52,795 nt of DNA from a virus. The stretch spans positions 1 to 52,795 of the IMG/VR virus record IMGVR_UViG_3300043786_001648; one strand, written 5' to 3'. The notes below the pieces were generated by a model, which saw nothing but the letters and a program-made list of their open reading frames with translations, was not told the DNA's origin and did not search any database. The position numbers and the translations under genes are program-made. Shown piece by piece: positions 1-52,795 of this stretch; position 1 is the stretch's first letter, and each line of letters opens with the position of its first letter.

Positions 1-162
1 TCCCCCAACTTCAGGGTCGCCCGTCAGGGGGCTTGGGGGGGGGGTGCAGCGGTGCGTGGGTGGGCGAGGGTACGAGTTATGGGACTCGGGGACAGGCGCG
101 CCCGTGGTCGAGTATGCAAGCGGCGAGATTCCGAAAGAGCGCGTAAGTGCTTGTGGCACAAG
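1..162. repeat. Left copy of terminal direct repeat
   Basis: Bases 1-162 match 52635-52795 base for base, except that the G-run after GCTT has 10 G here and 9 G in the right copy. Either these are true short direct terminal repeats (T7-like phages carry about 160 bp) or the contig is a circular assembly read slightly past closure. The one-base homopolymer difference argues against a simple identical k-mer overlap, but fits a sequencing error. The copy ends exactly at the palindrome at 150-162. Confidence 0.9.
150..162. repeat. Palindrome at the inner edge of the terminal repeat
   Basis: CTTGTGGCACAAG is a perfect 6-bp inverted repeat around a central G. It closes the terminal repeat in both copies (the right copy is the last bases of the window). 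It could be an operator or an element near the terminase cut site. The coincidence with the contig edge may also be chance. Confidence 0.6.
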
Positions 163-279
163 GGTTTACGGCGATAACAAGGTCGGACTTTGGTTTCAGC
201 AAGAGGAAAGGTTGTTCGAGCCGCCGCCGCTGTTGGTTGGTGGATCATCTCGGACAGACCTCTAGTATGGAGACTGAAC
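163..279. other. Leader upstream of the first early gene
   Basis: I see no gene I would defend here. A TAGTAT hexamer at 263-268 resembles a -10 element, but no acceptable -35 lies 16-18 bp upstream. Codon use of the open frame that crosses this stretch (44-265) is unlike the phage's genes. A GGAG at 269-272 serves the next gene. Confidence 0.5.
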
Positions 280-657
280 ATGGCTAGCAAGAAGACCGCT
301 CCGAAGTCCCTGATCGAGAATCCGACGGTGTCCCTCGACTCCGACAATGTCGTCGGAAAGCCGAGGGACTGTGGGTCGATGCACACCATCACCATCCAGA
401 TCCCGATGGGCGCCGTTTCCACCAAGCCCGTCAAGGGCAAGGAGGGGGTGACCTACTCCCGATGTGGGTCGGTCGTCTTCCCCAAGAACTTCAAGTTCCA
501 AGTCGATGGCGCTTGGTTCACCTTCGGCACCACTGCCAAGTGGTGGGATGACAAGGCTCAGTGCTACAAGGGCATGGATTCGATCTACATCAAGCCCTAC
601 ACCGAGCCGAAGGCTCGCGAGGAGAAGGAGGGTATCGAGATGCCCTCGATGGGCTGA
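280..657 (+). CDS. Hypothetical early protein, 125 aa
   Basis: First gene after the non-coding region. I place the start at ATG 280 (protein begins MASKKTAPKS) because GGAG at 269-272 precedes it and the upstream extension from 190 has poor codon use. The product is a soluble, Lys/Trp-containing protein with no signal peptide or membrane segment, and an acidic/basic C-terminal tail. I do not recognise the family. It is isolated from the next gene by a strong terminator, so it is probably a monocistronic, highly transcribed early gene. Confidence 0.75.
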   Translation: MASKKTAPKSLIENPTVSLDSDNVVGKPRDCGSMHTITIQIPMGAVSTKPVKGKEGVTYSRCGSVVFPKNFKFQVDGAWFTFGTTAKWWDDKAQCYKGMDSIYIKPYTEPKAREEKEGIEMPSMG

Positions 658-679
658 ACGACCGTCCCGACCCAAGACT

Positions 680-718
680 GGGGAGGTGCCTCACCGCACC
701 TCCCCTTTCTTCGTTTTT
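680..718 (+). terminator. Rho-independent terminator
   Basis: Perfect 10-bp stem GGGGAGGTGC (680-689) / GCACCTCCCC (696-705) with a 6-base loop, followed by TTTCTTCGTTTTT. Confidence 0.9.
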
Positions 719-827
719 GGAGTGAAGGACAGCGAACCGTTTCCCCGTCCCTCCCCTCAACTACCCCCTGTGGATGGGGCAATCCCGCGTCAAACCGACG
801 CACAATCCACACCGCAAGGAGACACCC

Positions 828-1145
828 ATGGCCGACACCACCAACACCCCCAACACCTACGCCTCCGTCGCCGTCGTCCGCGTCAACTTGATCAAGCCCG
901 ACTTCAAGACGGGCAACATGGGTGGCAAGTATTTCTCCCATGTGTGCTACGCCATCTGGAACTTCGAGGCCTCCGAAATCGTGACGGCTCTCGCCAACCA
1001 CAACCGCGGCACCACCTACGGCTACATCACCGAGGACGGCCACCTGTCTCGGGAACTCACGGTCGACCCCGACCCTGCCCCCGAACCCGAACTCCCCTCC
1101 GACGCCGACCCCGAAACGGGCGTCGCCTACGGCGACCTCACCTGA
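828..1145 (+). CDS. Hypothetical early protein, 105 aa
   Basis: Start ATG 828 is chosen over the in-frame ATG at 774 because AAGGA at 816-820 has normal spacing and the protein then opens MADTTNTPNT. The N-terminal half looks like a small globular fold (VAVVRVNLIKPDFKTGNMGG). The C-terminal 30 residues are acidic and Pro-rich and probably disordered. No family is recognised. It is bracketed by terminators on both sides, like its neighbours, suggesting independent transcription units. Confidence 0.75.
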   Translation: MADTTNTPNTYASVAVVRVNLIKPDFKTGNMGGKYFSHVCYAIWNFEASEIVTALANHNRGTTYGYITEDGHLSRELTVDPDPAPEPELPSDADPETGVAYGDLT

Positions 1146-1163
1146 CCCGCCTTCCACCCCAGT

Positions 1164-1193
1164 CCCCTGCCTCCCTTGACAGGGAGGTGGGGG
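1164..1193 (+). terminator. First of two tandem hairpins
   Basis: Stem CCCCTGCCTCCCT (1164-1176) pairs with AGGGAGGTGGGG (1181-1193) around a TGAC loop, including two G-U pairs. It is not followed by a T-run, so it may act with the next hairpin or protect an mRNA 3' end. Confidence 0.6.
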
Positions 1194-1206
1194 ATTCCTC
1201 CATGCG

Positions 1207-1245
1207 CCCCTGCTGCTCACCCCCTGAGCAGTGGGGGTTTCTCTT
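1207..1245 (+). terminator. Rho-independent terminator containing the CAGTGGGGG word
   Basis: Stem 1207-1219 pairs with 1225-1237 (13 pairs, two G-U) around a CCCCC loop, followed by TTTCTCTT. The right arm contains CAGTGGGGG, one of the 35 genome-wide copies. Confidence 0.8.
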
Positions 1246-1310
1246 CCAATGTCGGTGCGATGCACGGTGCGCACCGACTCACCAACCCAAACCCGTGCGG
1301 AGCATGACCA

Positions 1311-1886
1311 ATGTCAGACACCACCATCGTCGCCAAGCCCGCCCCGTTCACCACCAACCCCGAAGCCCCCTTCGGCCCGTCGTGCATCTCGCCCGACTTC
1401 TACATCCTCCACAAGAAGACGGCAGACCGCGAAGCCCGCATCGCCGCCCTCGTGTCGAAGAACGAAGCCGAGGGCAAGAGCACCGACCGCGTCTTTGCCG
1501 CCATCGAGGCCGACTCGACCGCACCTCTCACGACCAACCGCAAGCAGTTGAAGGAGATCGCCGTCATCATCCCCAAGAAGCTGAAGGTCAACGACCTCTC
1601 CGACATCGACTGCACCTCCAAGTTGTGGCAGGTCATCTATGGCCTCGCCCACCTCGGCATCTACTTCTCGGGCACCGACAACCTGTCCGACCGCGGCATG
1701 CTCTCGCTGCTGCAGTCCCGCATCCTCGATGAGGAGGTCAACGACATCGTCCCGAGCCCCGACATGTCGGAGTTCATCGACCTGTCGCCCTGCCCCGTCT
1801 CGGACAGCCCCGTCGACCGCGACCAGTACCTGCCCCGCCCCGTCCGTCCTGCTGCCGTCACCATGGTTGACCCCTCGGCCCCCTGA
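1311..1886 (+). CDS. Hypothetical early protein, 191 aa
   Basis: Begins MSDTTIVAKP after GGAG near 1298. The first 20-25 residues are Pro/Thr-rich; the central part (about 30-150) is predicted-looking helical and charged, with a hydrophobic patch LWQVIYGLAHLGIYF near residues 104-118 that reads as a buried core, not a membrane span. The C terminus is Pro-rich. No family is recognised. It is followed by a very strong terminator. Confidence 0.75.
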   Translation: MSDTTIVAKPAPFTTNPEAPFGPSCISPDFYILHKKTADREARIAALVSKNEAEGKSTDRVFAAIEADSTAPLTTNRKQLKEIAVIIPKKLKVNDLSDIDCTSKLWQVIYGLAHLGIYFSGTDNLSDRGMLSLLQSRILDEEVNDIVPSPDMSEFIDLSPCPVSDSPVDRDQYLPRPVRPAAVTMVDPSAP

Positions 1887-1906
1887 CCGCCCCGTCCATG
1901 TCTCCG

Positions 1907-1946
1907 CCCCCCGCACCGAGTCGTTTGGTGCGGGGGGTTTCCCTTT
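1907..1946 (+). terminator. Rho-independent terminator
   Basis: Perfect 11-bp stem CCCCCCGCACC (1907-1917) / GGTGCGGGGGG (1927-1937), followed by TTTCCCTTT. Confidence 0.9.
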
Positions 1947-1959
1947 ACAGGATACCACC

Positions 1960-2202
1960 ATGCTGAACACCTACCGACCCCACTCCGATCCCGACACCGT
2001 CCGCATCGGCAAGCCCTGTTCCTCATGCCGCATCCCCATCCGCATCGTCATGCCCGAGAAGGACTTCTTCACGGGCTGCATCCTCGCCCTCGGCGGAGCC
2101 TGTGTGGAGGACGCCTTCCCCTCCCTCGACTCCGAAACCCACGCCACCATGGTCACGGGGCTCTGCCCCCGTTGCCGCACCTCGGAGCCCACCCATGCCT
2201 GA
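1960..2202 (+). CDS. Small zinc-ribbon-like protein, 80 aa
   Basis: Opens MLNTYRPHSD. It contains CSSC (about residues 21-24) and CPRC near the C terminus, plus two further Cys, a spacing compatible with a zinc ribbon. No enzymatic motif is seen. It begins an operon of tightly overlapping small genes: its TGA overlaps the next start within ATGCCTGA. Zinc-ribbon miniproteins in phage early regions often act as nucleic-acid or host-protein binders; that role is inference. Confidence 0.7.
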   Translation: MLNTYRPHSDPDTVRIGKPCSSCRIPIRIVMPEKDFFTGCILALGGACVEDAFPSLDSETHATMVTGLCPRCRTSEPTHA

Positions 2203-2368
2203 CCCCTGCAGGTACCGAGCCCACATCTGCATCGAGTTCACCACCGACCAACCCTTCCCCGAATCCGTGGCCGACCAGATCGTCCGCCGCATCGCCGACC
2301 ATGTCGGCTTTCCAAACCCCGTCGATTCCGTGTGGCTCGACGATGTCACGGAGCCCACCGATGCCTAA
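2195..2368 (+). CDS. Hypothetical small protein, 57 aa
   Basis: Starts at ATG 2195, overlapping the previous stop by 8 bases, and ends overlapping the next start within ATGCCTAA. It opens MPDPCRYRAH and has an alternating hydrophobic pattern compatible with a small alpha/beta fold. No family is recognised. Coupled translation with both neighbours is likely. Confidence 0.6.
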   Translation: MPDPCRYRAHICIEFTTDQPFPESVADQIVRRIADHVGFPNPVDSVWLDDVTEPTDA

Positions 2369-2627
2369 CCGCAGACGCCCCAACAACCCCTCCATCATCG
2401 GATACGCCTTCAACGGAGCCCTCTGCTGCCCAAACTGCACCATCTACGCCTTCTCCACGGAGGAACTTCGTCGCCCAATCCTGCCCCCCAAACGCGAGCG
2501 GCTCGACCAGCACGGCCTGCCCGATGACATGTGCAACACCGACGACGAGCCCGTCAACCCCGTCTTCTCGACCGACGACTACCCCGATGGCTTCACCTGC
2601 GACGAATGCGGTGAACTCCAACCCTGA
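2361..2627 (+). CDS. Small zinc-ribbon-like protein, 88 aa
   Basis: Opens MPNRRRPNNP with a basic N terminus. CPNC (about residues 25-28, preceded by another Cys) and CDEC near the C terminus give two CxxC knuckles, a likely zinc ribbon. The middle is charged and Pro-rich. It starts within the stop of the preceding gene. It resembles the 1960-2202 product in design but not obviously in sequence. Confidence 0.7.
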   Translation: MPNRRRPNNPSIIGYAFNGALCCPNCTIYAFSTEELRRPILPPKRERLDQHGLPDDMCNTDDEPVNPVFSTDDYPDGFTCDECGELQP

Positions 2628-2668
2628 CCCAGACCCCAGACCCCAAACCCCAAACCACGAGACTCCCG

Positions 2669-3067
2669 ATGAACGACTTCAAGATCAAGCTCGAAATCTC
2701 CTTCCGAATCCCCGACGACTACAGCCCTGCGCTCGAAGCGCAGATCATCAAGTCCAGGATCGACCAGGCCCTCAACTCCATGGCCATCCAGCCGGCCGAC
2801 ACCGACAAGGGCTACGGCGTCTTCTCCGTCTCCCTGAAGGGCGAACCCCTTGTGCTCCCTCCCTTCGGACTCAAGCCCTACCGAGTCACCTGCACCGCCA
2901 CCATCCTCGAAAAGCTCGTCTTCTTCGTCGACGCCAAGGACAAGGAGGACGCCATCTCGATGTGCGACAACCGACACAACCGCTACACCGACAGGCACAT
3001 CGACGAGGCGGACAGGGAGCACCTCGAGACCACCGAGGAGGACAACTGGAAGGCGGAGCCCCAATGA
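2669..3067 (+). CDS. Hypothetical protein, 132 aa
   Basis: Opens MNDFKIKLEI. The pattern of alternating beta strands and amphipathic helix (residues 1-45) followed by a second similar unit (TCTATILEKLVFFVDAKD) suggests a small alpha/beta protein. The C terminus is strongly acidic. Its last codons overlap the next gene by ATGA. No family is recognised. Confidence 0.7.
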   Translation: MNDFKIKLEISFRIPDDYSPALEAQIIKSRIDQALNSMAIQPADTDKGYGVFSVSLKGEPLVLPPFGLKPYRVTCTATILEKLVFFVDAKDKEDAISMCDNRHNRYTDRHIDEADREHLETTEEDNWKAEPQ

Positions 3068-3384
3068 ACCCCCACTGGAAGGAGACCCTCGAGTGGCTGG
3101 CCCGCAAGCACGGCCACCGTCTCTCGCTCCGCGCGATGGAGCGCATGCCTCACCTCTTCTACCTGTTCCACGGACCCCGCGTCGAGGTCAAGACCGTCTA
3201 CGACGACGGCACCCAATGGGTGCGCCGAGGCTACGTCGGCTGCTCCTCGGGACACAACCCCGTGTTCCTCCTCCTCCCCCGCTGCGACTCGTCGGGATCG
3301 TCCGACGTCCTGCACGAGCGCGACGAGATCAAGATCGTCCCGAACCCCCGCTACTTTACAGACAAGGAAACTTGTGTACCATAG
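3064..3384 (+). CDS. Hypothetical protein, 106 aa
   Basis: Start ATG 3064 overlaps the upstream stop (ATGA). The N terminus is helical and basic (WKETLEWLARKHGHRLSLRA), the rest mixed. The word CCCCCACTG lies at codons 2-4, where it encodes PHW. A promoter-like element overlaps its 3' end (3355-3382). No family is recognised. Confidence 0.7.
   Translation: MNPHWKETLEWLARKHGHRLSLRAMERMPHLFYLFHGPRVEVKTVYDDGTQWVRRGYVGCSSGHNPVFLLLPRCDSSGSSDVLHERDEIKIVPNPRYFTDKETCVP
3355..3382 (+). promoter_or_regulatory. Putative sigma70-type promoter
   Basis: TTTACA (3355-3360), 16-bp spacer, TACCAT (3377-3382). The -10 region TTGTGTACCAT is identical to that of the element at 7926-7953. It would drive the gene starting at 3392 and those after it. 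Confidence 0.5.
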
Positions 3385-3391
3385 GAGACCA

Positions 3392-3640
3392 GTGCCCAAC
3401 CTGAATCCCGACGACTTCCTCATCATCGACCCCATGAGGGCGGCCCGTCTCGGCGACCCCGAGATGCCGCCCGACCGCTTCTACCTTGTCTCCATCCTCG
3501 AGGACAAGGGGAACGACTTCGACTTCGAGGTCCTTCTCGACGGGCCGTGTGCGCTCGTCGAGGCAATCGCCATATCCGCCCGACGCGAAGGGCAGCGGAT
3601 CTGGTTTCCCAACGAGCCCTTCGGAGACCCCGACCAATGA
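3392..3640 (+). CDS. Hypothetical protein, 82 aa, GTG start
   Basis: I choose GTG 3392 (protein opens MPNLNPDDFL) because AGGAG lies at 3383-3387; the GTG at 3374 lacks a ribosome site. The product is acidic, soluble and probably alpha/beta (RFYLVSILED, FEVLLDG). Its stop overlaps the DUF932 gene start (ATGA), suggesting co-expression. No family is recognised. Confidence 0.65.
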   Translation: MPNLNPDDFLIIDPMRAARLGDPEMPPDRFYLVSILEDKGNDFDFEVLLDGPCALVEAIAISARREGQRIWFPNEPFGDPDQ

Positions 3641-4440
3641 GCCTCATCCTCCATCGCGGCGGCTACGACGCCACCATCCAGCAGATCGACGCAGTCCGCA
3701 CCCCCGCCCCCACCTCCTCGCACCATCCCATCTCGCACCGCTACCTCGTCGACACCGTGCTCGAGGCCCTCGCCTACCACGGCTACACCGTGAGCCGTCA
3801 GAAGCACGGGCTCCTCGGCAAGGCGGGCGAGGACTACTTCGGCTGCCTCTACCTCGACCGCAAGTCGCCCTCCGGCGACTACCAGCACGTCCTCGGCCTC
3901 CGCAACTCGCACCGATACCGCTTCTCCGCACAGGGCGTGCTCGGTTCCTCCGTCTTCGTGTGCGACAACCTCGCCTTCCGCGCCTCCGATTCCATCATGC
4001 AGTTCTCACGCAAGCACACCACCAACATCCTCCGCGACTTCCCCCGCATCTGCGTCGACAAGGTCGCGGAGCTCCCCTCCTACTTCGAGGACACCGAGCA
4101 GCAGATATCCCGATGGCAGTCCACCCACCTCGGGGTCGGCCCGTCCACCTCTCGCCGCACCGCCGCAGAGATCTGCATGACCGCCCTCGACAAGGGCGCC
4201 GTCGGACCACGCTCCCTGCCCCGTGTGTGGCACGAGTGCAACCGTGAGGACGGACCCGGCGGACACGCCTCCCTCAAGGGCAACTCCCTGTGGTCCCTCT
4301 TCAACGCCTTCACCGAGGTCGAGAAGCAGTCCGACTCGCCCGCCGAATCCCAGCGGCGCACGGCCCGCCTCTCCACCATCCTCGACGGCTACTGCCAGGT
4401 CCTCTGCCCCGCCGAGCCCACCCCCTGGCCCGTCGACTGA
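3637..4440 (+). CDS. DUF932-family protein, 267 aa
   Basis: Residues about 85-135 carry the signature of the phage/plasmid DUF932 (DUF945-like) family: GLRNSHRYRFS, then VFVCDNLAF, then RKHT. Family members occur in many phages and plasmids beside replication or recombination genes, and their function is not established. The length is typical for the shorter members. Start ATG 3637 overlaps the previous stop. A hairpin built from two inverted copies of CCCCCACTG follows the stop. Confidence 0.8.
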   Translation: MSLILHRGGYDATIQQIDAVRTPAPTSSHHPISHRYLVDTVLEALAYHGYTVSRQKHGLLGKAGEDYFGCLYLDRKSPSGDYQHVLGLRNSHRYRFSAQGVLGSSVFVCDNLAFRASDSIMQFSRKHTTNILRDFPRICVDKVAELPSYFEDTEQQISRWQSTHLGVGPSTSRRTAAEICMTALDKGAVGPRSLPRVWHECNREDGPGGHASLKGNSLWSLFNAFTEVEKQSDSPAESQRRTARLSTILDGYCQVLCPAEPTPWPVD

Positions 4441-4459
4441 ACCGCTCCGCCTCTTCGCA

Positions 4460-4512
4460 CCCCCACTGATGCGACCAGTGGGGGCCCCCCTTCACCCCTT
4501 TACGAGACACGC
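4460..4512 (+). terminator. Hairpin made of two inverted CCCCCACTG copies
   Basis: CCCCCACTG (4460-4468) and CAGTGGGGG (4476-4484) form a perfect 9-bp stem with a 7-base loop. The downstream sequence is C-rich before CTTTAC, so termination may be weak. Confidence 0.6.
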
Positions 4513-4513
4513 A

Positions 4514-4972
4514 ATGGGTTACCACGTCAACATCATCAACGCATCCATCTCCATCCCCGCCGAGATCCACGACAAGATCTGCCGGCACCTCCTCGAGTCC
4601 GACTTCATGTCCCCCGCCAACATGGGCGGCGGCCTCATGGGTGCCGACGGCAAGGGCGAGAAGTGGTTCTCGTGGGTCGACATGTCCTCCCTCAGGGACT
4701 ACCTCCTCGACGGCGATCTCGTCGCCGTGCTCGAGGAGTTCCGCTTCGACGTCGGCGTCTCCTCCTCCGGCCACATCCTCTCGCTCGACTTCGACGGTTC
4801 GATGGGCGACGAGCAGACGCTCTTCCAGTACATCGCCGAATGCCTCGACCCCGAGGAGATCCACCGCATCGACTGGCGTTCCGAGGATGGATCGCACTGG
4901 CGGTGGATCATCACCGAAGGCGACCTCCGCTCCATCGACGGCGTCCTCACCTTCCCAGGAGACTTCGAGTGA
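4514..4972 (+). CDS. Hypothetical protein, 152 aa
   Basis: Opens MGYHVNIINA. It is acidic, with a two-layer alpha/beta look, and ends in a WRWIITEGD...VLTF strand pattern. The composition is like small phage proteins of the DUF type with conserved Trp clusters, but I cannot name the family. Its stop overlaps the next start (GTGA), and AGGAG inside its last codons serves that gene. Confidence 0.7.
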   Translation: MGYHVNIINASISIPAEIHDKICRHLLESDFMSPANMGGGLMGADGKGEKWFSWVDMSSLRDYLLDGDLVAVLEEFRFDVGVSSSGHILSLDFDGSMGDEQTLFQYIAECLDPEEIHRIDWRSEDGSHWRWIITEGDLRSIDGVLTFPGDFE

Positions 4973-5667
4973 ACTCGCCCCGCTTCAACTGGGAAGGCCG
5001 CACCTATCCCCTCCTCACATGGACCTCGACCATGGGCTGCTGGTCGTGGTCCCTGCCCGCCGGCAAGGACGGCTCCTGCCCCATGGAGTCCCGAGTCGAG
5101 GGCTCCATCTGCAACGCCTGCTACGCGCAGCAGAACCGCTACCGATTCCCCACCGTGCGCTCCGCCCAGCAGGCTCGCCTCTCCTACATCACCAAGGATC
5201 CCGTCACCTGCGTCAAGCAGATCTCCGACTTCATCCGCTCCAACCGCCTGCCCTACTTCCGTGTCCACGACTCGGGCGACTTCCACAAGATGTGGCTCAT
5301 CCCCTACTGGCAGGGCGTCGTCCGCGACAACCCGTCCACCCTCTTCTGGTTCCCGACCCGTGCGTGGGTCTTCCCCGTGTGGCTTCCGTTCCTCCGTGAG
5401 CTGGCCGCCGAACCCAACGCATCCGTCCGCCCCTCCGCCATCCGCTTCGGCGACCCGCCTCCCTACATCCACGGCCTTTCCGACGGCACCATGTCGGCAC
5501 CCTCTTCCTCCGTACACGACTGTCCCAAGTCCGTGCGCGGAACCTCCTGTCCCGAGGAGGGGTGCCGCACCTGCTGGTCGAAGACCACCGAAGTCAACTA
5601 CATCCCCCATGGCCGTCCCCTTGCGGGCCGGCCCGTCGACCTCACGATCGGAGGAGCACCCCGCTGA
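4969..5667 (+). CDS. GP88-like cysteine-rich protein, 232 aa
   Basis: GTG start at 4969 with AGGAG upstream. Residues about 15-48 read TMGCWSWSLPAG, then a Cys, then CNACYAQ, which resembles the GP88 family named after mycobacteriophage L5 gene 88 (W-x-LPAG, then C-x2-CYA). A second Cys cluster lies near residues 185-205. The Cys spacing could bind zinc or an iron-sulfur cluster. Function is unknown in the family. It begins within the preceding stop and ends within CTGA, where a CTG-initiated reading frame starts. Confidence 0.65.
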   Translation: MNSPRFNWEGRTYPLLTWTSTMGCWSWSLPAGKDGSCPMESRVEGSICNACYAQQNRYRFPTVRSAQQARLSYITKDPVTCVKQISDFIRSNRLPYFRVHDSGDFHKMWLIPYWQGVVRDNPSTLFWFPTRAWVFPVWLPFLRELAAEPNASVRPSAIRFGDPPPYIHGLSDGTMSAPSSSVHDCPKSVRGTSCPEEGCRTCWSKTTEVNYIPHGRPLAGRPVDLTIGGAPR

Positions 5668-5912
5668 AACGCCTGTCCCGCTACCTGAACCCCGTCACCG
5701 TCTTCGCCATCATCGTGGTGTGGACCATCCTCTCCATCCTTTCCTCATGCAAGAGACACCCATGTCAGAACCAACCCCATCATCCGAAGAGATCCTCCTC
5801 TCCTCCTTCCGCACCTTCCTCGCCACCCTCGACCGCCACTCCCCCTCCTCCAAGGGTCTCACCTACGACAGGTTCGCAGCCATCGTCTCCCCCAACCCTC
5901 CCCGAGACATGA
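5664..5912 (+). CDS. Possible Pro-rich lipoprotein with CTG start, 82 aa (o-spanin-like)
   Basis: A near-ideal ribosome site, GGAGGAG at 5650-5656, is followed 7 bases later by CTG 5664, which overlaps the previous stop as CTGA. The frame encodes a basic N terminus, a hydrophobic span (about residues 10-26) and a lipobox LSSC with Cys29, then a 53-residue tail with 17 prolines. G/C-ending codons are strong up to the lipobox. From 5762 it overlaps the next gene in another frame. This architecture is that of Rz1-type outer-membrane spanins. No ATG/GTG/TTG start exists at the right place, so the call is tentative. Confidence 0.4.
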   Translation: MKRLSRYLNPVTVFAIIVVWTILSILSSCKRHPCQNQPHHPKRSSSPPSAPSSPPSTATPPPPRVSPTTGSQPSSPPTLPET

Positions 5913-6196
5913 CCTACGAGGAGAACACGCTCGTCCACAACCTCGAGGAACAGGCGAGGATCATCGTCAAGGACGAGCTCGAGTCGTTCCCCGACGAGAC
6001 CCAGGCCTACGACATCGCCGTGGCCCTCGGCGACAGCCGCCAGTTCAAGAGGGCCGTGGCCGACGCCGCCGCCTCCACCGAGACGACGCAAGCCGTGGTC
6101 GAGGCCATGCTCGAGTCCGACGACTTCATCGACCGCCTCGCCGCCGCCGTGTGCCGCCGCATCTCCATCGAGCCCGTCAACAAGTCCTTCTCCTGA
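5762..6196 (+). CDS. Hypothetical acidic helical protein, 144 aa
   Basis: Opens MSEPTPSSEE, followed by a helical, acidic body (EEQARIIVKDELESF, VVEAMLESDDFIDRLAAAV). No membrane segment is seen. If the CTG-initiated frame at 5664 is real, the first 150 bases of this gene code in two frames. No family is recognised. A terminator follows. Confidence 0.7.
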   Translation: MSEPTPSSEEILLSSFRTFLATLDRHSPSSKGLTYDRFAAIVSPNPPRDMTYEENTLVHNLEEQARIIVKDELESFPDETQAYDIAVALGDSRQFKRAVADAAASTETTQAVVEAMLESDDFIDRLAAAVCRRISIEPVNKSFS

Positions 6197-6215
6197 CACC
6201 CCCACTGGTCCGAGC

Positions 6216-6240
6216 GGGGGCGATGCGGCCGCCCCCTTTA
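6216..6240 (+). terminator. Rho-independent terminator
   Basis: GGGGGCG (6216-6222) pairs with CGCCCCC (6230-6236) around a 7-base loop, followed by TTTA. A CCCCCACTG copy (6199-6207) lies immediately upstream and could compete for the same G-run. Confidence 0.65.
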
Positions 6241-6264
6241 CCACCCACCCCACGAGACAATACC

Positions 6265-6504
6265 ATGGCAGACCGACCCTCCTCTCCCCGCGACCACTAC
6301 ACCAAGCACCTCGGCCGCCTCATGGGCTGCCGCATCACGGCCATCGTCGTCGACGACTCCGATCCCTCCGAGATCTACACGGGCTACCGCCTGCACGATC
6401 CCATCCTCGACATCGACTACGAGCTGGTCGCGCTCGCCGATCCCGAGGGCAACGGACCCGGCCACCTCTCCATCACCCTCATCAAGAAGGACGCCTCCAA
6501 GTGA
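6265..6504 (+). CDS. Hypothetical protein, 79 aa
   Basis: Opens MADRPSSPRD and contains a small beta-rich core (ITAIVVDDSD, DYELVALADP). It is soluble and acidic. It heads a run of GTGA/ATGA-coupled genes reaching the DNA polymerase. No family is recognised. Confidence 0.7.
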   Translation: MADRPSSPRDHYTKHLGRLMGCRITAIVVDDSDPSEIYTGYRLHDPILDIDYELVALADPEGNGPGHLSITLIKKDASK

Positions 6505-6866
6505 AGAACGAAACCCGCAACATCCTCGTCGCCACCCTCGAACGGTGCTTCACCGCCGAGGGCATGCACCTCCCCGCCGGCCAGACCGTCTACGTCGTCG
6601 GCTCCCTTCCTCCCGCATGGCCCGAGGACGGCAACAACTTCCTCGCCGCCACCACCGCAGCCGTCGACAAGTACGGCATCTCCGTCGGGTGGCTGGCCTC
6701 CATCCCCAGGCACTACGTCAAGGCGCAGCGGGTGACCCCCCTCTTCGACCTCCACCACCTCGACGAGGCCCTCTTCTGCGCCATCGAGTGCGCCATCTCC
6801 GACCTCGACGACGCCCGCCACCCGCCTCGTCCCTCTCCCTCCCCCTCGAAGGAGGCCCGCCAATGA
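6501..6866 (+). CDS. Hypothetical protein, 121 aa, GTG start
   Basis: GTG 6501 overlaps the previous stop as GTGA. A compact alpha/beta domain (about residues 5-100) is followed by a Pro/Ser-rich tail. It has an acidic helix with Cys residues (LFCAIECAISDL). No known motif is seen. It is probably co-translated with both neighbours. Confidence 0.65.
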   Translation: MKNETRNILVATLERCFTAEGMHLPAGQTVYVVGSLPPAWPEDGNNFLAATTAAVDKYGISVGWLASIPRHYVKAQRVTPLFDLHHLDEALFCAIECAISDLDDARHPPRPSPSPSKEARQ

Positions 6867-7174
6867 CCGACACACCGAGGACGGACAAGGCGGCGTGGCG
6901 CGAGCACCAGCAGTCTGTGGTCGATGCCGACTTCGCCCGCCAACTGGAGCGGGAACTCGCCGCGCTCAAGGCCGAGGTGAGCCGCATCAGCCTTCGATGG
7001 GAGATTGCAGATCACCGCGTATCTCTTCTATGGGCCGAGCGCGACGAGGCGCGGGAAATGTACTGCCGTGAGGCGGCACGGCATTCGGTGTGTCGCCGAA
7101 GCATAATGGACGCGCGGACAATCGCCAGAATGAACGGCTGGGACTGCTTCGACGCGAAGGAGGCGAAGCCGTGA
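6863..7174 (+). CDS. Ead/Ea22-like coiled-coil protein, 103 aa
   Basis: The N terminus MTDTPRTD followed by DFARQLERELAALK is the familiar opening of small phage Ead/Ea22-type proteins. The rest is a charged coiled coil ending WDCFDAKEAKP. The C-terminal half is clearly related to the next gene's product (shared RDEAR and WDCF...EAK ends), so the two look like a tandem duplication. Function in the family is unknown. Confidence 0.65.
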   Translation: MTDTPRTDKAAWREHQQSVVDADFARQLERELAALKAEVSRISLRWEIADHRVSLLWAERDEAREMYCREAARHSVCRRSIMDARTIARMNGWDCFDAKEAKP

Positions 7175-7410
7175 CCGAGCGAGACGACATACCCAAGAGG
7201 CTGCGAGAGCAAAGTGTCGGGGACTACTCTGTTTCACTTTGGGATGAAGCCGCCGACGAGATCACCCGACTCCGCGCCGACCTCGCGCAGCGCACCGTTG
7301 AGCGAGACGAGGCGCGGCGGGAGGTGTGTGAGTTGCTGGCGCGATCTATGAAAGGGCCGATGGAGGTCGCCGCCGATCGCGGCTGGGACTGCTTCGAGGA
7401 GGCGAAATGA
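7171..7410 (+). CDS. Small coiled-coil protein, paralogue of the upstream gene, 79 aa
   Basis: GTG start 7171, overlapping the previous stop. It contains DEITRLRADLAQRTVERDEARREV, a coiled coil, and ends WDCFEEAK, matching the end of the 6863-7174 product. It is probably a partial duplicate that lost the MTDTPRTD opening. No function can be inferred beyond oligomerisation. Confidence 0.65.
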   Translation: MTERDDIPKRLREQSVGDYSVSLWDEAADEITRLRADLAQRTVERDEARREVCELLARSMKGPMEVAADRGWDCFEEAK

Positions 7411-7706
7411 GGGAGATCGAGATCGAGATCAAGGGCGACGAGCCCGAGGTGGTGCTCCGCCTCGCACCCGCAGGCTCCATGATCATGGCGTTCTACGACA
7501 CGTGGACCAACCCCTCCCACGTCTACGACCGCGGGGACCACACCGTGATCGGCCCGAAGGAGCACTTCCAGCGGATCCTCGACGTCTACGTCCAGCACCC
7601 CGACGGCGAGGAGCACGGCCTCGACTGGTCCGAGCTATCCCAATGGTCTGACGCGCACGACTGGATCATGTCCAAGTGCGTGGAGCAGACGGAGGACCGC
7701 CGATGA
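7407..7706 (+). CDS. Hypothetical protein, 99 aa
   Basis: Opens MREIEIEIKG, with several beta strands (VVLRLAPAGSMIMAFYDT) and a C-terminal helix. It is acidic and soluble. It is coupled by ATGA to both neighbours, directly upstream of the glycosylase-like gene. No family is recognised. Confidence 0.65.
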   Translation: MREIEIEIKGDEPEVVLRLAPAGSMIMAFYDTWTNPSHVYDRGDHTVIGPKEHFQRILDVYVQHPDGEEHGLDWSELSQWSDAHDWIMSKCVEQTEDRR

Positions 7707-8365
7707 TCGAGCTCCACCAGCTGAAGGGCCACAAGGACTGCACGGCGTGCGAGCGGCACGCCGAATGCCCGAGGAACCCGGGGGTCCCCACCGAAAGGTG
7801 GGGGCTCCCTCCCTCCCCATCCGTGCCCGTGCTCGTCGTCGTCGGCCCGTGCTCCACGTACACCGACCACATCCTGTGGTCCCCCTTCTACGGCAAGACG
7901 GGCGACGTCCTCCGCAACATCCTGCTTGACGAACTCGCTACTTTGTGTACCATCTACGGCACGGCACTCGTCCGCTGCCACTCCGCCACGCCCCCGAAGT
8001 CGAGGCACTACAAATCCTGCCGCCCGCACCACGAGGACGACGTCCGCCACATCCTCGGCGAACACCCTTGCTCCGACGTGCGCTTCCTACTTCTCGGCTC
8101 CGACGCCGTCGCCCAGTTCCACCGCACCTGGACCGGCAAGCCCCGCTCCTTCAGGGACGCGCTCGCCTCGAACGGGCGCCCTCTCCAAATCGCCACCCGC
8201 CAGTGCGCCGTCTTCTCCACGTACTACCCGGGCGCCGTGCTCCGGAACAACTCCCTGATCCATTCCGTCGAGGACCACATCGAGCTCCTCGTCAACACCA
8301 TCCGCGGACATGCCCCCGTCCCCACCGAACCCGTCATCCTTCCCGTCAGGGGCCCACGCTCCTGA
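7703..8365 (+). CDS. Uracil-DNA glycosylase family 4-like protein, 220 aa
   Basis: N-terminal Cys13 and Cys16 (CTAC), the VLVVVGPCS strand, the loop PFYGKTGDVLRNIL, then ALVRCHSATPP and CRPHHEDDV, match in order the family 4 uracil-DNA glycosylase fold, including four Cys at positions expected for the 4Fe-4S cluster. Such enzymes remove uracil from DNA. The usual VGEAPG loop is altered to VGPCST, so catalysis is not certain. It overlaps the start of DNA polymerase by 56 bases, so the two are probably translated together. Confidence 0.7.
   Translation: MIELHQLKGHKDCTACERHAECPRNPGVPTERWGLPPSPSVPVLVVVGPCSTYTDHILWSPFYGKTGDVLRNILLDELATLCTIYGTALVRCHSATPPKSRHYKSCRPHHEDDVRHILGEHPCSDVRFLLLGSDAVAQFHRTWTGKPRSFRDALASNGRPLQIATRQCAVFSTYYPGAVLRNNSLIHSVEDHIELLVNTIRGHAPVPTEPVILPVRGPRS
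7926..7953 (+). promoter_or_regulatory. Putative sigma70-type promoter inside the glycosylase gene
   Basis: TTGACG (7926-7931), 16-bp spacer, TACCAT (7948-7953). The downstream half TTGTGTACCAT repeats that at 3355-3382. It could boost expression of the DNA polymerase that begins at 8310. Confidence 0.45.
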
Positions 8366-10349
8366 CCCCCGCACCATCAGCCTGGACATCGAGACCTATG
8401 GGATCACCCGATTCAACGCCGCCGGCCGACCGCTCCCCCGACAGACCTGCTTCCATCCCGCACGCTCCATCGCTGTCGATGGGTGCGATCGACGTGACCT
8501 TCTGCAGACCGTTTCAATCACTGTGCCCCGTGCCGATGTTCAGCTGGAACTCCTTGTTCCCGGGCCCACCTTCGTCTTCCAGCTCCACCTCGAGTCCCAC
8601 CGACGGCACCTCGCCGCCTGGCTCCGGCACGCCCGCACCATCATCGGAATGAACCTGCAGTTCGACCTCCTCTACCTGCGCTCCCAGCCCGACTTCCGCT
8701 TCCACCTCTCGTCCCAGTCCCTGATCGACCTCTCGGTCCTCAACTACCTTCACTCCGAGCTCCGTCCCGAGCGTTCGCTCAAGGCGCTCGGCCCCGTCCT
8801 CGGCACGCACGCCTACCCCAAGGAGCAACTCGACCGTGACGCACGCTACCCCGACGCCCGAGACCCCGGGCTCCACCGATACAACGCAGCCGACACCCAC
8901 AACACCATGCTCGCCTGCGCCGAGCTCGCCCGCCGCATCCGAGCCGACTACCCCTCCACTCCCAAGCTCTCCCCCGAGTGCCTCGCCCACTACTCCGACA
9001 CCATCTGGACGGTGGTCCGCATGTCGGAATCCGGAGTGCCTATGGACGCGGAGGGCCTATCCGGCCTCCACGAATCCACGCTGTCTGGCCTGCGGGACTG
9101 CGTTGCGTCCGCTGCATCCCTCGGGCTCGTACTCGAGGGGCCTGGAAGCGCACGATCCAAGCTGGACCTGATGCAGCGCACGTGCGCCTGGATCGAGGAG
9201 CACGCCGAGCCCTCCATCCGGTCGCACCCCATGTTCCAACTCACCGAGGCCCGCCGGGAGATCGCGGTCAACGACGTGAACCGCCAGCTCTTCCTCTCGT
9301 ATGCGCCCCCCACTGAACCCGGGCTCCGCATCCTCGGCCAGCACTCCTCGCTGCAGAAGCTCCTCTCCTCCTACCTCTACCCCCTGCTCCACCACCAGCG
9401 CAAGGATCCGTCCAACCGCTCGTCCCTTCTGATCCGCCGGCCCTCTTCCCCGATCGGCATCTCGTACCCCACGTGGTTCGTCACCCCCACTGCATCCAAG
9501 GACGGGGCCGGGGCGGAGGGCGGCACCCTGCAGGGCCGCATCACCTGCAAGAACTTCCGGCACCAGACCGACCCCGACGAGATCAAGGCCTTCTACCGCA
9601 GCCGCTTTCCCGGCGGCTCGATCGTAGGCTACGACCTGTCGCAGATCGAGATGGTGGTGGCCGGCCTCCTCTCGGGCGACGAGACCTTGCTCGCCGCCTT
9701 CCGCGCGGACCCGCCCCTCGATCTGCACACCGGTCGGGCCATCCAGGTCTTCGGCCCCGACATCGTGGACCACCCCGACTTCAAGAAGGTCTACCGGCAG
9801 GCGGCCAAGGGCGCCAACTTCGGGGACATCTTCCGCGCGGGCGCCGCCACCCTGCAGACCCAGGTCTTCAAGATGACCGGCGTCGTGGTCCCCATGCCCA
9901 TCTGCGACAACATCGTGCGCACCCGCTCCTTCTCGAGGCCCGGCCTGTGGGAGTGGCAGGAGCGGCTCATCGCCGAGACACGCGCCCGCGGATACGTCGA
10001 GCTCCCCTTCATCGGGCAGTCGCGCCGCTTCATGGGCGGCGACGCTTACGACATCTCCGAGATCGTGAACATGCCCATCCAATGCACGGCCGGCAACGTC
10101 CTGCTCCGCATCCAGCACCACCTGCACCGCACCCTGCCCCCGCTCGACGCGCCCCGCCCCGACATCCTCATGTTCCTCAACGTCTACGACGCCATCTACT
10201 TCGACTGCCGCGACGAAGCCGCCGTCTCCCGCCTCGACGCCCTCTTCCGTGACGCATTCACCCATGTGACAACAGCCGGATATTGGGGTAGACTGTGCGA
10301 GAAGCTGGGCCGCCACGTTCCGGTCCGATATGAACGCACCATCTACTGA
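8310..10349 (+). CDS. polA: DNA polymerase I family (family A) with 3'-5' exonuclease, 679 aa
   Basis: Replicative polymerase. Exonuclease motifs are intact: D26-x-E28 (LDIETYG), N-x3-FD (MNLQFDLL) and Y-x3-D (YNAAD). Polymerase motif A is YDLSQIE with D442, motif B is R496-x3-K500 with Phe504 at the position of Klenow Phe762, and motif C is VYDAI with D627, where His of the usual VHDE is Tyr and Glu is Ala. No 5'-nuclease domain is present, as is usual for phage enzymes. ATG 8310 is the only canonical start before the exonuclease motif. A promoter lies in its 3' end. Confidence 0.95.
   Translation: MPPSPPNPSSFPSGAHAPDPRTISLDIETYGITRFNAAGRPLPRQTCFHPARSIAVDGCDRRDLLQTVSITVPRADVQLELLVPGPTFVFQLHLESHRRHLAAWLRHARTIIGMNLQFDLLYLRSQPDFRFHLSSQSLIDLSVLNYLHSELRPERSLKALGPVLGTHAYPKEQLDRDARYPDARDPGLHRYNAADTHNTMLACAELARRIRADYPSTPKLSPECLAHYSDTIWTVVRMSESGVPMDAEGLSGLHESTLSGLRDCVASAASLGLVLEGPGSARSKLDLMQRTCAWIEEHAEPSIRSHPMFQLTEARREIAVNDVNRQLFLSYAPPTEPGLRILGQHSSLQKLLSSYLYPLLHHQRKDPSNRSSLLIRRPSSPIGISYPTWFVTPTASKDGAGAEGGTLQGRITCKNFRHQTDPDEIKAFYRSRFPGGSIVGYDLSQIEMVVAGLLSGDETLLAAFRADPPLDLHTGRAIQVFGPDIVDHPDFKKVYRQAAKGANFGDIFRAGAATLQTQVFKMTGVVVPMPICDNIVRTRSFSRPGLWEWQERLIAETRARGYVELPFIGQSRRFMGGDAYDISEIVNMPIQCTAGNVLLRIQHHLHRTLPPLDAPRPDILMFLNVYDAIYFDCRDEAAVSRLDALFRDAFTHVTTAGYWGRLCEKLGRHVPVRYERTIY
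10266..10294 (+). promoter_or_regulatory. Putative sigma70-type promoter
   Basis: GTGACA (10266-10271), 17-bp spacer, TAGACT (10289-10294), about 60 bases upstream of the HTH gene at 10353. Confidence 0.5.
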
Positions 10350-10352
10350 ACC

Positions 10353-10643
10353 ATGCAACCCAACCACCGAAAGGTCGTCGCCCTTCTCCGCAAGGGCCAC
10401 AACGCAGCGCAGGTCGCCGAGCAAGTCGGCCTGTCCCGCAAGCGGGTCTTCGACCTGGCCCGCCGCCACTCCCTTCCCACGAACCCCCTCGTCAAGCAGG
10501 GCGGACGGATCGAGAAGCAGATCGTCGAGGCCTCCCGGGTCCTCACGATCCCCGAGATCTCCCTTGCCTTCCGCCTGGCCGAGCCCGTGGTCCGCGAGAT
10601 CCTGACCCGGGTGGACCGCCAGACCAAGGCCGTGCTCCGTTGA
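10353..10643 (+). CDS. Helix-turn-helix DNA-binding protein, 96 aa
   Basis: Two HTH-like units are visible: residues about 7-37 (ALLRKGHNAAQVAEQVGLSRKRVFDL) in the style of a resolvase/terminase-type HTH, and residues about 57-88 (TIPEISLAFRLAEPVVREIL). It is basic and short, with no effector domain, so a regulator or an accessory of the neighbouring nuclease is plausible. Its stop overlaps the nuclease TTG start. Which promoters it binds cannot be read from the sequence. Confidence 0.7.
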   Translation: MQPNHRKVVALLRKGHNAAQVAEQVGLSRKRVFDLARRHSLPTNPLVKQGGRIEKQIVEASRVLTIPEISLAFRLAEPVVREILTRVDRQTKAVLR

Positions 10644-11188
10644 AGAAGTCCTGGACCATCCTCCAGGACGACCGCGAGAAGACCCCGCTCCTGTTCCCCG
10701 CCCACCTCGTGATGCTCGACCCGGCCTCCGTCCCGGTCGACAGGCGCTCCGTCACGGTCGCCCTCACCGTCACCAAGAAGCGGCTCGCCACGGGGGACTA
10801 CGCCCTCCTCGGCCACGAGTCGCGCGTCCTCGTCGAGCGCAAGAAGGACCTCCCCGAGCTCTTCAACAACCTGCTCACCACGGCGGGCCGGGACCGCTTC
10901 GTCAAGGCATGCGACCGCTTGCGATCCGAGTGCGCCCATCCGATACTGATCCTCGAAGGGACCGTCGGCCACCTGGTCAGGACGGCCAAAGCCAAGCTAC
11001 CTGTGGACCCGTGGCTGGTGGTCGACGCCCTTCACCGCATCTGCCTCGAGCGCCGCATTCAAATCCTCTACCTTCCTTCCGCAACCGCCGACCAACGGCG
11101 ATCAGTGGGGGAGGAAATCGCTAGACTGATGATCAACGGAGCGATCACCCATGCCGAACCCCCCGCTTCAGACGTTCAGGGCAGTTGA
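10640..11188 (+). CDS. ERCC4-type nuclease, 182 aa, TTG start
   Basis: The TTG at 10640 overlaps the previous stop, and the protein opens MKKSWTILQD. The ERCC4/XPF nuclease signature is complete: DDREKTP (10-16), TGDYAL (51-56) and VERKKDL (65-71), followed by RF and a helical C-terminal half. Such single-domain phage proteins are thought to cut branched DNA or Holliday-like structures during replication or before packaging. A CAGTGGGGG copy lies near its 3' end (11103-11111). Confidence 0.85.
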   Translation: MKKSWTILQDDREKTPLLFPAHLVMLDPASVPVDRRSVTVALTVTKKRLATGDYALLGHESRVLVERKKDLPELFNNLLTTAGRDRFVKACDRLRSECAHPILILEGTVGHLVRTAKAKLPVDPWLVVDALHRICLERRIQILYLPSATADQRRSVGEEIARLMINGAITHAEPPASDVQGS

Positions 11189-12002
11189 GCCAGCCCACTT
11201 CGGGTTCGCCGCGGGCGCCACCCTGGCCTCGCAGCCCTTCGTCCTGTACCACGAGCGGTCCACCGCCATCAACGGCGCCGGTTCGCCCTTGCTCAACAGC
11301 GCCATCTCGTTCGCGTCCACGCTCCCGGAGAACCGGTTCAACCCATGGGAGTGGCGGCTCAACGACTCGTGCTACCCGGTCGCCGTCCCGAACGCATACG
11401 ACCGGCTCCACGTGTTCCCGATGTACGTCCTCTCCTCGAGCTCCGGCCTCGCCAGCGACCTCGCCTTCGGCACGGTCACCACCTACAACGCGCCGTTCGT
11501 CATGCCGTTCGGGCTGTGCTCGCAGACCCGCAACTACTCCACCTCGAACGCGCTGAACCCCCAGGTCTGCCGCCTGCCCGACGACATCCTCGCCGCCCTC
11601 GGCGTGGTCCGCTCGTTCAACACCCGGCTCAACGGCCTGTGGAACGTGCTGCCACCCTACGCCGTCAACTTCTCGACCTCGAACGGGCTTCTCGCCGTCG
11701 GCTCCAGCACCAACCCCACGTCCTACGGCCGGCACCAGACCGGCACCGGCACCGGCTACGCCCTGGCCGACGACCTCTCGATCTCCCAGGCCACGACCGG
11801 CCTCTTGTCCGAGACCGCCAACCGGTGGTCCTCGAACTCGAAAGTCCTCATCGGCATGGGCACCGACTTCCAGACCATGGGTTCCGAAGAGATCGTAGTG
11901 GCCCCGGGCTCGAGCCCGACCGGCCTGACGTTGTCCACGTCGGGCACCAACGGCGTGGTCTACCGCTGCGAATACTTCCTGATGGGCACCTTCCTCGGAT
12001 AA
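11151..12002 (+). CDS. Hypothetical protein, structural-looking, 283 aa
   Basis: Starts inside the nuclease gene (38-base overlap); an upstream GGAG lies in AACGGAGCGATC. The composition is Ser/Thr/Asn/Gly-rich and beta-like (LTLSTSGTNGVVYRCEYFLMGTFLG at the end), typical of a virion or adhesion protein, yet it sits among plus-strand replication and lysis genes. No Cys-rich domain or signal peptide is seen. Alternatives are a decoration protein, a secreted depolymerase without visible motifs, or a lysis-associated protein. Confidence 0.7.
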   Translation: MPNPPLQTFRAVEPAHFGFAAGATLASQPFVLYHERSTAINGAGSPLLNSAISFASTLPENRFNPWEWRLNDSCYPVAVPNAYDRLHVFPMYVLSSSSGLASDLAFGTVTTYNAPFVMPFGLCSQTRNYSTSNALNPQVCRLPDDILAALGVVRSFNTRLNGLWNVLPPYAVNFSTSNGLLAVGSSTNPTSYGRHQTGTGTGYALADDLSISQATTGLLSETANRWSSNSKVLIGMGTDFQTMGSEEIVVAPGSSPTGLTLSTSGTNGVVYRCEYFLMGTFLG

Positions 12003-12006
12003 TCCA

Positions 12007-12159
12007 ATGACCCTCGAACAACTGGCTACGATCCTCTCGCCTTTCGTCGCAGCCTTCTGCGCGAGCGGATGGATCCACGCACAACTCGGCCGTCTCCGCG
12101 AAGACCTCGTCCGCATGGACGAGCGCATCAAGAACCTCGAGAAGAAAACACACCCATGA
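12007..12159 (+). CDS. Small membrane protein of the lysis cassette, 50 aa
   Basis: Opens MTLEQLATIL. Residues about 5-24 form one hydrophobic span, followed by an amphipathic charged helix (LREDLVRMDERIKNLEKK), a layout seen in small holin-associated or i-spanin-like proteins. It ends ATGA-overlapped with the holin-like gene. It is too short for confident family assignment. Confidence 0.6.
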   Translation: MTLEQLATILSPFVAAFCASGWIHAQLGRLREDLVRMDERIKNLEKKTHP

Positions 12160-12356
12160 AGAAGTCCTGGAAGACCACCGCCGCCGGCATCGGCGCGATC
12201 CTCACCGCGCTCGGCTCCATCCTCACCGCCTACTTCGACGGCAACCCCGACACCATGCCCGACTACGCCGCGCTCGTCGCGGCCATGATCGCGGGCATCG
12301 GCCTCCTCGCCGCCCGTGACAACGACATCTCGAGCGAGGACGCGGGAGCCAAGTGA
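12156..12356 (+). CDS. Putative holin, 66 aa
   Basis: Short N-terminal basic head MKKSWKTT, a first hydrophobic helix (about 9-27), a polar turn (GNPDTMPDY), a second hydrophobic helix (about 38-52), and a polar tail with ARDNDISSEDAGAK. This layout and the ARDN...SE..GAK tail recur in small two-helix phage holin-like proteins. It would act in the inner membrane to trigger lysis. It is tightly coupled to neighbours on both sides. Confidence 0.7.
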   Translation: MKKSWKTTAAGIGAILTALGSILTAYFDGNPDTMPDYAALVAAMIAGIGLLAARDNDISSEDAGAK

Positions 12357-12655
12357 ACCGATGGCCGACCTACTCCTCGCCTTTCTCCGCTGGCTTGAAG
12401 AGCTTCTTCGCAAGCCGGCCCGGGCTGTGGACTCTGCTGCCGACCGCGCTCTTCTTGGCCGTGCTGGCCGTCGTGTTCGCGAGTGGCTGCGGGGCCCGGA
12501 CGATCCTGGTGCCGGAGGCGGCGCCGGTGCGACTCGGTCCTGACGTGCGCGCGCGCGTGTACGTCCGCGTCTCCGACGACTGGGTCCTCTCCGACAACAG
12601 GGTTCCGCTCCAAGAGGGCTGGTACCTGGTTCCTCCCTCCTTCGTGGAGGAGTGA
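12353..12655 (+). CDS. Lipoprotein, candidate o-spanin, 100 aa
   Basis: GTG 12353 overlaps the holin stop. It has an N-terminal basic/aromatic segment, a hydrophobic helix (LLPTALFLAVLAVVF), then the lipobox ASGC, giving a lipid-modified Cys near residue 46. The mature part carries ILVPEAAPVRLGPDVRARVYV and ends GWYLVPP, a pattern met in small lipoproteins of Gram-negative phage lysis regions. It is probably anchored in the outer membrane. A longer-than-usual leader before the helix suggests the true start may lie further in. Confidence 0.65.
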   Translation: MNRWPTYSSPFSAGLKSFFASRPGLWTLLPTALFLAVLAVVFASGCGARTILVPEAAPVRLGPDVRARVYVRVSDDWVLSDNRVPLQEGWYLVPPSFVEE

Positions 12656-12658
12656 GCC

Positions 12659-13189
12659 TTGCTCAACCGCAGCCGAAAGGCCGCCGACCACGTTGGCTTC
12701 CTGACGCTGTGGTCCAACGAGGCCCACCGCAAGCAGCGGTTCCCCCGGTGGTCCCGGGACGAGATCCTCTCTGAGGCCTACGTCCAGGCCGACCGCCTCC
12801 TCGGCACCGTCTACGACCCGTCCAAGTCCACGGTCGTCACGTTCCTCAAGTCGTTCCTGTGGGGCGCCGTCCACTACGCCTACTGGACCGGATCCGGCTA
12901 CCGCTTCACGGAGTCCGGGCTCCGCTTGAAGTTGTCCGTGACAAACGATACACTCTGTGAAGAGGTCGCCCGCCCTGCCTCCCCCACTGATCCGGATCTT
13001 CCGGACCTGACGGAGGAGGAGTGGACGATCGTCCGCCTTCGTCGCGACGGATACACCATGATCCGCATCGCAGCGGTCCTCGGCCTGAAGTCCCCGCAGT
13101 CCGTGTACAACCGCCTCGTCAAGATCAGGGACAAGATCCAAGGAGAGAAAAATGCCCCCCGAGATCCCGCCGACCCCGCTCCCGACTGA
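12659..13189 (+). CDS. Sigma factor-like protein, 176 aa, TTG start
   Basis: A TTG start with GGAGGAG 8 bases upstream. Residues about 25-75 (DEILSEAYVQADRLLGTVYDP, then FLKSFLWGAVHYAYW) resemble sigma region 2 of ECF-type factors; residues about 118-160 (LTEEEWTIVRLRRDGYTMIRIAAVLGL, then VYNRLVKIRDKI) form a region 4 HTH. It would bind host RNA polymerase core and redirect it, perhaps to late minus-strand promoters. Region 2 is diverged, so an HTH-only regulator is the alternative. It overlaps the next gene by 38 bases. Confidence 0.65.
   Translation: MLNRSRKAADHVGFLTLWSNEAHRKQRFPRWSRDEILSEAYVQADRLLGTVYDPSKSTVVTFLKSFLWGAVHYAYWTGSGYRFTESGLRLKLSVTNDTLCEEVARPASPTDPDLPDLTEEEWTIVRLRRDGYTMIRIAAVLGLKSPQSVYNRLVKIRDKIQGEKNAPRDPADPAPD
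12926..12954 (+). promoter_or_regulatory. Putative sigma70-type promoter
   Basis: TTGAAG (12926-12931), 17-bp spacer, TACACT (12949-12954), within the sigma-like gene and about 200 bases upstream of the nuclease gene at 13152. Confidence 0.4.
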
Positions 13190-14576
13190 CCGTGGCAAGA
13201 GCGCCCGCCAGTTCCTCGAGAGCGAGGGCCTCATCGCCCGCATCCCGTCGATCCGCAGCTCCGACTACGGCTCGGCCCTGACCGATCCGTTCGGCTACTA
13301 CCTGCGGCGCCGGCTCGGCCTGACGCCCGCGCTCATGTACTCCGAGGCCCTGTCGCGCGGCTCCTACTTCCACACCCTGTTCGCCCTCTATGACCGCGGC
13401 GACCGCTGGCAGATCTTCCAGCGCCAGTGCGCCGTGCGCCTCGCCGAGATCAACCGCATCTGCAAGGACCTCCGCATCTCGGAGAACGCCCGCGCGGAGG
13501 CCGTGCAGAACGAGCAGACCGACCAAGCCCTCGCCTCGGCATGGTTCAAGGCCTTCGAGGAACTGCCCTGCATCAAGGGCAAGTCCGCCCTCCAGTTCCT
13601 CGACTCGTCCTACACCAAGATCGGCGCCGAGCTCCGCCTCACCTGGGTCGACGAGCGGTTCCCCCGCTGCCGCCAGGTCGCGCAGTTCGACCTGCTCCTC
13701 CTCGACCGGCGCACCAACCGGCTGTGGATCGTGGACGCGAAGACGACCTCCGCACCCCCACTGATCCGCCTCTCGACCGTGCGCGAGGAGTTCCAGACCA
13801 TGCACTACTTCCACGCCCTCGAGTGGTTCCTCGAGCGCGGCGTCCTGCAGAAGCGGTTCGACCTGCCCGACGACGTCTCCATCGGCGGCATGATGCACAT
13901 GGCCGTCCTCAAGCCCTCGATCGTGTTCGGCCAGTCCGACCGCGACTTCCACCTGGAGTCCGAGGGGAAGCGCAGCGGCGTGTCGGGCCGCATCATCCGC
14001 ACCCCCGTCAACCTGCGGGACCAGGGCACCCACGTGATCCAGTGGACCGCGGGCCAGCCCTACCCCGAGCCGTTCTGCGGCACCGTGGACGAGTGCCTCG
14101 CCGAGCTGCACGAGCGCACGGGCAAGAAGCCCGAGAAGGTGTACCGCGGGGAGCCGACCCTCTCCAACTACGCGGCCCGCTGCATGCGGTGGTACATGGG
14201 GCAAGATGAGTACACTGACAAGGCCCCGGACTTCGAGAACGATCCGCCCATCAACATTTCCTACACTCATTCGTCGGTCGGGCTTGACAACGACTGGCGC
14301 TCCGACTACCTTACCCGTGTTGCCATGATCTACAAGTTGGCAACCACAGAGGCGAACCCATGCAACTTCCTGAAGAACATCGACTCGATCCGGATGGGCA
14401 ACAGGCTGGCCCACTACAGCCCCTTCTACCTGACGGAGCCGAAGGACTGGCCGTCGCTGGTGCAGTCCCAGCAGTTCCTGGTGGCGCACCGAGACGCAGC
14501 CGAGCTGCCCGAGGTGCCCGAGCCCCACGAGTTCGACGGACTGGTCGAAAGCCTCGAACCCGAACTCCAGTGCTGA
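13152..14576 (+). CDS. PD-(D/E)XK nuclease (RecB/Cas4-like exonuclease), 474 aa
   Basis: AGGAGAG precedes ATG 13152. RecB-type exonuclease motifs are in order: GSYFHTLFAL (helix motif with His), FDLLLLD, the catalytic core WIVDAKTT with D195 and K197, and downstream EEFQTMHYFHAL matching the Q-x3-YY motif of Cas4/RecB nucleases. It probably resects DNA ends for the recombination module that follows (Sak4-like ATPase and SSB). It has about 250 further C-terminal residues of unclear fold. Its stop overlaps the next start (TGATG). Confidence 0.85.
   Translation: MPPEIPPTPLPTDRGKSARQFLESEGLIARIPSIRSSDYGSALTDPFGYYLRRRLGLTPALMYSEALSRGSYFHTLFALYDRGDRWQIFQRQCAVRLAEINRICKDLRISENARAEAVQNEQTDQALASAWFKAFEELPCIKGKSALQFLDSSYTKIGAELRLTWVDERFPRCRQVAQFDLLLLDRRTNRLWIVDAKTTSAPPLIRLSTVREEFQTMHYFHALEWFLERGVLQKRFDLPDDVSIGGMMHMAVLKPSIVFGQSDRDFHLESEGKRSGVSGRIIRTPVNLRDQGTHVIQWTAGQPYPEPFCGTVDECLAELHERTGKKPEKVYRGEPTLSNYAARCMRWYMGQDEYTDKAPDFENDPPINISYTHSSVGLDNDWRSDYLTRVAMIYKLATTEANPCNFLKNIDSIRMGNRLAHYSPFYLTEPKDWPSLVQSQQFLVAHRDAAELPEVPEPHEFDGLVESLEPELQC
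14284..14312 (+). promoter_or_regulatory. Strong sigma70-like promoter inside the nuclease gene
   Basis: Consensus TTGACA (14284-14289), exactly 17 bp, TACCTT (14307-14312). It would give extra transcription of the 118-aa gene, Sak4-like ATPase and SSB genes. Confidence 0.55.
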
Positions 14577-14932
14577 TGTTCGAGAACGAGTACGTGGCGG
14601 CCGTGATCGGCCCCAAGCTGCTTCCTCTCTGCCACAGCTGCTCGTCGCTCTCCGACCTCTGCTCGGAGTTCGAGAAGCAGTGGGGGTTCCGCCTCAACCG
14701 GACGAAGGCGCAGCGTTGGCTCTCGATCCTCGGCATCACGCCTCGCTCCCAGACCGTGTTCGTCGGCCTCCAGGCGGAGCCGACCCACCACCCAGTGGGG
14801 GTGACTCCGCTCGAGCCGCAGGACGTCGACCTCGACGCGGGCTTCGGCGGCCGCCTCCCCGATTCATTCATGCAGGGCGCCATGCCGGGCGGCGTCTTCG
14901 CGAACGTGGACATGCCCGGCTTCAAGGAGTGA
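14576..14932 (+). CDS. Hypothetical protein with HTH-like N terminus, 118 aa
   Basis: Opens MFENEYVAAV. Residues about 20-55 (CHSCSSLSDLCSEFEKQW, then RTKAQRWLSILGI) could form a helix-turn-helix. The C-terminal half is Gly/Pro-rich and probably extended. Two CAGTGGGGG copies (14678 and 14793) fall inside this gene, the densest pair on the plus-strand coding side. No family is recognised. Confidence 0.65.
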   Translation: MFENEYVAAVIGPKLLPLCHSCSSLSDLCSEFEKQWGFRLNRTKAQRWLSILGITPRSQTVFVGLQAEPTHHPVGVTPLEPQDVDLDAGFGGRLPDSFMQGAMPGGVFANVDMPGFKE

Positions 14933-14935
14933 GAG

Positions 14936-15829
14936 ATGCTTACGACCGAGGCAGGAAAGCTGCCGCAGCAGAAGTACCCGTCGCTCGGGTTCTCGGGGGT
15001 CCGGATGGTCCATCCGCCCGAGCGCCTGTTCGGCCTGATCTGCGGCCTCCCGGGTGAAGGCAAGTCCCAGTTCGTCCACTCGCACCCGGACGCATGGGTC
15101 TGCAACATGGACTGCACGTCGTCGCTCGGCAATCCGCTTGCGACGATATGGCCCGGCATCAACCCGGCGGGCCAGCCGATCGACGTGAACGGCGAGCCGC
15201 TCGTCCTCACGTGGGAGGCCGTGCAGGCCAAGATCGACCTGCTCTGCAACCTCGCGCGGAACAACCAGCCGCGCCCGGCCACCGTCTTCTTCGACTCGCT
15301 CGGCACGTGGATCCCGCTCCTCAAGGACTGGATCACGCGCTCGAACGACAAGAAGGACTGGCGCGACATGGACGGGCGCCGCTCGTGGGACCAGCTCTAC
15401 GACATGGTCATCGACACGTGCCTCACCCTGCGCCGCTTCGGCTACGGGGTCTACGTGATCTGCCACGTCGTCAACGCCAAGATCCCCCTGGGCGACGACC
15501 GCTACGTCTTCAAGCCCGAGCTCACGATCACGGACGGCTTCTACAAGAGGCTCTACCCGCTGTTCGAGCTCGTCGCCGCGGTCAGCTCCGAGTGGGTCAC
15601 GGAGCAGAAGGAGATCCAGCAGCCACCCATCGTGAAGGACGGCAAGACCGTGACGCTCAAGCCCAAGGTCGTCACCGAGAAGCGCAAGCGTTACCTGTTC
15701 TCCGTCGATTCGGAGACGCTCTCCGGCATCACGAAGCACCGCGTCAAGATGTCCGCGGAGTTCGAGATCCCCGAGTACAACGCATGGGCAGAGTTCGTCC
15801 GCCAGTACACCATCAACTCCGGGGCGTAA
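14936..15829 (+). CDS. Sak4/RecA-like AAA_24 ATPase, 297 aa
   Basis: Walker A GLPGEGKS (37-44, Lys43) and a Walker B strand TVFFDS with Asp120 fit the AAA_24/Sak4 family of phage single-strand annealing or RecA-like recombinases. The length is typical. It sits between a RecB-like nuclease and a probable SSB, the standard recombination module arrangement. Its role is probably strand annealing or replication-linked repair. The gap to the SSB gene is only 32 bases. Confidence 0.85.
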   Translation: MLTTEAGKLPQQKYPSLGFSGVRMVHPPERLFGLICGLPGEGKSQFVHSHPDAWVCNMDCTSSLGNPLATIWPGINPAGQPIDVNGEPLVLTWEAVQAKIDLLCNLARNNQPRPATVFFDSLGTWIPLLKDWITRSNDKKDWRDMDGRRSWDQLYDMVIDTCLTLRRFGYGVYVICHVVNAKIPLGDDRYVFKPELTITDGFYKRLYPLFELVAAVSSEWVTEQKEIQQPPIVKDGKTVTLKPKVVTEKRKRYLFSVDSETLSGITKHRVKMSAEFEIPEYNAWAEFVRQYTINSGA

Positions 15830-15861
15830 CCCCGGTCAACCCTTTCAGGAGAGTCAGAGTC

Positions 15862-16425
15862 ATGGCAAACAGCAAGATCAGCGCGATGTTCGCAGCACAG
15901 AAGAAGGCGTTCGGAGACGCCAACCCCGACACCGGCGTGGGCGGCCTCGGCGAGTGGCCGGCCGAGGGGGAGCACGACTGCTATGTCCTCGCGCTCGAGG
16001 TCAACGACAAGGCGACCTACAAGTTCCAGGACCCGCAGGGCCAGGCCGTCGAGCTGCCGGCCACGGAGTTCCGCTTCCGCTACCAGCTCCTCAACGACGA
16101 GACCAACCCCGACAGCCCGCTCGTGTGGGGCGGCGCCCCGTTCGGATTCCCCGATGACGCCTCCCGCGTCACCGCCGAGGGCCGCCGCACCGGCCTTCAG
16201 ATCGAGCGCAACCGCTTCTGCGGCCATCTCTCGACCCTGCTTGGAACCAAGGTCGGAACCGCCGATGGTCTCGATGTTGCCGACGCGATCGAGAAGGTGA
16301 TCTCCACCCTCTCCTCCGACAAGCAGGTCGTGGCCACCGTCCGCTGCCAGTACCGCAAGGGCAAGGGCAACAGCGCGAGCCGCATCTACAAGACGGAGTT
16401 CCTCAACAAGCTCCTGTCGGCCTGA
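15862..16425 (+). CDS. Probable single-stranded DNA-binding protein, 187 aa
   Basis: ATG 15862 with AGGAGA at 15848-15853. It opens MANSKISAMF, followed by a beta-rich OB-like segment (CYVLALEVNDKATYKF) and aromatic/basic residues (FRFRYQLL, RCQYRKGKGN) suited to ssDNA contact. Position after the Sak4-like ATPase supports an SSB partner role. The acidic C-terminal tip of host SSB is absent. No direct family signature is recognised, so the call rests on fold pattern and context. Confidence 0.6.
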   Translation: MANSKISAMFAAQKKAFGDANPDTGVGGLGEWPAEGEHDCYVLALEVNDKATYKFQDPQGQAVELPATEFRFRYQLLNDETNPDSPLVWGGAPFGFPDDASRVTAEGRRTGLQIERNRFCGHLSTLLGTKVGTADGLDVADAIEKVISTLSSDKQVVATVRCQYRKGKGNSASRIYKTEFLNKLLSA

Positions 16426-16429
16426 TCCG

Positions 16430-16475
16430 CACCCCCACTGATAGAGGGGGTGGGGCCCACAAGCTCCACCCCCTC
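16430..16475 (+). promoter_or_regulatory. Two mutually exclusive hairpins between the SSB gene and the last plus-strand gene
   Basis: CACCCCC (16430-16436) can pair with GGGGGTG (16446-16452), while GAGGGGGTGG (16444-16453) can instead pair with CCACCCCCTC (16466-16475). They share the G-run, so only one can form. There is no T-run, so attenuation, mRNA protection or a pause site is likelier than simple termination. Confidence 0.5.
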
Positions 16476-16539
16476 CACACAGTTCTCCCTCGGTCAGGGA
16501 GCCGGGAGTGCATCCGCGCCTTCCTCACGGACAAGTGTC

Positions 16540-17109
16540 ATGTCTCCACTTGAAAGCGCAGCGATGGATCAGCCTACTGAGCCCCCGGCTCCCTTCACCG
16601 ACCACCTGGTCAAGGGCTCTCTCGAGGTCCGCTCGAAGGCCCACAGGCCATGGGTGCTCCCCATGCCCCTGAAGGCCCAGTTCACAGGATTGTCGGGGGC
16701 AGGAGTCCAGTACCCGGGGACTCCTGCCTCCGGCCTCCTCAAGGCCCGCGTCCACGTCCTCCCCACCATGCTCCTGTTCCCGGGATCCAGTGGGGGTTTC
16801 AAGCACTGGCTCGTCCTGTCCGCGGCGGAGGACCAGGACACGGCGGCACAGGCGCAGTTCGAGTTCGAGCAGGGTCCGTACCATCGCGTGGACGGTCCTC
16901 TCTGCAAGGGCATCCTGCACGGCTCGAGGCACGGACTGCACATGATCGACGCCGACCTTCCGGCCAGCACTCTTTCCTCCTTGGCGACCAGGATCCTGGA
17001 ACTTGACTCCAGCTCCAGGATCCTGGTACGCCTTTCCCCCCGGCAGATGCCGGTGCAGCTCCGCACGTTCAGGGACTCGTCCCTGATCCAGCTGTGGTGC
17101 CCGGTCTAG
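16540..17109 (+). CDS. Hypothetical protein at the convergence point, 189 aa
   Basis: I take ATG 16540 (MSPLESAAMD) as the start, but ATG 16564 is equally possible and no good ribosome site is visible. The protein is beta-rich with clustered His/Trp (GSRHGLHMID, GGFKHWLVLS). Its stop TAG shares the palindrome CTAG with the stop of the opposing 1139-aa gene, so the two genes overlap tail to tail. A long inverted repeat lies near its 3' end. No family is recognised. Confidence 0.6.
   Translation: MSPLESAAMDQPTEPPAPFTDHLVKGSLEVRSKAHRPWVLPMPLKAQFTGLSGAGVQYPGTPASGLLKARVHVLPTMLLFPGSSGGFKHWLVLSAAEDQDTAAQAQFEFEQGPYHRVDGPLCKGILHGSRHGLHMIDADLPASTLSSLATRILELDSSSRILVRLSPRQMPVQLRTFRDSSLIQLWCPV
16988..17026. 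repeat. Inverted repeat of two CCAGGATCCTGG palindromes
   Basis: CCAGGATCCTGG occurs at 16988-16999 and 17015-17026. Each copy is itself a perfect 12-bp palindrome, and together with the flanking A/T they form a 13-bp stem with a 14-base loop. It lies about 80 bases before the meeting point of the two opposing transcription units and could stall or terminate transcription from both sides. Confidence 0.8.
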
Positions 17110-20100
17110 TAGGAGCCGAAGGGCTCGAAACCCCCACTGGATGCAGCGGCTACGGCCTGCTGCTCGGGGCTCAGGACCACGGGGTCGATGCGCCTGGCCT
17201 GCATGCGCTGACGCGCGGTGTCGGCGCCCGTGAGCGCCTCCTCCGGCAACCCCAGGTTCTCGGCGCGGCCAGCCGCCATCTGCTGGAACATGGGCCGCTG
17301 GTCCGGAGGCATGCGGTCGAGGATCCTCTCGGTCCTCGAGACCGTCCTGTTCTTGACGGCGTCGTCCAGCTGCTCCTTGCTGATGGTCAGCTCCATGCCG
17401 TAGCGCCGCTTGAACTCGGCGCGGATCGACTGCATCTTGGGGATCTCGTTCGACAGCAGCGCCTGGATGGCCCGCTGCCGGTACTGCACGATCTGCTCCC
17501 GGTTCTTCAGGAGGAACCCGTCGAAGTCGGCGGTCTCCTTGAACGCATTCAGGTCGACGCCGAGCTGCCGCGCGAAGATCATGCCCGGGGACTGGAAGTC
17601 CACCAGGGTGCCGTCCCTCTTGAACACGGGGATCAGGCCGTCCTCGGTGCGGCGCGACGGATCGATGTAGGTCTTCTGCAGGAAGTCGATCGGGGCCGGC
17701 GCCTCGGGTGCCATGCCCAGCGCGCGCGAGAGGGCCACGCCGCCGGGCACGAGCCGGGGGATGTTGTTGCGCAGCAGCTCGTGCTGGCCCGGGTCGAGGG
17801 CGCCCCGGATGATGTTCATCGGGATGTCGACCACGGGCGGGATCGGGATGTACTCGTTGCCGTCCTGGAAGAACCGGTCGCCGCCGACCACCTGCGTGAG
17901 GCTGGCGCCGTAGAGACCGGGCGCAAGGTTGACGCCGAAGGTGTTCTTGCCCACCTCGTAGAAGATGGCGCTGATGCCCATGCCGCGGATGAAGTCCTGC
18001 GTCATGCCCTTGAGCCGGCCGCGCCCGCCCAGCCGCCCGGCCTCGTAGGTGAAGCTCGTGGCGCTGCGCACGGGGAAGCTGAGGAACTGCCGGAACAGCG
18101 GGTTGTTGCCCGCGCGGCCGAACGGGCTCACGCCCTGGAACGCCATCGGCGTGTTGAGCGCGTTGCCGCCGAACTGGGTCGAGCCCACGAAGTCGTCGAC
18201 GTCCCTCAGCAGCCGCTGGTACCCGGGCGTTCCCTTCGAGATGTCGATGCCCTTGCTCCTGTACAGGTTCTCGACGGTGTTGGCGGCGACCGTGCGGTTC
18301 AGCCACTCGGCCTTCTCGAACAGCTTCATCGGGTAGTCGTAGAAGTACGACTCCTTGCGGCCCACGCCCGCGAGCGCGTCCGACTGGTAGGAGATGTTGT
18401 CGAGCGTCGAGAAGGTGTCGCGCCCGATCTGCAGCAGGTTCTCGCCGTCGACGTCCGCGTACTTGAAGTGCTTCGAGATCAGGGCGCGGTGGTCCTCGTC
18501 GGTCAGCGCCTTGAAGCCGTGCTTGCCGACGCGCTCCCCGATGTACCCGCCGAGCTCCTTGAACGCCGTGGTATACGCCTTCAGCACATTGGGAAGGCCG
18601 GCGTAGCTGGCGGCCAGCAGCAGCGGCTGCATCATGTTCATCGTGACGCTTCCCAGGTTGATGCCGAGGTGCGTCACGTAGAAGTACCGGGCCAGCTCGC
18701 CGCTCACGCTCTTGGCCTTGCCGAACGTCAGCTCCGAGTCGGCCACCCCCTCGAGCCTCGAGTACAGGCCCTTGCCCCAGTCGCCCGAGTCCCTCATCGC
18801 CTTGCCGATGCCGCTGTCGAGCAGCGTCCTCAGCCCCTGCTTCCCCTTCATCAGCGCCATCTGCGTGGCCACGTGCTCCGTCTTCTGCACGCCCGTGGCG
18901 CCCCGCAGGATCGTCTCGATCGCCTCCTTGGCGAACCGGTCCTCGAGCAGGAAGTGCTCCTCCTGGAACACCTGGGCCAGGCTCTTCCTGCCCGGGTCCA
19001 CGAGGCCAGACGACGCCCGCATCGCGTCGATCTCCTTCAGCTTCTCGGGCTTCGCCGCGCCCCGCGTGTCCTTGACCGCCTGCGCCAGCTTCGGCAGCTG
19101 GTCCTCGGTCTGCACGTACAGCGCGTGCGTCACGCCCGTGTCCCGGAAGTACCTCGACAGCGACTCCTGCGCGTTCATCCTGTAGGTCCGCGCGGCCTCG
19201 CCCCTGTCCTGGATTCCGCGCACCCGCTTCTGGCTGCGACCCAGCAGCTTGTCGCCCTCGGCCGTCCTGCCGAACCTCGAGAACATCCGCTCGAGGTCCT
19301 CCGGGTCCCACACGCCGGCCGTGCTGGTGCGGCTGAGGGCGCTGCCCGTGGCCACCAGGCTGCGGCTCCTCCGCTGCTCGAGCACCTCCTGCATGCTCCT
19401 CGAGCCCTTGAGGTCGATGATGTTCCGCGGCATGTAGAACTCGGGCTGGCCCTCGATCATCTTCCGGAGGTGGCCCACCATGGCCTGCTTGTCCACGGCG
19501 CCGCGCGCGATCGCCGCGCTCATCTCCGGACCCAGCATGGCCGCGGCCATCTCGGCGCCCACGCCCTTGAACGCGCCATCCTGCCTGAACCCCATCCTGA
19601 TTCCCTGCCACGCCCTCAGCAGCTTCTGCTCGTCGGCCACGAACTTGCCCACGCGGGCGCTCGCCGCCTCGTCCCCGAACAGCTTCATCCTGCGGTCTGC
19701 CATGGCTCCCCTGTACGCATCCCTCAGCTTCTCGATCCCCAGCCTCCTGACCACCCCGTCCATGTCCTGGGCCACCACCGCCTTGGCCACGTCCTCGCTG
19801 ACCTCCACGTCCCAGCCGCCACGCTGCCGCCACTCCTTCGCCGTGTGCTTGCCGCCCCTCTTCTTCGACACGAACTTCTGCCCGTCGATCGTCCGCACCA
19901 TCTTCAGCACGGTCGTCCGGCTCTCCCTGTCGAGCCCGGCCAGCGACGCATAGAGCGCGTCGTTCAGCTCCTGGGCCCTCGCCTTCTTGACCGCATCCGT
20001 CATCAGCTCCGGGTTCAGGCTCTCCAATCCCTCCCGCTCGAGCACCTCCCGCAGCGGCGCCGCCACCCGCCCCATCATCTCCTCCTCCAGCCGGTTCACG

Positions 20101-20525
20101 TCCTTCATAAAGGCCTGGGTCGCCGGCGTCAGCGCCGTGCCCCTGAACAGCTGCTGCGGGGCCAGCGCCCCCAAGGCCGCGTGCATTCCACCCTGCTCCT
20201 TCACGAACGGGCTGAACTTGCCGCCCATGTCGAAGATGGCCTTGCCCGTCCTCGACAGCATGGTTCCCCCCACTGGACTGGTGACCGCCATCAGCAGCAC
20301 GAACGGGTTCGTCACGATGTCGACCACCGCGTCCGTCACCGAGTTCCTGCCGATCTGGTCCTTCAGCCGCTCCGTGAACGAGTCCCTCTCGACCGGGCTC
20401 AGCCCGTCCGAATCGACGAGCGTCTGCAGCGCCCCTCTCAACGTGATCTCGTTGTCAAGGGCCTGGGTCAGCAGGATCTGGGGCTTGTCGTAGCTCGAGA
20501 TTCCCTGGTAGCTGAAGGCGGTCAT
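17106..20525 (-). CDS. Very large ejection/internal virion protein, 1139 aa
   Basis: Last gene of the minus-strand block. It is a soluble, helical protein with hydrophobic patches (VTNPFVLLMAVTS near 70; LGINLGSVTMNMMQPLLLAAS near 640-660; FIRGMGISAIFYEVG near 860) compatible with a protein that enters or crosses membranes on infection. Size, final position after several Gln/Ala-rich virion genes, and lack of enzymatic motifs recall T7 gp16-class internal core proteins, but no transglycosylase motif is visible. GGAG precedes ATG 20525. An upstream terminator suggests separate or reduced transcription. Confidence 0.65.
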   Translation of the reverse strand: MTAFSYQGISSYDKPQILLTQALDNEITLRGALQTLVDSDGLSPVERDSFTERLKDQIGRNSVTDAVVDIVTNPFVLLMAVTSPVGGTMLSRTGKAIFDMGGKFSPFVKEQGGMHAALGALAPQQLFRGTALTPATQAFMKDVNRLEEEMMGRVAAPLREVLEREGLESLNPELMTDAVKKARAQELNDALYASLAGLDRESRTTVLKMVRTIDGQKFVSKKRGGKHTAKEWRQRGGWDVEVSEDVAKAVVAQDMDGVVRRLGIEKLRDAYRGAMADRRMKLFGDEAASARVGKFVADEQKLLRAWQGIRMGFRQDGAFKGVGAEMAAAMLGPEMSAAIARGAVDKQAMVGHLRKMIEGQPEFYMPRNIIDLKGSRSMQEVLEQRRSRSLVATGSALSRTSTAGVWDPEDLERMFSRFGRTAEGDKLLGRSQKRVRGIQDRGEAARTYRMNAQESLSRYFRDTGVTHALYVQTEDQLPKLAQAVKDTRGAAKPEKLKEIDAMRASSGLVDPGRKSLAQVFQEEHFLLEDRFAKEAIETILRGATGVQKTEHVATQMALMKGKQGLRTLLDSGIGKAMRDSGDWGKGLYSRLEGVADSELTFGKAKSVSGELARYFYVTHLGINLGSVTMNMMQPLLLAASYAGLPNVLKAYTTAFKELGGYIGERVGKHGFKALTDEDHRALISKHFKYADVDGENLLQIGRDTFSTLDNISYQSDALAGVGRKESYFYDYPMKLFEKAEWLNRTVAANTVENLYRSKGIDISKGTPGYQRLLRDVDDFVGSTQFGGNALNTPMAFQGVSPFGRAGNNPLFRQFLSFPVRSATSFTYEAGRLGGRGRLKGMTQDFIRGMGISAIFYEVGKNTFGVNLAPGLYGASLTQVVGGDRFFQDGNEYIPIPPVVDIPMNIIRGALDPGQHELLRNNIPRLVPGGVALSRALGMAPEAPAPIDFLQKTYIDPSRRTEDGLIPVFKRDGTLVDFQSPGMIFARQLGVDLNAFKETADFDGFLLKNREQIVQYRQRAIQALLSNEIPKMQSIRAEFKRRYGMELTISKEQLDDAVKNRTVSRTERILDRMPPDQRPMFQQMAAGRAENLGLPEEALTGADTARQRMQARRIDPVVLSPEQQAVAAASSGGFEPFGSY

Positions 20526-20540
20526 GGTCGCTCCATCCTC

Positions 20541-20580
20541 TCAAAAGAAGAAGCCGCCCCATAGGAGCGGCCTCCTCCAA
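20541..20580 (-). terminator. Rho-independent terminator on the minus strand
   Basis: Reading the minus strand, GCCGCTCC-TAT-GGGGCGGC forms an 8-bp stem extended by AG-rich/CT-rich flanks (with G-U pairs) and ends TTCTTCTTTT. It lies after the 158-aa gene and before the 1139-aa gene. Confidence 0.8.
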
Positions 20581-20599
20581 GGGGAGAAAAATGCTCGAA

Positions 20600-21076
20600 T
20601 CAGAACTGGCTGCGCCACCTCAGAAGGATCGACGCCGGACCCGTCACGCCCGTCGCGGCCGCGCTGGCGCACAGCCACAGGTACGACCCTGCCTTGATGA
20701 TGTTTCCCCGTTCGGTGCTGTCCGTCGCCACGAACCCCTGCGTCACGCCTCCCTGGACCAGCTTGTCCCACGTCACCTGCAAGGGATACGTGGCGCCCGT
20801 CAACAGGTTGACGGCCGAAGTGACGTCCGTCTGACCGGCGACCGGTGTGGCGAAGTTCGGAATACCTCCGTTGGAGAGCTTCAGGAGCTTCACGTTGATG
20901 CCCGGGGCGCCGTTGCTGATGTTGTCCGGCAGCGTCAACACGACCTCGTCCAGCACGACGTCCCGATCGAAGTACCAAAGCAGGACGTTCGCCGCGGCCA
21001 ATGTGCCCAAGTTGGCCACATGAACCATGAAGTCGTTCGGGTAGTGACGGGTTTCAAGCGGGATCTGGGTAGGCAT
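20600..21076 (-). CDS. Small beta-rich virion protein, 158 aa
   Basis: Opens MPTQIPLETR. It is Gly/Asn/Thr/Val-rich with alternating hydrophobic residues throughout, typical of a capsid decoration or fibre-knob protein, and ends SILLRWRSQF. It is immediately followed by a strong terminator, which makes it the last gene of the main structural transcript and possibly very abundant. No family is recognised. Confidence 0.65.
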   Translation of the reverse strand: MPTQIPLETRHYPNDFMVHVANLGTLAAANVLLWYFDRDVVLDEVVLTLPDNISNGAPGINVKLLKLSNGGIPNFATPVAGQTDVTSAVNLLTGATYPLQVTWDKLVQGGVTQGFVATDSTERGNIIKAGSYLWLCASAAATGVTGPASILLRWRSQF

Positions 21077-21084
21077 GGAGCACC

Positions 21085-21594
21085 TCAGTAGGAAGAGATC
21101 AGGTTGCGGAGCGCATCGGGAGATTCAGGGGCCGACTGGGGTCTTTCAAAGCCCCCTGTCGCCATTTGGTAGGCCACGCTCTCGAGGAAGTCGCTCTTCT
21201 CGGCACCCCCGATCACGACGGCGCCCTGCGGCAGCGTCCGTCCGACCAGCAGCTGATTGTACAGCTGCGGGTTCGCGGCGGCCAGCCTCGCCATGTTGTC
21301 CGCCATCGCCCTCTGGAGCCGCTGCGCCCTCAGCGCCTGGGCCTGCTCTCCCCTCCTCCTGCGCTGCTCGGCCTCGAGCATCTTGTTGAAGCCCTTGAAC
21401 TCGTCCTTCGCCGCGCCCGCCAGCCCGGACGCGATGTCGCCGGCGAACAGCGCCGTCGGCAGCCCAACACCCAGCGCGAGCGTGGGCGTGCTGAAGTCGA
21501 ACCCTGCGCCCTGGGCGCCCTTGGCCACCTTGCCGGCCGCCGGCTTCAGCAGCGATCCCAGCTTCTTGAACGCCTCTCCTGCGATCCTGCTCAT
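21085..21594 (-). CDS. Internal virion/ejection protein with membrane helix, 169 aa
   Basis: ATG 21594 overlaps the preceding stop. The N terminus is amphipathic and basic (FKKLGSLLKPAAGKVAKG), residues about 38-60 form a Gly/Ala-rich hydrophobic span, and residues 65-110 are a Gln/Arg-rich coiled coil. This is the design of small ejection proteins that insert in the host membrane. No catalytic motif is visible. Confidence 0.65.
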   Translation of the reverse strand: MSRIAGEAFKKLGSLLKPAAGKVAKGAQGAGFDFSTPTLALGVGLPTALFAGDIASGLAGAAKDEFKGFNKMLEAEQRRRRGEQAQALRAQRLQRAMADNMARLAAANPQLYNQLLVGRTLPQGAVVIGGAEKSDFLESVAYQMATGGFERPQSAPESPDALRNLISSY

Positions 21595-21953
21595 TGGCCC
21601 ACCTCGATGAACTGGTAGTTCTGGTCGATCCCGGCCAATCGCTCGGCCACCTTCCTGTCCGTCATGGTCGCGAGGCCCACGAGGCTCACGCCCTCCTCCT
21701 CCATCCATCTCGACCACACCCACACCCTGTCCTTGCGGCGGAGCGCGGCCGTCTTCCTCATGTCCCACAGGAACCTGCGCACGTCGGCCTTCGCCTTGAG
21801 CGCCTGTCCCTGCACGACCAGCGGCTCCCTGCTCACGTTCACCAGGACACCCCCACTGGTCTCCGTCTCCGTGACCTTCACCAGGGAGAAGCCCCGGTTG
21901 TTGTGGCTCTCGGCCACCCTGTGGCTCAGCGACTTCACCTTCTCAAGCAGCAT
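21591..21953 (-). CDS. Hypothetical protein, 120 aa
   Basis: A compact alpha/beta protein (SREPLVVQGQ, RFLWDMRK, VSLVGLATMT, NYQFIEVG). The last strand-turn reads like a GNAT-type acetyltransferase end, and short-tailed phages often carry a small acetyltransferase-like gene just here, but the acetyl-CoA loop is not visible, so I leave it unnamed. It is coupled by 1- to 4-base overlaps to both neighbours. Confidence 0.65.
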   Translation of the reverse strand: MLLEKVKSLSHRVAESHNNRGFSLVKVTETETSGGVLVNVSREPLVVQGQALKAKADVRRFLWDMRKTAALRRKDRVWVWSRWMEEEGVSLVGLATMTDRKVAERLAGIDQNYQFIEVGQ

Positions 21954-24547
21954 CAGAACCTCGCCATCATCTCGGCCATGGTCGGCTGGCTGGGCATCGC
22001 GATCGACGCGAGCAGGTCCTCGTTGGACCGGATCAGCCGGTTCATGTCCGCGTTCTCACTATACACTCTCCGCATCTCGTCAAGGTCGCGCTGCCGCTGC
22101 ACGCCCGCCAGGCCGATCATGGCGTTCTGGGCGCCCAGCATCTGCCGGCCCATCGCCTCCTGCTCCATGCCCCCGCGCGCGCCGCCCAGGGCCTCCATCA
22201 CCCGGAGCCGCTCCTCGTCCCCTCGGTCCAAACTCTGGCCCTTCAGCCGGCTCAGCACCTCGTAGACGCCGAACGCGATCCCGATCGGCCCCAGGAACCT
22301 CGCCAACCCCGACAACCTCGACGCCCCCTTCGCCAGGTTCCCCGCCGCTCCCCCTCCGCCCGCTCCCGCCGCTCCACCTCCACCCGCGGCCGCGGTCGGC
22401 CCGAGCATGTCCCCGATTCCGACGCCCGGCGCCGGGGGCCTCGGGAGAGGCGAGAACGGCCGGGTCGGCTTCGGAGCCGGAGCCCCCGTCGGAGCCCCCG
22501 TCGGCGCAGGCGTAGGAGCCGGAGCCGGAGCCCCTGCCTTCGCCGCCCTCCCTGTCTTCTTGGCCGGAGCCGCAGCCGCAGCCTCGGGAGCCTCGGGCAC
22601 CTGGGGCGGAGGAGTCTCAGGGATGGGAGGCATCTTCACCCCAGGAGCCGCCGCCTTCGCCGCCTTGGCCGCTGCGGCCTTCTCCCTCCATGAGTTGATC
22701 CGCTTGTCAAGGGCTTCGGGAAGCTCCTCGATGCTCTTGTAGGGGCCCTTCTTCGCGGTCTTGTTGATCGCCTTCAGCAGCTCCTCCTCCGCCAGCCCGT
22801 CCTTTTTGAGGAGCTCGCGCAGCTTCTGCGCCCGCGAGGCCGGCATCTTCGGGGGCGCCATCTCGGAGACAGGGGGCATCCTCACCTGACCACCGGGGAC
22901 AGCCTCCTCGATGGGCGGCATGCGGACTTCGCCGCCGTCCTCGATCGAGGGCATCTTGATTCCTCCCGAGGCGTCGGCAGGCTTCGCGGAACCCCTCGAG
23001 ATCGCCTTGCCCTTCTGCTTTCCTTCCTTGATGGCCACGGCCTGCTCTCCTTGCTCAGCCCTTCGGCTGCGAATGAACCCCTGAAGCGTCTCGACGTCCT
23101 TCTCGCGCAGGTTCGCCAAGACCGCCTGCTGCGTCTTCGCGCGGCTCAGGTCGACCTTGATGCCCTGCTCCGCGATCACCTGCTTCAGCTCCTTGATCGT
23201 CTTGGCGCCCGACACCGCCCGCAGCTGGCTGAAGAGCGCCTTCTTCTGCTGGTTCATCAGCTTCTTGTTGCCCTGCAGCTTGGCCCCCATGGTCTGCCCG
23301 CGGGCCTGGATGTCCCGCTCGGCGATCTCGGCCTTCACCGCGGGCGCCGTCTTCTTGATGTCCACCACGCCCTTGCGCACGCGGCCCCCGCTGAAGAACT
23401 TCGTGTGGAGCGCCGCCATCCTGTTCATGGCGCGGTTCTGGTCCTGCGGCGTCTTTGCATCGGCGAGCTGCTTTTGCAGCTCCTTCAGCTCCTCGGCCAG
23501 CAGCGTGCCCGGACGGCCTCCCTCGAGCAGGTCGAGGGACTCGTCGAGCATCATCACCTCCTCGGCCTTCATGCGGTCGACCCTGCTGAGGAGCAGACGG
23601 TTCTGCTGCATGCGATCGCGCACGCTCTTGAGGCGCTCGCTGCTCGCCTCCCCGAAGTTCTTCTTCAGCAGGTCCTGGGTCGTGACCACCCGCTTCTCGC
23701 CGCCTCCATCCGCGTCCGGCACCATCTTGCCGGGCAGCGCCCTGGCCTCCGCCCGCGCGGCGCCCTTCTCGGCCGCCAGCTTCTTGGCCTCTTCCTTCTT
23801 CTGCGCCGGGCTCTTGGCCGCCTCCCTCTTGGCCCGGTTCGCGCGCATGGTCACGTTGGCCTTGGCCGCCGAACTCTGCGCCTCAGCCTCGAGCCAGTTG
23901 TCCATGAACCTGCGGGTATCGGCGTTGTCGGGCAGCTGGTCGAGCTGCTTGATTCCCGTGCGCGACTCGAGCAGCAGCCGGTCGGCGTCGACGCCCCGCG
24001 CGGCGGCCCTCTCCCGGAACTCGTTGGCGGCCTCCTGCCCGAGCTCCTTGACGCCGGCCTTCTCGGCCGCCTTCGGCATCGGGGGCACCACCATGGGCTC
24101 CTGCGACTTCGGCTCGTCCTTGACCTTCCGCGTCGGCTTCTTCTCCTCGCGGGTGCCCGCGGTCATCTCGCTGGCCGCCGGCTCCTTCTTGGGTGACGCC
24201 GCAGCCGCGGCCTCTGCAAGCTCCCTGTTGCGCCGCGTGACCTCGGACTCGCCCTCCGGCTCAGGCAGGGGCGTCCCCGCCTTCTTGCCCTTCTTCGCGG
24301 CGCCCGCTGCCGGCGCCGGAGCCGCCGAAGCCACGGGAGCCTCCCCCTTGTCGAGCGCCTTCAGCACATACCGGCCGTCCCTCTTGACGAAGTCCTTCTC
24401 CATGGCCTCCACGATGGCGATGGCCTGTTCGTCCCCGGCGTTCGCCTTCTCCGCGAGGTCAATCCGCGCCTGATAGACGTGCTTGATCCCCATCTTGGAG
24501 AGCTTCTCGATCTGGGCCTTGGTGAAGAAGTCCTCGAGATTCGCCAT
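21953..24547 (-). CDS. Large Ala/Pro/Lys-rich virion protein, 864 aa
   Basis: The N-terminal 55 residues are globular (MANLEDFFTK). Then come a long disordered/coiled region rich in Ala, Lys and Pro, with repeated short motifs IKMPSIE, VRMPPIE, VRMPPVSE and VKMPPIPE (about residues 530-660), a Pro/Ala linker, a Gly-rich stretch, a hydrophobic helix (LARFLGPIGIAFGVYEVL near 770) and a helical tail. It is probably an ejected internal protein with a membrane-active C terminus. The MPP motif recurs in the 182-aa protein at 47313-47861. Confidence 0.65.
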   Translation of the reverse strand: MANLEDFFTKAQIEKLSKMGIKHVYQARIDLAEKANAGDEQAIAIVEAMEKDFVKRDGRYVLKALDKGEAPVASAAPAPAAGAAKKGKKAGTPLPEPEGESEVTRRNRELAEAAAAASPKKEPAASEMTAGTREEKKPTRKVKDEPKSQEPMVVPPMPKAAEKAGVKELGQEAANEFRERAAARGVDADRLLLESRTGIKQLDQLPDNADTRRFMDNWLEAEAQSSAAKANVTMRANRAKREAAKSPAQKKEEAKKLAAEKGAARAEARALPGKMVPDADGGGEKRVVTTQDLLKKNFGEASSERLKSVRDRMQQNRLLLSRVDRMKAEEVMMLDESLDLLEGGRPGTLLAEELKELQKQLADAKTPQDQNRAMNRMAALHTKFFSGGRVRKGVVDIKKTAPAVKAEIAERDIQARGQTMGAKLQGNKKLMNQQKKALFSQLRAVSGAKTIKELKQVIAEQGIKVDLSRAKTQQAVLANLREKDVETLQGFIRSRRAEQGEQAVAIKEGKQKGKAISRGSAKPADASGGIKMPSIEDGGEVRMPPIEEAVPGGQVRMPPVSEMAPPKMPASRAQKLRELLKKDGLAEEELLKAINKTAKKGPYKSIEELPEALDKRINSWREKAAAAKAAKAAAPGVKMPPIPETPPPQVPEAPEAAAAAPAKKTGRAAKAGAPAPAPTPAPTGAPTGAPAPKPTRPFSPLPRPPAPGVGIGDMLGPTAAAGGGGAAGAGGGGAAGNLAKGASRLSGLARFLGPIGIAFGVYEVLSRLKGQSLDRGDEERLRVMEALGGARGGMEQEAMGRQMLGAQNAMIGLAGVQRQRDLDEMRRVYSENADMNRLIRSNEDLLASIAMPSQPTMAEMMARF

Positions 24548-24549
24548 GG

Positions 24550-26241
24550 TCAGCCCCCGCTCCTGCTACGAACTTCCTGAAGAAGGCCCTCGAGCGCGTC
24601 CACGTTGAACTGCTCGGCTCCCGCCATCGCCGCGCCCGTGTACGCATCGGTCGCCGCCCTCTCGCGCTCGAGGAGATCCTGCGTGCCCATCGCGGTCTCG
24701 CCCGCCTGACGCTCGAGCTCGAGCACGGTCTTGGCGATCTCCTTCGGATCGAGATCGAAGCCGAGGTCCTTGAGCCGCGGGTCGTTCTCGATCAGGAGCT
24801 GCACGATCTCCTCCATCTGCGCCGGGTCCCGAAGACCGAGGCGCCTGGCCTCGTCCTGGAACTCCTGCATCTGCGGGGCCGCCTGGTCCATCGCATACGC
24901 CTGCATCGCCATCCTGTGGACACGCGGCATGTCGAACTTCACCATGTCCACGAGCTCTCCGCCCGCGAGGTCCCGCATGAACTTCTCGTCGTTGGTCACG
25001 CTCTCGATGCCGTCGACGATGGCCCCCACGCCCCGCAGCGTCTTCTCGAGGATCGCGGCCTTGTCTCCCTGGATGCCCGACGCCGCAAGACCCTGGTCCG
25101 ACACCATCGCCGACGACCCCTCGGACAGCGCCTCCAGCGAACCCAGCATCGCCAGGATCTGGGTGTCCTGCATGCCCGACGACCTCAGCTTGCCGATGCC
25201 CTCGGCCACCTTCTTCCGGGCCTCCTCGGCCACCCTCTTGTCCTCGCCCGTCGCAGGCCTCCGGATCAGCTCGTCCTCGACGCCCGACAGAACCGCGCCG
25301 TTCACGATCAGCCCGACCATCACTTCCTTGGCCGCGGCCTTCTGCTCCGGCTTCAGGCCCAGGCCCTCGTCGTAGCCCTCGAACGCCTTGTCGATCACCT
25401 GCGTCGCGAACTTGGTCGGGCTCCGCTCGGTCACGGTCATGCGCTCGCGCGTCCACTCCTCGTCGCTCAGCCCGAACGTCGCGTCCAGCAGGTTCTGCCC
25501 GAGCACCTTCCACATGCCGAGGCCCTGCGTACCCACGCCCATCACGTCTCCGAACGGGGCGGCGCGCGCGGCCTCGCCCATGAAGCCCCCGGATTCACGG
25601 GCGTTCTGGAGGATCACGTCCGACACCGCGCTCGACATCGCCTTCCGGGCCGACTCGTCGAGCGTGGTCTGCGCCTGGTGGTACGCCTGCAGCCGGGCCT
25701 CGACTTCGCGGCCGCGCTCGGTGCGCACGGTGCCCGCCAACCCCTTGGCCTCGCGTCCCGCGTTCAGCGCCTGCTCGAGGCTCCTGGCCCTCTCCTGCAT
25801 CTTCCTCTTCTCGGCGCGGAGCGCCTTCAGGGTCGGATCGTCCTTCTGCCCGGCGATCGCCTGCGCCGACAGCTGCTGCGCCTTCGCCTTGGCCCTCGCG
25901 ATCTCGAGCCCGATCTCCTGGTCGAACATGCGCAGCTCCTTGTCCTGGGCCTGCGAGGCCTGGAACTGGGACTGCTGCTGCGCCAGCTCCTGGCCCTGCA
26001 TGCGCTCGCGGCTCTCGTTCAGCTTCTGATAGTTCTCGGCCTGCGCCTGAAGGTCTCGGCGCTGCATGCCCTCCTGCATGTTCTGGCCGCGCAACTGCAC
26101 GTCCTGCGCCCTGCGCTCAAGCCCGGCGGCCCGCTGCTGGGCCTCGCGCTGGAACGTGGCCTGCTGGTTCTGCGAGGCCTGCCCAAGGAGCTGGCCCCCC
26201 GCGAGAAGACTCTCGAGCTGCTGGTTCGGTACTGAGGACAT
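24550..26241 (-). CDS. Gln-rich coiled-coil virion protein, 563 aa
   Basis: Residues 1-170 are a Gln/Arg/Ala-rich coiled coil (LAQQQSQFQASQAQ). The rest is helical and acidic, with a central Gly/Met-rich stretch (GEAARAAPFGDVMGVG). No enzymatic motif is seen. It belongs with its neighbours to the internal/ejection set at the end of the structural operon. Its start overlaps the stop of the 402-aa gene. Confidence 0.65.
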   Translation of the reverse strand: MSSVPNQQLESLLAGGQLLGQASQNQQATFQREAQQRAAGLERRAQDVQLRGQNMQEGMQRRDLQAQAENYQKLNESRERMQGQELAQQQSQFQASQAQDKELRMFDQEIGLEIARAKAKAQQLSAQAIAGQKDDPTLKALRAEKRKMQERARSLEQALNAGREAKGLAGTVRTERGREVEARLQAYHQAQTTLDESARKAMSSAVSDVILQNARESGGFMGEAARAAPFGDVMGVGTQGLGMWKVLGQNLLDATFGLSDEEWTRERMTVTERSPTKFATQVIDKAFEGYDEGLGLKPEQKAAAKEVMVGLIVNGAVLSGVEDELIRRPATGEDKRVAEEARKKVAEGIGKLRSSGMQDTQILAMLGSLEALSEGSSAMVSDQGLAASGIQGDKAAILEKTLRGVGAIVDGIESVTNDEKFMRDLAGGELVDMVKFDMPRVHRMAMQAYAMDQAAPQMQEFQDEARRLGLRDPAQMEEIVQLLIENDPRLKDLGFDLDPKEIAKTVLELERQAGETAMGTQDLLERERAATDAYTGAAMAGAEQFNVDALEGLLQEVRSRSGG

Positions 26242-27449
26242 CAGAGGTTCCTAAAGTCAGGAGGTGCGATCTGTCCGAGGCCCGGAGTCGTCACGCCCGC
26301 GAGCCATCCGCTCAGCGCGGCGTACATGCTGGTCGTTCCGCGGCGGTTGCCCTGGATCATGTCGTACATCTCCTTGTAGCCGCCCACGAGCAGGTTCACG
26401 GCCCCGAGTTCCGAAGCCGCGCTCATCTGCTCCATGGTGACCCGCAGGTTCGACGACAGCTCGGTCATCGCGGCCCGCTGCCGCTGCGCGTCCACCGTCT
26501 GCGCCCCGAACGCGGTGCCCACCTGGCCCCTCAGCTGGCCGCCAGCCATCGTGGTCTGCGACTGGGCCTGCCGCAGCGCCGCAAGGTTCTGGCCCATCGA
26601 GGCCATCGTGTCGTTGAACTGCGTGTAGATCTGGTTGATACCCGTCGACGTCTGCTCCGCGACGTCCCTCTGCATCGTCGTCCTGATCGCGGCCTGCTCG
26701 GCCGGCGTCATCATCGTCCCGTCCGGGTTCACGCCTCCGTTCAGCTGGGCCATCGCGCTCTGCACCTGCCTGCTCAGCCCGACCGCCAGGTCCTTGGCCT
26801 GCAGCGCGGTCCGGTCCTGGTACTCCCCCATCGTCCGCTCGTATCCGGCCACGGCCCCGGCCGCCTGCTCGTTAGCGCGCGCGATGTCCTGGCCCACGGC
26901 ACCGATCTGCTGGTCCCTGAACCTCACGAACTCATCGAAGCCCTGCCGCCCGAGCTGCTCGGCACCCTGCGCCTGGCCCTCCAGCGTCTGCCGCGCCCTC
27001 TCGTCCTGGCCCCTGATCGCCTCGGCGCCCTGCCCCACGGCCTGCCCGAACTGCCCAGCCACCTGGTTCAGCCGTCCGAACTGCTGGTCCATGATGTCCT
27101 GCTGACGCTGCATGTCCCCGAACACGGCGCCCGAGAACAGCGAGTTCCACGCGCCTTGGCTCCCCTGCCGCCGCCCAAACCCCGAGCCCCCTTGCCCTCC
27201 CGAGGGATTGAATGGTCTCCACCGGCCGCCCGAAGCCTGGGCGACCGAAGGCCGGGGGCCCGTGAAGGACGGCCCGCCCGTCGGATTGAACGGCGTCCAG
27301 GTCCGCTGTGGCAAGTCCTGCCTCGACCCTCTGTTAGCGGCCTGCCCCGCCTTCCGGAACGTCGGGCCAAGGGAACCCCCACTGGATCCGCCGAACGGCG
27401 AGAACTGGCTCAAGGGGTCCGGTGCAGGGAAAGTCTGGAACTGGCTCAT
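26241..27449 (-). CDS. Internal virion protein, 402 aa
   Basis: The N-terminal 110 residues are Gly/Pro/Ser/Phe-rich and disordered, with a repeated unit (WTPFNPTGG and WRPFNPSGG). Residues 110-350 are Gln/Ala-rich helix, and the C terminus is hydrophobic (AALSGWLAGVTTPGLG). It follows the large tail protein, with which it shares a one-base stop-start overlap. It is probably part of the ejectosome. No family is recognised. Confidence 0.65.
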   Translation of the reverse strand: MSQFQTFPAPDPLSQFSPFGGSSGGSLGPTFRKAGQAANRGSRQDLPQRTWTPFNPTGGPSFTGPRPSVAQASGGRWRPFNPSGGQGGSGFGRRQGSQGAWNSLFSGAVFGDMQRQQDIMDQQFGRLNQVAGQFGQAVGQGAEAIRGQDERARQTLEGQAQGAEQLGRQGFDEFVRFRDQQIGAVGQDIARANEQAAGAVAGYERTMGEYQDRTALQAKDLAVGLSRQVQSAMAQLNGGVNPDGTMMTPAEQAAIRTTMQRDVAEQTSTGINQIYTQFNDTMASMGQNLAALRQAQSQTTMAGGQLRGQVGTAFGAQTVDAQRQRAAMTELSSNLRVTMEQMSAASELGAVNLLVGGYKEMYDMIQGNRRGTTSMYAALSGWLAGVTTPGLGQIAPPDFRNL

Positions 27450-30400
27450 CAGCTACCTCTTGGGTTCGTCGTTCGCTCGACCCCGGTGATCGTGCCTTTC
27501 ACGATGCATCCCAGCAACCTGAACTCGAGGTCCGGGCACAGGATACGGACTCCGGGCGTCAGCGACGTCCCCTTCACTCCGTATCGCCCCTCTGAATCAT
27601 CAGATCCAAAGGCCGCATACACCACCCCCTCGTGGTCCTGGACGCTCTCATACTGGGCCCCTTCCGTGTCCAAGGTGTCCCCCACTGCATAGGGGGTCTC
27701 CTGAGTGCCGCGCCACACGAGCCCCCTGAACCGGGCCAGCGGCGCATTTGCGGTGACCGCGTCGTTCAGTGGGGGTCCCGCGACGTCGCTGAACGCGCAG
27801 CCCACCGAGCTCACGATCTTCATGCGGAAGAAGTCCGCGTTCGAGAACTGCATCCCCTGCTGGTCCACGAGCCCGACCGGGTGCCCGCCCCACTCGAACA
27901 CCACCGGGCTCACCACGAACACGTCGCCCTGCCGCACGTCCGCGACCCACGCGGTCGGACCGCCGACCAACGGAGGCGAACACACCACCTGCGTCGCCGA
28001 GTTGTAGAGGACCCGGAACTTCTTGCCGATGTGCTGCTTGTTGTGCTGGCTGTCCACGAGGTAGACCCACGCGCCCTTCCACGCATCGGTCCCCACGACC
28101 GTCCCCGTGCCTGCGCTGATCGGCACCAGCAGGTTCACGGAGTCCCAGTTGGCCGACGCGACGAACCGCGAATCGCCCGCGAAGTCGAGCGTCGTGATCC
28201 TCCTCGCCCCGTTCCACGACGTCGTCGCCCCCGCGATCGTGCGGCTCCTCGCCTCGTCGACCACGTACAGCGCCGGGCTGAACGAGGCCCCGGACCCCAC
28301 GCCCGCCATCCTCGTGTCCGGGTTGTTCATCAGGAAGAAGGCCCGCCTCGTCAGCGGGTTGGCCGCGCTTCCCGAGCCCGTCCAGTTCAGCGGCCACGGT
28401 CCCTGGGTCGCCAGGTCGAACGACGCATCCGCGACCTTCGTCGTCTTGCCCGTGCCGAACCACAGCACGTAGGACTCCTGCTGCACCGGGTTGTGCACGA
28501 ACAGCGCATTCATAAAGGGATCGTGCGCGATCTGCACGGACGCAAGGTCCGCGGCCCACTCCCGCACCACCACGAGATTCAGGTTCCTGATCTCGTCGAG
28601 CTGGCCCTGCCCGTCCACGCTCGAGAGCCCATGGGTCGTCACGAAGTACGCGGCGCTTCCCACCGAGTCCACGGCCCTGTGGTTCACCACGCCGTAGCCC
28701 TCGTGCATCTCGGTGACCCTCAGGTACGGGCCGCTCCTCCGCACCAGGTACGCCCTGTCGCTTGACAGACCCACCAGGTTGGAACCGGCCTTCGAGAACG
28801 CCACGACCTCGTTGCTCGGGATCGTCGGGTTGTACCGGTTGAACGGCGGAAAGAGCTCGGGGCTCATCTCGACCAGCGACGACCACCGCATCTCGCCGAG
28901 GCCCCTCACGACGTCGGCGGTGGACGCCTGGTCGCCGGTGCTCGGCGGCGGCACACGCACCTTCGACACCACCAGCGTGTTCTGGCAGAACGCCGCGGCC
29001 CCCGCGAACGGCATCTTCTCGTCGAAGACGCTCCGGTCCACGTAGGCCTGCTGGTACACGAGCTGCTTGTCCTCGAGCTCGTAGAAATACATCGCGTGCC
29101 TGTTCGTCGTGACCGCCGGGTCGAACGTGCGCGACGATCCGTTCCTGCAGGTCCAGTAGTCCTCCAGGGTCACGACCGCGTCCAGCAGGGGAATGCCGGC
29201 CATCATCGTGCCGCCCGCGTCCTGCACCTTCACGCTCCTGTACACGTACATCAGGTCGTACTTCGCCGAGTCGTACACGATCTCGACCCCGATGTACTGG
29301 TCCTGCTTGACGCTGATGTTGTTGCCGTTCTCAGTGCGCACGACCGTGAAGTCCTCGCTCCGCACCTGAGCGACCTCGCTGAACGCGCTCCTGCGCCCGG
29401 TCCTCGAGTCCACCAGCACGTACCCGAAGCTGTAGTCGCCGGGCTCGAACTTGCGGGCCTGGAACCTGTTCTCCGTCGTGAACGAACCGCCCGAGCTCTC
29501 CTCGTAGAAGCCGGTGCAGTCCACGCGCCGCGCCGCCACCTTCCACAGGTACTTCTTGCCGTAGGCCAACCGACCCTGCGGAAACAGGCTCGCGGGCTCG
29601 AAGCTCGTCACCGACAGTCCCGCCGGCAAGGTGGCCAACTGATGGTTGTCGAGAACCCCCTTGCCCTCCTCCACCATGAACACCAGCCACGACACGTTTG
29701 CGTTGACCGCGGCGCCGCTCGGGTAGTACGTGGTCCAGTCGAGCTTCGGGGTCACGCTCACGCCCGTCTGCTTGTTCGCCGGGCTCAGGAGCTGCGTGGT
29801 CACGCCCGTCACGTCCGTGCACCCCGAACCAGTGGGGGTGTGCGTGTACGGCGAACCCGGCTGCGTCACCGCGGGCGGGCTCGGGAACGTGTCGCTCGCG
29901 CAGAGCCCGCTCACCTGGTCCGGGAACAGCTGCTCCGCCGTGTACGGATTGTCCGACAGCAGCACGACCTGCGCGACCGCGGGCCTCGTCCCGTCCACCG
30001 ACGTGAACGACCCGGGCGCGATGCCCCGCTCGGGGCTCTTCAGGGAGGGCTGCAGGCCCGGCCCCGGCAGCGCACCCCCACTGGTCAGGCCGATCACGCG
30101 GGGGGTCAAGAAGGTCTTGTTGGCGTAGGTGACCACCAGCTTTGGGCGGATGAACTCGCTGGCCTGAGTGCGGGCGGCCACGCTCACAAGGCCCGTGCCT
30201 GCCGTGGTGCCGCGCAGCGCGAGGTCCACCTTGGCCGAGGTCTGGTAGGTGCTCAGGAGGCAGTTGCCGACGATCGTCTTGAGCGCGGCGTCCTCGAACC
30301 TCACGCGCCCCACGAAGCCCCCGTTGACCGTGACCGTCGAGGTGGTCGCCGTGTCCCAGGTGCCGCCCGCCGTGCTCCAGTTGACCGCGGTCTTCCGAAG

Positions 30401-31168
30401 GAGCCAGGTGGCCGTGGCCTCCTCCCACAGCTGGCCGCTCGCCCCCGGATCCGTGACCGCGTTCAGCGTCAGGGGCACGGCGGGGGTCGACGTGTTTCCT
30501 GACACCGTGATCTCGACGCGGGCGCTCTCGATCGCCTGGCCGGCCTCGGCCGACGTGTCGAAGCGCAGCAGCGTGTTCCGGACAGACGTGCCGGTGGCGA
30601 CCTCGAGCGTCGCGGCCGACCCGTAGTTCGTGGTGGTCGCGGCCGCGCTCAGGAACGTGTCGGCCTCGGCCTCGTACTCCTTGGTCCGGGTGGCCTCCAC
30701 GTAGAAGATCGCGGGGCTCCTGCCCTCCACGAACACGTAGACGAAGCGGCCCATCACCTCGACGTCGAACTGGGCCGTGAGGCTCACGCCCTGCATCACC
30801 AGCCGGCACTTCTCCCACACCTGCGTCGCCGAGTTCCACCAGTCGATGAACACGTCGCCAGTCGCCGCCAGGAAGTTGCTCTTGGCGCGGTACACGAAGC
30901 CGTAGCCGTAGGCCTCGGCGCCGATCCTGAAGTCCACGGCCTTCACGTCCACCACGGTCGACGCGCTCGAGTAGCCGGCCTGGAGCTTCAGCTGGTCCAT
31001 CTCGTGGACCTTGCGGTAGCCCGGGAACGGACGGAGGCCTCCCTCGCTGCGGCCGTCGACGCCCGTCATCTCGGACGACAGGCCGCGCTGGACGCCGGGG
31101 CGCTCGATGCGCTTGTCGAGCGTCGTCTCCATCACGGGGTACGACCAGTCGGTCTTCATGTCAGGCAT
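27449..31168 (-). CDS. Giant tail protein with DNRLRE and Ig-like domains (tail nozzle-like), 1239 aa
   Basis: Residues about 50-165 and 650-1230 look like the beta-propeller/nozzle of short-tailed phages (YGFVYRAKSNFLAATGDVFI; AFSKAGSNLVGLSSDRAYLV; YFVTTHGLSSVDGQG). Residues about 170-360 match the DNRLRE pattern: DTFLS, NYGS, TLEV, NTLLRFDTS, then a VVTYAN end. Residues about 475-600 read like an Ig/FN3 module (LSPANKQTGVSVTPKLDW and YGKKYLWKVAAR). It probably forms the tail tube tip, with inserted accessory domains for host or surface binding. Confidence 0.75.
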   Translation of the reverse strand: MPDMKTDWSYPVMETTLDKRIERPGVQRGLSSEMTGVDGRSEGGLRPFPGYRKVHEMDQLKLQAGYSSASTVVDVKAVDFRIGAEAYGYGFVYRAKSNFLAATGDVFIDWWNSATQVWEKCRLVMQGVSLTAQFDVEVMGRFVYVFVEGRSPAIFYVEATRTKEYEAEADTFLSAAATTTNYGSAATLEVATGTSVRNTLLRFDTSAEAGQAIESARVEITVSGNTSTPAVPLTLNAVTDPGASGQLWEEATATWLLRKTAVNWSTAGGTWDTATTSTVTVNGGFVGRVRFEDAALKTIVGNCLLSTYQTSAKVDLALRGTTAGTGLVSVAARTQASEFIRPKLVVTYANKTFLTPRVIGLTSGGALPGPGLQPSLKSPERGIAPGSFTSVDGTRPAVAQVVLLSDNPYTAEQLFPDQVSGLCASDTFPSPPAVTQPGSPYTHTPTGSGCTDVTGVTTQLLSPANKQTGVSVTPKLDWTTYYPSGAAVNANVSWLVFMVEEGKGVLDNHQLATLPAGLSVTSFEPASLFPQGRLAYGKKYLWKVAARRVDCTGFYEESSGGSFTTENRFQARKFEPGDYSFGYVLVDSRTGRRSAFSEVAQVRSEDFTVVRTENGNNISVKQDQYIGVEIVYDSAKYDLMYVYRSVKVQDAGGTMMAGIPLLDAVVTLEDYWTCRNGSSRTFDPAVTTNRHAMYFYELEDKQLVYQQAYVDRSVFDEKMPFAGAAAFCQNTLVVSKVRVPPPSTGDQASTADVVRGLGEMRWSSLVEMSPELFPPFNRYNPTIPSNEVVAFSKAGSNLVGLSSDRAYLVRRSGPYLRVTEMHEGYGVVNHRAVDSVGSAAYFVTTHGLSSVDGQGQLDEIRNLNLVVVREWAADLASVQIAHDPFMNALFVHNPVQQESYVLWFGTGKTTKVADASFDLATQGPWPLNWTGSGSAANPLTRRAFFLMNNPDTRMAGVGSGASFSPALYVVDEARSRTIAGATTSWNGARRITTLDFAGDSRFVASANWDSVNLLVPISAGTGTVVGTDAWKGAWVYLVDSQHNKQHIGKKFRVLYNSATQVVCSPPLVGGPTAWVADVRQGDVFVVSPVVFEWGGHPVGLVDQQGMQFSNADFFRMKIVSSVGCAFSDVAGPPLNDAVTANAPLARFRGLVWRGTQETPYAVGDTLDTEGAQYESVQDHEGVVYAAFGSDDSEGRYGVKGTSLTPGVRILCPDLEFRLLGCIVKGTITGVERTTNPRGS

Positions 31169-31607
31169 CGATCGCGCTCCTCAGTTCGTCCGAGAGGGGA
31201 CGCCGCGGCGCCTCCTCGTTCCTCCACAGCCCGAACGGGCAGCTCGCCGCGGGCATCCGTCCCTTCACCGTCAGCTCCGCCCTCGACTTCTCGCCGCACC
31301 CGCACTTGGTGCACCACCCCAGCTTCCCGGGCTCCTCGGCCCGCTTCAGGTGGTCGCATGCGTTGCAAGTCTCGAGCCTCCTGACCAGCTCGTCCACCCC
31401 CACTGGTCCCTTCACCAGGAGGCTGGCCTCGGCCTTCGCATACGACAGCGCCTTCTGCGCGAACGTCAGCGGCACGCTCCGCCCGGCGTGCCCCGGGTTC
31501 CGCGGCTTGATCTGCTCGCAGGGTCCCCCGCACGGCTTGCCGCCCACGCGCGGGTGCGTGCACCTGGTCCCTCTCAGCCAGAAGCAGTCTACAGGCTCCA
31601 TGTCCAT
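31161..31607 (-). CDS. Cys-rich zinc-binding-like protein, 148 aa
   Basis: Start taken as ATG 31607 (MDMEPVDCFW); ATG 31601 or a further upstream start would also fit. Cys are grouped as C-x5-C, CGGPC, CNAC and CTKCGCG with further Cys, a metal-ribbon pattern. It overlaps the giant tail gene by 8 bases and the Cys-rich 465-aa gene by about 19. Similar short zinc-ribbon proteins accompany tail genes in other phages, but I know no defined function. Confidence 0.65.
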   Translation of the reverse strand: MDMEPVDCFWLRGTRCTHPRVGGKPCGGPCEQIKPRNPGHAGRSVPLTFAQKALSYAKAEASLLVKGPVGVDELVRRLETCNACDHLKRAEEPGKLGWCTKCGCGEKSRAELTVKGRMPAASCPFGLWRNEEAPRRPLSDELRSAIDA

Positions 31608-32986
31608 TGAATGGTCCTTTCGTCCGACTCGCACCACGCCGGCCAGTAGCAGACCGTCCCCGGAAACTCCACCAGTTTCCCGTTCGCATCATTGCAGGGA
31701 ATGAAGCAGCTGTTTCCCGCAGTGGCGCAGAAGTAGAACGAGCCCTTCCCGGTCGGCGGGCAATACTCGCCCTCGGGGAACGTGCCGGTCAGCGCCGTGC
31801 ACGGCTGGCATCCGCCCTTGCCGGCCATGTCGTCGCTGCCAGTGCATAACACGTTGTTGAAAACCGGTGCCGGGTGGCTGTCGCAACCGAGGGTCGGGGC
31901 GTCGAAGGTGCTCCCGTTCAGGCAGTTGCCCTTGCCGAGCACGGCGAAGGGCTCGATGCACGGCGTCCACGCCTCGGACGAATAGCAGCTGGAGTCGTCG
32001 CCCTCGCAGTCGACGCAGCACGGGTCCCTGTTGTCGGGCCAGTCCGTAGGGTCGCCCGACCACCTCTCGTAGGTGCCCGACCCGGTGGCGCCCGCGAAGC
32101 TGGGACGGAACACGAGCACGGGCTTGGCGCACCCCTCCTTGCAGTACCCCTCGACGCACGCGATCGCCAGGACCTGGTTGGACCGGGCCAGCGTGGTCAG
32201 CTTGTAAGGAACCCCGGTGTCGTCGAGAGGCCCGCGATCGCACGGACTTTCGTCGCACGTGTCTCCGCAGGTCGATTCTGCACAGAACCCCGGCGCCAAG
32301 ATCGTGCCCGTCCAGTTCCATTCCTTGGTCTCGATCAGCTTGAAGACGATGTCGTCGACGGTCTGCGGACAACCGCAGTCGGTGCAGCCCACGGGGATGT
32401 TGTCGCCGGTGACCTCTCCGTCGGCGCAGTTGGCGCCCATCGCGCTGCCGCAGTTCCAGCTGAGGCACGGGTTCGTGCTGGTAAGGGCGAGGAATCCGCC
32501 GAAGAGCGGGTCGTCGCACATGAAGTCGGTGCCGCACGCGCACGGGTCCGTGTTCGAGAGGCCACCCTGGATGTTGGTGAGGCAGCCGCTGTCGGTGTAG
32601 TCGGCCGTGCAGCACTGCGGCGGGCAGAAGTTCTGGCAGACGTGGTACGAGCCGACGTCGTAGGTGCGCTCGATGCGCTGGTACGAGAAGTCGACCTGCT
32701 GCGCCGAGAAGCGGAACAGGTTCGGCCAGTTGAGGCTGGGGGAGCCGGCGGCCGCGAAGTCGCACGTGGTCCCGGACTTCGTCATGGTGGCCGTGATCGT
32801 CCAGTAGACCTCCTTGACGATCAGGGTGGTCGGTGAAGCCGAAGGCAGGATCTTGCGCTCCACGATCGCGGAGCCCGAGAGCGTCACCGTGATCGGTCCC
32901 GCGGGGCTGCAGGCCCACCAGTCGCAGCAGTCGGTCTCGCACTCCTCGGTGCAGCAGCAGGCGGCGGCGATGGCGCCGTTACTCAC
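31589..32986 (-). CDS. Extremely cysteine-rich virion protein, 465 aa
   Basis: I count 45 Cys in 465 residues, grouped as CCC, CC and C-x2-C pairs from the N terminus (ACCCTEECETDCC) to the end, with Trp, Asp, Gly and Pro between them. It has no signal peptide. The pattern resembles disulfide- or metal-stabilised modular repeat proteins. It is placed between the adaptor and the nozzle protein and next to two more Cys-containing proteins, so it is probably an exposed tail/fibre component. No family is recognised. Confidence 0.7.
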   Translation of the reverse strand: MSNGAIAAACCCTEECETDCCDWWACSPAGPITVTLSGSAIVERKILPSASPTTLIVKEVYWTITATMTKSGTTCDFAAAGSPSLNWPNLFRFSAQQVDFSYQRIERTYDVGSYHVCQNFCPPQCCTADYTDSGCLTNIQGGLSNTDPCACGTDFMCDDPLFGGFLALTSTNPCLSWNCGSAMGANCADGEVTGDNIPVGCTDCGCPQTVDDIVFKLIETKEWNWTGTILAPGFCAESTCGDTCDESPCDRGPLDDTGVPYKLTTLARSNQVLAIACVEGYCKEGCAKPVLVFRPSFAGATGSGTYERWSGDPTDWPDNRDPCCVDCEGDDSSCYSSEAWTPCIEPFAVLGKGNCLNGSTFDAPTLGCDSHPAPVFNNVLCTGSDDMAGKGGCQPCTALTGTFPEGEYCPPTGKGSFYFCATAGNSCFIPCNDANGKLVEFPGTVCYWPAWCESDERTIQWTWSL

Positions 32987-33764
32987 AGGTCACCTCCAGC
33001 GGGTTCGGGGTCTCGAACCACGGGACGCAGTTCTCGTCGAGCACGAGGTCGACCACGGCGCCGTTCGGGATGCGCAGCCTCGAGAGGATCGTGCCCACGG
33101 GGACCACGTTGCCGCCGTCGTTCGGCATCGACGTCTCGTACTCGTTGGCGGCGTCGCCGTAGGCCGAGCTCGAGCGGCCCGAGCCCGCCAGCTCGCCCCA
33201 CGAGTAGGTCCAGTAGGTCTTGCCCGAGACCGTGAACGGCCCAGAGGCCCCTGTGATCTGGGCCTTCAGGACGGTCTGGGATGGACCGCAGCCGCAGTCG
33301 CAGCCCTTGGAGCCCCCGCCGCCTCCGCCACCCCCACTGGTCGGCGAGCCGCAGCCGTCGGCCAGGCATTCGTCGATGCCGAGGTAGATGCCGTTGGGGT
33401 CCTGGATGCACTTGCCCGAGAGGCACGAGTACCGGATCCGCTCCTCGGGACCGATCGGGGGCACCGAGTCCGGATGCGCCGTGGGAGCAGTGGGGGTGCC
33501 CAGGCTGCCGATCAGGTTGAAGATGGTGGGCGAGAAGTCGCCCGTGAAGGCGCCGCTTCCGCCGGGGCCCTCGATCAGCGGGGACGGGCCGGACTGGCCG
33601 GGCATGTCGCCGGGGCCCGAGGTCGGGTAGGCGTCGTTGAAACGGAGGCCGGGCACCACCGTGAACCGCTGGAACCCGAGGTCGAGCCGCCGGACGATCC
33701 CCCGTGAGAAGCCGGGGTTCGACTCGAGGTCCTGCATAGCCTGGTTGAAGGCCTCGTTCTGCAT
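32979..33764 (-). CDS. Tail-associated protein with Cys-rich EGF-like segment, 261 aa
   Basis: The N-terminal 100 residues are Pro/Gly-rich. Residues about 110-140 have spaced Cys (YSCLSGKCIQDPNG, then DECLADGCG), resembling an EGF-like knot. A run of eight Gly then CDCGCG forms a linker, and the C-terminal 90 residues are a beta domain. It overlaps the 465-aa Cys-rich gene by 8 bases. It is probably an accessory tail or neck protein. One CCCCCACTG copy lies in the Gly linker (33331-33339). Confidence 0.65.
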   Translation of the reverse strand: MQNEAFNQAMQDLESNPGFSRGIVRRLDLGFQRFTVVPGLRFNDAYPTSGPGDMPGQSGPSPLIEGPGGSGAFTGDFSPTIFNLIGSLGTPTAPTAHPDSVPPIGPEERIRYSCLSGKCIQDPNGIYLGIDECLADGCGSPTSGGGGGGGGSKGCDCGCGPSQTVLKAQITGASGPFTVSGKTYWTYSWGELAGSGRSSSAYGDAANEYETSMPNDGGNVVPVGTILSRLRIPNGAVVDLVLDENCVPWFETPNPLEVTCE

Positions 33765-33767
33765 GGC

Positions 33768-34652
33768 TCAAAAGGTGAAGAGGTTCTTGTTGTCGGCGGT
33801 GCCGCCGGTGAATCGCTTGCCCGTGCGTGAGTTCATGTTGCCCAGCATGTCGTGGGCCGTCTTGATCGCGGACTTGTAGGAGAGCATGAGGAGCTGCATC
33901 TGGGCGCCCGTGATCTTGCGGCCCGTGCCCGCGCGCATGGCCGCGCTCAGCGAGACGGCGTCGATCATGGGCTCCAGGAGAAAGGGAACTACCTCGTACG
34001 AGTACGATCCGGCGGTGTTCGTGGCCGCAGTGCGAAGCGTGAGGATCCGCGTGGCCGCATCGTGCGCCGAGACGACCAGCTCATCGGTGACCCCCGATCC
34101 GAAGATCCGCAGATAGCACCCCACGTAGGCGTTCTGCCGCTTGTCCCTCGAGCCGAGCGTCGGGTTGAGCACCATCGTGAACGTGCCGTTCGCGTTCAAG
34201 GTGCCCTGCGCCGGGGTCTCGTGGTGGGCCTGGACGTCGCCGCTCGGGATGTAGGCGATCGAGAACTCGCGCCCCGACGTCGGCGGCGGCTCGAACGAGA
34301 TCAGGTTCCCCTGGAGCGCCCAGCCCGGGCCGTACACGTTGAACTGGTTCCTCGGATGGAAGTCCTCCGTCCAGGCCCCCGTGTCCGCGTTCTTCAGCCC
34401 GACCCTCAGGACCTGCCTCACAGTGGGGGGCAGCAGGTAGTCCTTCACGCCCTCCGACACCGTGAGCGTCAGGTTCTGGATGATCTGGACGTCGCTCATC
34501 ATCGAGACGCGCGACAGGACGTCGTTCATCGCGCTCGAGAGGAAGAAGCGCACCAGGTAGTTGTCGTCGTACTTGGCGTCGAGGTCGGGGTCGTCCAGGT
34601 AGTGGCGGACCTTCTCGCAGTACGTTCGGAGGATGGAGCCGGATGAGTGCAT
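33768..34652 (-). CDS. Head-tail adaptor/connector protein, 294 aa
   Basis: The N-terminal helices (ILRTYCEKVRHYLDDPD, VRFFLSSAMNDVLSRV), a central beta insertion and a C-terminal helical bundle (DAVSLSAAMRAGTG, LLMLSYKSAIKTAHDML) give the layout of T7 gp11-type adaptors, which link the portal to the nozzle. It lies downstream of the capsid gene and upstream of the nozzle-like protein, the expected place. No motif is diagnostic, so the call rests on architecture and position. Confidence 0.7.
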   Translation of the reverse strand: MHSSGSILRTYCEKVRHYLDDPDLDAKYDDNYLVRFFLSSAMNDVLSRVSMMSDVQIIQNLTLTVSEGVKDYLLPPTVRQVLRVGLKNADTGAWTEDFHPRNQFNVYGPGWALQGNLISFEPPPTSGREFSIAYIPSGDVQAHHETPAQGTLNANGTFTMVLNPTLGSRDKRQNAYVGCYLRIFGSGVTDELVVSAHDAATRILTLRTAATNTAGSYSYEVVPFLLEPMIDAVSLSAAMRAGTGRKITGAQMQLLMLSYKSAIKTAHDMLGNMNSRTGKRFTGGTADNKNLFTF

Positions 34653-34655
34653 GGT

Positions 34656-35207
34656 TCAGCCCGTGGAGATGATCTTGCCCTGCATGGCCCAGTTCAGGAG
34701 TTCTCGCATCTCGTCGACCTGCTGGTCCTCGTCCGGCACGTCCTCAAGACTCAGATTGTCGGCGGCCTCGTCCAGCCCCCGGGCCTTCAGGATCCGGGCC
34801 ATGTCGTCCATGGCCGTCTTGCGGTCGAGGAGCCTGAGCTGGCGCTCGCTGATCTTGTCGAGCCGCGCCTTGCGCTCCTCCTCCACGACCACGTGGCCGG
34901 GCCGGCACCTGGACACGATCCACTCCATGTCCGGGAGGTCCGCGGGGTCCTCCTCGGGCTTCCCCGAGAAGACGCAGATCTCGACGCACACGGCCACGCC
35001 CTGGCCCCACGTGCGCGGCTTGACCGACCAGCAGGCCAGCCCGAACATCTTGGACCTCCGGTGGTGGTAGACGAACAGGTCCTTCTGGCCGGTGCGCTCC
35101 CGGACCGCCTTGATCCACGGGCCGTCCGGCACGAGCTCGAACCTCTCGGGATCCATCTCGGTACCAAGCAGGATGGCCGCCGTGATCTCGTCGTCGCTCA
35201 TCGCCAT
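34656..35207 (-). CDS. Hypothetical protein, 183 aa
   Basis: The N-terminal part is alpha/beta with aromatic and basic residues (FVYHHRRSKMFGLACWSVKP). The C-terminal 70 residues are a charged helix (ISERQLRLLDRKTAMDDMARIL) ending in an acidic tail. Located between capsid and adaptor genes and separated from the capsid gene by a terminator, it may be a head-completion or capsid-associated factor. No family is recognised. Confidence 0.65.
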   Translation of the reverse strand: MAMSDDEITAAILLGTEMDPERFELVPDGPWIKAVRERTGQKDLFVYHHRRSKMFGLACWSVKPRTWGQGVAVCVEICVFSGKPEEDPADLPDMEWIVSRCRPGHVVVEEERKARLDKISERQLRLLDRKTAMDDMARILKARGLDEAADNLSLEDVPDEDQQVDEMRELLNWAMQGKIISTG

Positions 35208-35220
35208 TCCGTTCTCCTAT

Positions 35221-35253
35221 GCAAAGGGGCCGCCCCATTCACGAGGCGGCCCC
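35221..35253 (-). terminator. Rho-independent terminator after the capsid gene
   Basis: On the minus strand GGGGCCGCC pairs with GGCGGCCCC (9 bp) around TCGTGAATGG, followed by TTTGC. It would partly shield the downstream genes from the high level of capsid transcription. Confidence 0.75.
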
Positions 35254-35280
35254 AGTGTAACCGATGAACCCGTCAGGGGA

Positions 35281-36933
35281 TCACATGTAGAGGCGATCCT
35301 CGGTGAGGCCCGTGAGCTTCATGCCGTTCACCTGGTCGGGCACGAGCTGCATGCGGATGCGGCCGGGCATCTGCGAGGCCTGGGTCACGAGGTTGGCTCC
35401 GCCGCCGCTCGCGGTCTGGTAGACCGGGAGCTGGTTCGTGGAGGTGCCGGTGATGGCGCCCGCGACGAACTCGAACGGGATGAACGCATCGGCCTCGCTC
35501 ATCTTGGAGACGCCCTTCGGGCTCGGAGGCACGTACTTCTTCCAGTTCGATCCGCCGAGCTTGAGGCCGTAGAGGGTGCCCGCCTCGACGAAGCGCGAGG
35601 TGTGGCCCTTGTAGGTCTTGCCCTCGAACGTGAAGCTGAAGCCCTCGGCCTGGCCCTCGTTCGTGATCGACGAGGGGCGGTTCGTGCGATCGATGCGGTA
35701 CTGGCCGATCTTCTGCGACTCGTAGGCGCTCCACACGCCCTCCGACGCGATCAGGGTGTCGATCGTGTTGCCGAGCGGCTCGAACGCGCTGTGGACGCGC
35801 TGGAGGTAACGCTTCATGTTGTACTCGGTGAGGACGCCGTTGACCGCGTACTTGAAGCTCTTGAACTCCGGCCGCTCGAGCACGTCGATGTGCATGGCCG
35901 AGTCGGACTCCGCGCCGAGGAGCGAGGTCGGACGGGCGCCGCCCGTCTCCGCGCCGCTCTTCAGCCAGCTGTTGATGCCCGCGATGCCCGTGAAGGTCGT
36001 GGTGCCCGTGCCGTTCTCGAGGTGGCTGTTCGCGTACACGATGTAGGCCCCGTTGAGGTCGGCCGCCGTCGCCACCGTGCCGCCCGAACCCGTCGCAAGG
36101 CTCGACCGGAACGAGGTCGTGTTCGTATTCGACACGAGGACGACCGTGTTCGTGAGCGGGTCCACGTTCTCGACGACCAGCTGCACGCGGGTGCCGCGGG
36201 TCGCCTGGGAGAGCGTGAGGGTGCCTGTCACGACCTGAGCGGCCGTGTCGTTGGAGCGGATGCCGTTCGTGTGAAGGATGTCCACGCGCTGGCCGCGCGC
36301 GAAGCGGTGGCAGGCCTGGTTGTCCGGGTTGAACGAGATGCGGTAGTAGGTGCTCGTGCCGGACGGAGGGGTCGGGGTGCTGAGGACCGCGTTCGAGATC
36401 GCGCACAGGCGGTAGTTCTCGTTCTGCGAGAGGTACCAGTAGTTGCAGAGCGTGAGCGCCATGTTGCGGGCGAACGCGGTCAGCTTCGGCGCCACGACCT
36501 GGTTGATGAGCGCGGGCGTCGCGTCGGCCTGCTTCTCACCGAGGGTGATCATCAGGTTAGTGACGAGCGAGCGCATCGGGATGCCGAGCTGGTACGGCGT
36601 AGCGTTCGGACCCTCGAGCGGGCTCGGGTACGCCTGGTTCGCCTGCTGGGTGTGCATCAGCGAGCCGATCGAGTCGGTCAGGTCGCCGTACAGGTCCTTG
36701 TTGCCGAAGCCCTGGCCGGCCTCGATGACACCCGTGAGGCTGCCCATGTACGTCTTGATGATCTTGAGGTCGCGGCCGAGGTCGCCGGAGTTGCCGACGC
36801 CCTGGCTGGTGACGGCCTTGTCGCGCCACACCGGATCGAGTCCGGCGAGGAAGACGCGAAGGCTCTTGTTGAGGACTTCCTGGATTCGGTTGGACTGACG
36901 ATCGAAGATCGAGCCCGTTGTTGCGAATGGCAT
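35281..36933 (-). CDS. Major capsid protein, 550 aa
   Basis: Follows the scaffold gene directly. It opens MPFATTGSIF and has the HK97-type progression: an N-terminal helical arm, a long helix (TNLMITLGEKQADATPALIN), and a beta-rich domain with an inserted segment (about residues 200-330, Thr/Asn/Val-rich). The length is longer than minimal capsid proteins (about 330 aa), which fits the insertion. No cleavage site is evident. A terminator after it supports high expression. Confidence 0.85.
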   Translation of the reverse strand: MPFATTGSIFDRQSNRIQEVLNKSLRVFLAGLDPVWRDKAVTSQGVGNSGDLGRDLKIIKTYMGSLTGVIEAGQGFGNKDLYGDLTDSIGSLMHTQQANQAYPSPLEGPNATPYQLGIPMRSLVTNLMITLGEKQADATPALINQVVAPKLTAFARNMALTLCNYWYLSQNENYRLCAISNAVLSTPTPPSGTSTYYRISFNPDNQACHRFARGQRVDILHTNGIRSNDTAAQVVTGTLTLSQATRGTRVQLVVENVDPLTNTVVLVSNTNTTSFRSSLATGSGGTVATAADLNGAYIVYANSHLENGTGTTTFTGIAGINSWLKSGAETGGARPTSLLGAESDSAMHIDVLERPEFKSFKYAVNGVLTEYNMKRYLQRVHSAFEPLGNTIDTLIASEGVWSAYESQKIGQYRIDRTNRPSSITNEGQAEGFSFTFEGKTYKGHTSRFVEAGTLYGLKLGGSNWKKYVPPSPKGVSKMSEADAFIPFEFVAGAITGTSTNQLPVYQTASGGGANLVTQASQMPGRIRMQLVPDQVNGMKLTGLTEDRLYM

Positions 36934-36961
36934 GTTTGGTTCCTACGCCCCACGGGCGCGT

Positions 36962-37879
36962 TCAGACGACGGATTGACTGGGGGATTCCACGAGGCCCCG
37001 CTGAATCGAATCCGCGGCGAACTCCTTGACCTGGTTCTCCAGGCTCGAGAAGTCCATCCCGGGCTTCCATTCCGGCGCGGGGACCGGCTTCGTTCGCAGG
37101 ATCTCCTGTGCATCCAGTCCGTCTGCTGTTTCCGACGTCCGACCGAGACGGTCGAGATCGCCGATTACCGAACGGAACGTGCCGACGACAGGCTCTACTG
37201 CCTTCTCGACTTCCTCGGCCATCCAAGCGTCCTCGAAGGTGCCTGCCGCCGCACGGCGGGTCTGCATCCGGTCCAGGGCCTTCTGCTCGAGCTGAGCCCG
37301 AAGAGCCTGTTCCGCCTGCCTGGCACCCTCTTCTCCGCGAAGTGTCCGAGAAGCCTCGAGGAGTTTCTGAAACTCCGGGTTGGTTTTCAAGACGCGGTCC
37401 AGCTGTCCGTCGAGGGACTGCCGGAGTTCGCGCACCCTCATCTTGTGAAGCTCGGCGCGGTGCGCCTCCAGCTGTGCCTTGATCTCTTCTGCGCTGTTGC
37501 TCATTGGGTCCTCTGTTTCACCCCCACTGGTTTCGTCCTCGTCGTCCTCCGGGAAGTCCGGAAGCTCGATCTCCTCCACCTCGTCCTCGTCCTCGTCCTC
37601 GGCCGCGGACGCGGCTGGCTCCGTCGTGCGGCGCGTGGCCTGCACGTACTGCTCGATCTGCTCGTCCTCGTAGCCGAGGTTCTGCAGCACGTTGCGGACG
37701 GCCTCTTCCTTGCGGCCCGGGGGAGCCTCGGCCTGGAACAGGACGCCGACCTCCTGGAGGTCCTTCTGCAGCGTGTCGTTGATCTCGATCGCGTCCTTGA
37801 GGTCCTTGTGGCTCTGGATGAGCTCGGCCAGCGAGATCTCGCTGCCGTCCTCGAGGGTGACCTTCGTTTCGGGGTCCAT
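36962..37879 (-). CDS. Scaffolding protein, 305 aa
   Basis: Highly charged and helical, with a strongly acidic stretch (EDEDEDEVEEIEL near 95-107) and long coiled coils (about 125-225), ending in a short C-terminal helix that would bind the capsid. The position between portal and capsid genes is the standard scaffold position. A CCCCCACTG copy (37521-37529) lies in the codons for TSGGE. The start lies immediately after the portal stop. Confidence 0.85.
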   Translation of the reverse strand: MDPETKVTLEDGSEISLAELIQSHKDLKDAIEINDTLQKDLQEVGVLFQAEAPPGRKEEAVRNVLQNLGYEDEQIEQYVQATRRTTEPAASAAEDEDEDEVEEIELPDFPEDDEDETSGGETEDPMSNSAEEIKAQLEAHRAELHKMRVRELRQSLDGQLDRVLKTNPEFQKLLEASRTLRGEEGARQAEQALRAQLEQKALDRMQTRRAAAGTFEDAWMAEEVEKAVEPVVGTFRSVIGDLDRLGRTSETADGLDAQEILRTKPVPAPEWKPGMDFSSLENQVKEFAADSIQRGLVESPSQSVV

Positions 37880-39892
37880 TTACGGTCCTCTTTGCGGCAT
37901 CGGCGGAGCCTGGGGGCCCGCCGCCTGGCCACCCTGCAGCTGGGCCATCTGCTGGTCCAGCTTCGACAGCATAGCCACATCGTCAGGATTGGGAAGGGCG
38001 TTCGGCATCACAAGGCCCATGAAGCCCATCAGCGTCTTGTGGTACTCGATGAAGGCGTTCTGCACCTCGGCCGCGGCGACCGCCATCACGGGGCTCGCCA
38101 TGAACGAGTTGAGGACCCGGATCTGCATCTCGGGCTTCGTCATCTGCGGCGTCAGCACGACCTGGCCGGGGGTCTTGCCGTCGCCGTACAGGAGCAGGCA
38201 GTTCCGCACCACGGACTCGTAGGCCGACTGGTGCTCGTCGGTCCACATCGCGAAGTCGAGGCCTTCCTTCAGCGCGAACAGCATGAAGGTGTCGGGGTCG
38301 ATCTGGAACTGCTGCTGGAGCGCCAGGGCCTCCTGCTTGCGGGCCACCTTCGACCGCGGGTTGATGTCCTTGATCTTGAAGGAGAGCTGCGAGAGCGACG
38401 GCAGCGGGTTCGACTCGAAGCTCACCGCCATCGTCTCGGGGTCCACCACGACTCCCGCGAGGTCGAGGGTCAGCTGGTCCACCGTGAACGTGCGCGGGCT
38501 GAACACGACCTCGCGCACGGCGCTAGCGAGCACCGACCGGTAGGCGTCGCCCCACGCCGCCTGCACCCCGGCGGTCGGCGTGTTCATCGCGCGGTTCACC
38601 TGCTCGTCGAGGAACTGGAGGCCGGTCGCCGAGTCCACGCGGCCCTTCTCGGCCAGCAGGTCCCGGATCGGGTTGAGGCGGTCGATCTGCGAGACCGCGA
38701 ACGAGCTCACCTTCCCGGGCACGTCGCCGCTCGTGAACGGCGTGATGTTGAACGGCCTGAAGCCCTCGCTGATCGGGTCGGGCTCCCACGGGAAGACGCG
38801 CAGGCCCTGGCCCACGTCGCGCAGCATCGTGTTCGCGTTGAACGACCCGTGCGGCAGCACCAGCACCCCGTACTTGTCGATGTCCCGGATGTTCTGGAAC
38901 AGCGACTTCTGCAGGCGCTCGGCCTCGCGGCACAGCGAGAACAGCAGGTCGAAGACGCCGGCCCCGTGGAACGAGCCGTTCTCCATGAACCGCGCGAAGC
39001 CGATCGGGCAGTAGACCTCGCGTCCCTCGAACGACTCGTCGTGGAGCGTGCACTCGCCGCTCGTCACGATGTACCTCTCGACCGTGTCGCGCGGCCCCTT
39101 CAGCCACAGCTCGCGCACCCTCACGACCTGCTGCGACTCCTTGTCCGAGTCGTGCATGGCCATGCGGTCGTCCGAGTACGTGACCTGGGACCCCAGCGTG
39201 TACTCGTTGGCGGTCTGCTGCTCGTAGGACTCCCCGGGCCGGATCGTGTAGTACTCGATGCGGTCCTTGTTGCGGGTCACCTTCGAGCCGAACTTCTCCT
39301 TCAGGTACTCCATTGACACCATGCGCTGCCTGAGAAGCCCGCGCTGCTTCGTGTAGTCGTGCACGAGGCTCGGGAACGGAAACAGCTCCATCGGGTGCAC
39401 GACCTCGAGGTCCGTCGTGAGCCCGACCGTCGGATGGTTCACGATGTGGCCGGTGACGCCGCAGCTGCCGAGCAGCGTGAAGATGTGGTTGAACTGGGGG
39501 ACCACCCGCTGCAGCTGGTGCTCCGACACGACCTGGTCCAGCATGATCTGGGCCACCGACCTCTGGCGGATCGAGCTCAGCGAGGAGCCGACGCGCTGCA
39601 CCAGCGGCCTGAAGTCGAGGCTGCTCAGCCTGCCCGAGATCTGGTCGACGGCCTTCAGCAGCTCGCTCGACTGGAACTCGAGCCGGTCCTGCTCGTCGAG
39701 GTACGAGTAGCGGACGGTGCCGCTCTCGGGATCGAACACGTCAAACTGCCGGGCCCCCTGCAGGTAGTACAGGGCCACCAGCCAGGTCGCCCTCCGGTAC
39801 GACAGGCGGTTCGTCTCCCGCTCCACGTGGGCGTCCACGATCCGGGCCAGCGCCATCGGGTCCTTCGTGAGCTTGATCGGGTCGGTTGCCAT
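37880..39892 (-). CDS. Portal protein, 670 aa
   Basis: Opens MATDPIKLTK after an AGAAAGG ribosome site. It has the T7/short-tail portal look: helices and wing at the N-terminal 200 residues (RRATWLVALYYLQGARQF), a central clip/stem (about 300-430) and a long C-terminal helical barrel (LSQLSFKIKDINPRSKVARK), ending in a Gln/Pro/Gly-rich tail. The length and the position between terminase and scaffold are typical. The previous gene runs 152 bases into its 5' end. Confidence 0.85.
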   Translation of the reverse strand: MATDPIKLTKDPMALARIVDAHVERETNRLSYRRATWLVALYYLQGARQFDVFDPESGTVRYSYLDEQDRLEFQSSELLKAVDQISGRLSSLDFRPLVQRVGSSLSSIRQRSVAQIMLDQVVSEHQLQRVVPQFNHIFTLLGSCGVTGHIVNHPTVGLTTDLEVVHPMELFPFPSLVHDYTKQRGLLRQRMVSMEYLKEKFGSKVTRNKDRIEYYTIRPGESYEQQTANEYTLGSQVTYSDDRMAMHDSDKESQQVVRVRELWLKGPRDTVERYIVTSGECTLHDESFEGREVYCPIGFARFMENGSFHGAGVFDLLFSLCREAERLQKSLFQNIRDIDKYGVLVLPHGSFNANTMLRDVGQGLRVFPWEPDPISEGFRPFNITPFTSGDVPGKVSSFAVSQIDRLNPIRDLLAEKGRVDSATGLQFLDEQVNRAMNTPTAGVQAAWGDAYRSVLASAVREVVFSPRTFTVDQLTLDLAGVVVDPETMAVSFESNPLPSLSQLSFKIKDINPRSKVARKQEALALQQQFQIDPDTFMLFALKEGLDFAMWTDEHQSAYESVVRNCLLLYGDGKTPGQVVLTPQMTKPEMQIRVLNSFMASPVMAVAAAEVQNAFIEYHKTLMGFMGLVMPNALPNPDDVAMLSKLDQQMAQLQGGQAAGPQAPPMPQRGP

Positions 39893-40157
39893 GTCGTGCC
39901 TTTCTTGCCGCGTACCCTCCCGGGACCAGCTTGATGCGCTCCTTCACGGGAGCATACTGCTTGACCACGTCCTCGGAAGGGAGAGACCCTTCGTATGCAC
40001 CCCCACTGATTCCCACGGAGGGGTGCCTGGGGCCGTTGCCGTAGTAGGACAGGCAGAGTATCCCTAGCCAAGTATCGGACAGCGTCACGGTCGCGCCCAA
40101 CGGATTGGCCTGCGCGGGTTCCTTGTCCGCGGAGCCGCCGAAGTACCAGCGCGACAT
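39741..40157 (-). CDS. Hypothetical protein overlapping portal start, 138 aa
   Basis: The open frame runs from ATG 40157 (MSRWYFGGSA) to a stop at 39741, 152 bases inside the portal gene in another frame. The first 85 residues have good phage codon use and look globular (LSDTWLGILCLSYYGNG); the last 50 are just the alternate frame of portal. Either the real C terminus is this overlapped tail, or a frameshift or sequencing error hides an earlier stop. A CCCCCACTG copy at 40000 encodes ISGGA. Confidence 0.5.
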   Translation of the reverse strand: MSRWYFGGSADKEPAQANPLGATVTLSDTWLGILCLSYYGNGPRHPSVGISGGAYEGSLPSEDVVKQYAPVKERIKLVPGGYAARKARHGNRPDQAHEGPDGAGPDRGRPRGAGDEPPVVPEGDLAGGPVLPAGGPAV

Positions 40158-40188
40158 CGCCTCGAAGAGGGCGAGCGGCACCCGGCAC

Positions 40189-42153
40189 TCAGGCCTTTGA
40201 GGCTGCGGACCTTGATGGGGATGGGGTTCGTGCATCGAGGATCTCGTTGACCTGGTCGACCGTCAGCCGGGAAAGATCGAGGCCTTCGCCGACGTGGACG
40301 CCGTCATGGTAGAAGTCGCCGTCCTTGAGGCGGTCGAAGAGGGTCTTGTCGGCCGCGGCGCCCGGCGCCTTCGAGAGCCGGCCCTTGAGGACGAACTGGC
40401 TCATGGCGACGGCGTCGATGCAGTCGTCCTTCTCGAGGCCGCCGTCCGGCGCCTCCGGGTTGAAGGACTCGATCTGGTCGAAGAGGAGGCGCCACGGGAG
40501 CTGCTCGCGGAGCCACATCGGCAGCTTGATCTTGCCGTGCTCGAAGCGGAAGTTGAGGGCCGCGATCTTGTCGGTCTTCTCGGCCATGCCCGGGTTCAGC
40601 TTCACGATGCGGGGCAGGTGCTCGGTCCCGGCCATGTCGCGCGCGCGCGTGGACACGATCGAGTGCAGCGAGTTGTAGAGCGAGACGCCCTCGCGGATCG
40701 ACTCGGGGTGGACCGTGGGGCACCTCCACTTGTCGGCCATCGAGAAGATCGCCTTGACCTGGTCGGGCTCGCGGCACTGGCGGGCCCAGAGGCCCAGGAC
40801 GAAGAGGTCGTTCTGGGGCGTCACGGCCATGAGGCAGGCCACCTTGAAGTCGGAGTCGGTGGTCGCCGTGTGCGAGGTGTCGGCCGTCATAAAGAGGCGG
40901 GCGTACCGGCCCAGGAAGTCGGGCAGCGGCATCTTCATGCGGTGGCGGGCGCCGTCGCGGACCTCGTTCCAGCAGATGCAGGTCGTGGTGGCGAACGGCG
41001 TCTCCAGGCGGTCGTCGATGTCCTCGAACGTGTAGCCGTGGGTCTCGGGGTCGAGGGTGCCGAAGAAGGCGCCGTGGCCGTCGCCGGGTGACGCCATGTA
41101 CTCGGAGGCGAAGTTGGAGGGACCGATCGTCTCGCGGATCTCCTCGAGGCTCATGGCGGCCGCGAACCGCTGGTTCCCCTTGGCGAGCTCGAGGCGGTCG
41201 GCGATCGTGGCCGGCCACATGTCGGGCCAGCACGAGACGATGCCGCCATCCTGCTCGAGGGCCGCGGGGATCACGAGGCGGGACCAGCGGTTGAAGCGGA
41301 CGTCCTTCGCGCGGGAGCCCTCGGGGGTCTCCTCGACCTGCATCGCGTGCCACAGGTAGTGGCGCTTCGACACGAAGGTGCCCACCCAGTCGACGCCGGT
41401 GTCCGGGCGCGTGACCATCGGGATCACGATCTTGAAGAGGAGCTCGTCCATGTAGGCGCGGAGCACCGACATGCTCGTGGTGGCCTTGGGGTCGTACTCG
41501 GGGTCGTCGAGGCGGTACCGGCGGGGACGGCCGCCGCGCTGCTTCGACATCGCGCTGATGAAGCGGATCCAGGAGCTGTTGCCGAGGTTGAGGTGCTCGG
41601 TGCTGAACGAGCCTTCGCCGCGGCGCGGCACGATGCGTCCCGAGTCGAACTCGGGGCTGAAGTCGTCGACGATGCGGCTGTTGTGCAGGAACTGGCGCTT
41701 CATGCGCTCGCCCATCTCGCGCGTGTTCGGATGCGAGCTGGTGGCGTAGACGAAGGAGTAGGCGTCCTTGGTCAGGAGCCTCAGCATCATGTCCTTGCAG
41801 TTCAGGTAGCTCTTGGCCGAGCCGCGCGGCGCCACGGTCGCGGTCAGGCGGTACGCGGCCCACTGCCGGGCCACGATCCAGTGGAAGTCGGGGGTCTCGA
41901 GCGGCGAGTCGTCGTAGAAGAGGGGGTTGAAGTCGTCGTCTTCGTCGGGCGTCAGGTAGTGGGCGTCGAAGAACCAGAGGGACGCCACCAGGTTGTCGCC
42001 GCGCACCGTGCCCGAGGCCTCCGGCAGCGACCACAGCGAGCATGCGTTGACGCGGGCCTGGCGCTGGCCGTCATGGGTCAGCGCGTCGTAGTCCGGGGGG
42101 AGCGGAAAGAGCTCGTTGCCCTGGTCGCGGGTCTGGATCCTCTTGGGCTGCAT
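40189..42153 (-). CDS. terL: Terminase large subunit, 654 aa
   Basis: The start is placed at ATG 42153 (MQPKRIQTRD), which overlaps the previous stop as TGATG; upstream extension lacks support. The ATPase motif VAPRGSAKS is a Walker A variant near residue 115, and RAYMDEL contains the Walker B/catalytic Glu region. The nuclease domain shows MTADTSHT with catalytic Asp and the final KDDCIDAVAM. It cuts and pumps DNA into proheads. The size fits podovirus terminases. Confidence 0.9.
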   Translation of the reverse strand: MQPKRIQTRDQGNELFPLPPDYDALTHDGQRQARVNACSLWSLPEASGTVRGDNLVASLWFFDAHYLTPDEDDDFNPLFYDDSPLETPDFHWIVARQWAAYRLTATVAPRGSAKSYLNCKDMMLRLLTKDAYSFVYATSSHPNTREMGERMKRQFLHNSRIVDDFSPEFDSGRIVPRRGEGSFSTEHLNLGNSSWIRFISAMSKQRGGRPRRYRLDDPEYDPKATTSMSVLRAYMDELLFKIVIPMVTRPDTGVDWVGTFVSKRHYLWHAMQVEETPEGSRAKDVRFNRWSRLVIPAALEQDGGIVSCWPDMWPATIADRLELAKGNQRFAAAMSLEEIRETIGPSNFASEYMASPGDGHGAFFGTLDPETHGYTFEDIDDRLETPFATTTCICWNEVRDGARHRMKMPLPDFLGRYARLFMTADTSHTATTDSDFKVACLMAVTPQNDLFVLGLWARQCREPDQVKAIFSMADKWRCPTVHPESIREGVSLYNSLHSIVSTRARDMAGTEHLPRIVKLNPGMAEKTDKIAALNFRFEHGKIKLPMWLREQLPWRLLFDQIESFNPEAPDGGLEKDDCIDAVAMSQFVLKGRLSKAPGAAADKTLFDRLKDGDFYHDGVHVGEGLDLSRLTVDQVNEILDARTPSPSRSAASKA

Positions 42154-42578
42154 CAGCCCCCACTGGTCACGAGGAGGTGCGCCGAGGCCAGCATGCAGAG
42201 CGCGGCCAGCATGTCGGCGGGGTTCTCGGTGGCGGGGCTCATGCTGTGCAGGCGGGCGGCGATCGCCGTCCACTTGTCGTTGAGGCGGCCGTCCGGGCCG
42301 ACGAGCTCCTCGCGGATGCGGCGCCCGAAGTCGGAGGCGCTCCCGACCGCGCGGTCGACGTCGATCACGCCGAGGTCCTCGTAGACGTAGGCGCCCCAGG
42401 ACGCGAAGTCGGTGTCCCGCAGCTCAGGCAGGCGGAGGTCCAGCTTCTCCACCGGCGACGGACGGGGGGAGGACGCGGGACGCGAGGGGGCCGGTGCCGA
42501 GGGACTGGAGGCGACGGACGCGCTCGAGGAGGCGCGATTCTGAACGGGTCTGCTCGACGAGGTTTCCTTGCTGGTCAT
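42153..42578 (-). CDS. Hypothetical protein overlapping the small terminase-like gene, 141 aa
   Basis: ATG 42578 has AGGA with 8-base spacing, so it is a credible start, but the first 50 residues are Ser/Pro-rich because they overlap the preceding gene in another frame by 155 bases. A GTG at 42452 could start a 99-residue form with normal composition (EKLDLRLPELRD). The C-terminal half is helical with ADMLAALCMLASAHLL, a hydrophobic helix. Its stop overlaps terL. Function is unknown. Confidence 0.55.
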   Translation of the reverse strand: MTSKETSSSRPVQNRASSSASVASSPSAPAPSRPASSPRPSPVEKLDLRLPELRDTDFASWGAYVYEDLGVIDVDRAVGSASDFGRRIREELVGPDGRLNDKWTAIAARLHSMSPATENPADMLAALCMLASAHLLVTSGG

Positions 42579-42837
42579 GGGTCACCATCCTAACCGATCC
42601 GGTGCTGATCATGCCATTCACTTCCGCGACTTCCCGTACACGCCTGTTCAGGCGCTGAAGCGCGGCAAGACGGGTGTTGTCCTCGAGCGAGTTGCGGGCG
42701 ATGTCGATGTACATCGAGACCTCCTCCTCGACGTCGAAGCCCGAACGCTGGATCGCGGCGGCCACGCCGTCGATCGAGAACATCGACCTGATCGTGTCCT
42801 CGCCGTTCTCGATCTGCTCCTTCTTCTTCGAGCTCAT
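42424..42837 (-). CDS. Putative terminase small subunit, 137 aa
   Basis: Located two genes upstream of terL. The N-terminal 55 residues (FSIDGVAAAIQRSGFDVEEEV) are helical, followed by a coiled coil with basic residues (LAALQRLNRRVREVAEVNG) typical of small terminase subunits that recognise packaging sites. The Pro/Gly-rich C terminus overlaps the following gene. There is no canonical HTH signature, so the call depends mainly on position and composition. Confidence 0.5.
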   Translation of the reverse strand: MSSKKKEQIENGEDTIRSMFSIDGVAAAIQRSGFDVEEEVSMYIDIARNSLEDNTRLAALQRLNRRVREVAEVNGMISTGSVRMVTHDQQGNLVEQTRSESRLLERVRRLQSLGTGPLASRVLPPSVAGGEAGPPPA

Positions 42838-44183
42838 GCCGCCTCCTCCTTGTTGAACGCCGCGAGACCAGAGCTGATGACCGCGGCAAGGGCCAGGATG
42901 AACGGCGCCGGTCCAAGGCCCCTCGCGATCCCCGGCTTCGCGTTCGGCATCTTGGACGCCGCCTTGCGCAACTCGCGCATGGCCTCTTCCGGCGACGCGC
43001 GGCCCTGCTGCACGGCCGTCTTCGTGAACCGCGTCGGCACCGCCGTGTTCTTGCGCTCCGCCGGCGCCAGGAAGCCGCTGATCTCCTCGACGATCGTCCT
43101 TCGGTCCGCCAAGGGGAGATCGAAGTCGATCTGCTTCGGATCGGAAAGGACGGCCAGCGTGCGCGCAGCCACCTGGCTCGGGTCCTTCTTGTAGGCTTCC
43201 TTGTACTCCGGGATGGTCATCCCCATGGCGGAGATGACGCGCCGTTGATCATCCATGGAGAGGGTGGCCTTGAGGCCCTTCATCACCTTGGCAGCGTTCT
43301 CCTCGGCGCTGGCGCGGGCGGCGCGGACGGAGACTCCGCCGGCGGCGAGCGCGGCCTCGCGGAGATCCTTGCGGGCGATGCGGCTCATGGGCTGGAAGAC
43401 GCCTTCCTCGCCGAAGATCTCGGGCGTCAGCGGCAGGTTCCCGCGCGACTGGGGCCCGCCTCGGAGGCCGATCGAGGCCGCGTAGAGGTCGACGTAGGGC
43501 ATGGCGCGGGCCAGCTGGGGGCCGCCGACTCCGAACGCCTTGCCCTGCCCGCCCTTCCGGCCTGCGACGGCCATCTCGGCGATGGGGCGCAGGAGCTCGG
43601 CGCGGTTCCTGCGATCCGAGAAGCTGGCCGACTGCGGCGCCGTCACGAGGCCGGCCAGCCACAGCGAGGCGACGATCGCGTCCCGCATGTTGGTGCGCCT
43701 GATCCATGGCCCGTTGGCCACGCCGAGGTTCATCAGGACCTTGAGGTTGCCCTCCTTGACGAAGGGCTCGAGCGCCCGGGCGGCCGGGCGCCACTCTGCC
43801 TCGGTCACCGGGTACTTGCCGGGCCGGAGGACCTGCTGGATCTGGGACTGCAGGCGCTTGGTGGCCGCCGGATCGTCGATGACCCCGAAGTCGAAGCCCG
43901 ACGACAGCATCGGCAGCCCCTTGCGGACCTGCACCTGGATGTCGCGCGGGCGCTCGATGCTGAACTCCTCGGCGAGCGGCGCGAACCGGTCCATGATCTG
44001 CTGCACGGACTCCTCGAGGGCGCCCGCATTCGTCCGCGGCGACATCTGGCTCCCGAACGAGAGCATCCCGTGGAGGCCCGACACCCTCGGTACCGGCGGA
44101 TGCGCGGAACCGTGGCGGCGCCGAAGACTCTCCATCCCGGAAAGGCCCAGGTCCTGCAGGGACTCGCCTTCGAGCGGCTTCAC
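42834..44183 (-). CDS. Hypothetical protein with C-terminal membrane helix, 449 aa
   Basis: GTG start 44183 with AGGAAGGA upstream. It is helical and Arg/Ala-rich through most of its length, and the last 25 residues include FILALAAVISSGLAAF, a probable membrane helix followed by a short charged tail. The C-terminal anchor on a virion-block protein could help tail-pore or ejection functions. It overlaps the small terminase-like gene by four bases. No family is recognised. Confidence 0.65.
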   Translation of the reverse strand: MKPLEGESLQDLGLSGMESLRRRHGSAHPPVPRVSGLHGMLSFGSQMSPRTNAGALEESVQQIMDRFAPLAEEFSIERPRDIQVQVRKGLPMLSSGFDFGVIDDPAATKRLQSQIQQVLRPGKYPVTEAEWRPAARALEPFVKEGNLKVLMNLGVANGPWIRRTNMRDAIVASLWLAGLVTAPQSASFSDRRNRAELLRPIAEMAVAGRKGGQGKAFGVGGPQLARAMPYVDLYAASIGLRGGPQSRGNLPLTPEIFGEEGVFQPMSRIARKDLREAALAAGGVSVRAARASAEENAAKVMKGLKATLSMDDQRRVISAMGMTIPEYKEAYKKDPSQVAARTLAVLSDPKQIDFDLPLADRRTIVEEISGFLAPAERKNTAVPTRFTKTAVQQGRASPEEAMRELRKAASKMPNAKPGIARGLGPAPFILALAAVISSGLAAFNKEEAA

Positions 44184-44231
44184 AGGTCCTTCCTCACTCG
44201 GTCTCCTCCTGCGAATGGATCGGGATCTCGA

Positions 44232-45620
44232 TCATGGCGCGGTGTACCCCTGCACATTGATGTGGACCTTGGCGCCCGTCGTCGCGCACACCACCTGAAG
44301 AGGCACAGCCGCGCTGGCGGCGCGAAGCGGAGTCGGGAACACCACGCTGAAGTTCGGGGTGTTCGCAGGAAGGCGGCACCGCCAGATCGCGTTCGCAAGG
44401 TTGTCCTCGATCACGATCTCGGTCGCGACCGAGGCGGAGTCGTTCGAGACCTGAAGACCCGTGATGTATCGTCGGAGACCCGCCGCTGGTGCGCCCGCGA
44501 GAGTCACCGCCGTGGTGTTGGTAATGCCGCCCGTCGCGCCGACATACTGCCAGTCCGACTCGGGGATCGAGAACGGCTTGACCACAAGTGCGCCGACCAA
44601 GGTCGTGATCAGGTCGGCCACATCGCCACTCGCCACGGCAGTGTAGTTCGTGGAGACTGCCCTCGCACCAGCGATCACAGGAGCCGTTGCCCCTCGGACG
44701 GCATCGTGCGCCACGGCTCCGACCACCGCAGGGTTTCCAGAGACGGCCACGGTTCCGATGGGAGTGCTTGCAGCCGTCGCGCCCGCGAGAAGGACGGACA
44801 TCGCGTTGCCAGCGACCGTGTTGCCGCGGCCCGCGGTGATTTCCGCCGTGAGCTCCGCGTAGTCCTGCACCGAGATGTACTGGATGTCCGCGTTGGTCGT
44901 GTCGGCGGGCGCGGTGCCGCCGTTGAGCCACCGAAACCTGACCTTGTACAGCGCGTTCGGATCGGGAATCTGCTGGTGGCGGCGGTAGGAGTTGGCGCGA
45001 CCCGTGACCGCGTCGAGTGTGCCGCCGTGGAACCACGCCTCGTCCGCGTAGGGTTCCAACTCGTAGACCGAGACACCGCCAGCAGTCGTCGGCACCGTTA
45101 CCGCCACCGATGTGAGGCGGGCAAGACCGCCGTTCTGCACCTCATACTTGGCCTGAGTCGCGGTGGTGCCGTCGAACAGCCACGAAAGGCAATGATTGCC
45201 GTCCGGGGCTCCGGTTGACGGATCGACGCTCACGGCCTCGATGTAGAACGACTGGTTCGCTCTCCGCGCCGACAGGGTCAGGCCGACCGAGACACGGAAC
45301 GGGATCGTGAAGGTCTCCTTCGAGGTAATCGAGGTCGCTGAGTTGATCGTGGTTCCGGAGCTCAGTCGAACGACACCAGCCGTGACGACGGAGGCCGCTC
45401 CGCCCGGGCCGACGATGGTGTCCCACTTCGCTGTGTCGGGTGCCCCGACCACGGTGAACGAGTCGCGCCACTTCTTCTGGACGCTCTTCACCTTCACCAT
45501 GTCTTCGGCTGCGTCATAGCCCTCGATACGATGCACGGGCGTGTGAACGCCTCCGGTCTCGACGGTCCGGAGATCCTGGTTTGCGCCGAGGGCGTCCTTG
45601 ACGGTCACGTTGTTGGGCAT
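44232..45620 (-). CDS. Fibre/structural protein, 462 aa
   Basis: The N terminus MPNNVTVKDALGANQDLRTVE, then GGVHTPVHRI, resembles an attachment segment I have seen at the start of several phage structural/fibre proteins. The rest is Ala/Val/Thr/Gly-rich, beta-solenoid-like (repeated VTVPTTAGG, AVSGNPAVV, VVGAVAHD) and ends in a small beta knob. It is probably a trimeric fibre or decoration protein on head or tail. No enzymatic motif is seen. Confidence 0.7.
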   Translation of the reverse strand: MPNNVTVKDALGANQDLRTVETGGVHTPVHRIEGYDAAEDMVKVKSVQKKWRDSFTVVGAPDTAKWDTIVGPGGAASVVTAGVVRLSSGTTINSATSITSKETFTIPFRVSVGLTLSARRANQSFYIEAVSVDPSTGAPDGNHCLSWLFDGTTATQAKYEVQNGGLARLTSVAVTVPTTAGGVSVYELEPYADEAWFHGGTLDAVTGRANSYRRHQQIPDPNALYKVRFRWLNGGTAPADTTNADIQYISVQDYAELTAEITAGRGNTVAGNAMSVLLAGATAASTPIGTVAVSGNPAVVGAVAHDAVRGATAPVIAGARAVSTNYTAVASGDVADLITTLVGALVVKPFSIPESDWQYVGATGGITNTTAVTLAGAPAAGLRRYITGLQVSNDSASVATEIVIEDNLANAIWRCRLPANTPNFSVVFPTPLRAASAAVPLQVVCATTGAKVHINVQGYTAP

Positions 45621-45628
45621 GGTCGGAC

Positions 45629-45796
45629 CTAGAAGAAGAAGGGCAGGTACATGGAGTTCTCAACTATCGAGAAGTCCAGAGAAGGATCTGGAGGAAGAGT
45701 ACTGCCCCCCACTGATGGCTGGGAGGAGATCGCGATCGCGGAGTTTCGGCGGGCCCTCATGGCCGCCGCGAACCTTGGTCTTCGTGCACGGGCCAT
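45629..45796 (-). CDS. Small hypothetical protein, 55 aa
   Basis: ATG 45796 with GAGG upstream, 3 bases after the previous stop. It is very basic at the N terminus (MARARRPRFAAAMRARR), then neutral and hydrophobic, ending SMYLPFFF. The N terminus resembles that of the LamG protein at 46082-46915 (both open with M-x-R-x-RRPR), perhaps a shared targeting tag. It contains a CCCCCACTG copy (45706-45714). Confidence 0.55.
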   Translation of the reverse strand: MARARRPRFAAAMRARRNSAIAISSQPSVGGSTLPPDPSLDFSIVENSMYLPFFF

Positions 45797-45798
45797 GT

Positions 45799-46071
45799 CT
45801 ACCTCTGCGGCTGCTCGGGGTCTGCGGGAAGGGGAAACGTCGGCGATGCGATCGTGTCCGCAACGATGCGGTGGGCCGGTTCGTCCGGTACCGGGATCAC
45901 CCAGCCCTCCACGGCCTCGCGCGGCTCCGCCCACCTAGCCGTCTGGGCGTCGGGATCGACCGCGCCCGTGGCGGCGTTGACTCCGTCGATCGGACAGCCC
46001 ATGAGGGCGCTGATCTCGGAGTCTGCGGCCTCGGCCTGCTGCTGGGTGTCGAACAAGTACCAGTCTGGCAT
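45799..46071 (-). CDS. Hypothetical protein, 90 aa
   Basis: Opens MPDWYLFDTQQQAEAADSEI, then GCPIDGVNAATG and ends in a Pro-rich tail. The pattern (aromatic start, acidic helix, then beta strands) recurs in small phage tail-fibre accessory proteins, but I cannot name a family. It is located directly after the LamG-type adhesin, so a chaperone or a fibre tip is possible. Confidence 0.65.
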   Translation of the reverse strand: MPDWYLFDTQQQAEAADSEISALMGCPIDGVNAATGAVDPDAQTARWAEPREAVEGWVIPVPDEPAHRIVADTIASPTFPLPADPEQPQR

Positions 46072-46081
46072 GGATGCCTCG

Positions 46082-46915
46082 TTACGGTGCGCTGTTCTTG
46101 TATGGATGCAAGGCAGGAAGGGACGCCTGCATTCCCCACTTCCACGCGAGGTATCCCTCGAATGACTGTCGCTCCACCGTGGTCAGCATCCTGTTCACGA
46201 CCACGACCTCCCCGATCGTTACATCGGACGAGTTTCCTCCGCCGTTCCATGCGCCGAGTTCAAGCCCAGAGATCGGCCTCGTTCCAGAGTTGACGACGGT
46301 GTTCGTTCCCTGAAGGCTTGCCTCGCTCGCTGCACCGTTCAACTGGCCGACATGGAGATAGTCCGTGTTCTGGGAAAGGGCGCCAGGAGGTCCAGCGCCG
46401 CTTCCAGCAAACTGGTTGAGGCCGTAGGTGATTCCGCCGTCGTTGGAGAAGGTGTTGATGGCTGTACCAGAGGCGTTCGTACCGCCGTCGTTGATGTCGG
46501 CGGACGCCACCATCATGCCGCTCTGGACGAAGTCGGCGGACGCTGGGGTTCGGAAAGCCCACGCGATCGTGAACGGCTGCGCCACGATGCCGAAGGCGTT
46601 GCGGATGTGGGTGAAGGTGGAGTTCACGAACTGGATCGCGGGCTTTCCGCCGATCCCGCTTGCGAGGTAGTAGGGCTGCCACGAACCCGTGGCCTGCGAC
46701 AGGTGGCGGGCGTTGGGGGTCTTGTCGCGCCATTGGCTGACGCGGGACGGAGAGCCGCCCTGCGTGATCGTCGTTGCGTCGGTGGCGTCCACCCACACGA
46801 CGAGCGCGGCACCGAGGGCGTCCGGGGTCCAGGCGCCGCGGCCCGAGGACGCGACAACGGCCTGCCGTGCATGGCGGGCAGCCATCGCGATCCTCGGCCG
46901 CCGGCCCCTGCCCAT
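46082..46915 (-). CDS. LamG/concanavalin-like adhesin, 277 aa
   Basis: After a basic N-terminal tail (GRGRRPRIAM), the sequence LVVWVDATDATTIT, then VSQWRDKTPNARHL and GKPAIQFV, and the end EVVVVNRMLTTVERQSFEGYLAWKWG match the prokaryotic LamG-like fold, including its final helix-turn KWG. Such domains bind carbohydrate on cell surfaces. It is probably a tail-fibre or decoration receptor-binding protein. The stop of the 32-aa basic gene overlaps its start (TAATG). Confidence 0.8.
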   Translation of the reverse strand: MGRGRRPRIAMAARHARQAVVASSGRGAWTPDALGAALVVWVDATDATTITQGGSPSRVSQWRDKTPNARHLSQATGSWQPYYLASGIGGKPAIQFVNSTFTHIRNAFGIVAQPFTIAWAFRTPASADFVQSGMMVASADINDGGTNASGTAINTFSNDGGITYGLNQFAGSGAGPPGALSQNTDYLHVGQLNGAASEASLQGTNTVVNSGTRPISGLELGAWNGGGNSSDVTIGEVVVVNRMLTTVERQSFEGYLAWKWGMQASLPALHPYKNSAP

Positions 46916-47013
46916 TACTTGCAGCCCTTGCCCTTGGCCTTGCCCTTCGGCATCGGCTTGGCGGACTTCCCGAACAGGTAGGGCTTCTTGCCCGAGGTCT
47001 TCTTCATCTGCAT
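46915..47013 (-). CDS. Lys-rich mini-protein, 32 aa
   Basis: Reads MQMKKTSGKKPYLFGKSAKP, then a GKAKGKG tail ending CK; 11 of 32 residues are Lys. The stop TAA overlaps the adhesin ATG, and the start follows a purine-rich site. A very basic short peptide inside the virion block may neutralise packaged DNA or be a virion minor protein. It is too short for gene finders but has good coding character. Confidence 0.6.
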   Translation of the reverse strand: MQMKKTSGKKPYLFGKSAKPMPKGKAKGKGCK

Positions 47014-47055
47014 CTCTGCTCGCTTTCCGGGCCAGTGGCCCTTGGTGACACTACG

Positions 47056-47061
47056 ATCATA
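47056..47061 (-). promoter_or_regulatory. Candidate -10 element
   Basis: In the only sizeable gap of this gene block (47014-47064), the minus strand reads TATGAT at 47061-47056. No good -35 lies 16-18 bases upstream. It is kept only as a possible start for the mini-protein and adhesin transcripts, or as a site for the phage sigma-like factor. Confidence 0.25.
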
Positions 47062-47064
47062 CCG

Positions 47065-47313
47065 TCAACAGGCCCACTTGCGGAGACTCTTGTTGATCCT
47101 GGACTTCGGGTCGCTCGCCGTCTTCTTGGAGGTGAGCCGCCTCTTCATGCCCTGCATCCGGGCGCAGAAGCTCCGCCGCCGGGACCCGCCCTCGGGCTGC
47201 GGCGCCTTCAGGTTCCCGCCGGTGGCGCGGTTGTACGCGGCTCGGCCCGCGGCGTTGAGACCCCCACTGGGATCCCGGTGCTCGGCCTTGAAGTTGAACC
47301 GCTTCTTCGCCAT
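47065..47313 (-). CDS. DUF6321-type small basic protein, 82 aa
   Basis: Start placed at ATG 47313 (MAKKRFNFKA), which overlaps the previous stop (TGATG). The sequence GGLNAAGRAAYNRATGGNL, then SFCARMQGM and a C-terminal SLRKWAC match the DUF6321 pattern common in aquatic phages. It is basic and Arg/Lys-rich and probably a minor virion or DNA-associated protein. A CCCCCACTG copy (47261-47269) encodes PSGGL. Confidence 0.75.
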   Translation of the reverse strand: MAKKRFNFKAEHRDPSGGLNAAGRAAYNRATGGNLKAPQPEGGSRRRSFCARMQGMKRRLTSKKTASDPKSRINKSLRKWAC

Positions 47314-47861
47314 CAGCGGTCCTTCCACTTGGAGGGCGCAGGCTTGGTGAAGATGACCCGGCCTACATCATCCACCACTTGCTGCCTTCCCTTCTTCGGG
47401 GCCTTTGCCCTGAGCCCCCTCGAAGTCATGTACCTCTGCTCCTGCCTGGCCTCTTCCAAGTTTTCTTCCCTCTTCCACCGAGAAGGGTTTTCCGGCCCGA
47501 CGCGTTCCATTCTCTTTGCAAAGGTCTGCTTCTTCTTGTCTTCCCGGAGAGGCGGCATCTTGATCTTGCCGCTTCTGTCCGTTGCCTGCTCCATGGCGTC
47601 CTGGATCGCGCCCTGGTCCATCTTCTTGATGGCCGTCTTGTCCTGGAGGCGGGTGTAGAGCACCTTGGGCACGGCGATCTTGCCTTCAGGGATGTCGGCG
47701 CCCGTGGCCTTCCGATAGGCCGCCTGGATCCGCCCTCTCTGGTCCTTGAACTTCTCGATCATGTCGGGCAGGTCGGAAGTGCCCTTCTTGACGCCGGAGG
47801 ACTTGAGCCCGCGGACGAGGTCCACGAAGGCTTGGCGGGCGATGACGACGAACTTGGCCAT
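47313..47861 (-). CDS. Basic protein with KMPP motif, 182 aa
   Basis: Opens MAKFVVIARQ. Helical, strongly basic and Lys/Gln-rich in the second half. Around residues 98-108 it contains KIKMPPLRE, the same short motif repeated in the 864-aa virion protein (IKMPSIE, VRMPPIE). It is probably a virion or assembly protein contacting the same partner. Its stop overlaps the DUF6321 start. No family is recognised. Confidence 0.65.
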   Translation of the reverse strand: MAKFVVIARQAFVDLVRGLKSSGVKKGTSDLPDMIEKFKDQRGRIQAAYRKATGADIPEGKIAVPKVLYTRLQDKTAIKKMDQGAIQDAMEQATDRSGKIKMPPLREDKKKQTFAKRMERVGPENPSRWKREENLEEARQEQRYMTSRGLRAKAPKKGRQQVVDDVGRVIFTKPAPSKWKDR

Positions 47862-47864
47862 GGG

Positions 47865-48326
47865 TCAGGGTTCCTGGGGGCAGTGGGGGTGAAGGAGGCT
47901 GAGCATGCGGCGGGCGGCGTCCCGCGATTCGTCGATCGTGCGCTGCTCGAGCTCGACGCCGTCCATGATGCGGACCTTGTTGATCTCCTCGACAAGCATC
48001 GGAAGGTTTCGCTCGATGTATTCGCGGGACACCGAAAGAGCGTCCCTCGCGGTGAGACGGCCCTTGGCGATCTTCTCGGAGCCGGGCACCACGAAGTCGG
48101 GCTGGCCGAAGCGGCAGGCGGCCCACATGCCGATCCGGAACATGTGGAGGTTGACGAGGCAGTCGTCGTTGATGAAGAGGAGCGGCACCCTGATGCGCCG
48201 GCACAGTCGGCGGAAGGCGCTCGGGGAGAGCTGCATCTCGGTGCAGAATCTGGACTCGTGGACCCAGCGGAGCCCGCCGCCGAGGCTGAACGACATGCCG
48301 TCGCGCTTCTGCTTTCTCTTGGTCAC
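47865..48326 (-). CDS. Hypothetical protein, HTH-like, 153 aa
   Basis: The N terminus is basic (MTKRKQKRDG). The middle contains MQLSPSAFRRLCRRIRVPLLFINDDCL, a possible MerR/excisionase-like winged HTH, and the rest is helical. It could be a minor DNA-binding or virion protein. It is located in the structural block between the large virion gene and the KMPP protein. Its stop is 4 bases from the next start. The assignment is tentative. Confidence 0.6.
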   Translation of the reverse strand: MTKRKQKRDGMSFSLGGGLRWVHESRFCTEMQLSPSAFRRLCRRIRVPLLFINDDCLVNLHMFRIGMWAACRFGQPDFVVPGSEKIAKGRLTARDALSVSREYIERNLPMLVEEINKVRIMDGVELEQRTIDESRDAARRMLSLLHPHCPQEP

Positions 48327-48327
48327 G

Positions 48328-50940
48328 TCAGCCTCCCTGGTTGAAGCCCATCAGGACGCCGTCGACGAGGGACCGGAGCCGGTCCTCGTTCTTCTGGAGC
48401 AGGTCGGCCTGCTTGCGCTCGGCCCTCGAGAACTGCCGGTCGAACGTCATCTGGCCGGGCACGTCCTTCGGGGGCGGGGCCATGTCGGGCGTGCTGACGC
48501 GCGGGGTGCCGCGCATGGCGGCCTGCTGTTCCCGGAGGTACCGCTGCACGTTGGCCGCGGCCGGGCTGCCGGCTCCGCCCCTTTGGGCGTCCCATGCGTT
48601 CACGCGCCCGCGCGGGACCCCCGAGAAGGCAGCGTCGTCGCCGGTGCGCATGGCGCCGCGGTTGATGAGGTTCTCGGACGGGTAGTCGGTGACGGGGCTG
48701 TTGAAGAAGGTGCGGAGCTTCGAGACGGCCTCGTCGGGGGTGGCGGCCGCGAAGTTCGAGTTGAGGTACTTCTGGGCCTGCTGGACCTCGGGCACGTCGA
48801 AGCCGCCCTTGAGCTGCTTCAGGTTGCCCTTGATGAGCCAGCCGTCGGCGTCGGTCCCGAAGAACGGGTACCACTCGCCCGCAGTCTTGCCGGAGGTGCC
48901 GCCCTGGCTCCGGTAGAAGGGGACGGTCTCGCCGTTCACCTTGAGGAACACGACCGGGCGGCCGCCTTCGCCGGGGCTGTCGATGACGGTGAAGGAGCCG
49001 GTGCGGCCGGTCTTCGGGTCGGTGACGACCTGGAAGGTGGGGCTGTCGGGCGCCGTCTGGAACTCGCGGACGACGTTGAGGTTCTTGGTGTCGGAGGGCG
49101 CCGTCGACCGGCGGAACCCGGGCAGCAGCCCTTGTTCGGCGGTCTCCCGGACCGCGATCCCCGGATCGACCTTGCCCGATGCGGATGCGTCGCGGGCGGC
49201 GGCCTCGGGGGTGGTGCGGGCCGTGGCGGCCAGGCCTTCCTTGGACGCGGGCGCGGGCGCGGGAGCCGCCTTGGCTTCGGCCTGCACGGTCGACAGGGCG
49301 TCGTCGGTGACGGAGCCCGGGGGCAGCTGGCGCGACACGGGCGCGGGCCCGGGCGGCGGAGTCACGAGCGTGCGCTCGAGCTGGCGGTTCGGCGCCGCGG
49401 GACCGGGAGGGGGCGTCACGAGCGTCCGGGGAGGCAGCTGGCCCTGCGGCGGCTCGGGAGCAGTGGGGGGCACCAGGCGCTGCTTGCGAATCACGGGGAG
49501 CATCAGGCCGAGGCCAGCCATGAGGGTGTCGTCCTCCATGGTCTCGGAGGAAGCCGCCTGGTTCATGGCTCCGATTCCGGCGATGCCGGCCCCGACCGGG
49601 GCGCCCGGGCCCACGGCGCTGCCGAGGTAGGCGAGGCTCTCGAGCTGGGATCCGAGGTTGAGGCCGGGGGTGCGCTCGTTGAGGCCCTGGACGCCGGCCG
49701 CGAGATGCTCCCCGAAGCTCTGCGGGCCCTCGGGTCCGGGCGAGATCGTGGTGCCGTAGCGATCGGGGTAGGCGCGGGCGAGCCTGCGGTTCAGGTCGGC
49801 GTGGAAGCCGGCGAGACCGCGCTCGCCCATGGTGGCGACGTCGACGCCCTGACGCTTGTACTCCTCGACCAGCTTCTCGTACTCGGCGCGGTACTCGGGC
49901 GGCCGGGAGGCCCACGCGGCCTCGAGCCTTCCGTCCATGCCGAGCGCGGCCTTCTCCATGGCGCCCGCGGTCACGGGTCCCTGGGCCTGGGCCTCGAGGT
50001 CGGAGAGTGCGGCCATCTGCTCGCCCATCGGGTAGTCGGCGAGCGTCTTGATCATGGCGTTGCGGGCCGCGGGGTCCATCGCGCGGAGCCGGGCGCCGAA
50101 GCCCTCCTCCTCGCGGCCGAGCGCGGCGATCCGCTGCTTCACCTCCGGAGACAGCCTGTTGAGCACGAAGTCCGATTCGGTGGGTTCGCCCGGCTTCGGG
50201 CTCGGAGGAAGCGGCCTGGTCGGCTTGGCGTCGGGACCCCACGTCCTGTAGAACTCGCGGTAGATGGCCGGGTCTATCCCTGGTTCGGCGACTTCGGAGA
50301 GGGCGCTCTGGGGCGTGGAGCGGAGGAGCCCGCGAATGTCGGACTGGGACTTGACAGGCGGAGCAGATTGGGTAGGCTGTTCGGCAGCAGTCGCAGAAGC
50401 AGTCGAAGAAGCAGCACGGTCTCTCTCGTCACGACGCTCCCGCGCGGCCCTACGGGCTGCCCCTTCTGCCCTAGTCCTTTCAAGCATCAGTTCGTAGTTT
50501 CGGGCCGACTGTCGGCCGAGGCGCTCCGACTCGCGCTCGACGGCTCCAAGTCGGTTGAGCTCGTTGCGGTACCTCTCGCCGACCCTCTTGTAGGAGAGGG
50601 CCGGGACTGCTTCGCCGCGGGCCTCGCGCTCCTTGAGCCCGGCGAGCTCGGCCTCGTACATGGTCTTGGCCGCGACACGCTGCTCGGACTGGTCCATCAT
50701 CGAGCGGTACTTGTAGGAGCGGGGGTAGTCGCCGCGGGCGTCCGGAACCTGCCGGGGCCGAGGGGCGGGGGCCGGCGTGGGCGCGGGTGCGGTGGGACGC
50801 GGAGCAGGAGGCGCGACGGGGCGTGCTTGTCGCGCGGCGGCGGGAGCGGCCGTCTGCGGTGGAACCCGGCGGGAGAAGCCCATCGGGTTCGACCAGTCGG
50901 CCGTGAAGAAACTAGACCAGGGATCAGGAAGCTGGGACAT
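48328..50940 (-). CDS. Large virion protein, first gene of the minus block, 870 aa
   Basis: Start set at ATG 50940 (MSQLPDPWSS) with AGGAG upstream, not the in-frame ATG at 50982. Residues 20-75 are Pro/Ala-rich, then a long coiled coil (about 90-190). A central Gly/Ala/Met-rich segment (GAPVGAGIAGIGAM near 480) and a tandem repeat TLVTPPPGPA (about 535-570) precede a globular beta domain near 630-720 (FTVIDSPGEGGRPVVFLKVNG). It is probably an internal or injected virion protein. Function is not recognised. Confidence 0.6.
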   Translation of the reverse strand: MSQLPDPWSSFFTADWSNPMGFSRRVPPQTAAPAAARQARPVAPPAPRPTAPAPTPAPAPRPRQVPDARGDYPRSYKYRSMMDQSEQRVAAKTMYEAELAGLKEREARGEAVPALSYKRVGERYRNELNRLGAVERESERLGRQSARNYELMLERTRAEGAARRAARERRDERDRAASSTASATAAEQPTQSAPPVKSQSDIRGLLRSTPQSALSEVAEPGIDPAIYREFYRTWGPDAKPTRPLPPSPKPGEPTESDFVLNRLSPEVKQRIAALGREEEGFGARLRAMDPAARNAMIKTLADYPMGEQMAALSDLEAQAQGPVTAGAMEKAALGMDGRLEAAWASRPPEYRAEYEKLVEEYKRQGVDVATMGERGLAGFHADLNRRLARAYPDRYGTTISPGPEGPQSFGEHLAAGVQGLNERTPGLNLGSQLESLAYLGSAVGPGAPVGAGIAGIGAMNQAASSETMEDDTLMAGLGLMLPVIRKQRLVPPTAPEPPQGQLPPRTLVTPPPGPAAPNRQLERTLVTPPPGPAPVSRQLPPGSVTDDALSTVQAEAKAAPAPAPASKEGLAATARTTPEAAARDASASGKVDPGIAVRETAEQGLLPGFRRSTAPSDTKNLNVVREFQTAPDSPTFQVVTDPKTGRTGSFTVIDSPGEGGRPVVFLKVNGETVPFYRSQGGTSGKTAGEWYPFFGTDADGWLIKGNLKQLKGGFDVPEVQQAQKYLNSNFAAATPDEAVSKLRTFFNSPVTDYPSENLINRGAMRTGDDAAFSGVPRGRVNAWDAQRGGAGSPAAANVQRYLREQQAAMRGTPRVSTPDMAPPPKDVPGQMTFDRQFSRAERKQADLLQKNEDRLRSLVDGVLMGFNQGG

Positions 50941-50968
50941 AGGTGTCTCCTTCAGGAAGGATAATCGG

Positions 50969-52396
50969 ATGACGCTGGGCACACAACAAAATCCGCTGAG
51001 GACTACGGAGCCGATGAAGGTCGCACGGGCGATGCTGAAGGTCTGTCACGAGGACGGGCTTGGGCTGAAGGAGGTGCAGGGGAGGTTGTTCGAGTGGTAC
51101 GGCGGCAAGTGGGTGCAGAGGGACCTGCAGTGGCTCGAGGACGCCGTGTGGCGGTGGACCGAGGACCTGCACGTGAGCGACGATCCGAACGGGCTCGTGG
51201 TCGAGAGGTACGGGCCGACGGAGTCGAAGGTGAACGGGATCGTGCGGGCGATGCAGGCGCTGTGCCGGGTGGCGGGCACCGAGGTGCCGCAGTGGCTGCG
51301 GCCGGAGCTGAGGGACAGGCTCGAGGACCCCCACTGCTCGGTGAGCTTCAGGGACGTCGTGGTGGACGTGCGGGCGAGCGCGGCGTCCGGGGGGATCGTG
51401 TGCGTGCCGCGGACGGTGGAGTGGTTCGAGCCGTGCGTGGTCGACGTGGATTTGGATGGGGATGCCGGGTGTCCAAGGTGGATGCGGTGCCTCGAGGAGT
51501 GGAGCGGCGGCGACGAGGCGTGGAAGGAGCTTCTGCAGCGGTGGATGGGCTACTCGCTGATGAGCCACCGAAGGTACGCCAAGTGGATGCTTTTTCATGG
51601 GAAGATCAGGGCCGGCAAGGGGACGATCGGAACCGTGATGCGGTGGCTGATCGGCGGGACCGGGTTCGTGGGCACGAGTCTGGACGAGCTGGCCGGCAGC
51701 TTCGGGCTCGACGGGATCGAGTTCGCGCGCGTCATGTGCGTGAGCGAGGTCTCGGCCCTGGATTCGAGGGAGGGAGAGGTCGCCGTGCGGGTCCTCAAGA
51801 ATGTGCTCGGCAGGGACCCGATCTCGGTGAACGCGAAGTACAAGCGGCAGATCCGGAACGTCGTGATCAACGCGGCGCCGTGGGTGCAGAGCAACGAGAT
51901 CCCCCAGCTGCCGAACAAGGGGAGAGGGCTCAGCGGCAAGATGCTGGTGTTGCCGTTCGAACACTCGTTCGAGGGCCGTGAGCAGTTCGACCTGATGGAC
52001 GTGCTCAAGGGAGAGCTGCAGGGGATCGCGGCCTGGGCGCTCAGGGGAGCCATCAAGCTGGAGGCGGCCCCCGAGACCGAGAAGTTTCCCCCCACTGGAT
52101 CGGCCGCGCGGCTGGTCCGGGACTACCACCTGGCCAACAACCCGTTCGATTACTTCTTGGAGGCCCGGTTCGTGAGGAATCCCCAGGGGTTCGTGAGCAA
52201 CGAGGCCGTCCGGAGGGAATGGAAGGACTGGGTGCGGTCCAATAACGTGCAGATGAAGGTGGCCGACAACCAACTGCTAGGGCGTATTGTGAGCGAGAGT
52301 AGCTGGATGTTGAACAGAGTCAGGAAAGGTGCTGAAGGATTGCGCGCGATCGAGGGTCTTTCGCTGAAGAAGGACAAAGACGACGAACTGGACTGA
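50969..52396 (+). CDS. P4/D5-type primase-helicase (helicase domain), 475 aa
   Basis: ATG 50969 with AGGAAGG upstream. Walker A GKIRAGKGT with Lys217, then GTSLDELAGSFGLD, VMCVSEVS, NAKYKRQIRNVVINAAPWVQSNEIP and a C-terminal KDWVRSN-type end are the signature of phage/plasmid SF3 helicases (P4 family, D5_N type). No primase catalytic core is seen, so priming may be provided by another protein. It diverges from the minus-strand block across 28 bases and lies next to the candidate origin. Confidence 0.9.
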   Translation: MTLGTQQNPLRTTEPMKVARAMLKVCHEDGLGLKEVQGRLFEWYGGKWVQRDLQWLEDAVWRWTEDLHVSDDPNGLVVERYGPTESKVNGIVRAMQALCRVAGTEVPQWLRPELRDRLEDPHCSVSFRDVVVDVRASAASGGIVCVPRTVEWFEPCVVDVDLDGDAGCPRWMRCLEEWSGGDEAWKELLQRWMGYSLMSHRRYAKWMLFHGKIRAGKGTIGTVMRWLIGGTGFVGTSLDELAGSFGLDGIEFARVMCVSEVSALDSREGEVAVRVLKNVLGRDPISVNAKYKRQIRNVVINAAPWVQSNEIPQLPNKGRGLSGKMLVLPFEHSFEGREQFDLMDVLKGELQGIAAWALRGAIKLEAAPETEKFPPTGSAARLVRDYHLANNPFDYFLEARFVRNPQGFVSNEAVRREWKDWVRSNNVQMKVADNQLLGRIVSESSWMLNRVRKGAEGLRAIEGLSLKKDKDDELD

Positions 52397-52453
52397 CCGC
52401 TGAGGGCACTGACAGGTTTTTCCCACAACATTTCTCCTTATATCTTCTCCCCT

Positions 52454-52513
52454 TTATCTCTCTCTCTATATCTGTCAGTCTTGTCAGTAGAGAGAAGAGA
52501 GAGAGAGAAAGGG
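52454..52513. repeat. CT-tract/AG-tract imperfect inverted repeat flanking two TGTCAG words
   Basis: A run of alternating C and T near 52456-52469 can pair with the AG-repeat run near 52489-52510, giving a long imperfect stem whose loop contains CTGTCAG and TTGTCAG (52472-52487). Such a structure may be a terminator-like stem after the primase gene, or part of an origin. Confidence 0.55.
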
Positions 52514-52586
52514 CCTTGGGGCTTCAGGAACGGGGTTCGATGGACCGATAAATGGTCAGACGGCACCGGTGGGTCTGGCGGTAGGT

Positions 52587-52605
52587 CTGACAGTGGGCCT
52601 GTCAG
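52587..52605. promoter_or_regulatory. Perfect inverted repeat CTGACAG-N5-CTGTCAG
   Basis: Two 7-bp arms, 52587-52593 and 52599-52605, are exact reverse complements separated by TGGGC. The same word occurs upstream at 52409 and 52472, so this looks like a dimeric protein-binding site (initiator iteron or operator). No HTH partner can be assigned from sequence. Confidence 0.5.
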
Positions 52606-52634
52606 GGGGCAAAATCTCAGACAAAAATGGTCTT

Positions 52635-52795
52635 TCCCCCAACTTCAGGGTCGCCCGTCAGGGGGCTTGGGGGGGGGTGCAGCGGTGCGTGGGTGGGCGA
52701 GGGTACGAGTTATGGGACTCGGGGACAGGCGCGCCCGTGGTCGAGTATGCAAGCGGCGAGATTCCGAAAGAGCGCGTAAGTGCTTGTGGCACAAG
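52635..52795. repeat. Right copy of terminal direct repeat
   Basis: Matches bases 1-162 with one G fewer in the homopolymer. The non-redundant genome is therefore about 52,634 bp, and the primase gene ending at 52396 lies directly upstream of the early gene that starts at 280. Confidence 0.9.

Follow-up and report, generated by a model that had tools for sequence, protein, structure and literature searches.

Three adjacent cysteine-rich genes of an uncultured viral record, p261, cys465 and p158, probably form an exchangeable host-recognition (receptor-binding) cassette of a short-tailed phage. The product of cys465 would be a beta-rich adhesin stabilised by disulphide bonds, attached through p261 and assembled by p158, and we infer that this Cys-rich protein is present in the virion. 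The analysis covers the complete record of 52,795 bases, called the window here, which comes from a tailed phage and carries late genes on the minus strand around the Cys cluster. The first-pass annotation had drawn attention to the cluster but missed that the trio is an exchangeable cassette whose body comes in several versions, a finding that speaks for host recognition and not solely for the stabilisation of a fixed tail part.

Genomic setting of the cysteine-rich genes

The late genes are arranged in the order terminase, portal-like, scaffold-like, capsid-like, 183-aa gene, adaptor-like, p261, cys465, p158 and 1239-aa nozzle-like (Table 1), and large Cys-free proteins come after the nozzle-like gene. 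As read from the sequence, this is the gene order of short-tailed (podovirus-like) phages, with a strong match behind the terminase name only; the SU10_adaptor match of the adaptor-like protein is weak and lies under the Pfam cut-off, and PDB sequence-profile searches with the adaptor and the portal found nothing. In both the window and its relatives the three Cys-rich genes are flanked by the adaptor-like and the nozzle-like gene, in agreement with the tail-module location proposed earlier. Among the relatives the adaptor-like protein is 59–82% identical and the nozzle-like protein 51–76%.

Several other features of the locus were observed. Residues 156–322 of the nozzle-like protein form a DNRLRE-type (carbohydrate-binding-like) insert, which is kept in relatives (PDB 8wab, E 7.9e-6). 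The adaptor gene is fused to 600–700 extra C-terminal residues in two relatives, L007 (5582–8287) and L026 (15772–18750). The replication genes of the window encode a DNA polymerase A (8310–10349, plus strand), a PD-(D/E)XK nuclease (13152–14576, plus strand) and a DUF5906 protein (50777–52396, plus strand).

Table 1. Features of the window and insertions in the corresponding interval of related loci
Feature	Position	Strand	Remarks
p261	32979–33764	minus	261 aa, 9 Cys
cys465	31589–32986	minus	465 aa, GTG start, 45 Cys
p158	31161–31637 from GTG (158 aa) or 31161–31607 from ATG (148 aa)	minus	10 Cys
Variable cassette	31170–33300	minus	DNA similarity lost, blastn of window against 12 relatives
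Nozzle-like protein	27449–31168	minus	1239 aa; flanks cassette; 'nozzle' from gene order and size only
Adaptor-like protein	33768–34652	minus	flanks cassette on the other side; SU10_adaptor, E 3.9e-4
Head module	34656–42273	minus	upstream of cassette; includes p183
Capsid-like	35281–36933	minus	gene order and conserved synteny
Scaffold-like	36962–37879	minus	gene order and conserved synteny
Portal-like	37880–39892	minus	gene order and conserved synteny
Terminase large subunit	40189–42273	minus	phrog_38, E 3.2e-31
Kelch/tail-fibre insertion	L084 13413–14840		adaptor-nozzle interval
Kelch/tail-fibre insertion	L032 9076–10020		adaptor-nozzle interval
Kelch/tail-fibre insertion	L075 13821–14699		adaptor-nozzle interval

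Cysteine content of the trio and its neighbours

The three genes are adjacent on the minus strand, overlap by a few bases and show the high GC3 of real genes. Coordinates and composition confirm the first-pass description of three neighbouring Cys-rich genes: the 465-aa product is 9.7% Cys and holds five CC, three CxC and three CxxC motifs. Elsewhere in the late region there are 38 Cys among 9,572 residues (0.40%), and at this rate the 64 Cys of the trio would have a chance of about 10^-57. An artefact of frame or composition is ruled out by the high GC3 together with the recurrence of the genes across many independent contigs.

Five structural proteins of 1139, 864, 563, 402 and 305 aa (17106–27449 and 36962–37879, minus strand) have no Cys at all. 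The scaffold homologues (n = 27) have none in 8,332 residues altogether; all four homologues of the 563-aa protein and nine of the ten homologues of the 402-aa protein are also Cys-free. Selection against stray thiols is a possible reason for such Cys-free neighbours.

Relatives and the slot between p261 and the nozzle gene

The portal gene led to 37 IMG/VR loci at 81–95% identity and with conserved synteny; related loci are referred to by L numbers. The relatives of cys465 were reached through the portal gene and not through cys465 itself, which as a single query had no hits among viral contigs or isolate phages. No isolate phage matches the portal, terminase, nozzle or cys465 (for the portal, 50,697 isolate phage records were covered). 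The portal and Cys-rich profiles found no relative in 85,000 genomes (GTDB), hence no host or prophage.

In 22 of the 23 IMG/VR contigs that are long enough, the slot between p261 and the nozzle gene holds a Cys-rich ORF (6–10% Cys) that begins with M(S)NGxxxxxCCC or a similar start. The remaining contig, L074, keeps the start MNGALATFCCC and continues with a Gly-rich body up to the contig end. The 23 contigs represent about 18 distinct phages once near-identical contigs are merged, and the ORF of one (L087) runs off its contig. Five further contigs (L067, L077, L089, L024 and L088) end within or just after p261 and are uninformative on the slot. The CCC anchor together with the p261 motif described below is a marker for annotating this whole clade of uncultured phages.

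Behind the N-terminal anchor MSNGxxxxxCCC the bodies fall into several types, and bodies of different types share the first ~15 residues only. Type A (465 aa in the window) comprises 14 proteins of 334–523 aa with 29–53 Cys, alignable over their length. Type B bodies are about 350 aa (L008, L010, L018/L031 and L030), type C about 725 aa (L070/L073 and L084) and type D 644 aa (L086). When the type A and type B profiles are compared, only the N-terminal CCC segment aligns (hhalign E 5.6e-5).

The more distant type A proteins of L053–L058 are encoded within another tail module, where phrog_5 (E 2.6e-13) marks a neck/tail-completion gene and the tape-measure matches are weak. Judged by these matches the loci are siphovirus-like, and the Cys-rich gene with its partner occurs in two kinds of phage. 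The Cys-rich gene of L053–L058 adjoins a lysis-type lipoprotein gene that resembles by eye the window gene at 12353–12655.

Exchange of the cassette between near-identical phages

When the window is compared with 12 relatives by blastn, similarity is lost from mid-p261 to the end of p158 or the start of the nozzle gene. The edges of the cassette vary by relative and fall at about 33,500–32,890 and 31,380–31,150. The clearest exchange case is the pair 3300042389_000786 (L010, type B) and 3300032092_000122 (L009, type A). The DNA of these two phages is 96–97% identical across the nozzle gene and most of the portal side, and 92% identical from inside the capsid gene to mid-p261. From p261 codon ~157, just past the GCDCG sequence, until ~10 nt short of the nozzle start, it is unalignable. 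At the protein level the adaptor is 99% and the nozzle 97% identical, and the Cys-rich proteins only 29%. This en bloc loss of similarity identifies the exchange unit as the p261 C-terminal domain, the Cys-rich gene and p158, and by these alignments the trio is a conserved unit that is exchanged en bloc between near-identical phages. L010 and L009 also lose similarity inside the capsid gene (L010 13506–13944), which suggests that a capsid insertion domain was exchanged as well.

When mapped on an adaptor-protein tree the body types need seven changes, and their clustering is no greater than that of shuffled labels. Such scatter bears on the idea of a collar or decoration protein, rich in disulphides, that reinforces the tail and makes no contact with the host. 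The gene does sit at the adaptor-nozzle joint, and phage Milano locks its neck, sheath and baseplate by disulphides (PMC10811340, PMC10491603). However, a structural stabiliser should be conserved with the tail, yet the bodies are unrelated where flanking genes are 97–99% identical, and the body types are scattered across the phage tree. We regard such a purely mechanical role as quite unlikely.

Conservation and predicted structure of cys465

Within type A the pairwise identity is 72% at aligned Cys and 27% at other residues, so the lack of Cys conservation among homologues that the first-pass annotation had named as the decisive objection is not seen in this type. No residue is more conserved than Cys; proline (0.50) and tryptophan (0.45) come next, and 11 of the 18 invariant columns are Cys. 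The AF2 model of cys465 is mostly beta (pTM 0.68, mean pLDDT 64), with poorly predicted loops. Searches of Pfam, PHROGs, the PDB, INPHARED isolate phages and Foldseek gave no match for cys465, and none of them linked it to a known receptor-binding protein by sequence or fold. The porin matches of the model in Foldseek carry no meaning, with TM-scores near 0.1. PDB searches with the Cys-rich and p158 profiles gave only insignificant or unconvincing matches, one of them a type B match to 'Cyanovirin-N homolog' (E 0.013).

The first-pass annotation left the choice between disulphides and many bound metal ions. Two pairs of cysteines are lost together in type A: C16 and C286 are absent from exactly the same sequences (L040 and L058), and so are C26 and C355 (L014, L020 and L032). 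For such co-loss pairs with at least two losses each, shuffling gives P 0.005 and a comparison with matched non-Cys columns P 0.047, a signal of modest strength. A third pair, C20 and C277, is lost in L032 only and contributes little, since with single losses included the excess over matched columns is no longer significant (P 0.23). The choice falls on disulphides over metal because the cysteines are lost in pairs and His is scarce (0–10 per type A protein of 334–523 aa), so that on sequence grounds the first option is retained and the second is disfavoured.

A metalloprotein of the tail or the cytoplasm, in which the cysteines coordinate zinc or an iron-sulphur centre, has some points in its favour. 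There are CxxC and CxC groups in cys465, the neighbouring p158 looks like a zinc protein, with zinc-ribbon-like spacing and invariant CxxC pairs, and HxH iron sites are known in phage tail fibres (PMC11705849). Yet, besides the paucity of His, each protein has only 1–4 CxxC pairs for its 29–53 Cys, the losses occur in matched pairs and not in fours, and the long, beta-rich sequence with its W and Y residues is unlike metallothionein. Metal coordination is therefore an unlikely role for the cysteines of cys465, and we favour disulphides.

The partner proteins p261 and p158

The N-terminal half of p261 has a helical start and is conserved with the phage backbone, while the C-terminal beta domain (about residues 157–261) belongs to the exchanged cassette. 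Four Cys of the protein form the invariant motif C-x4-C-x13-C-x4-C, with GCDCG behind it; among 19 aligned relatives the invariant cysteines are C114, C119, C133, C138 and C260. The EGF-like knot that had been assigned to p261 is not supported, as the six-Cys EGF pattern is absent and this four-Cys motif is found instead. In the AF2 model (pTM 0.38) the C-terminal beta domain is confident; its best PDB matches in Foldseek are OB-fold-like and none is significant. The C-terminal domain was not found in the siphovirus-like loci (best E 0.13). Four weak matches of the Cys motif to Salmonella phage tail fibres (E 1–4) were taken as chance. We propose that p261 is a docking protein.

For p158, conservation favours the internal ATG at 31607 over the GTG at 31637. 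Its C-terminal domain, CxxC-x14-CxxCGC...CP...W, is constant across relatives, and the pairs C81xxC84 and C99xxC102 are invariant in all 14 aligned sequences with the spacing of a ribbon. By its sequence pattern the domain is zinc-ribbon-like. It matches phrog_13558 (E 5.7e-6) and cyanophage proteins (E down to 3e-6). The N-terminal part varies with the cassette. Type A phages have a Cys/HP knuckle, C-x7-C-x(H/D)P, types B and C have a form like LYG-x-(R/Q)PS-x-GIC, and type D has none. The N-terminal form matches the type of the Cys-rich body in 15 of 15 phages, an association that comprises four independent supported contrasts (sign test p 0.125). In L053–L058 a p158-like N-terminal knuckle also comes after the Cys-rich gene. 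Its place directly downstream and its type-matched N-terminus make p158 resemble the dedicated chaperones of tail fibres, and we propose that it may be the dedicated assembly factor of the Cys-rich protein. As a precedent, in Alteromonas phage V22 (gp26/gp27) the gene immediately downstream of the tail-fibre gene encodes a chaperone (PMC7289586).

Proposed role in host recognition

Receptor-binding modules typically pair a short invariable anchor with bodies that can be swapped, move between phages that are otherwise almost identical, and take a small downstream gene along. Three features expected of such a module are found here: the genes lie in the tail module, a conserved N-terminal part carries unrelated bodies, and there is horizontal exchange. 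In podovirus-like relatives the adaptor-nozzle interval also takes up recognisable tail-fibre, lectin-like and Kelch-repeat genes. The tail-fibre genes match phrog_1699 and phrog_10316 (E in the 1e-6 range), and the C-terminal domain of one of them is SO2946-like/GH16-like. We suggest that cys465 works like a receptor-binding protein, and we place it in no named family of these proteins.

Fast divergence and exchange would also suit an arms race in which the surface varies against host or environmental attack (a protease-resistant shield or a decoy). A lysis-linked exported factor is likewise conceivable, as in the siphovirus-like loci a lysis-type lipoprotein gene precedes the Cys-rich gene. 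In the podovirus-like clade, however, the Cys-rich gene is inside the tail module and far from the window lipoprotein gene, its slot is common to recognisable tail-fibre genes, and a signal peptide, as for an exported factor, is not seen in the sequence. Functions of this kind, other than receptor binding, are very improbable.

Phage proteins are made in the reducing cytoplasm, so an adhesin with ~45 Cys needs either dedicated help or a place outside the cell for its folding and oxidation. For the receptor-binding role we propose the following sequence of events. The Cys-rich protein would be made reduced in the cytoplasm, with p158, the small zinc-ribbon-like protein encoded directly downstream, as its dedicated assembly factor. 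The conserved half of p261 would join the tail, and its exchanged C-terminal domain would fit the incoming adhesin as a dock. The CCC anchor may hold the adhesin to p261 or may link the adhesin's own chains. On release into the oxidising medium many disulphides would form, and the hardened, rigid beta-rich adhesin would then bind the host surface. A more far-reaching version is tentative: the cassettes could represent a new class of host recognition, with several unrelated Cys-saturated bodies, a CCC anchor covalently locked to p261 and a type-specific p158, used by podovirus-like and siphovirus-like phages alike.

If confirmed, the cluster would define an undescribed family of host-recognition proteins and provide a natural collection of swappable binding scaffolds, rich in disulphides and all carried by one short anchor. 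It would also be a testable case of phage control of thiol chemistry, several neighbouring structural proteins being Cys-free.

Comparison with known systems

Metallothioneins are rich in Cys, short and devoid of aromatic residues, and EGF-like domains combine high Cys content with a six-Cys pattern. The cluster resembles both in high Cys content only, the EGF pattern being absent here. Full-text searches of the open-access literature turned up no account of a tail protein family comparably saturated with Cys. The first-pass statement that no tailed-phage family has this composition holds for the family itself; for the tail it has to be narrowed, since the tail of Agrobacterium phage Milano has an extensive disulphide network, with receptor-binding proteins disulphide-linked to the baseplate (PMC10811340). 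The cassette would share with Milano (PMC10811340, PMC10491603) the extensive disulphides in the tail. However, Milano is contractile, most of its bonds link subunits of standard proteins, and its structural proteins average 2.1% Cys (PMC10811340), whereas here a dedicated family with 9.7% Cys is surrounded by several Cys-free structural proteins.

p158 shares its C-terminal CxxC-x14-CxxCGC...CP domain with the small zinc-ribbon-like proteins of phrog_13558 and cyanophages. Unlike phrog_13558, it has an extra N-terminal knuckle that tracks the body type.

The closest parallel in organisation is with modular receptor-binding proteins and their chaperones (T4 gp37/gp38, Mu Tfa and V22 gp26/gp27). 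In common with these, the cluster has a conserved N-terminal attachment, an exchangeable C-terminal body, a small co-inherited downstream gene and a location in the tail module. The family would thus work like a receptor-binding module while matching none by sequence or fold, and it differs from these modules in its body of 6–10% Cys and its CCC anchor. It differs also in its breakpoint, which lies inside the preceding gene p261, so that the C-terminal domain of the dock is exchanged together with the adhesin.
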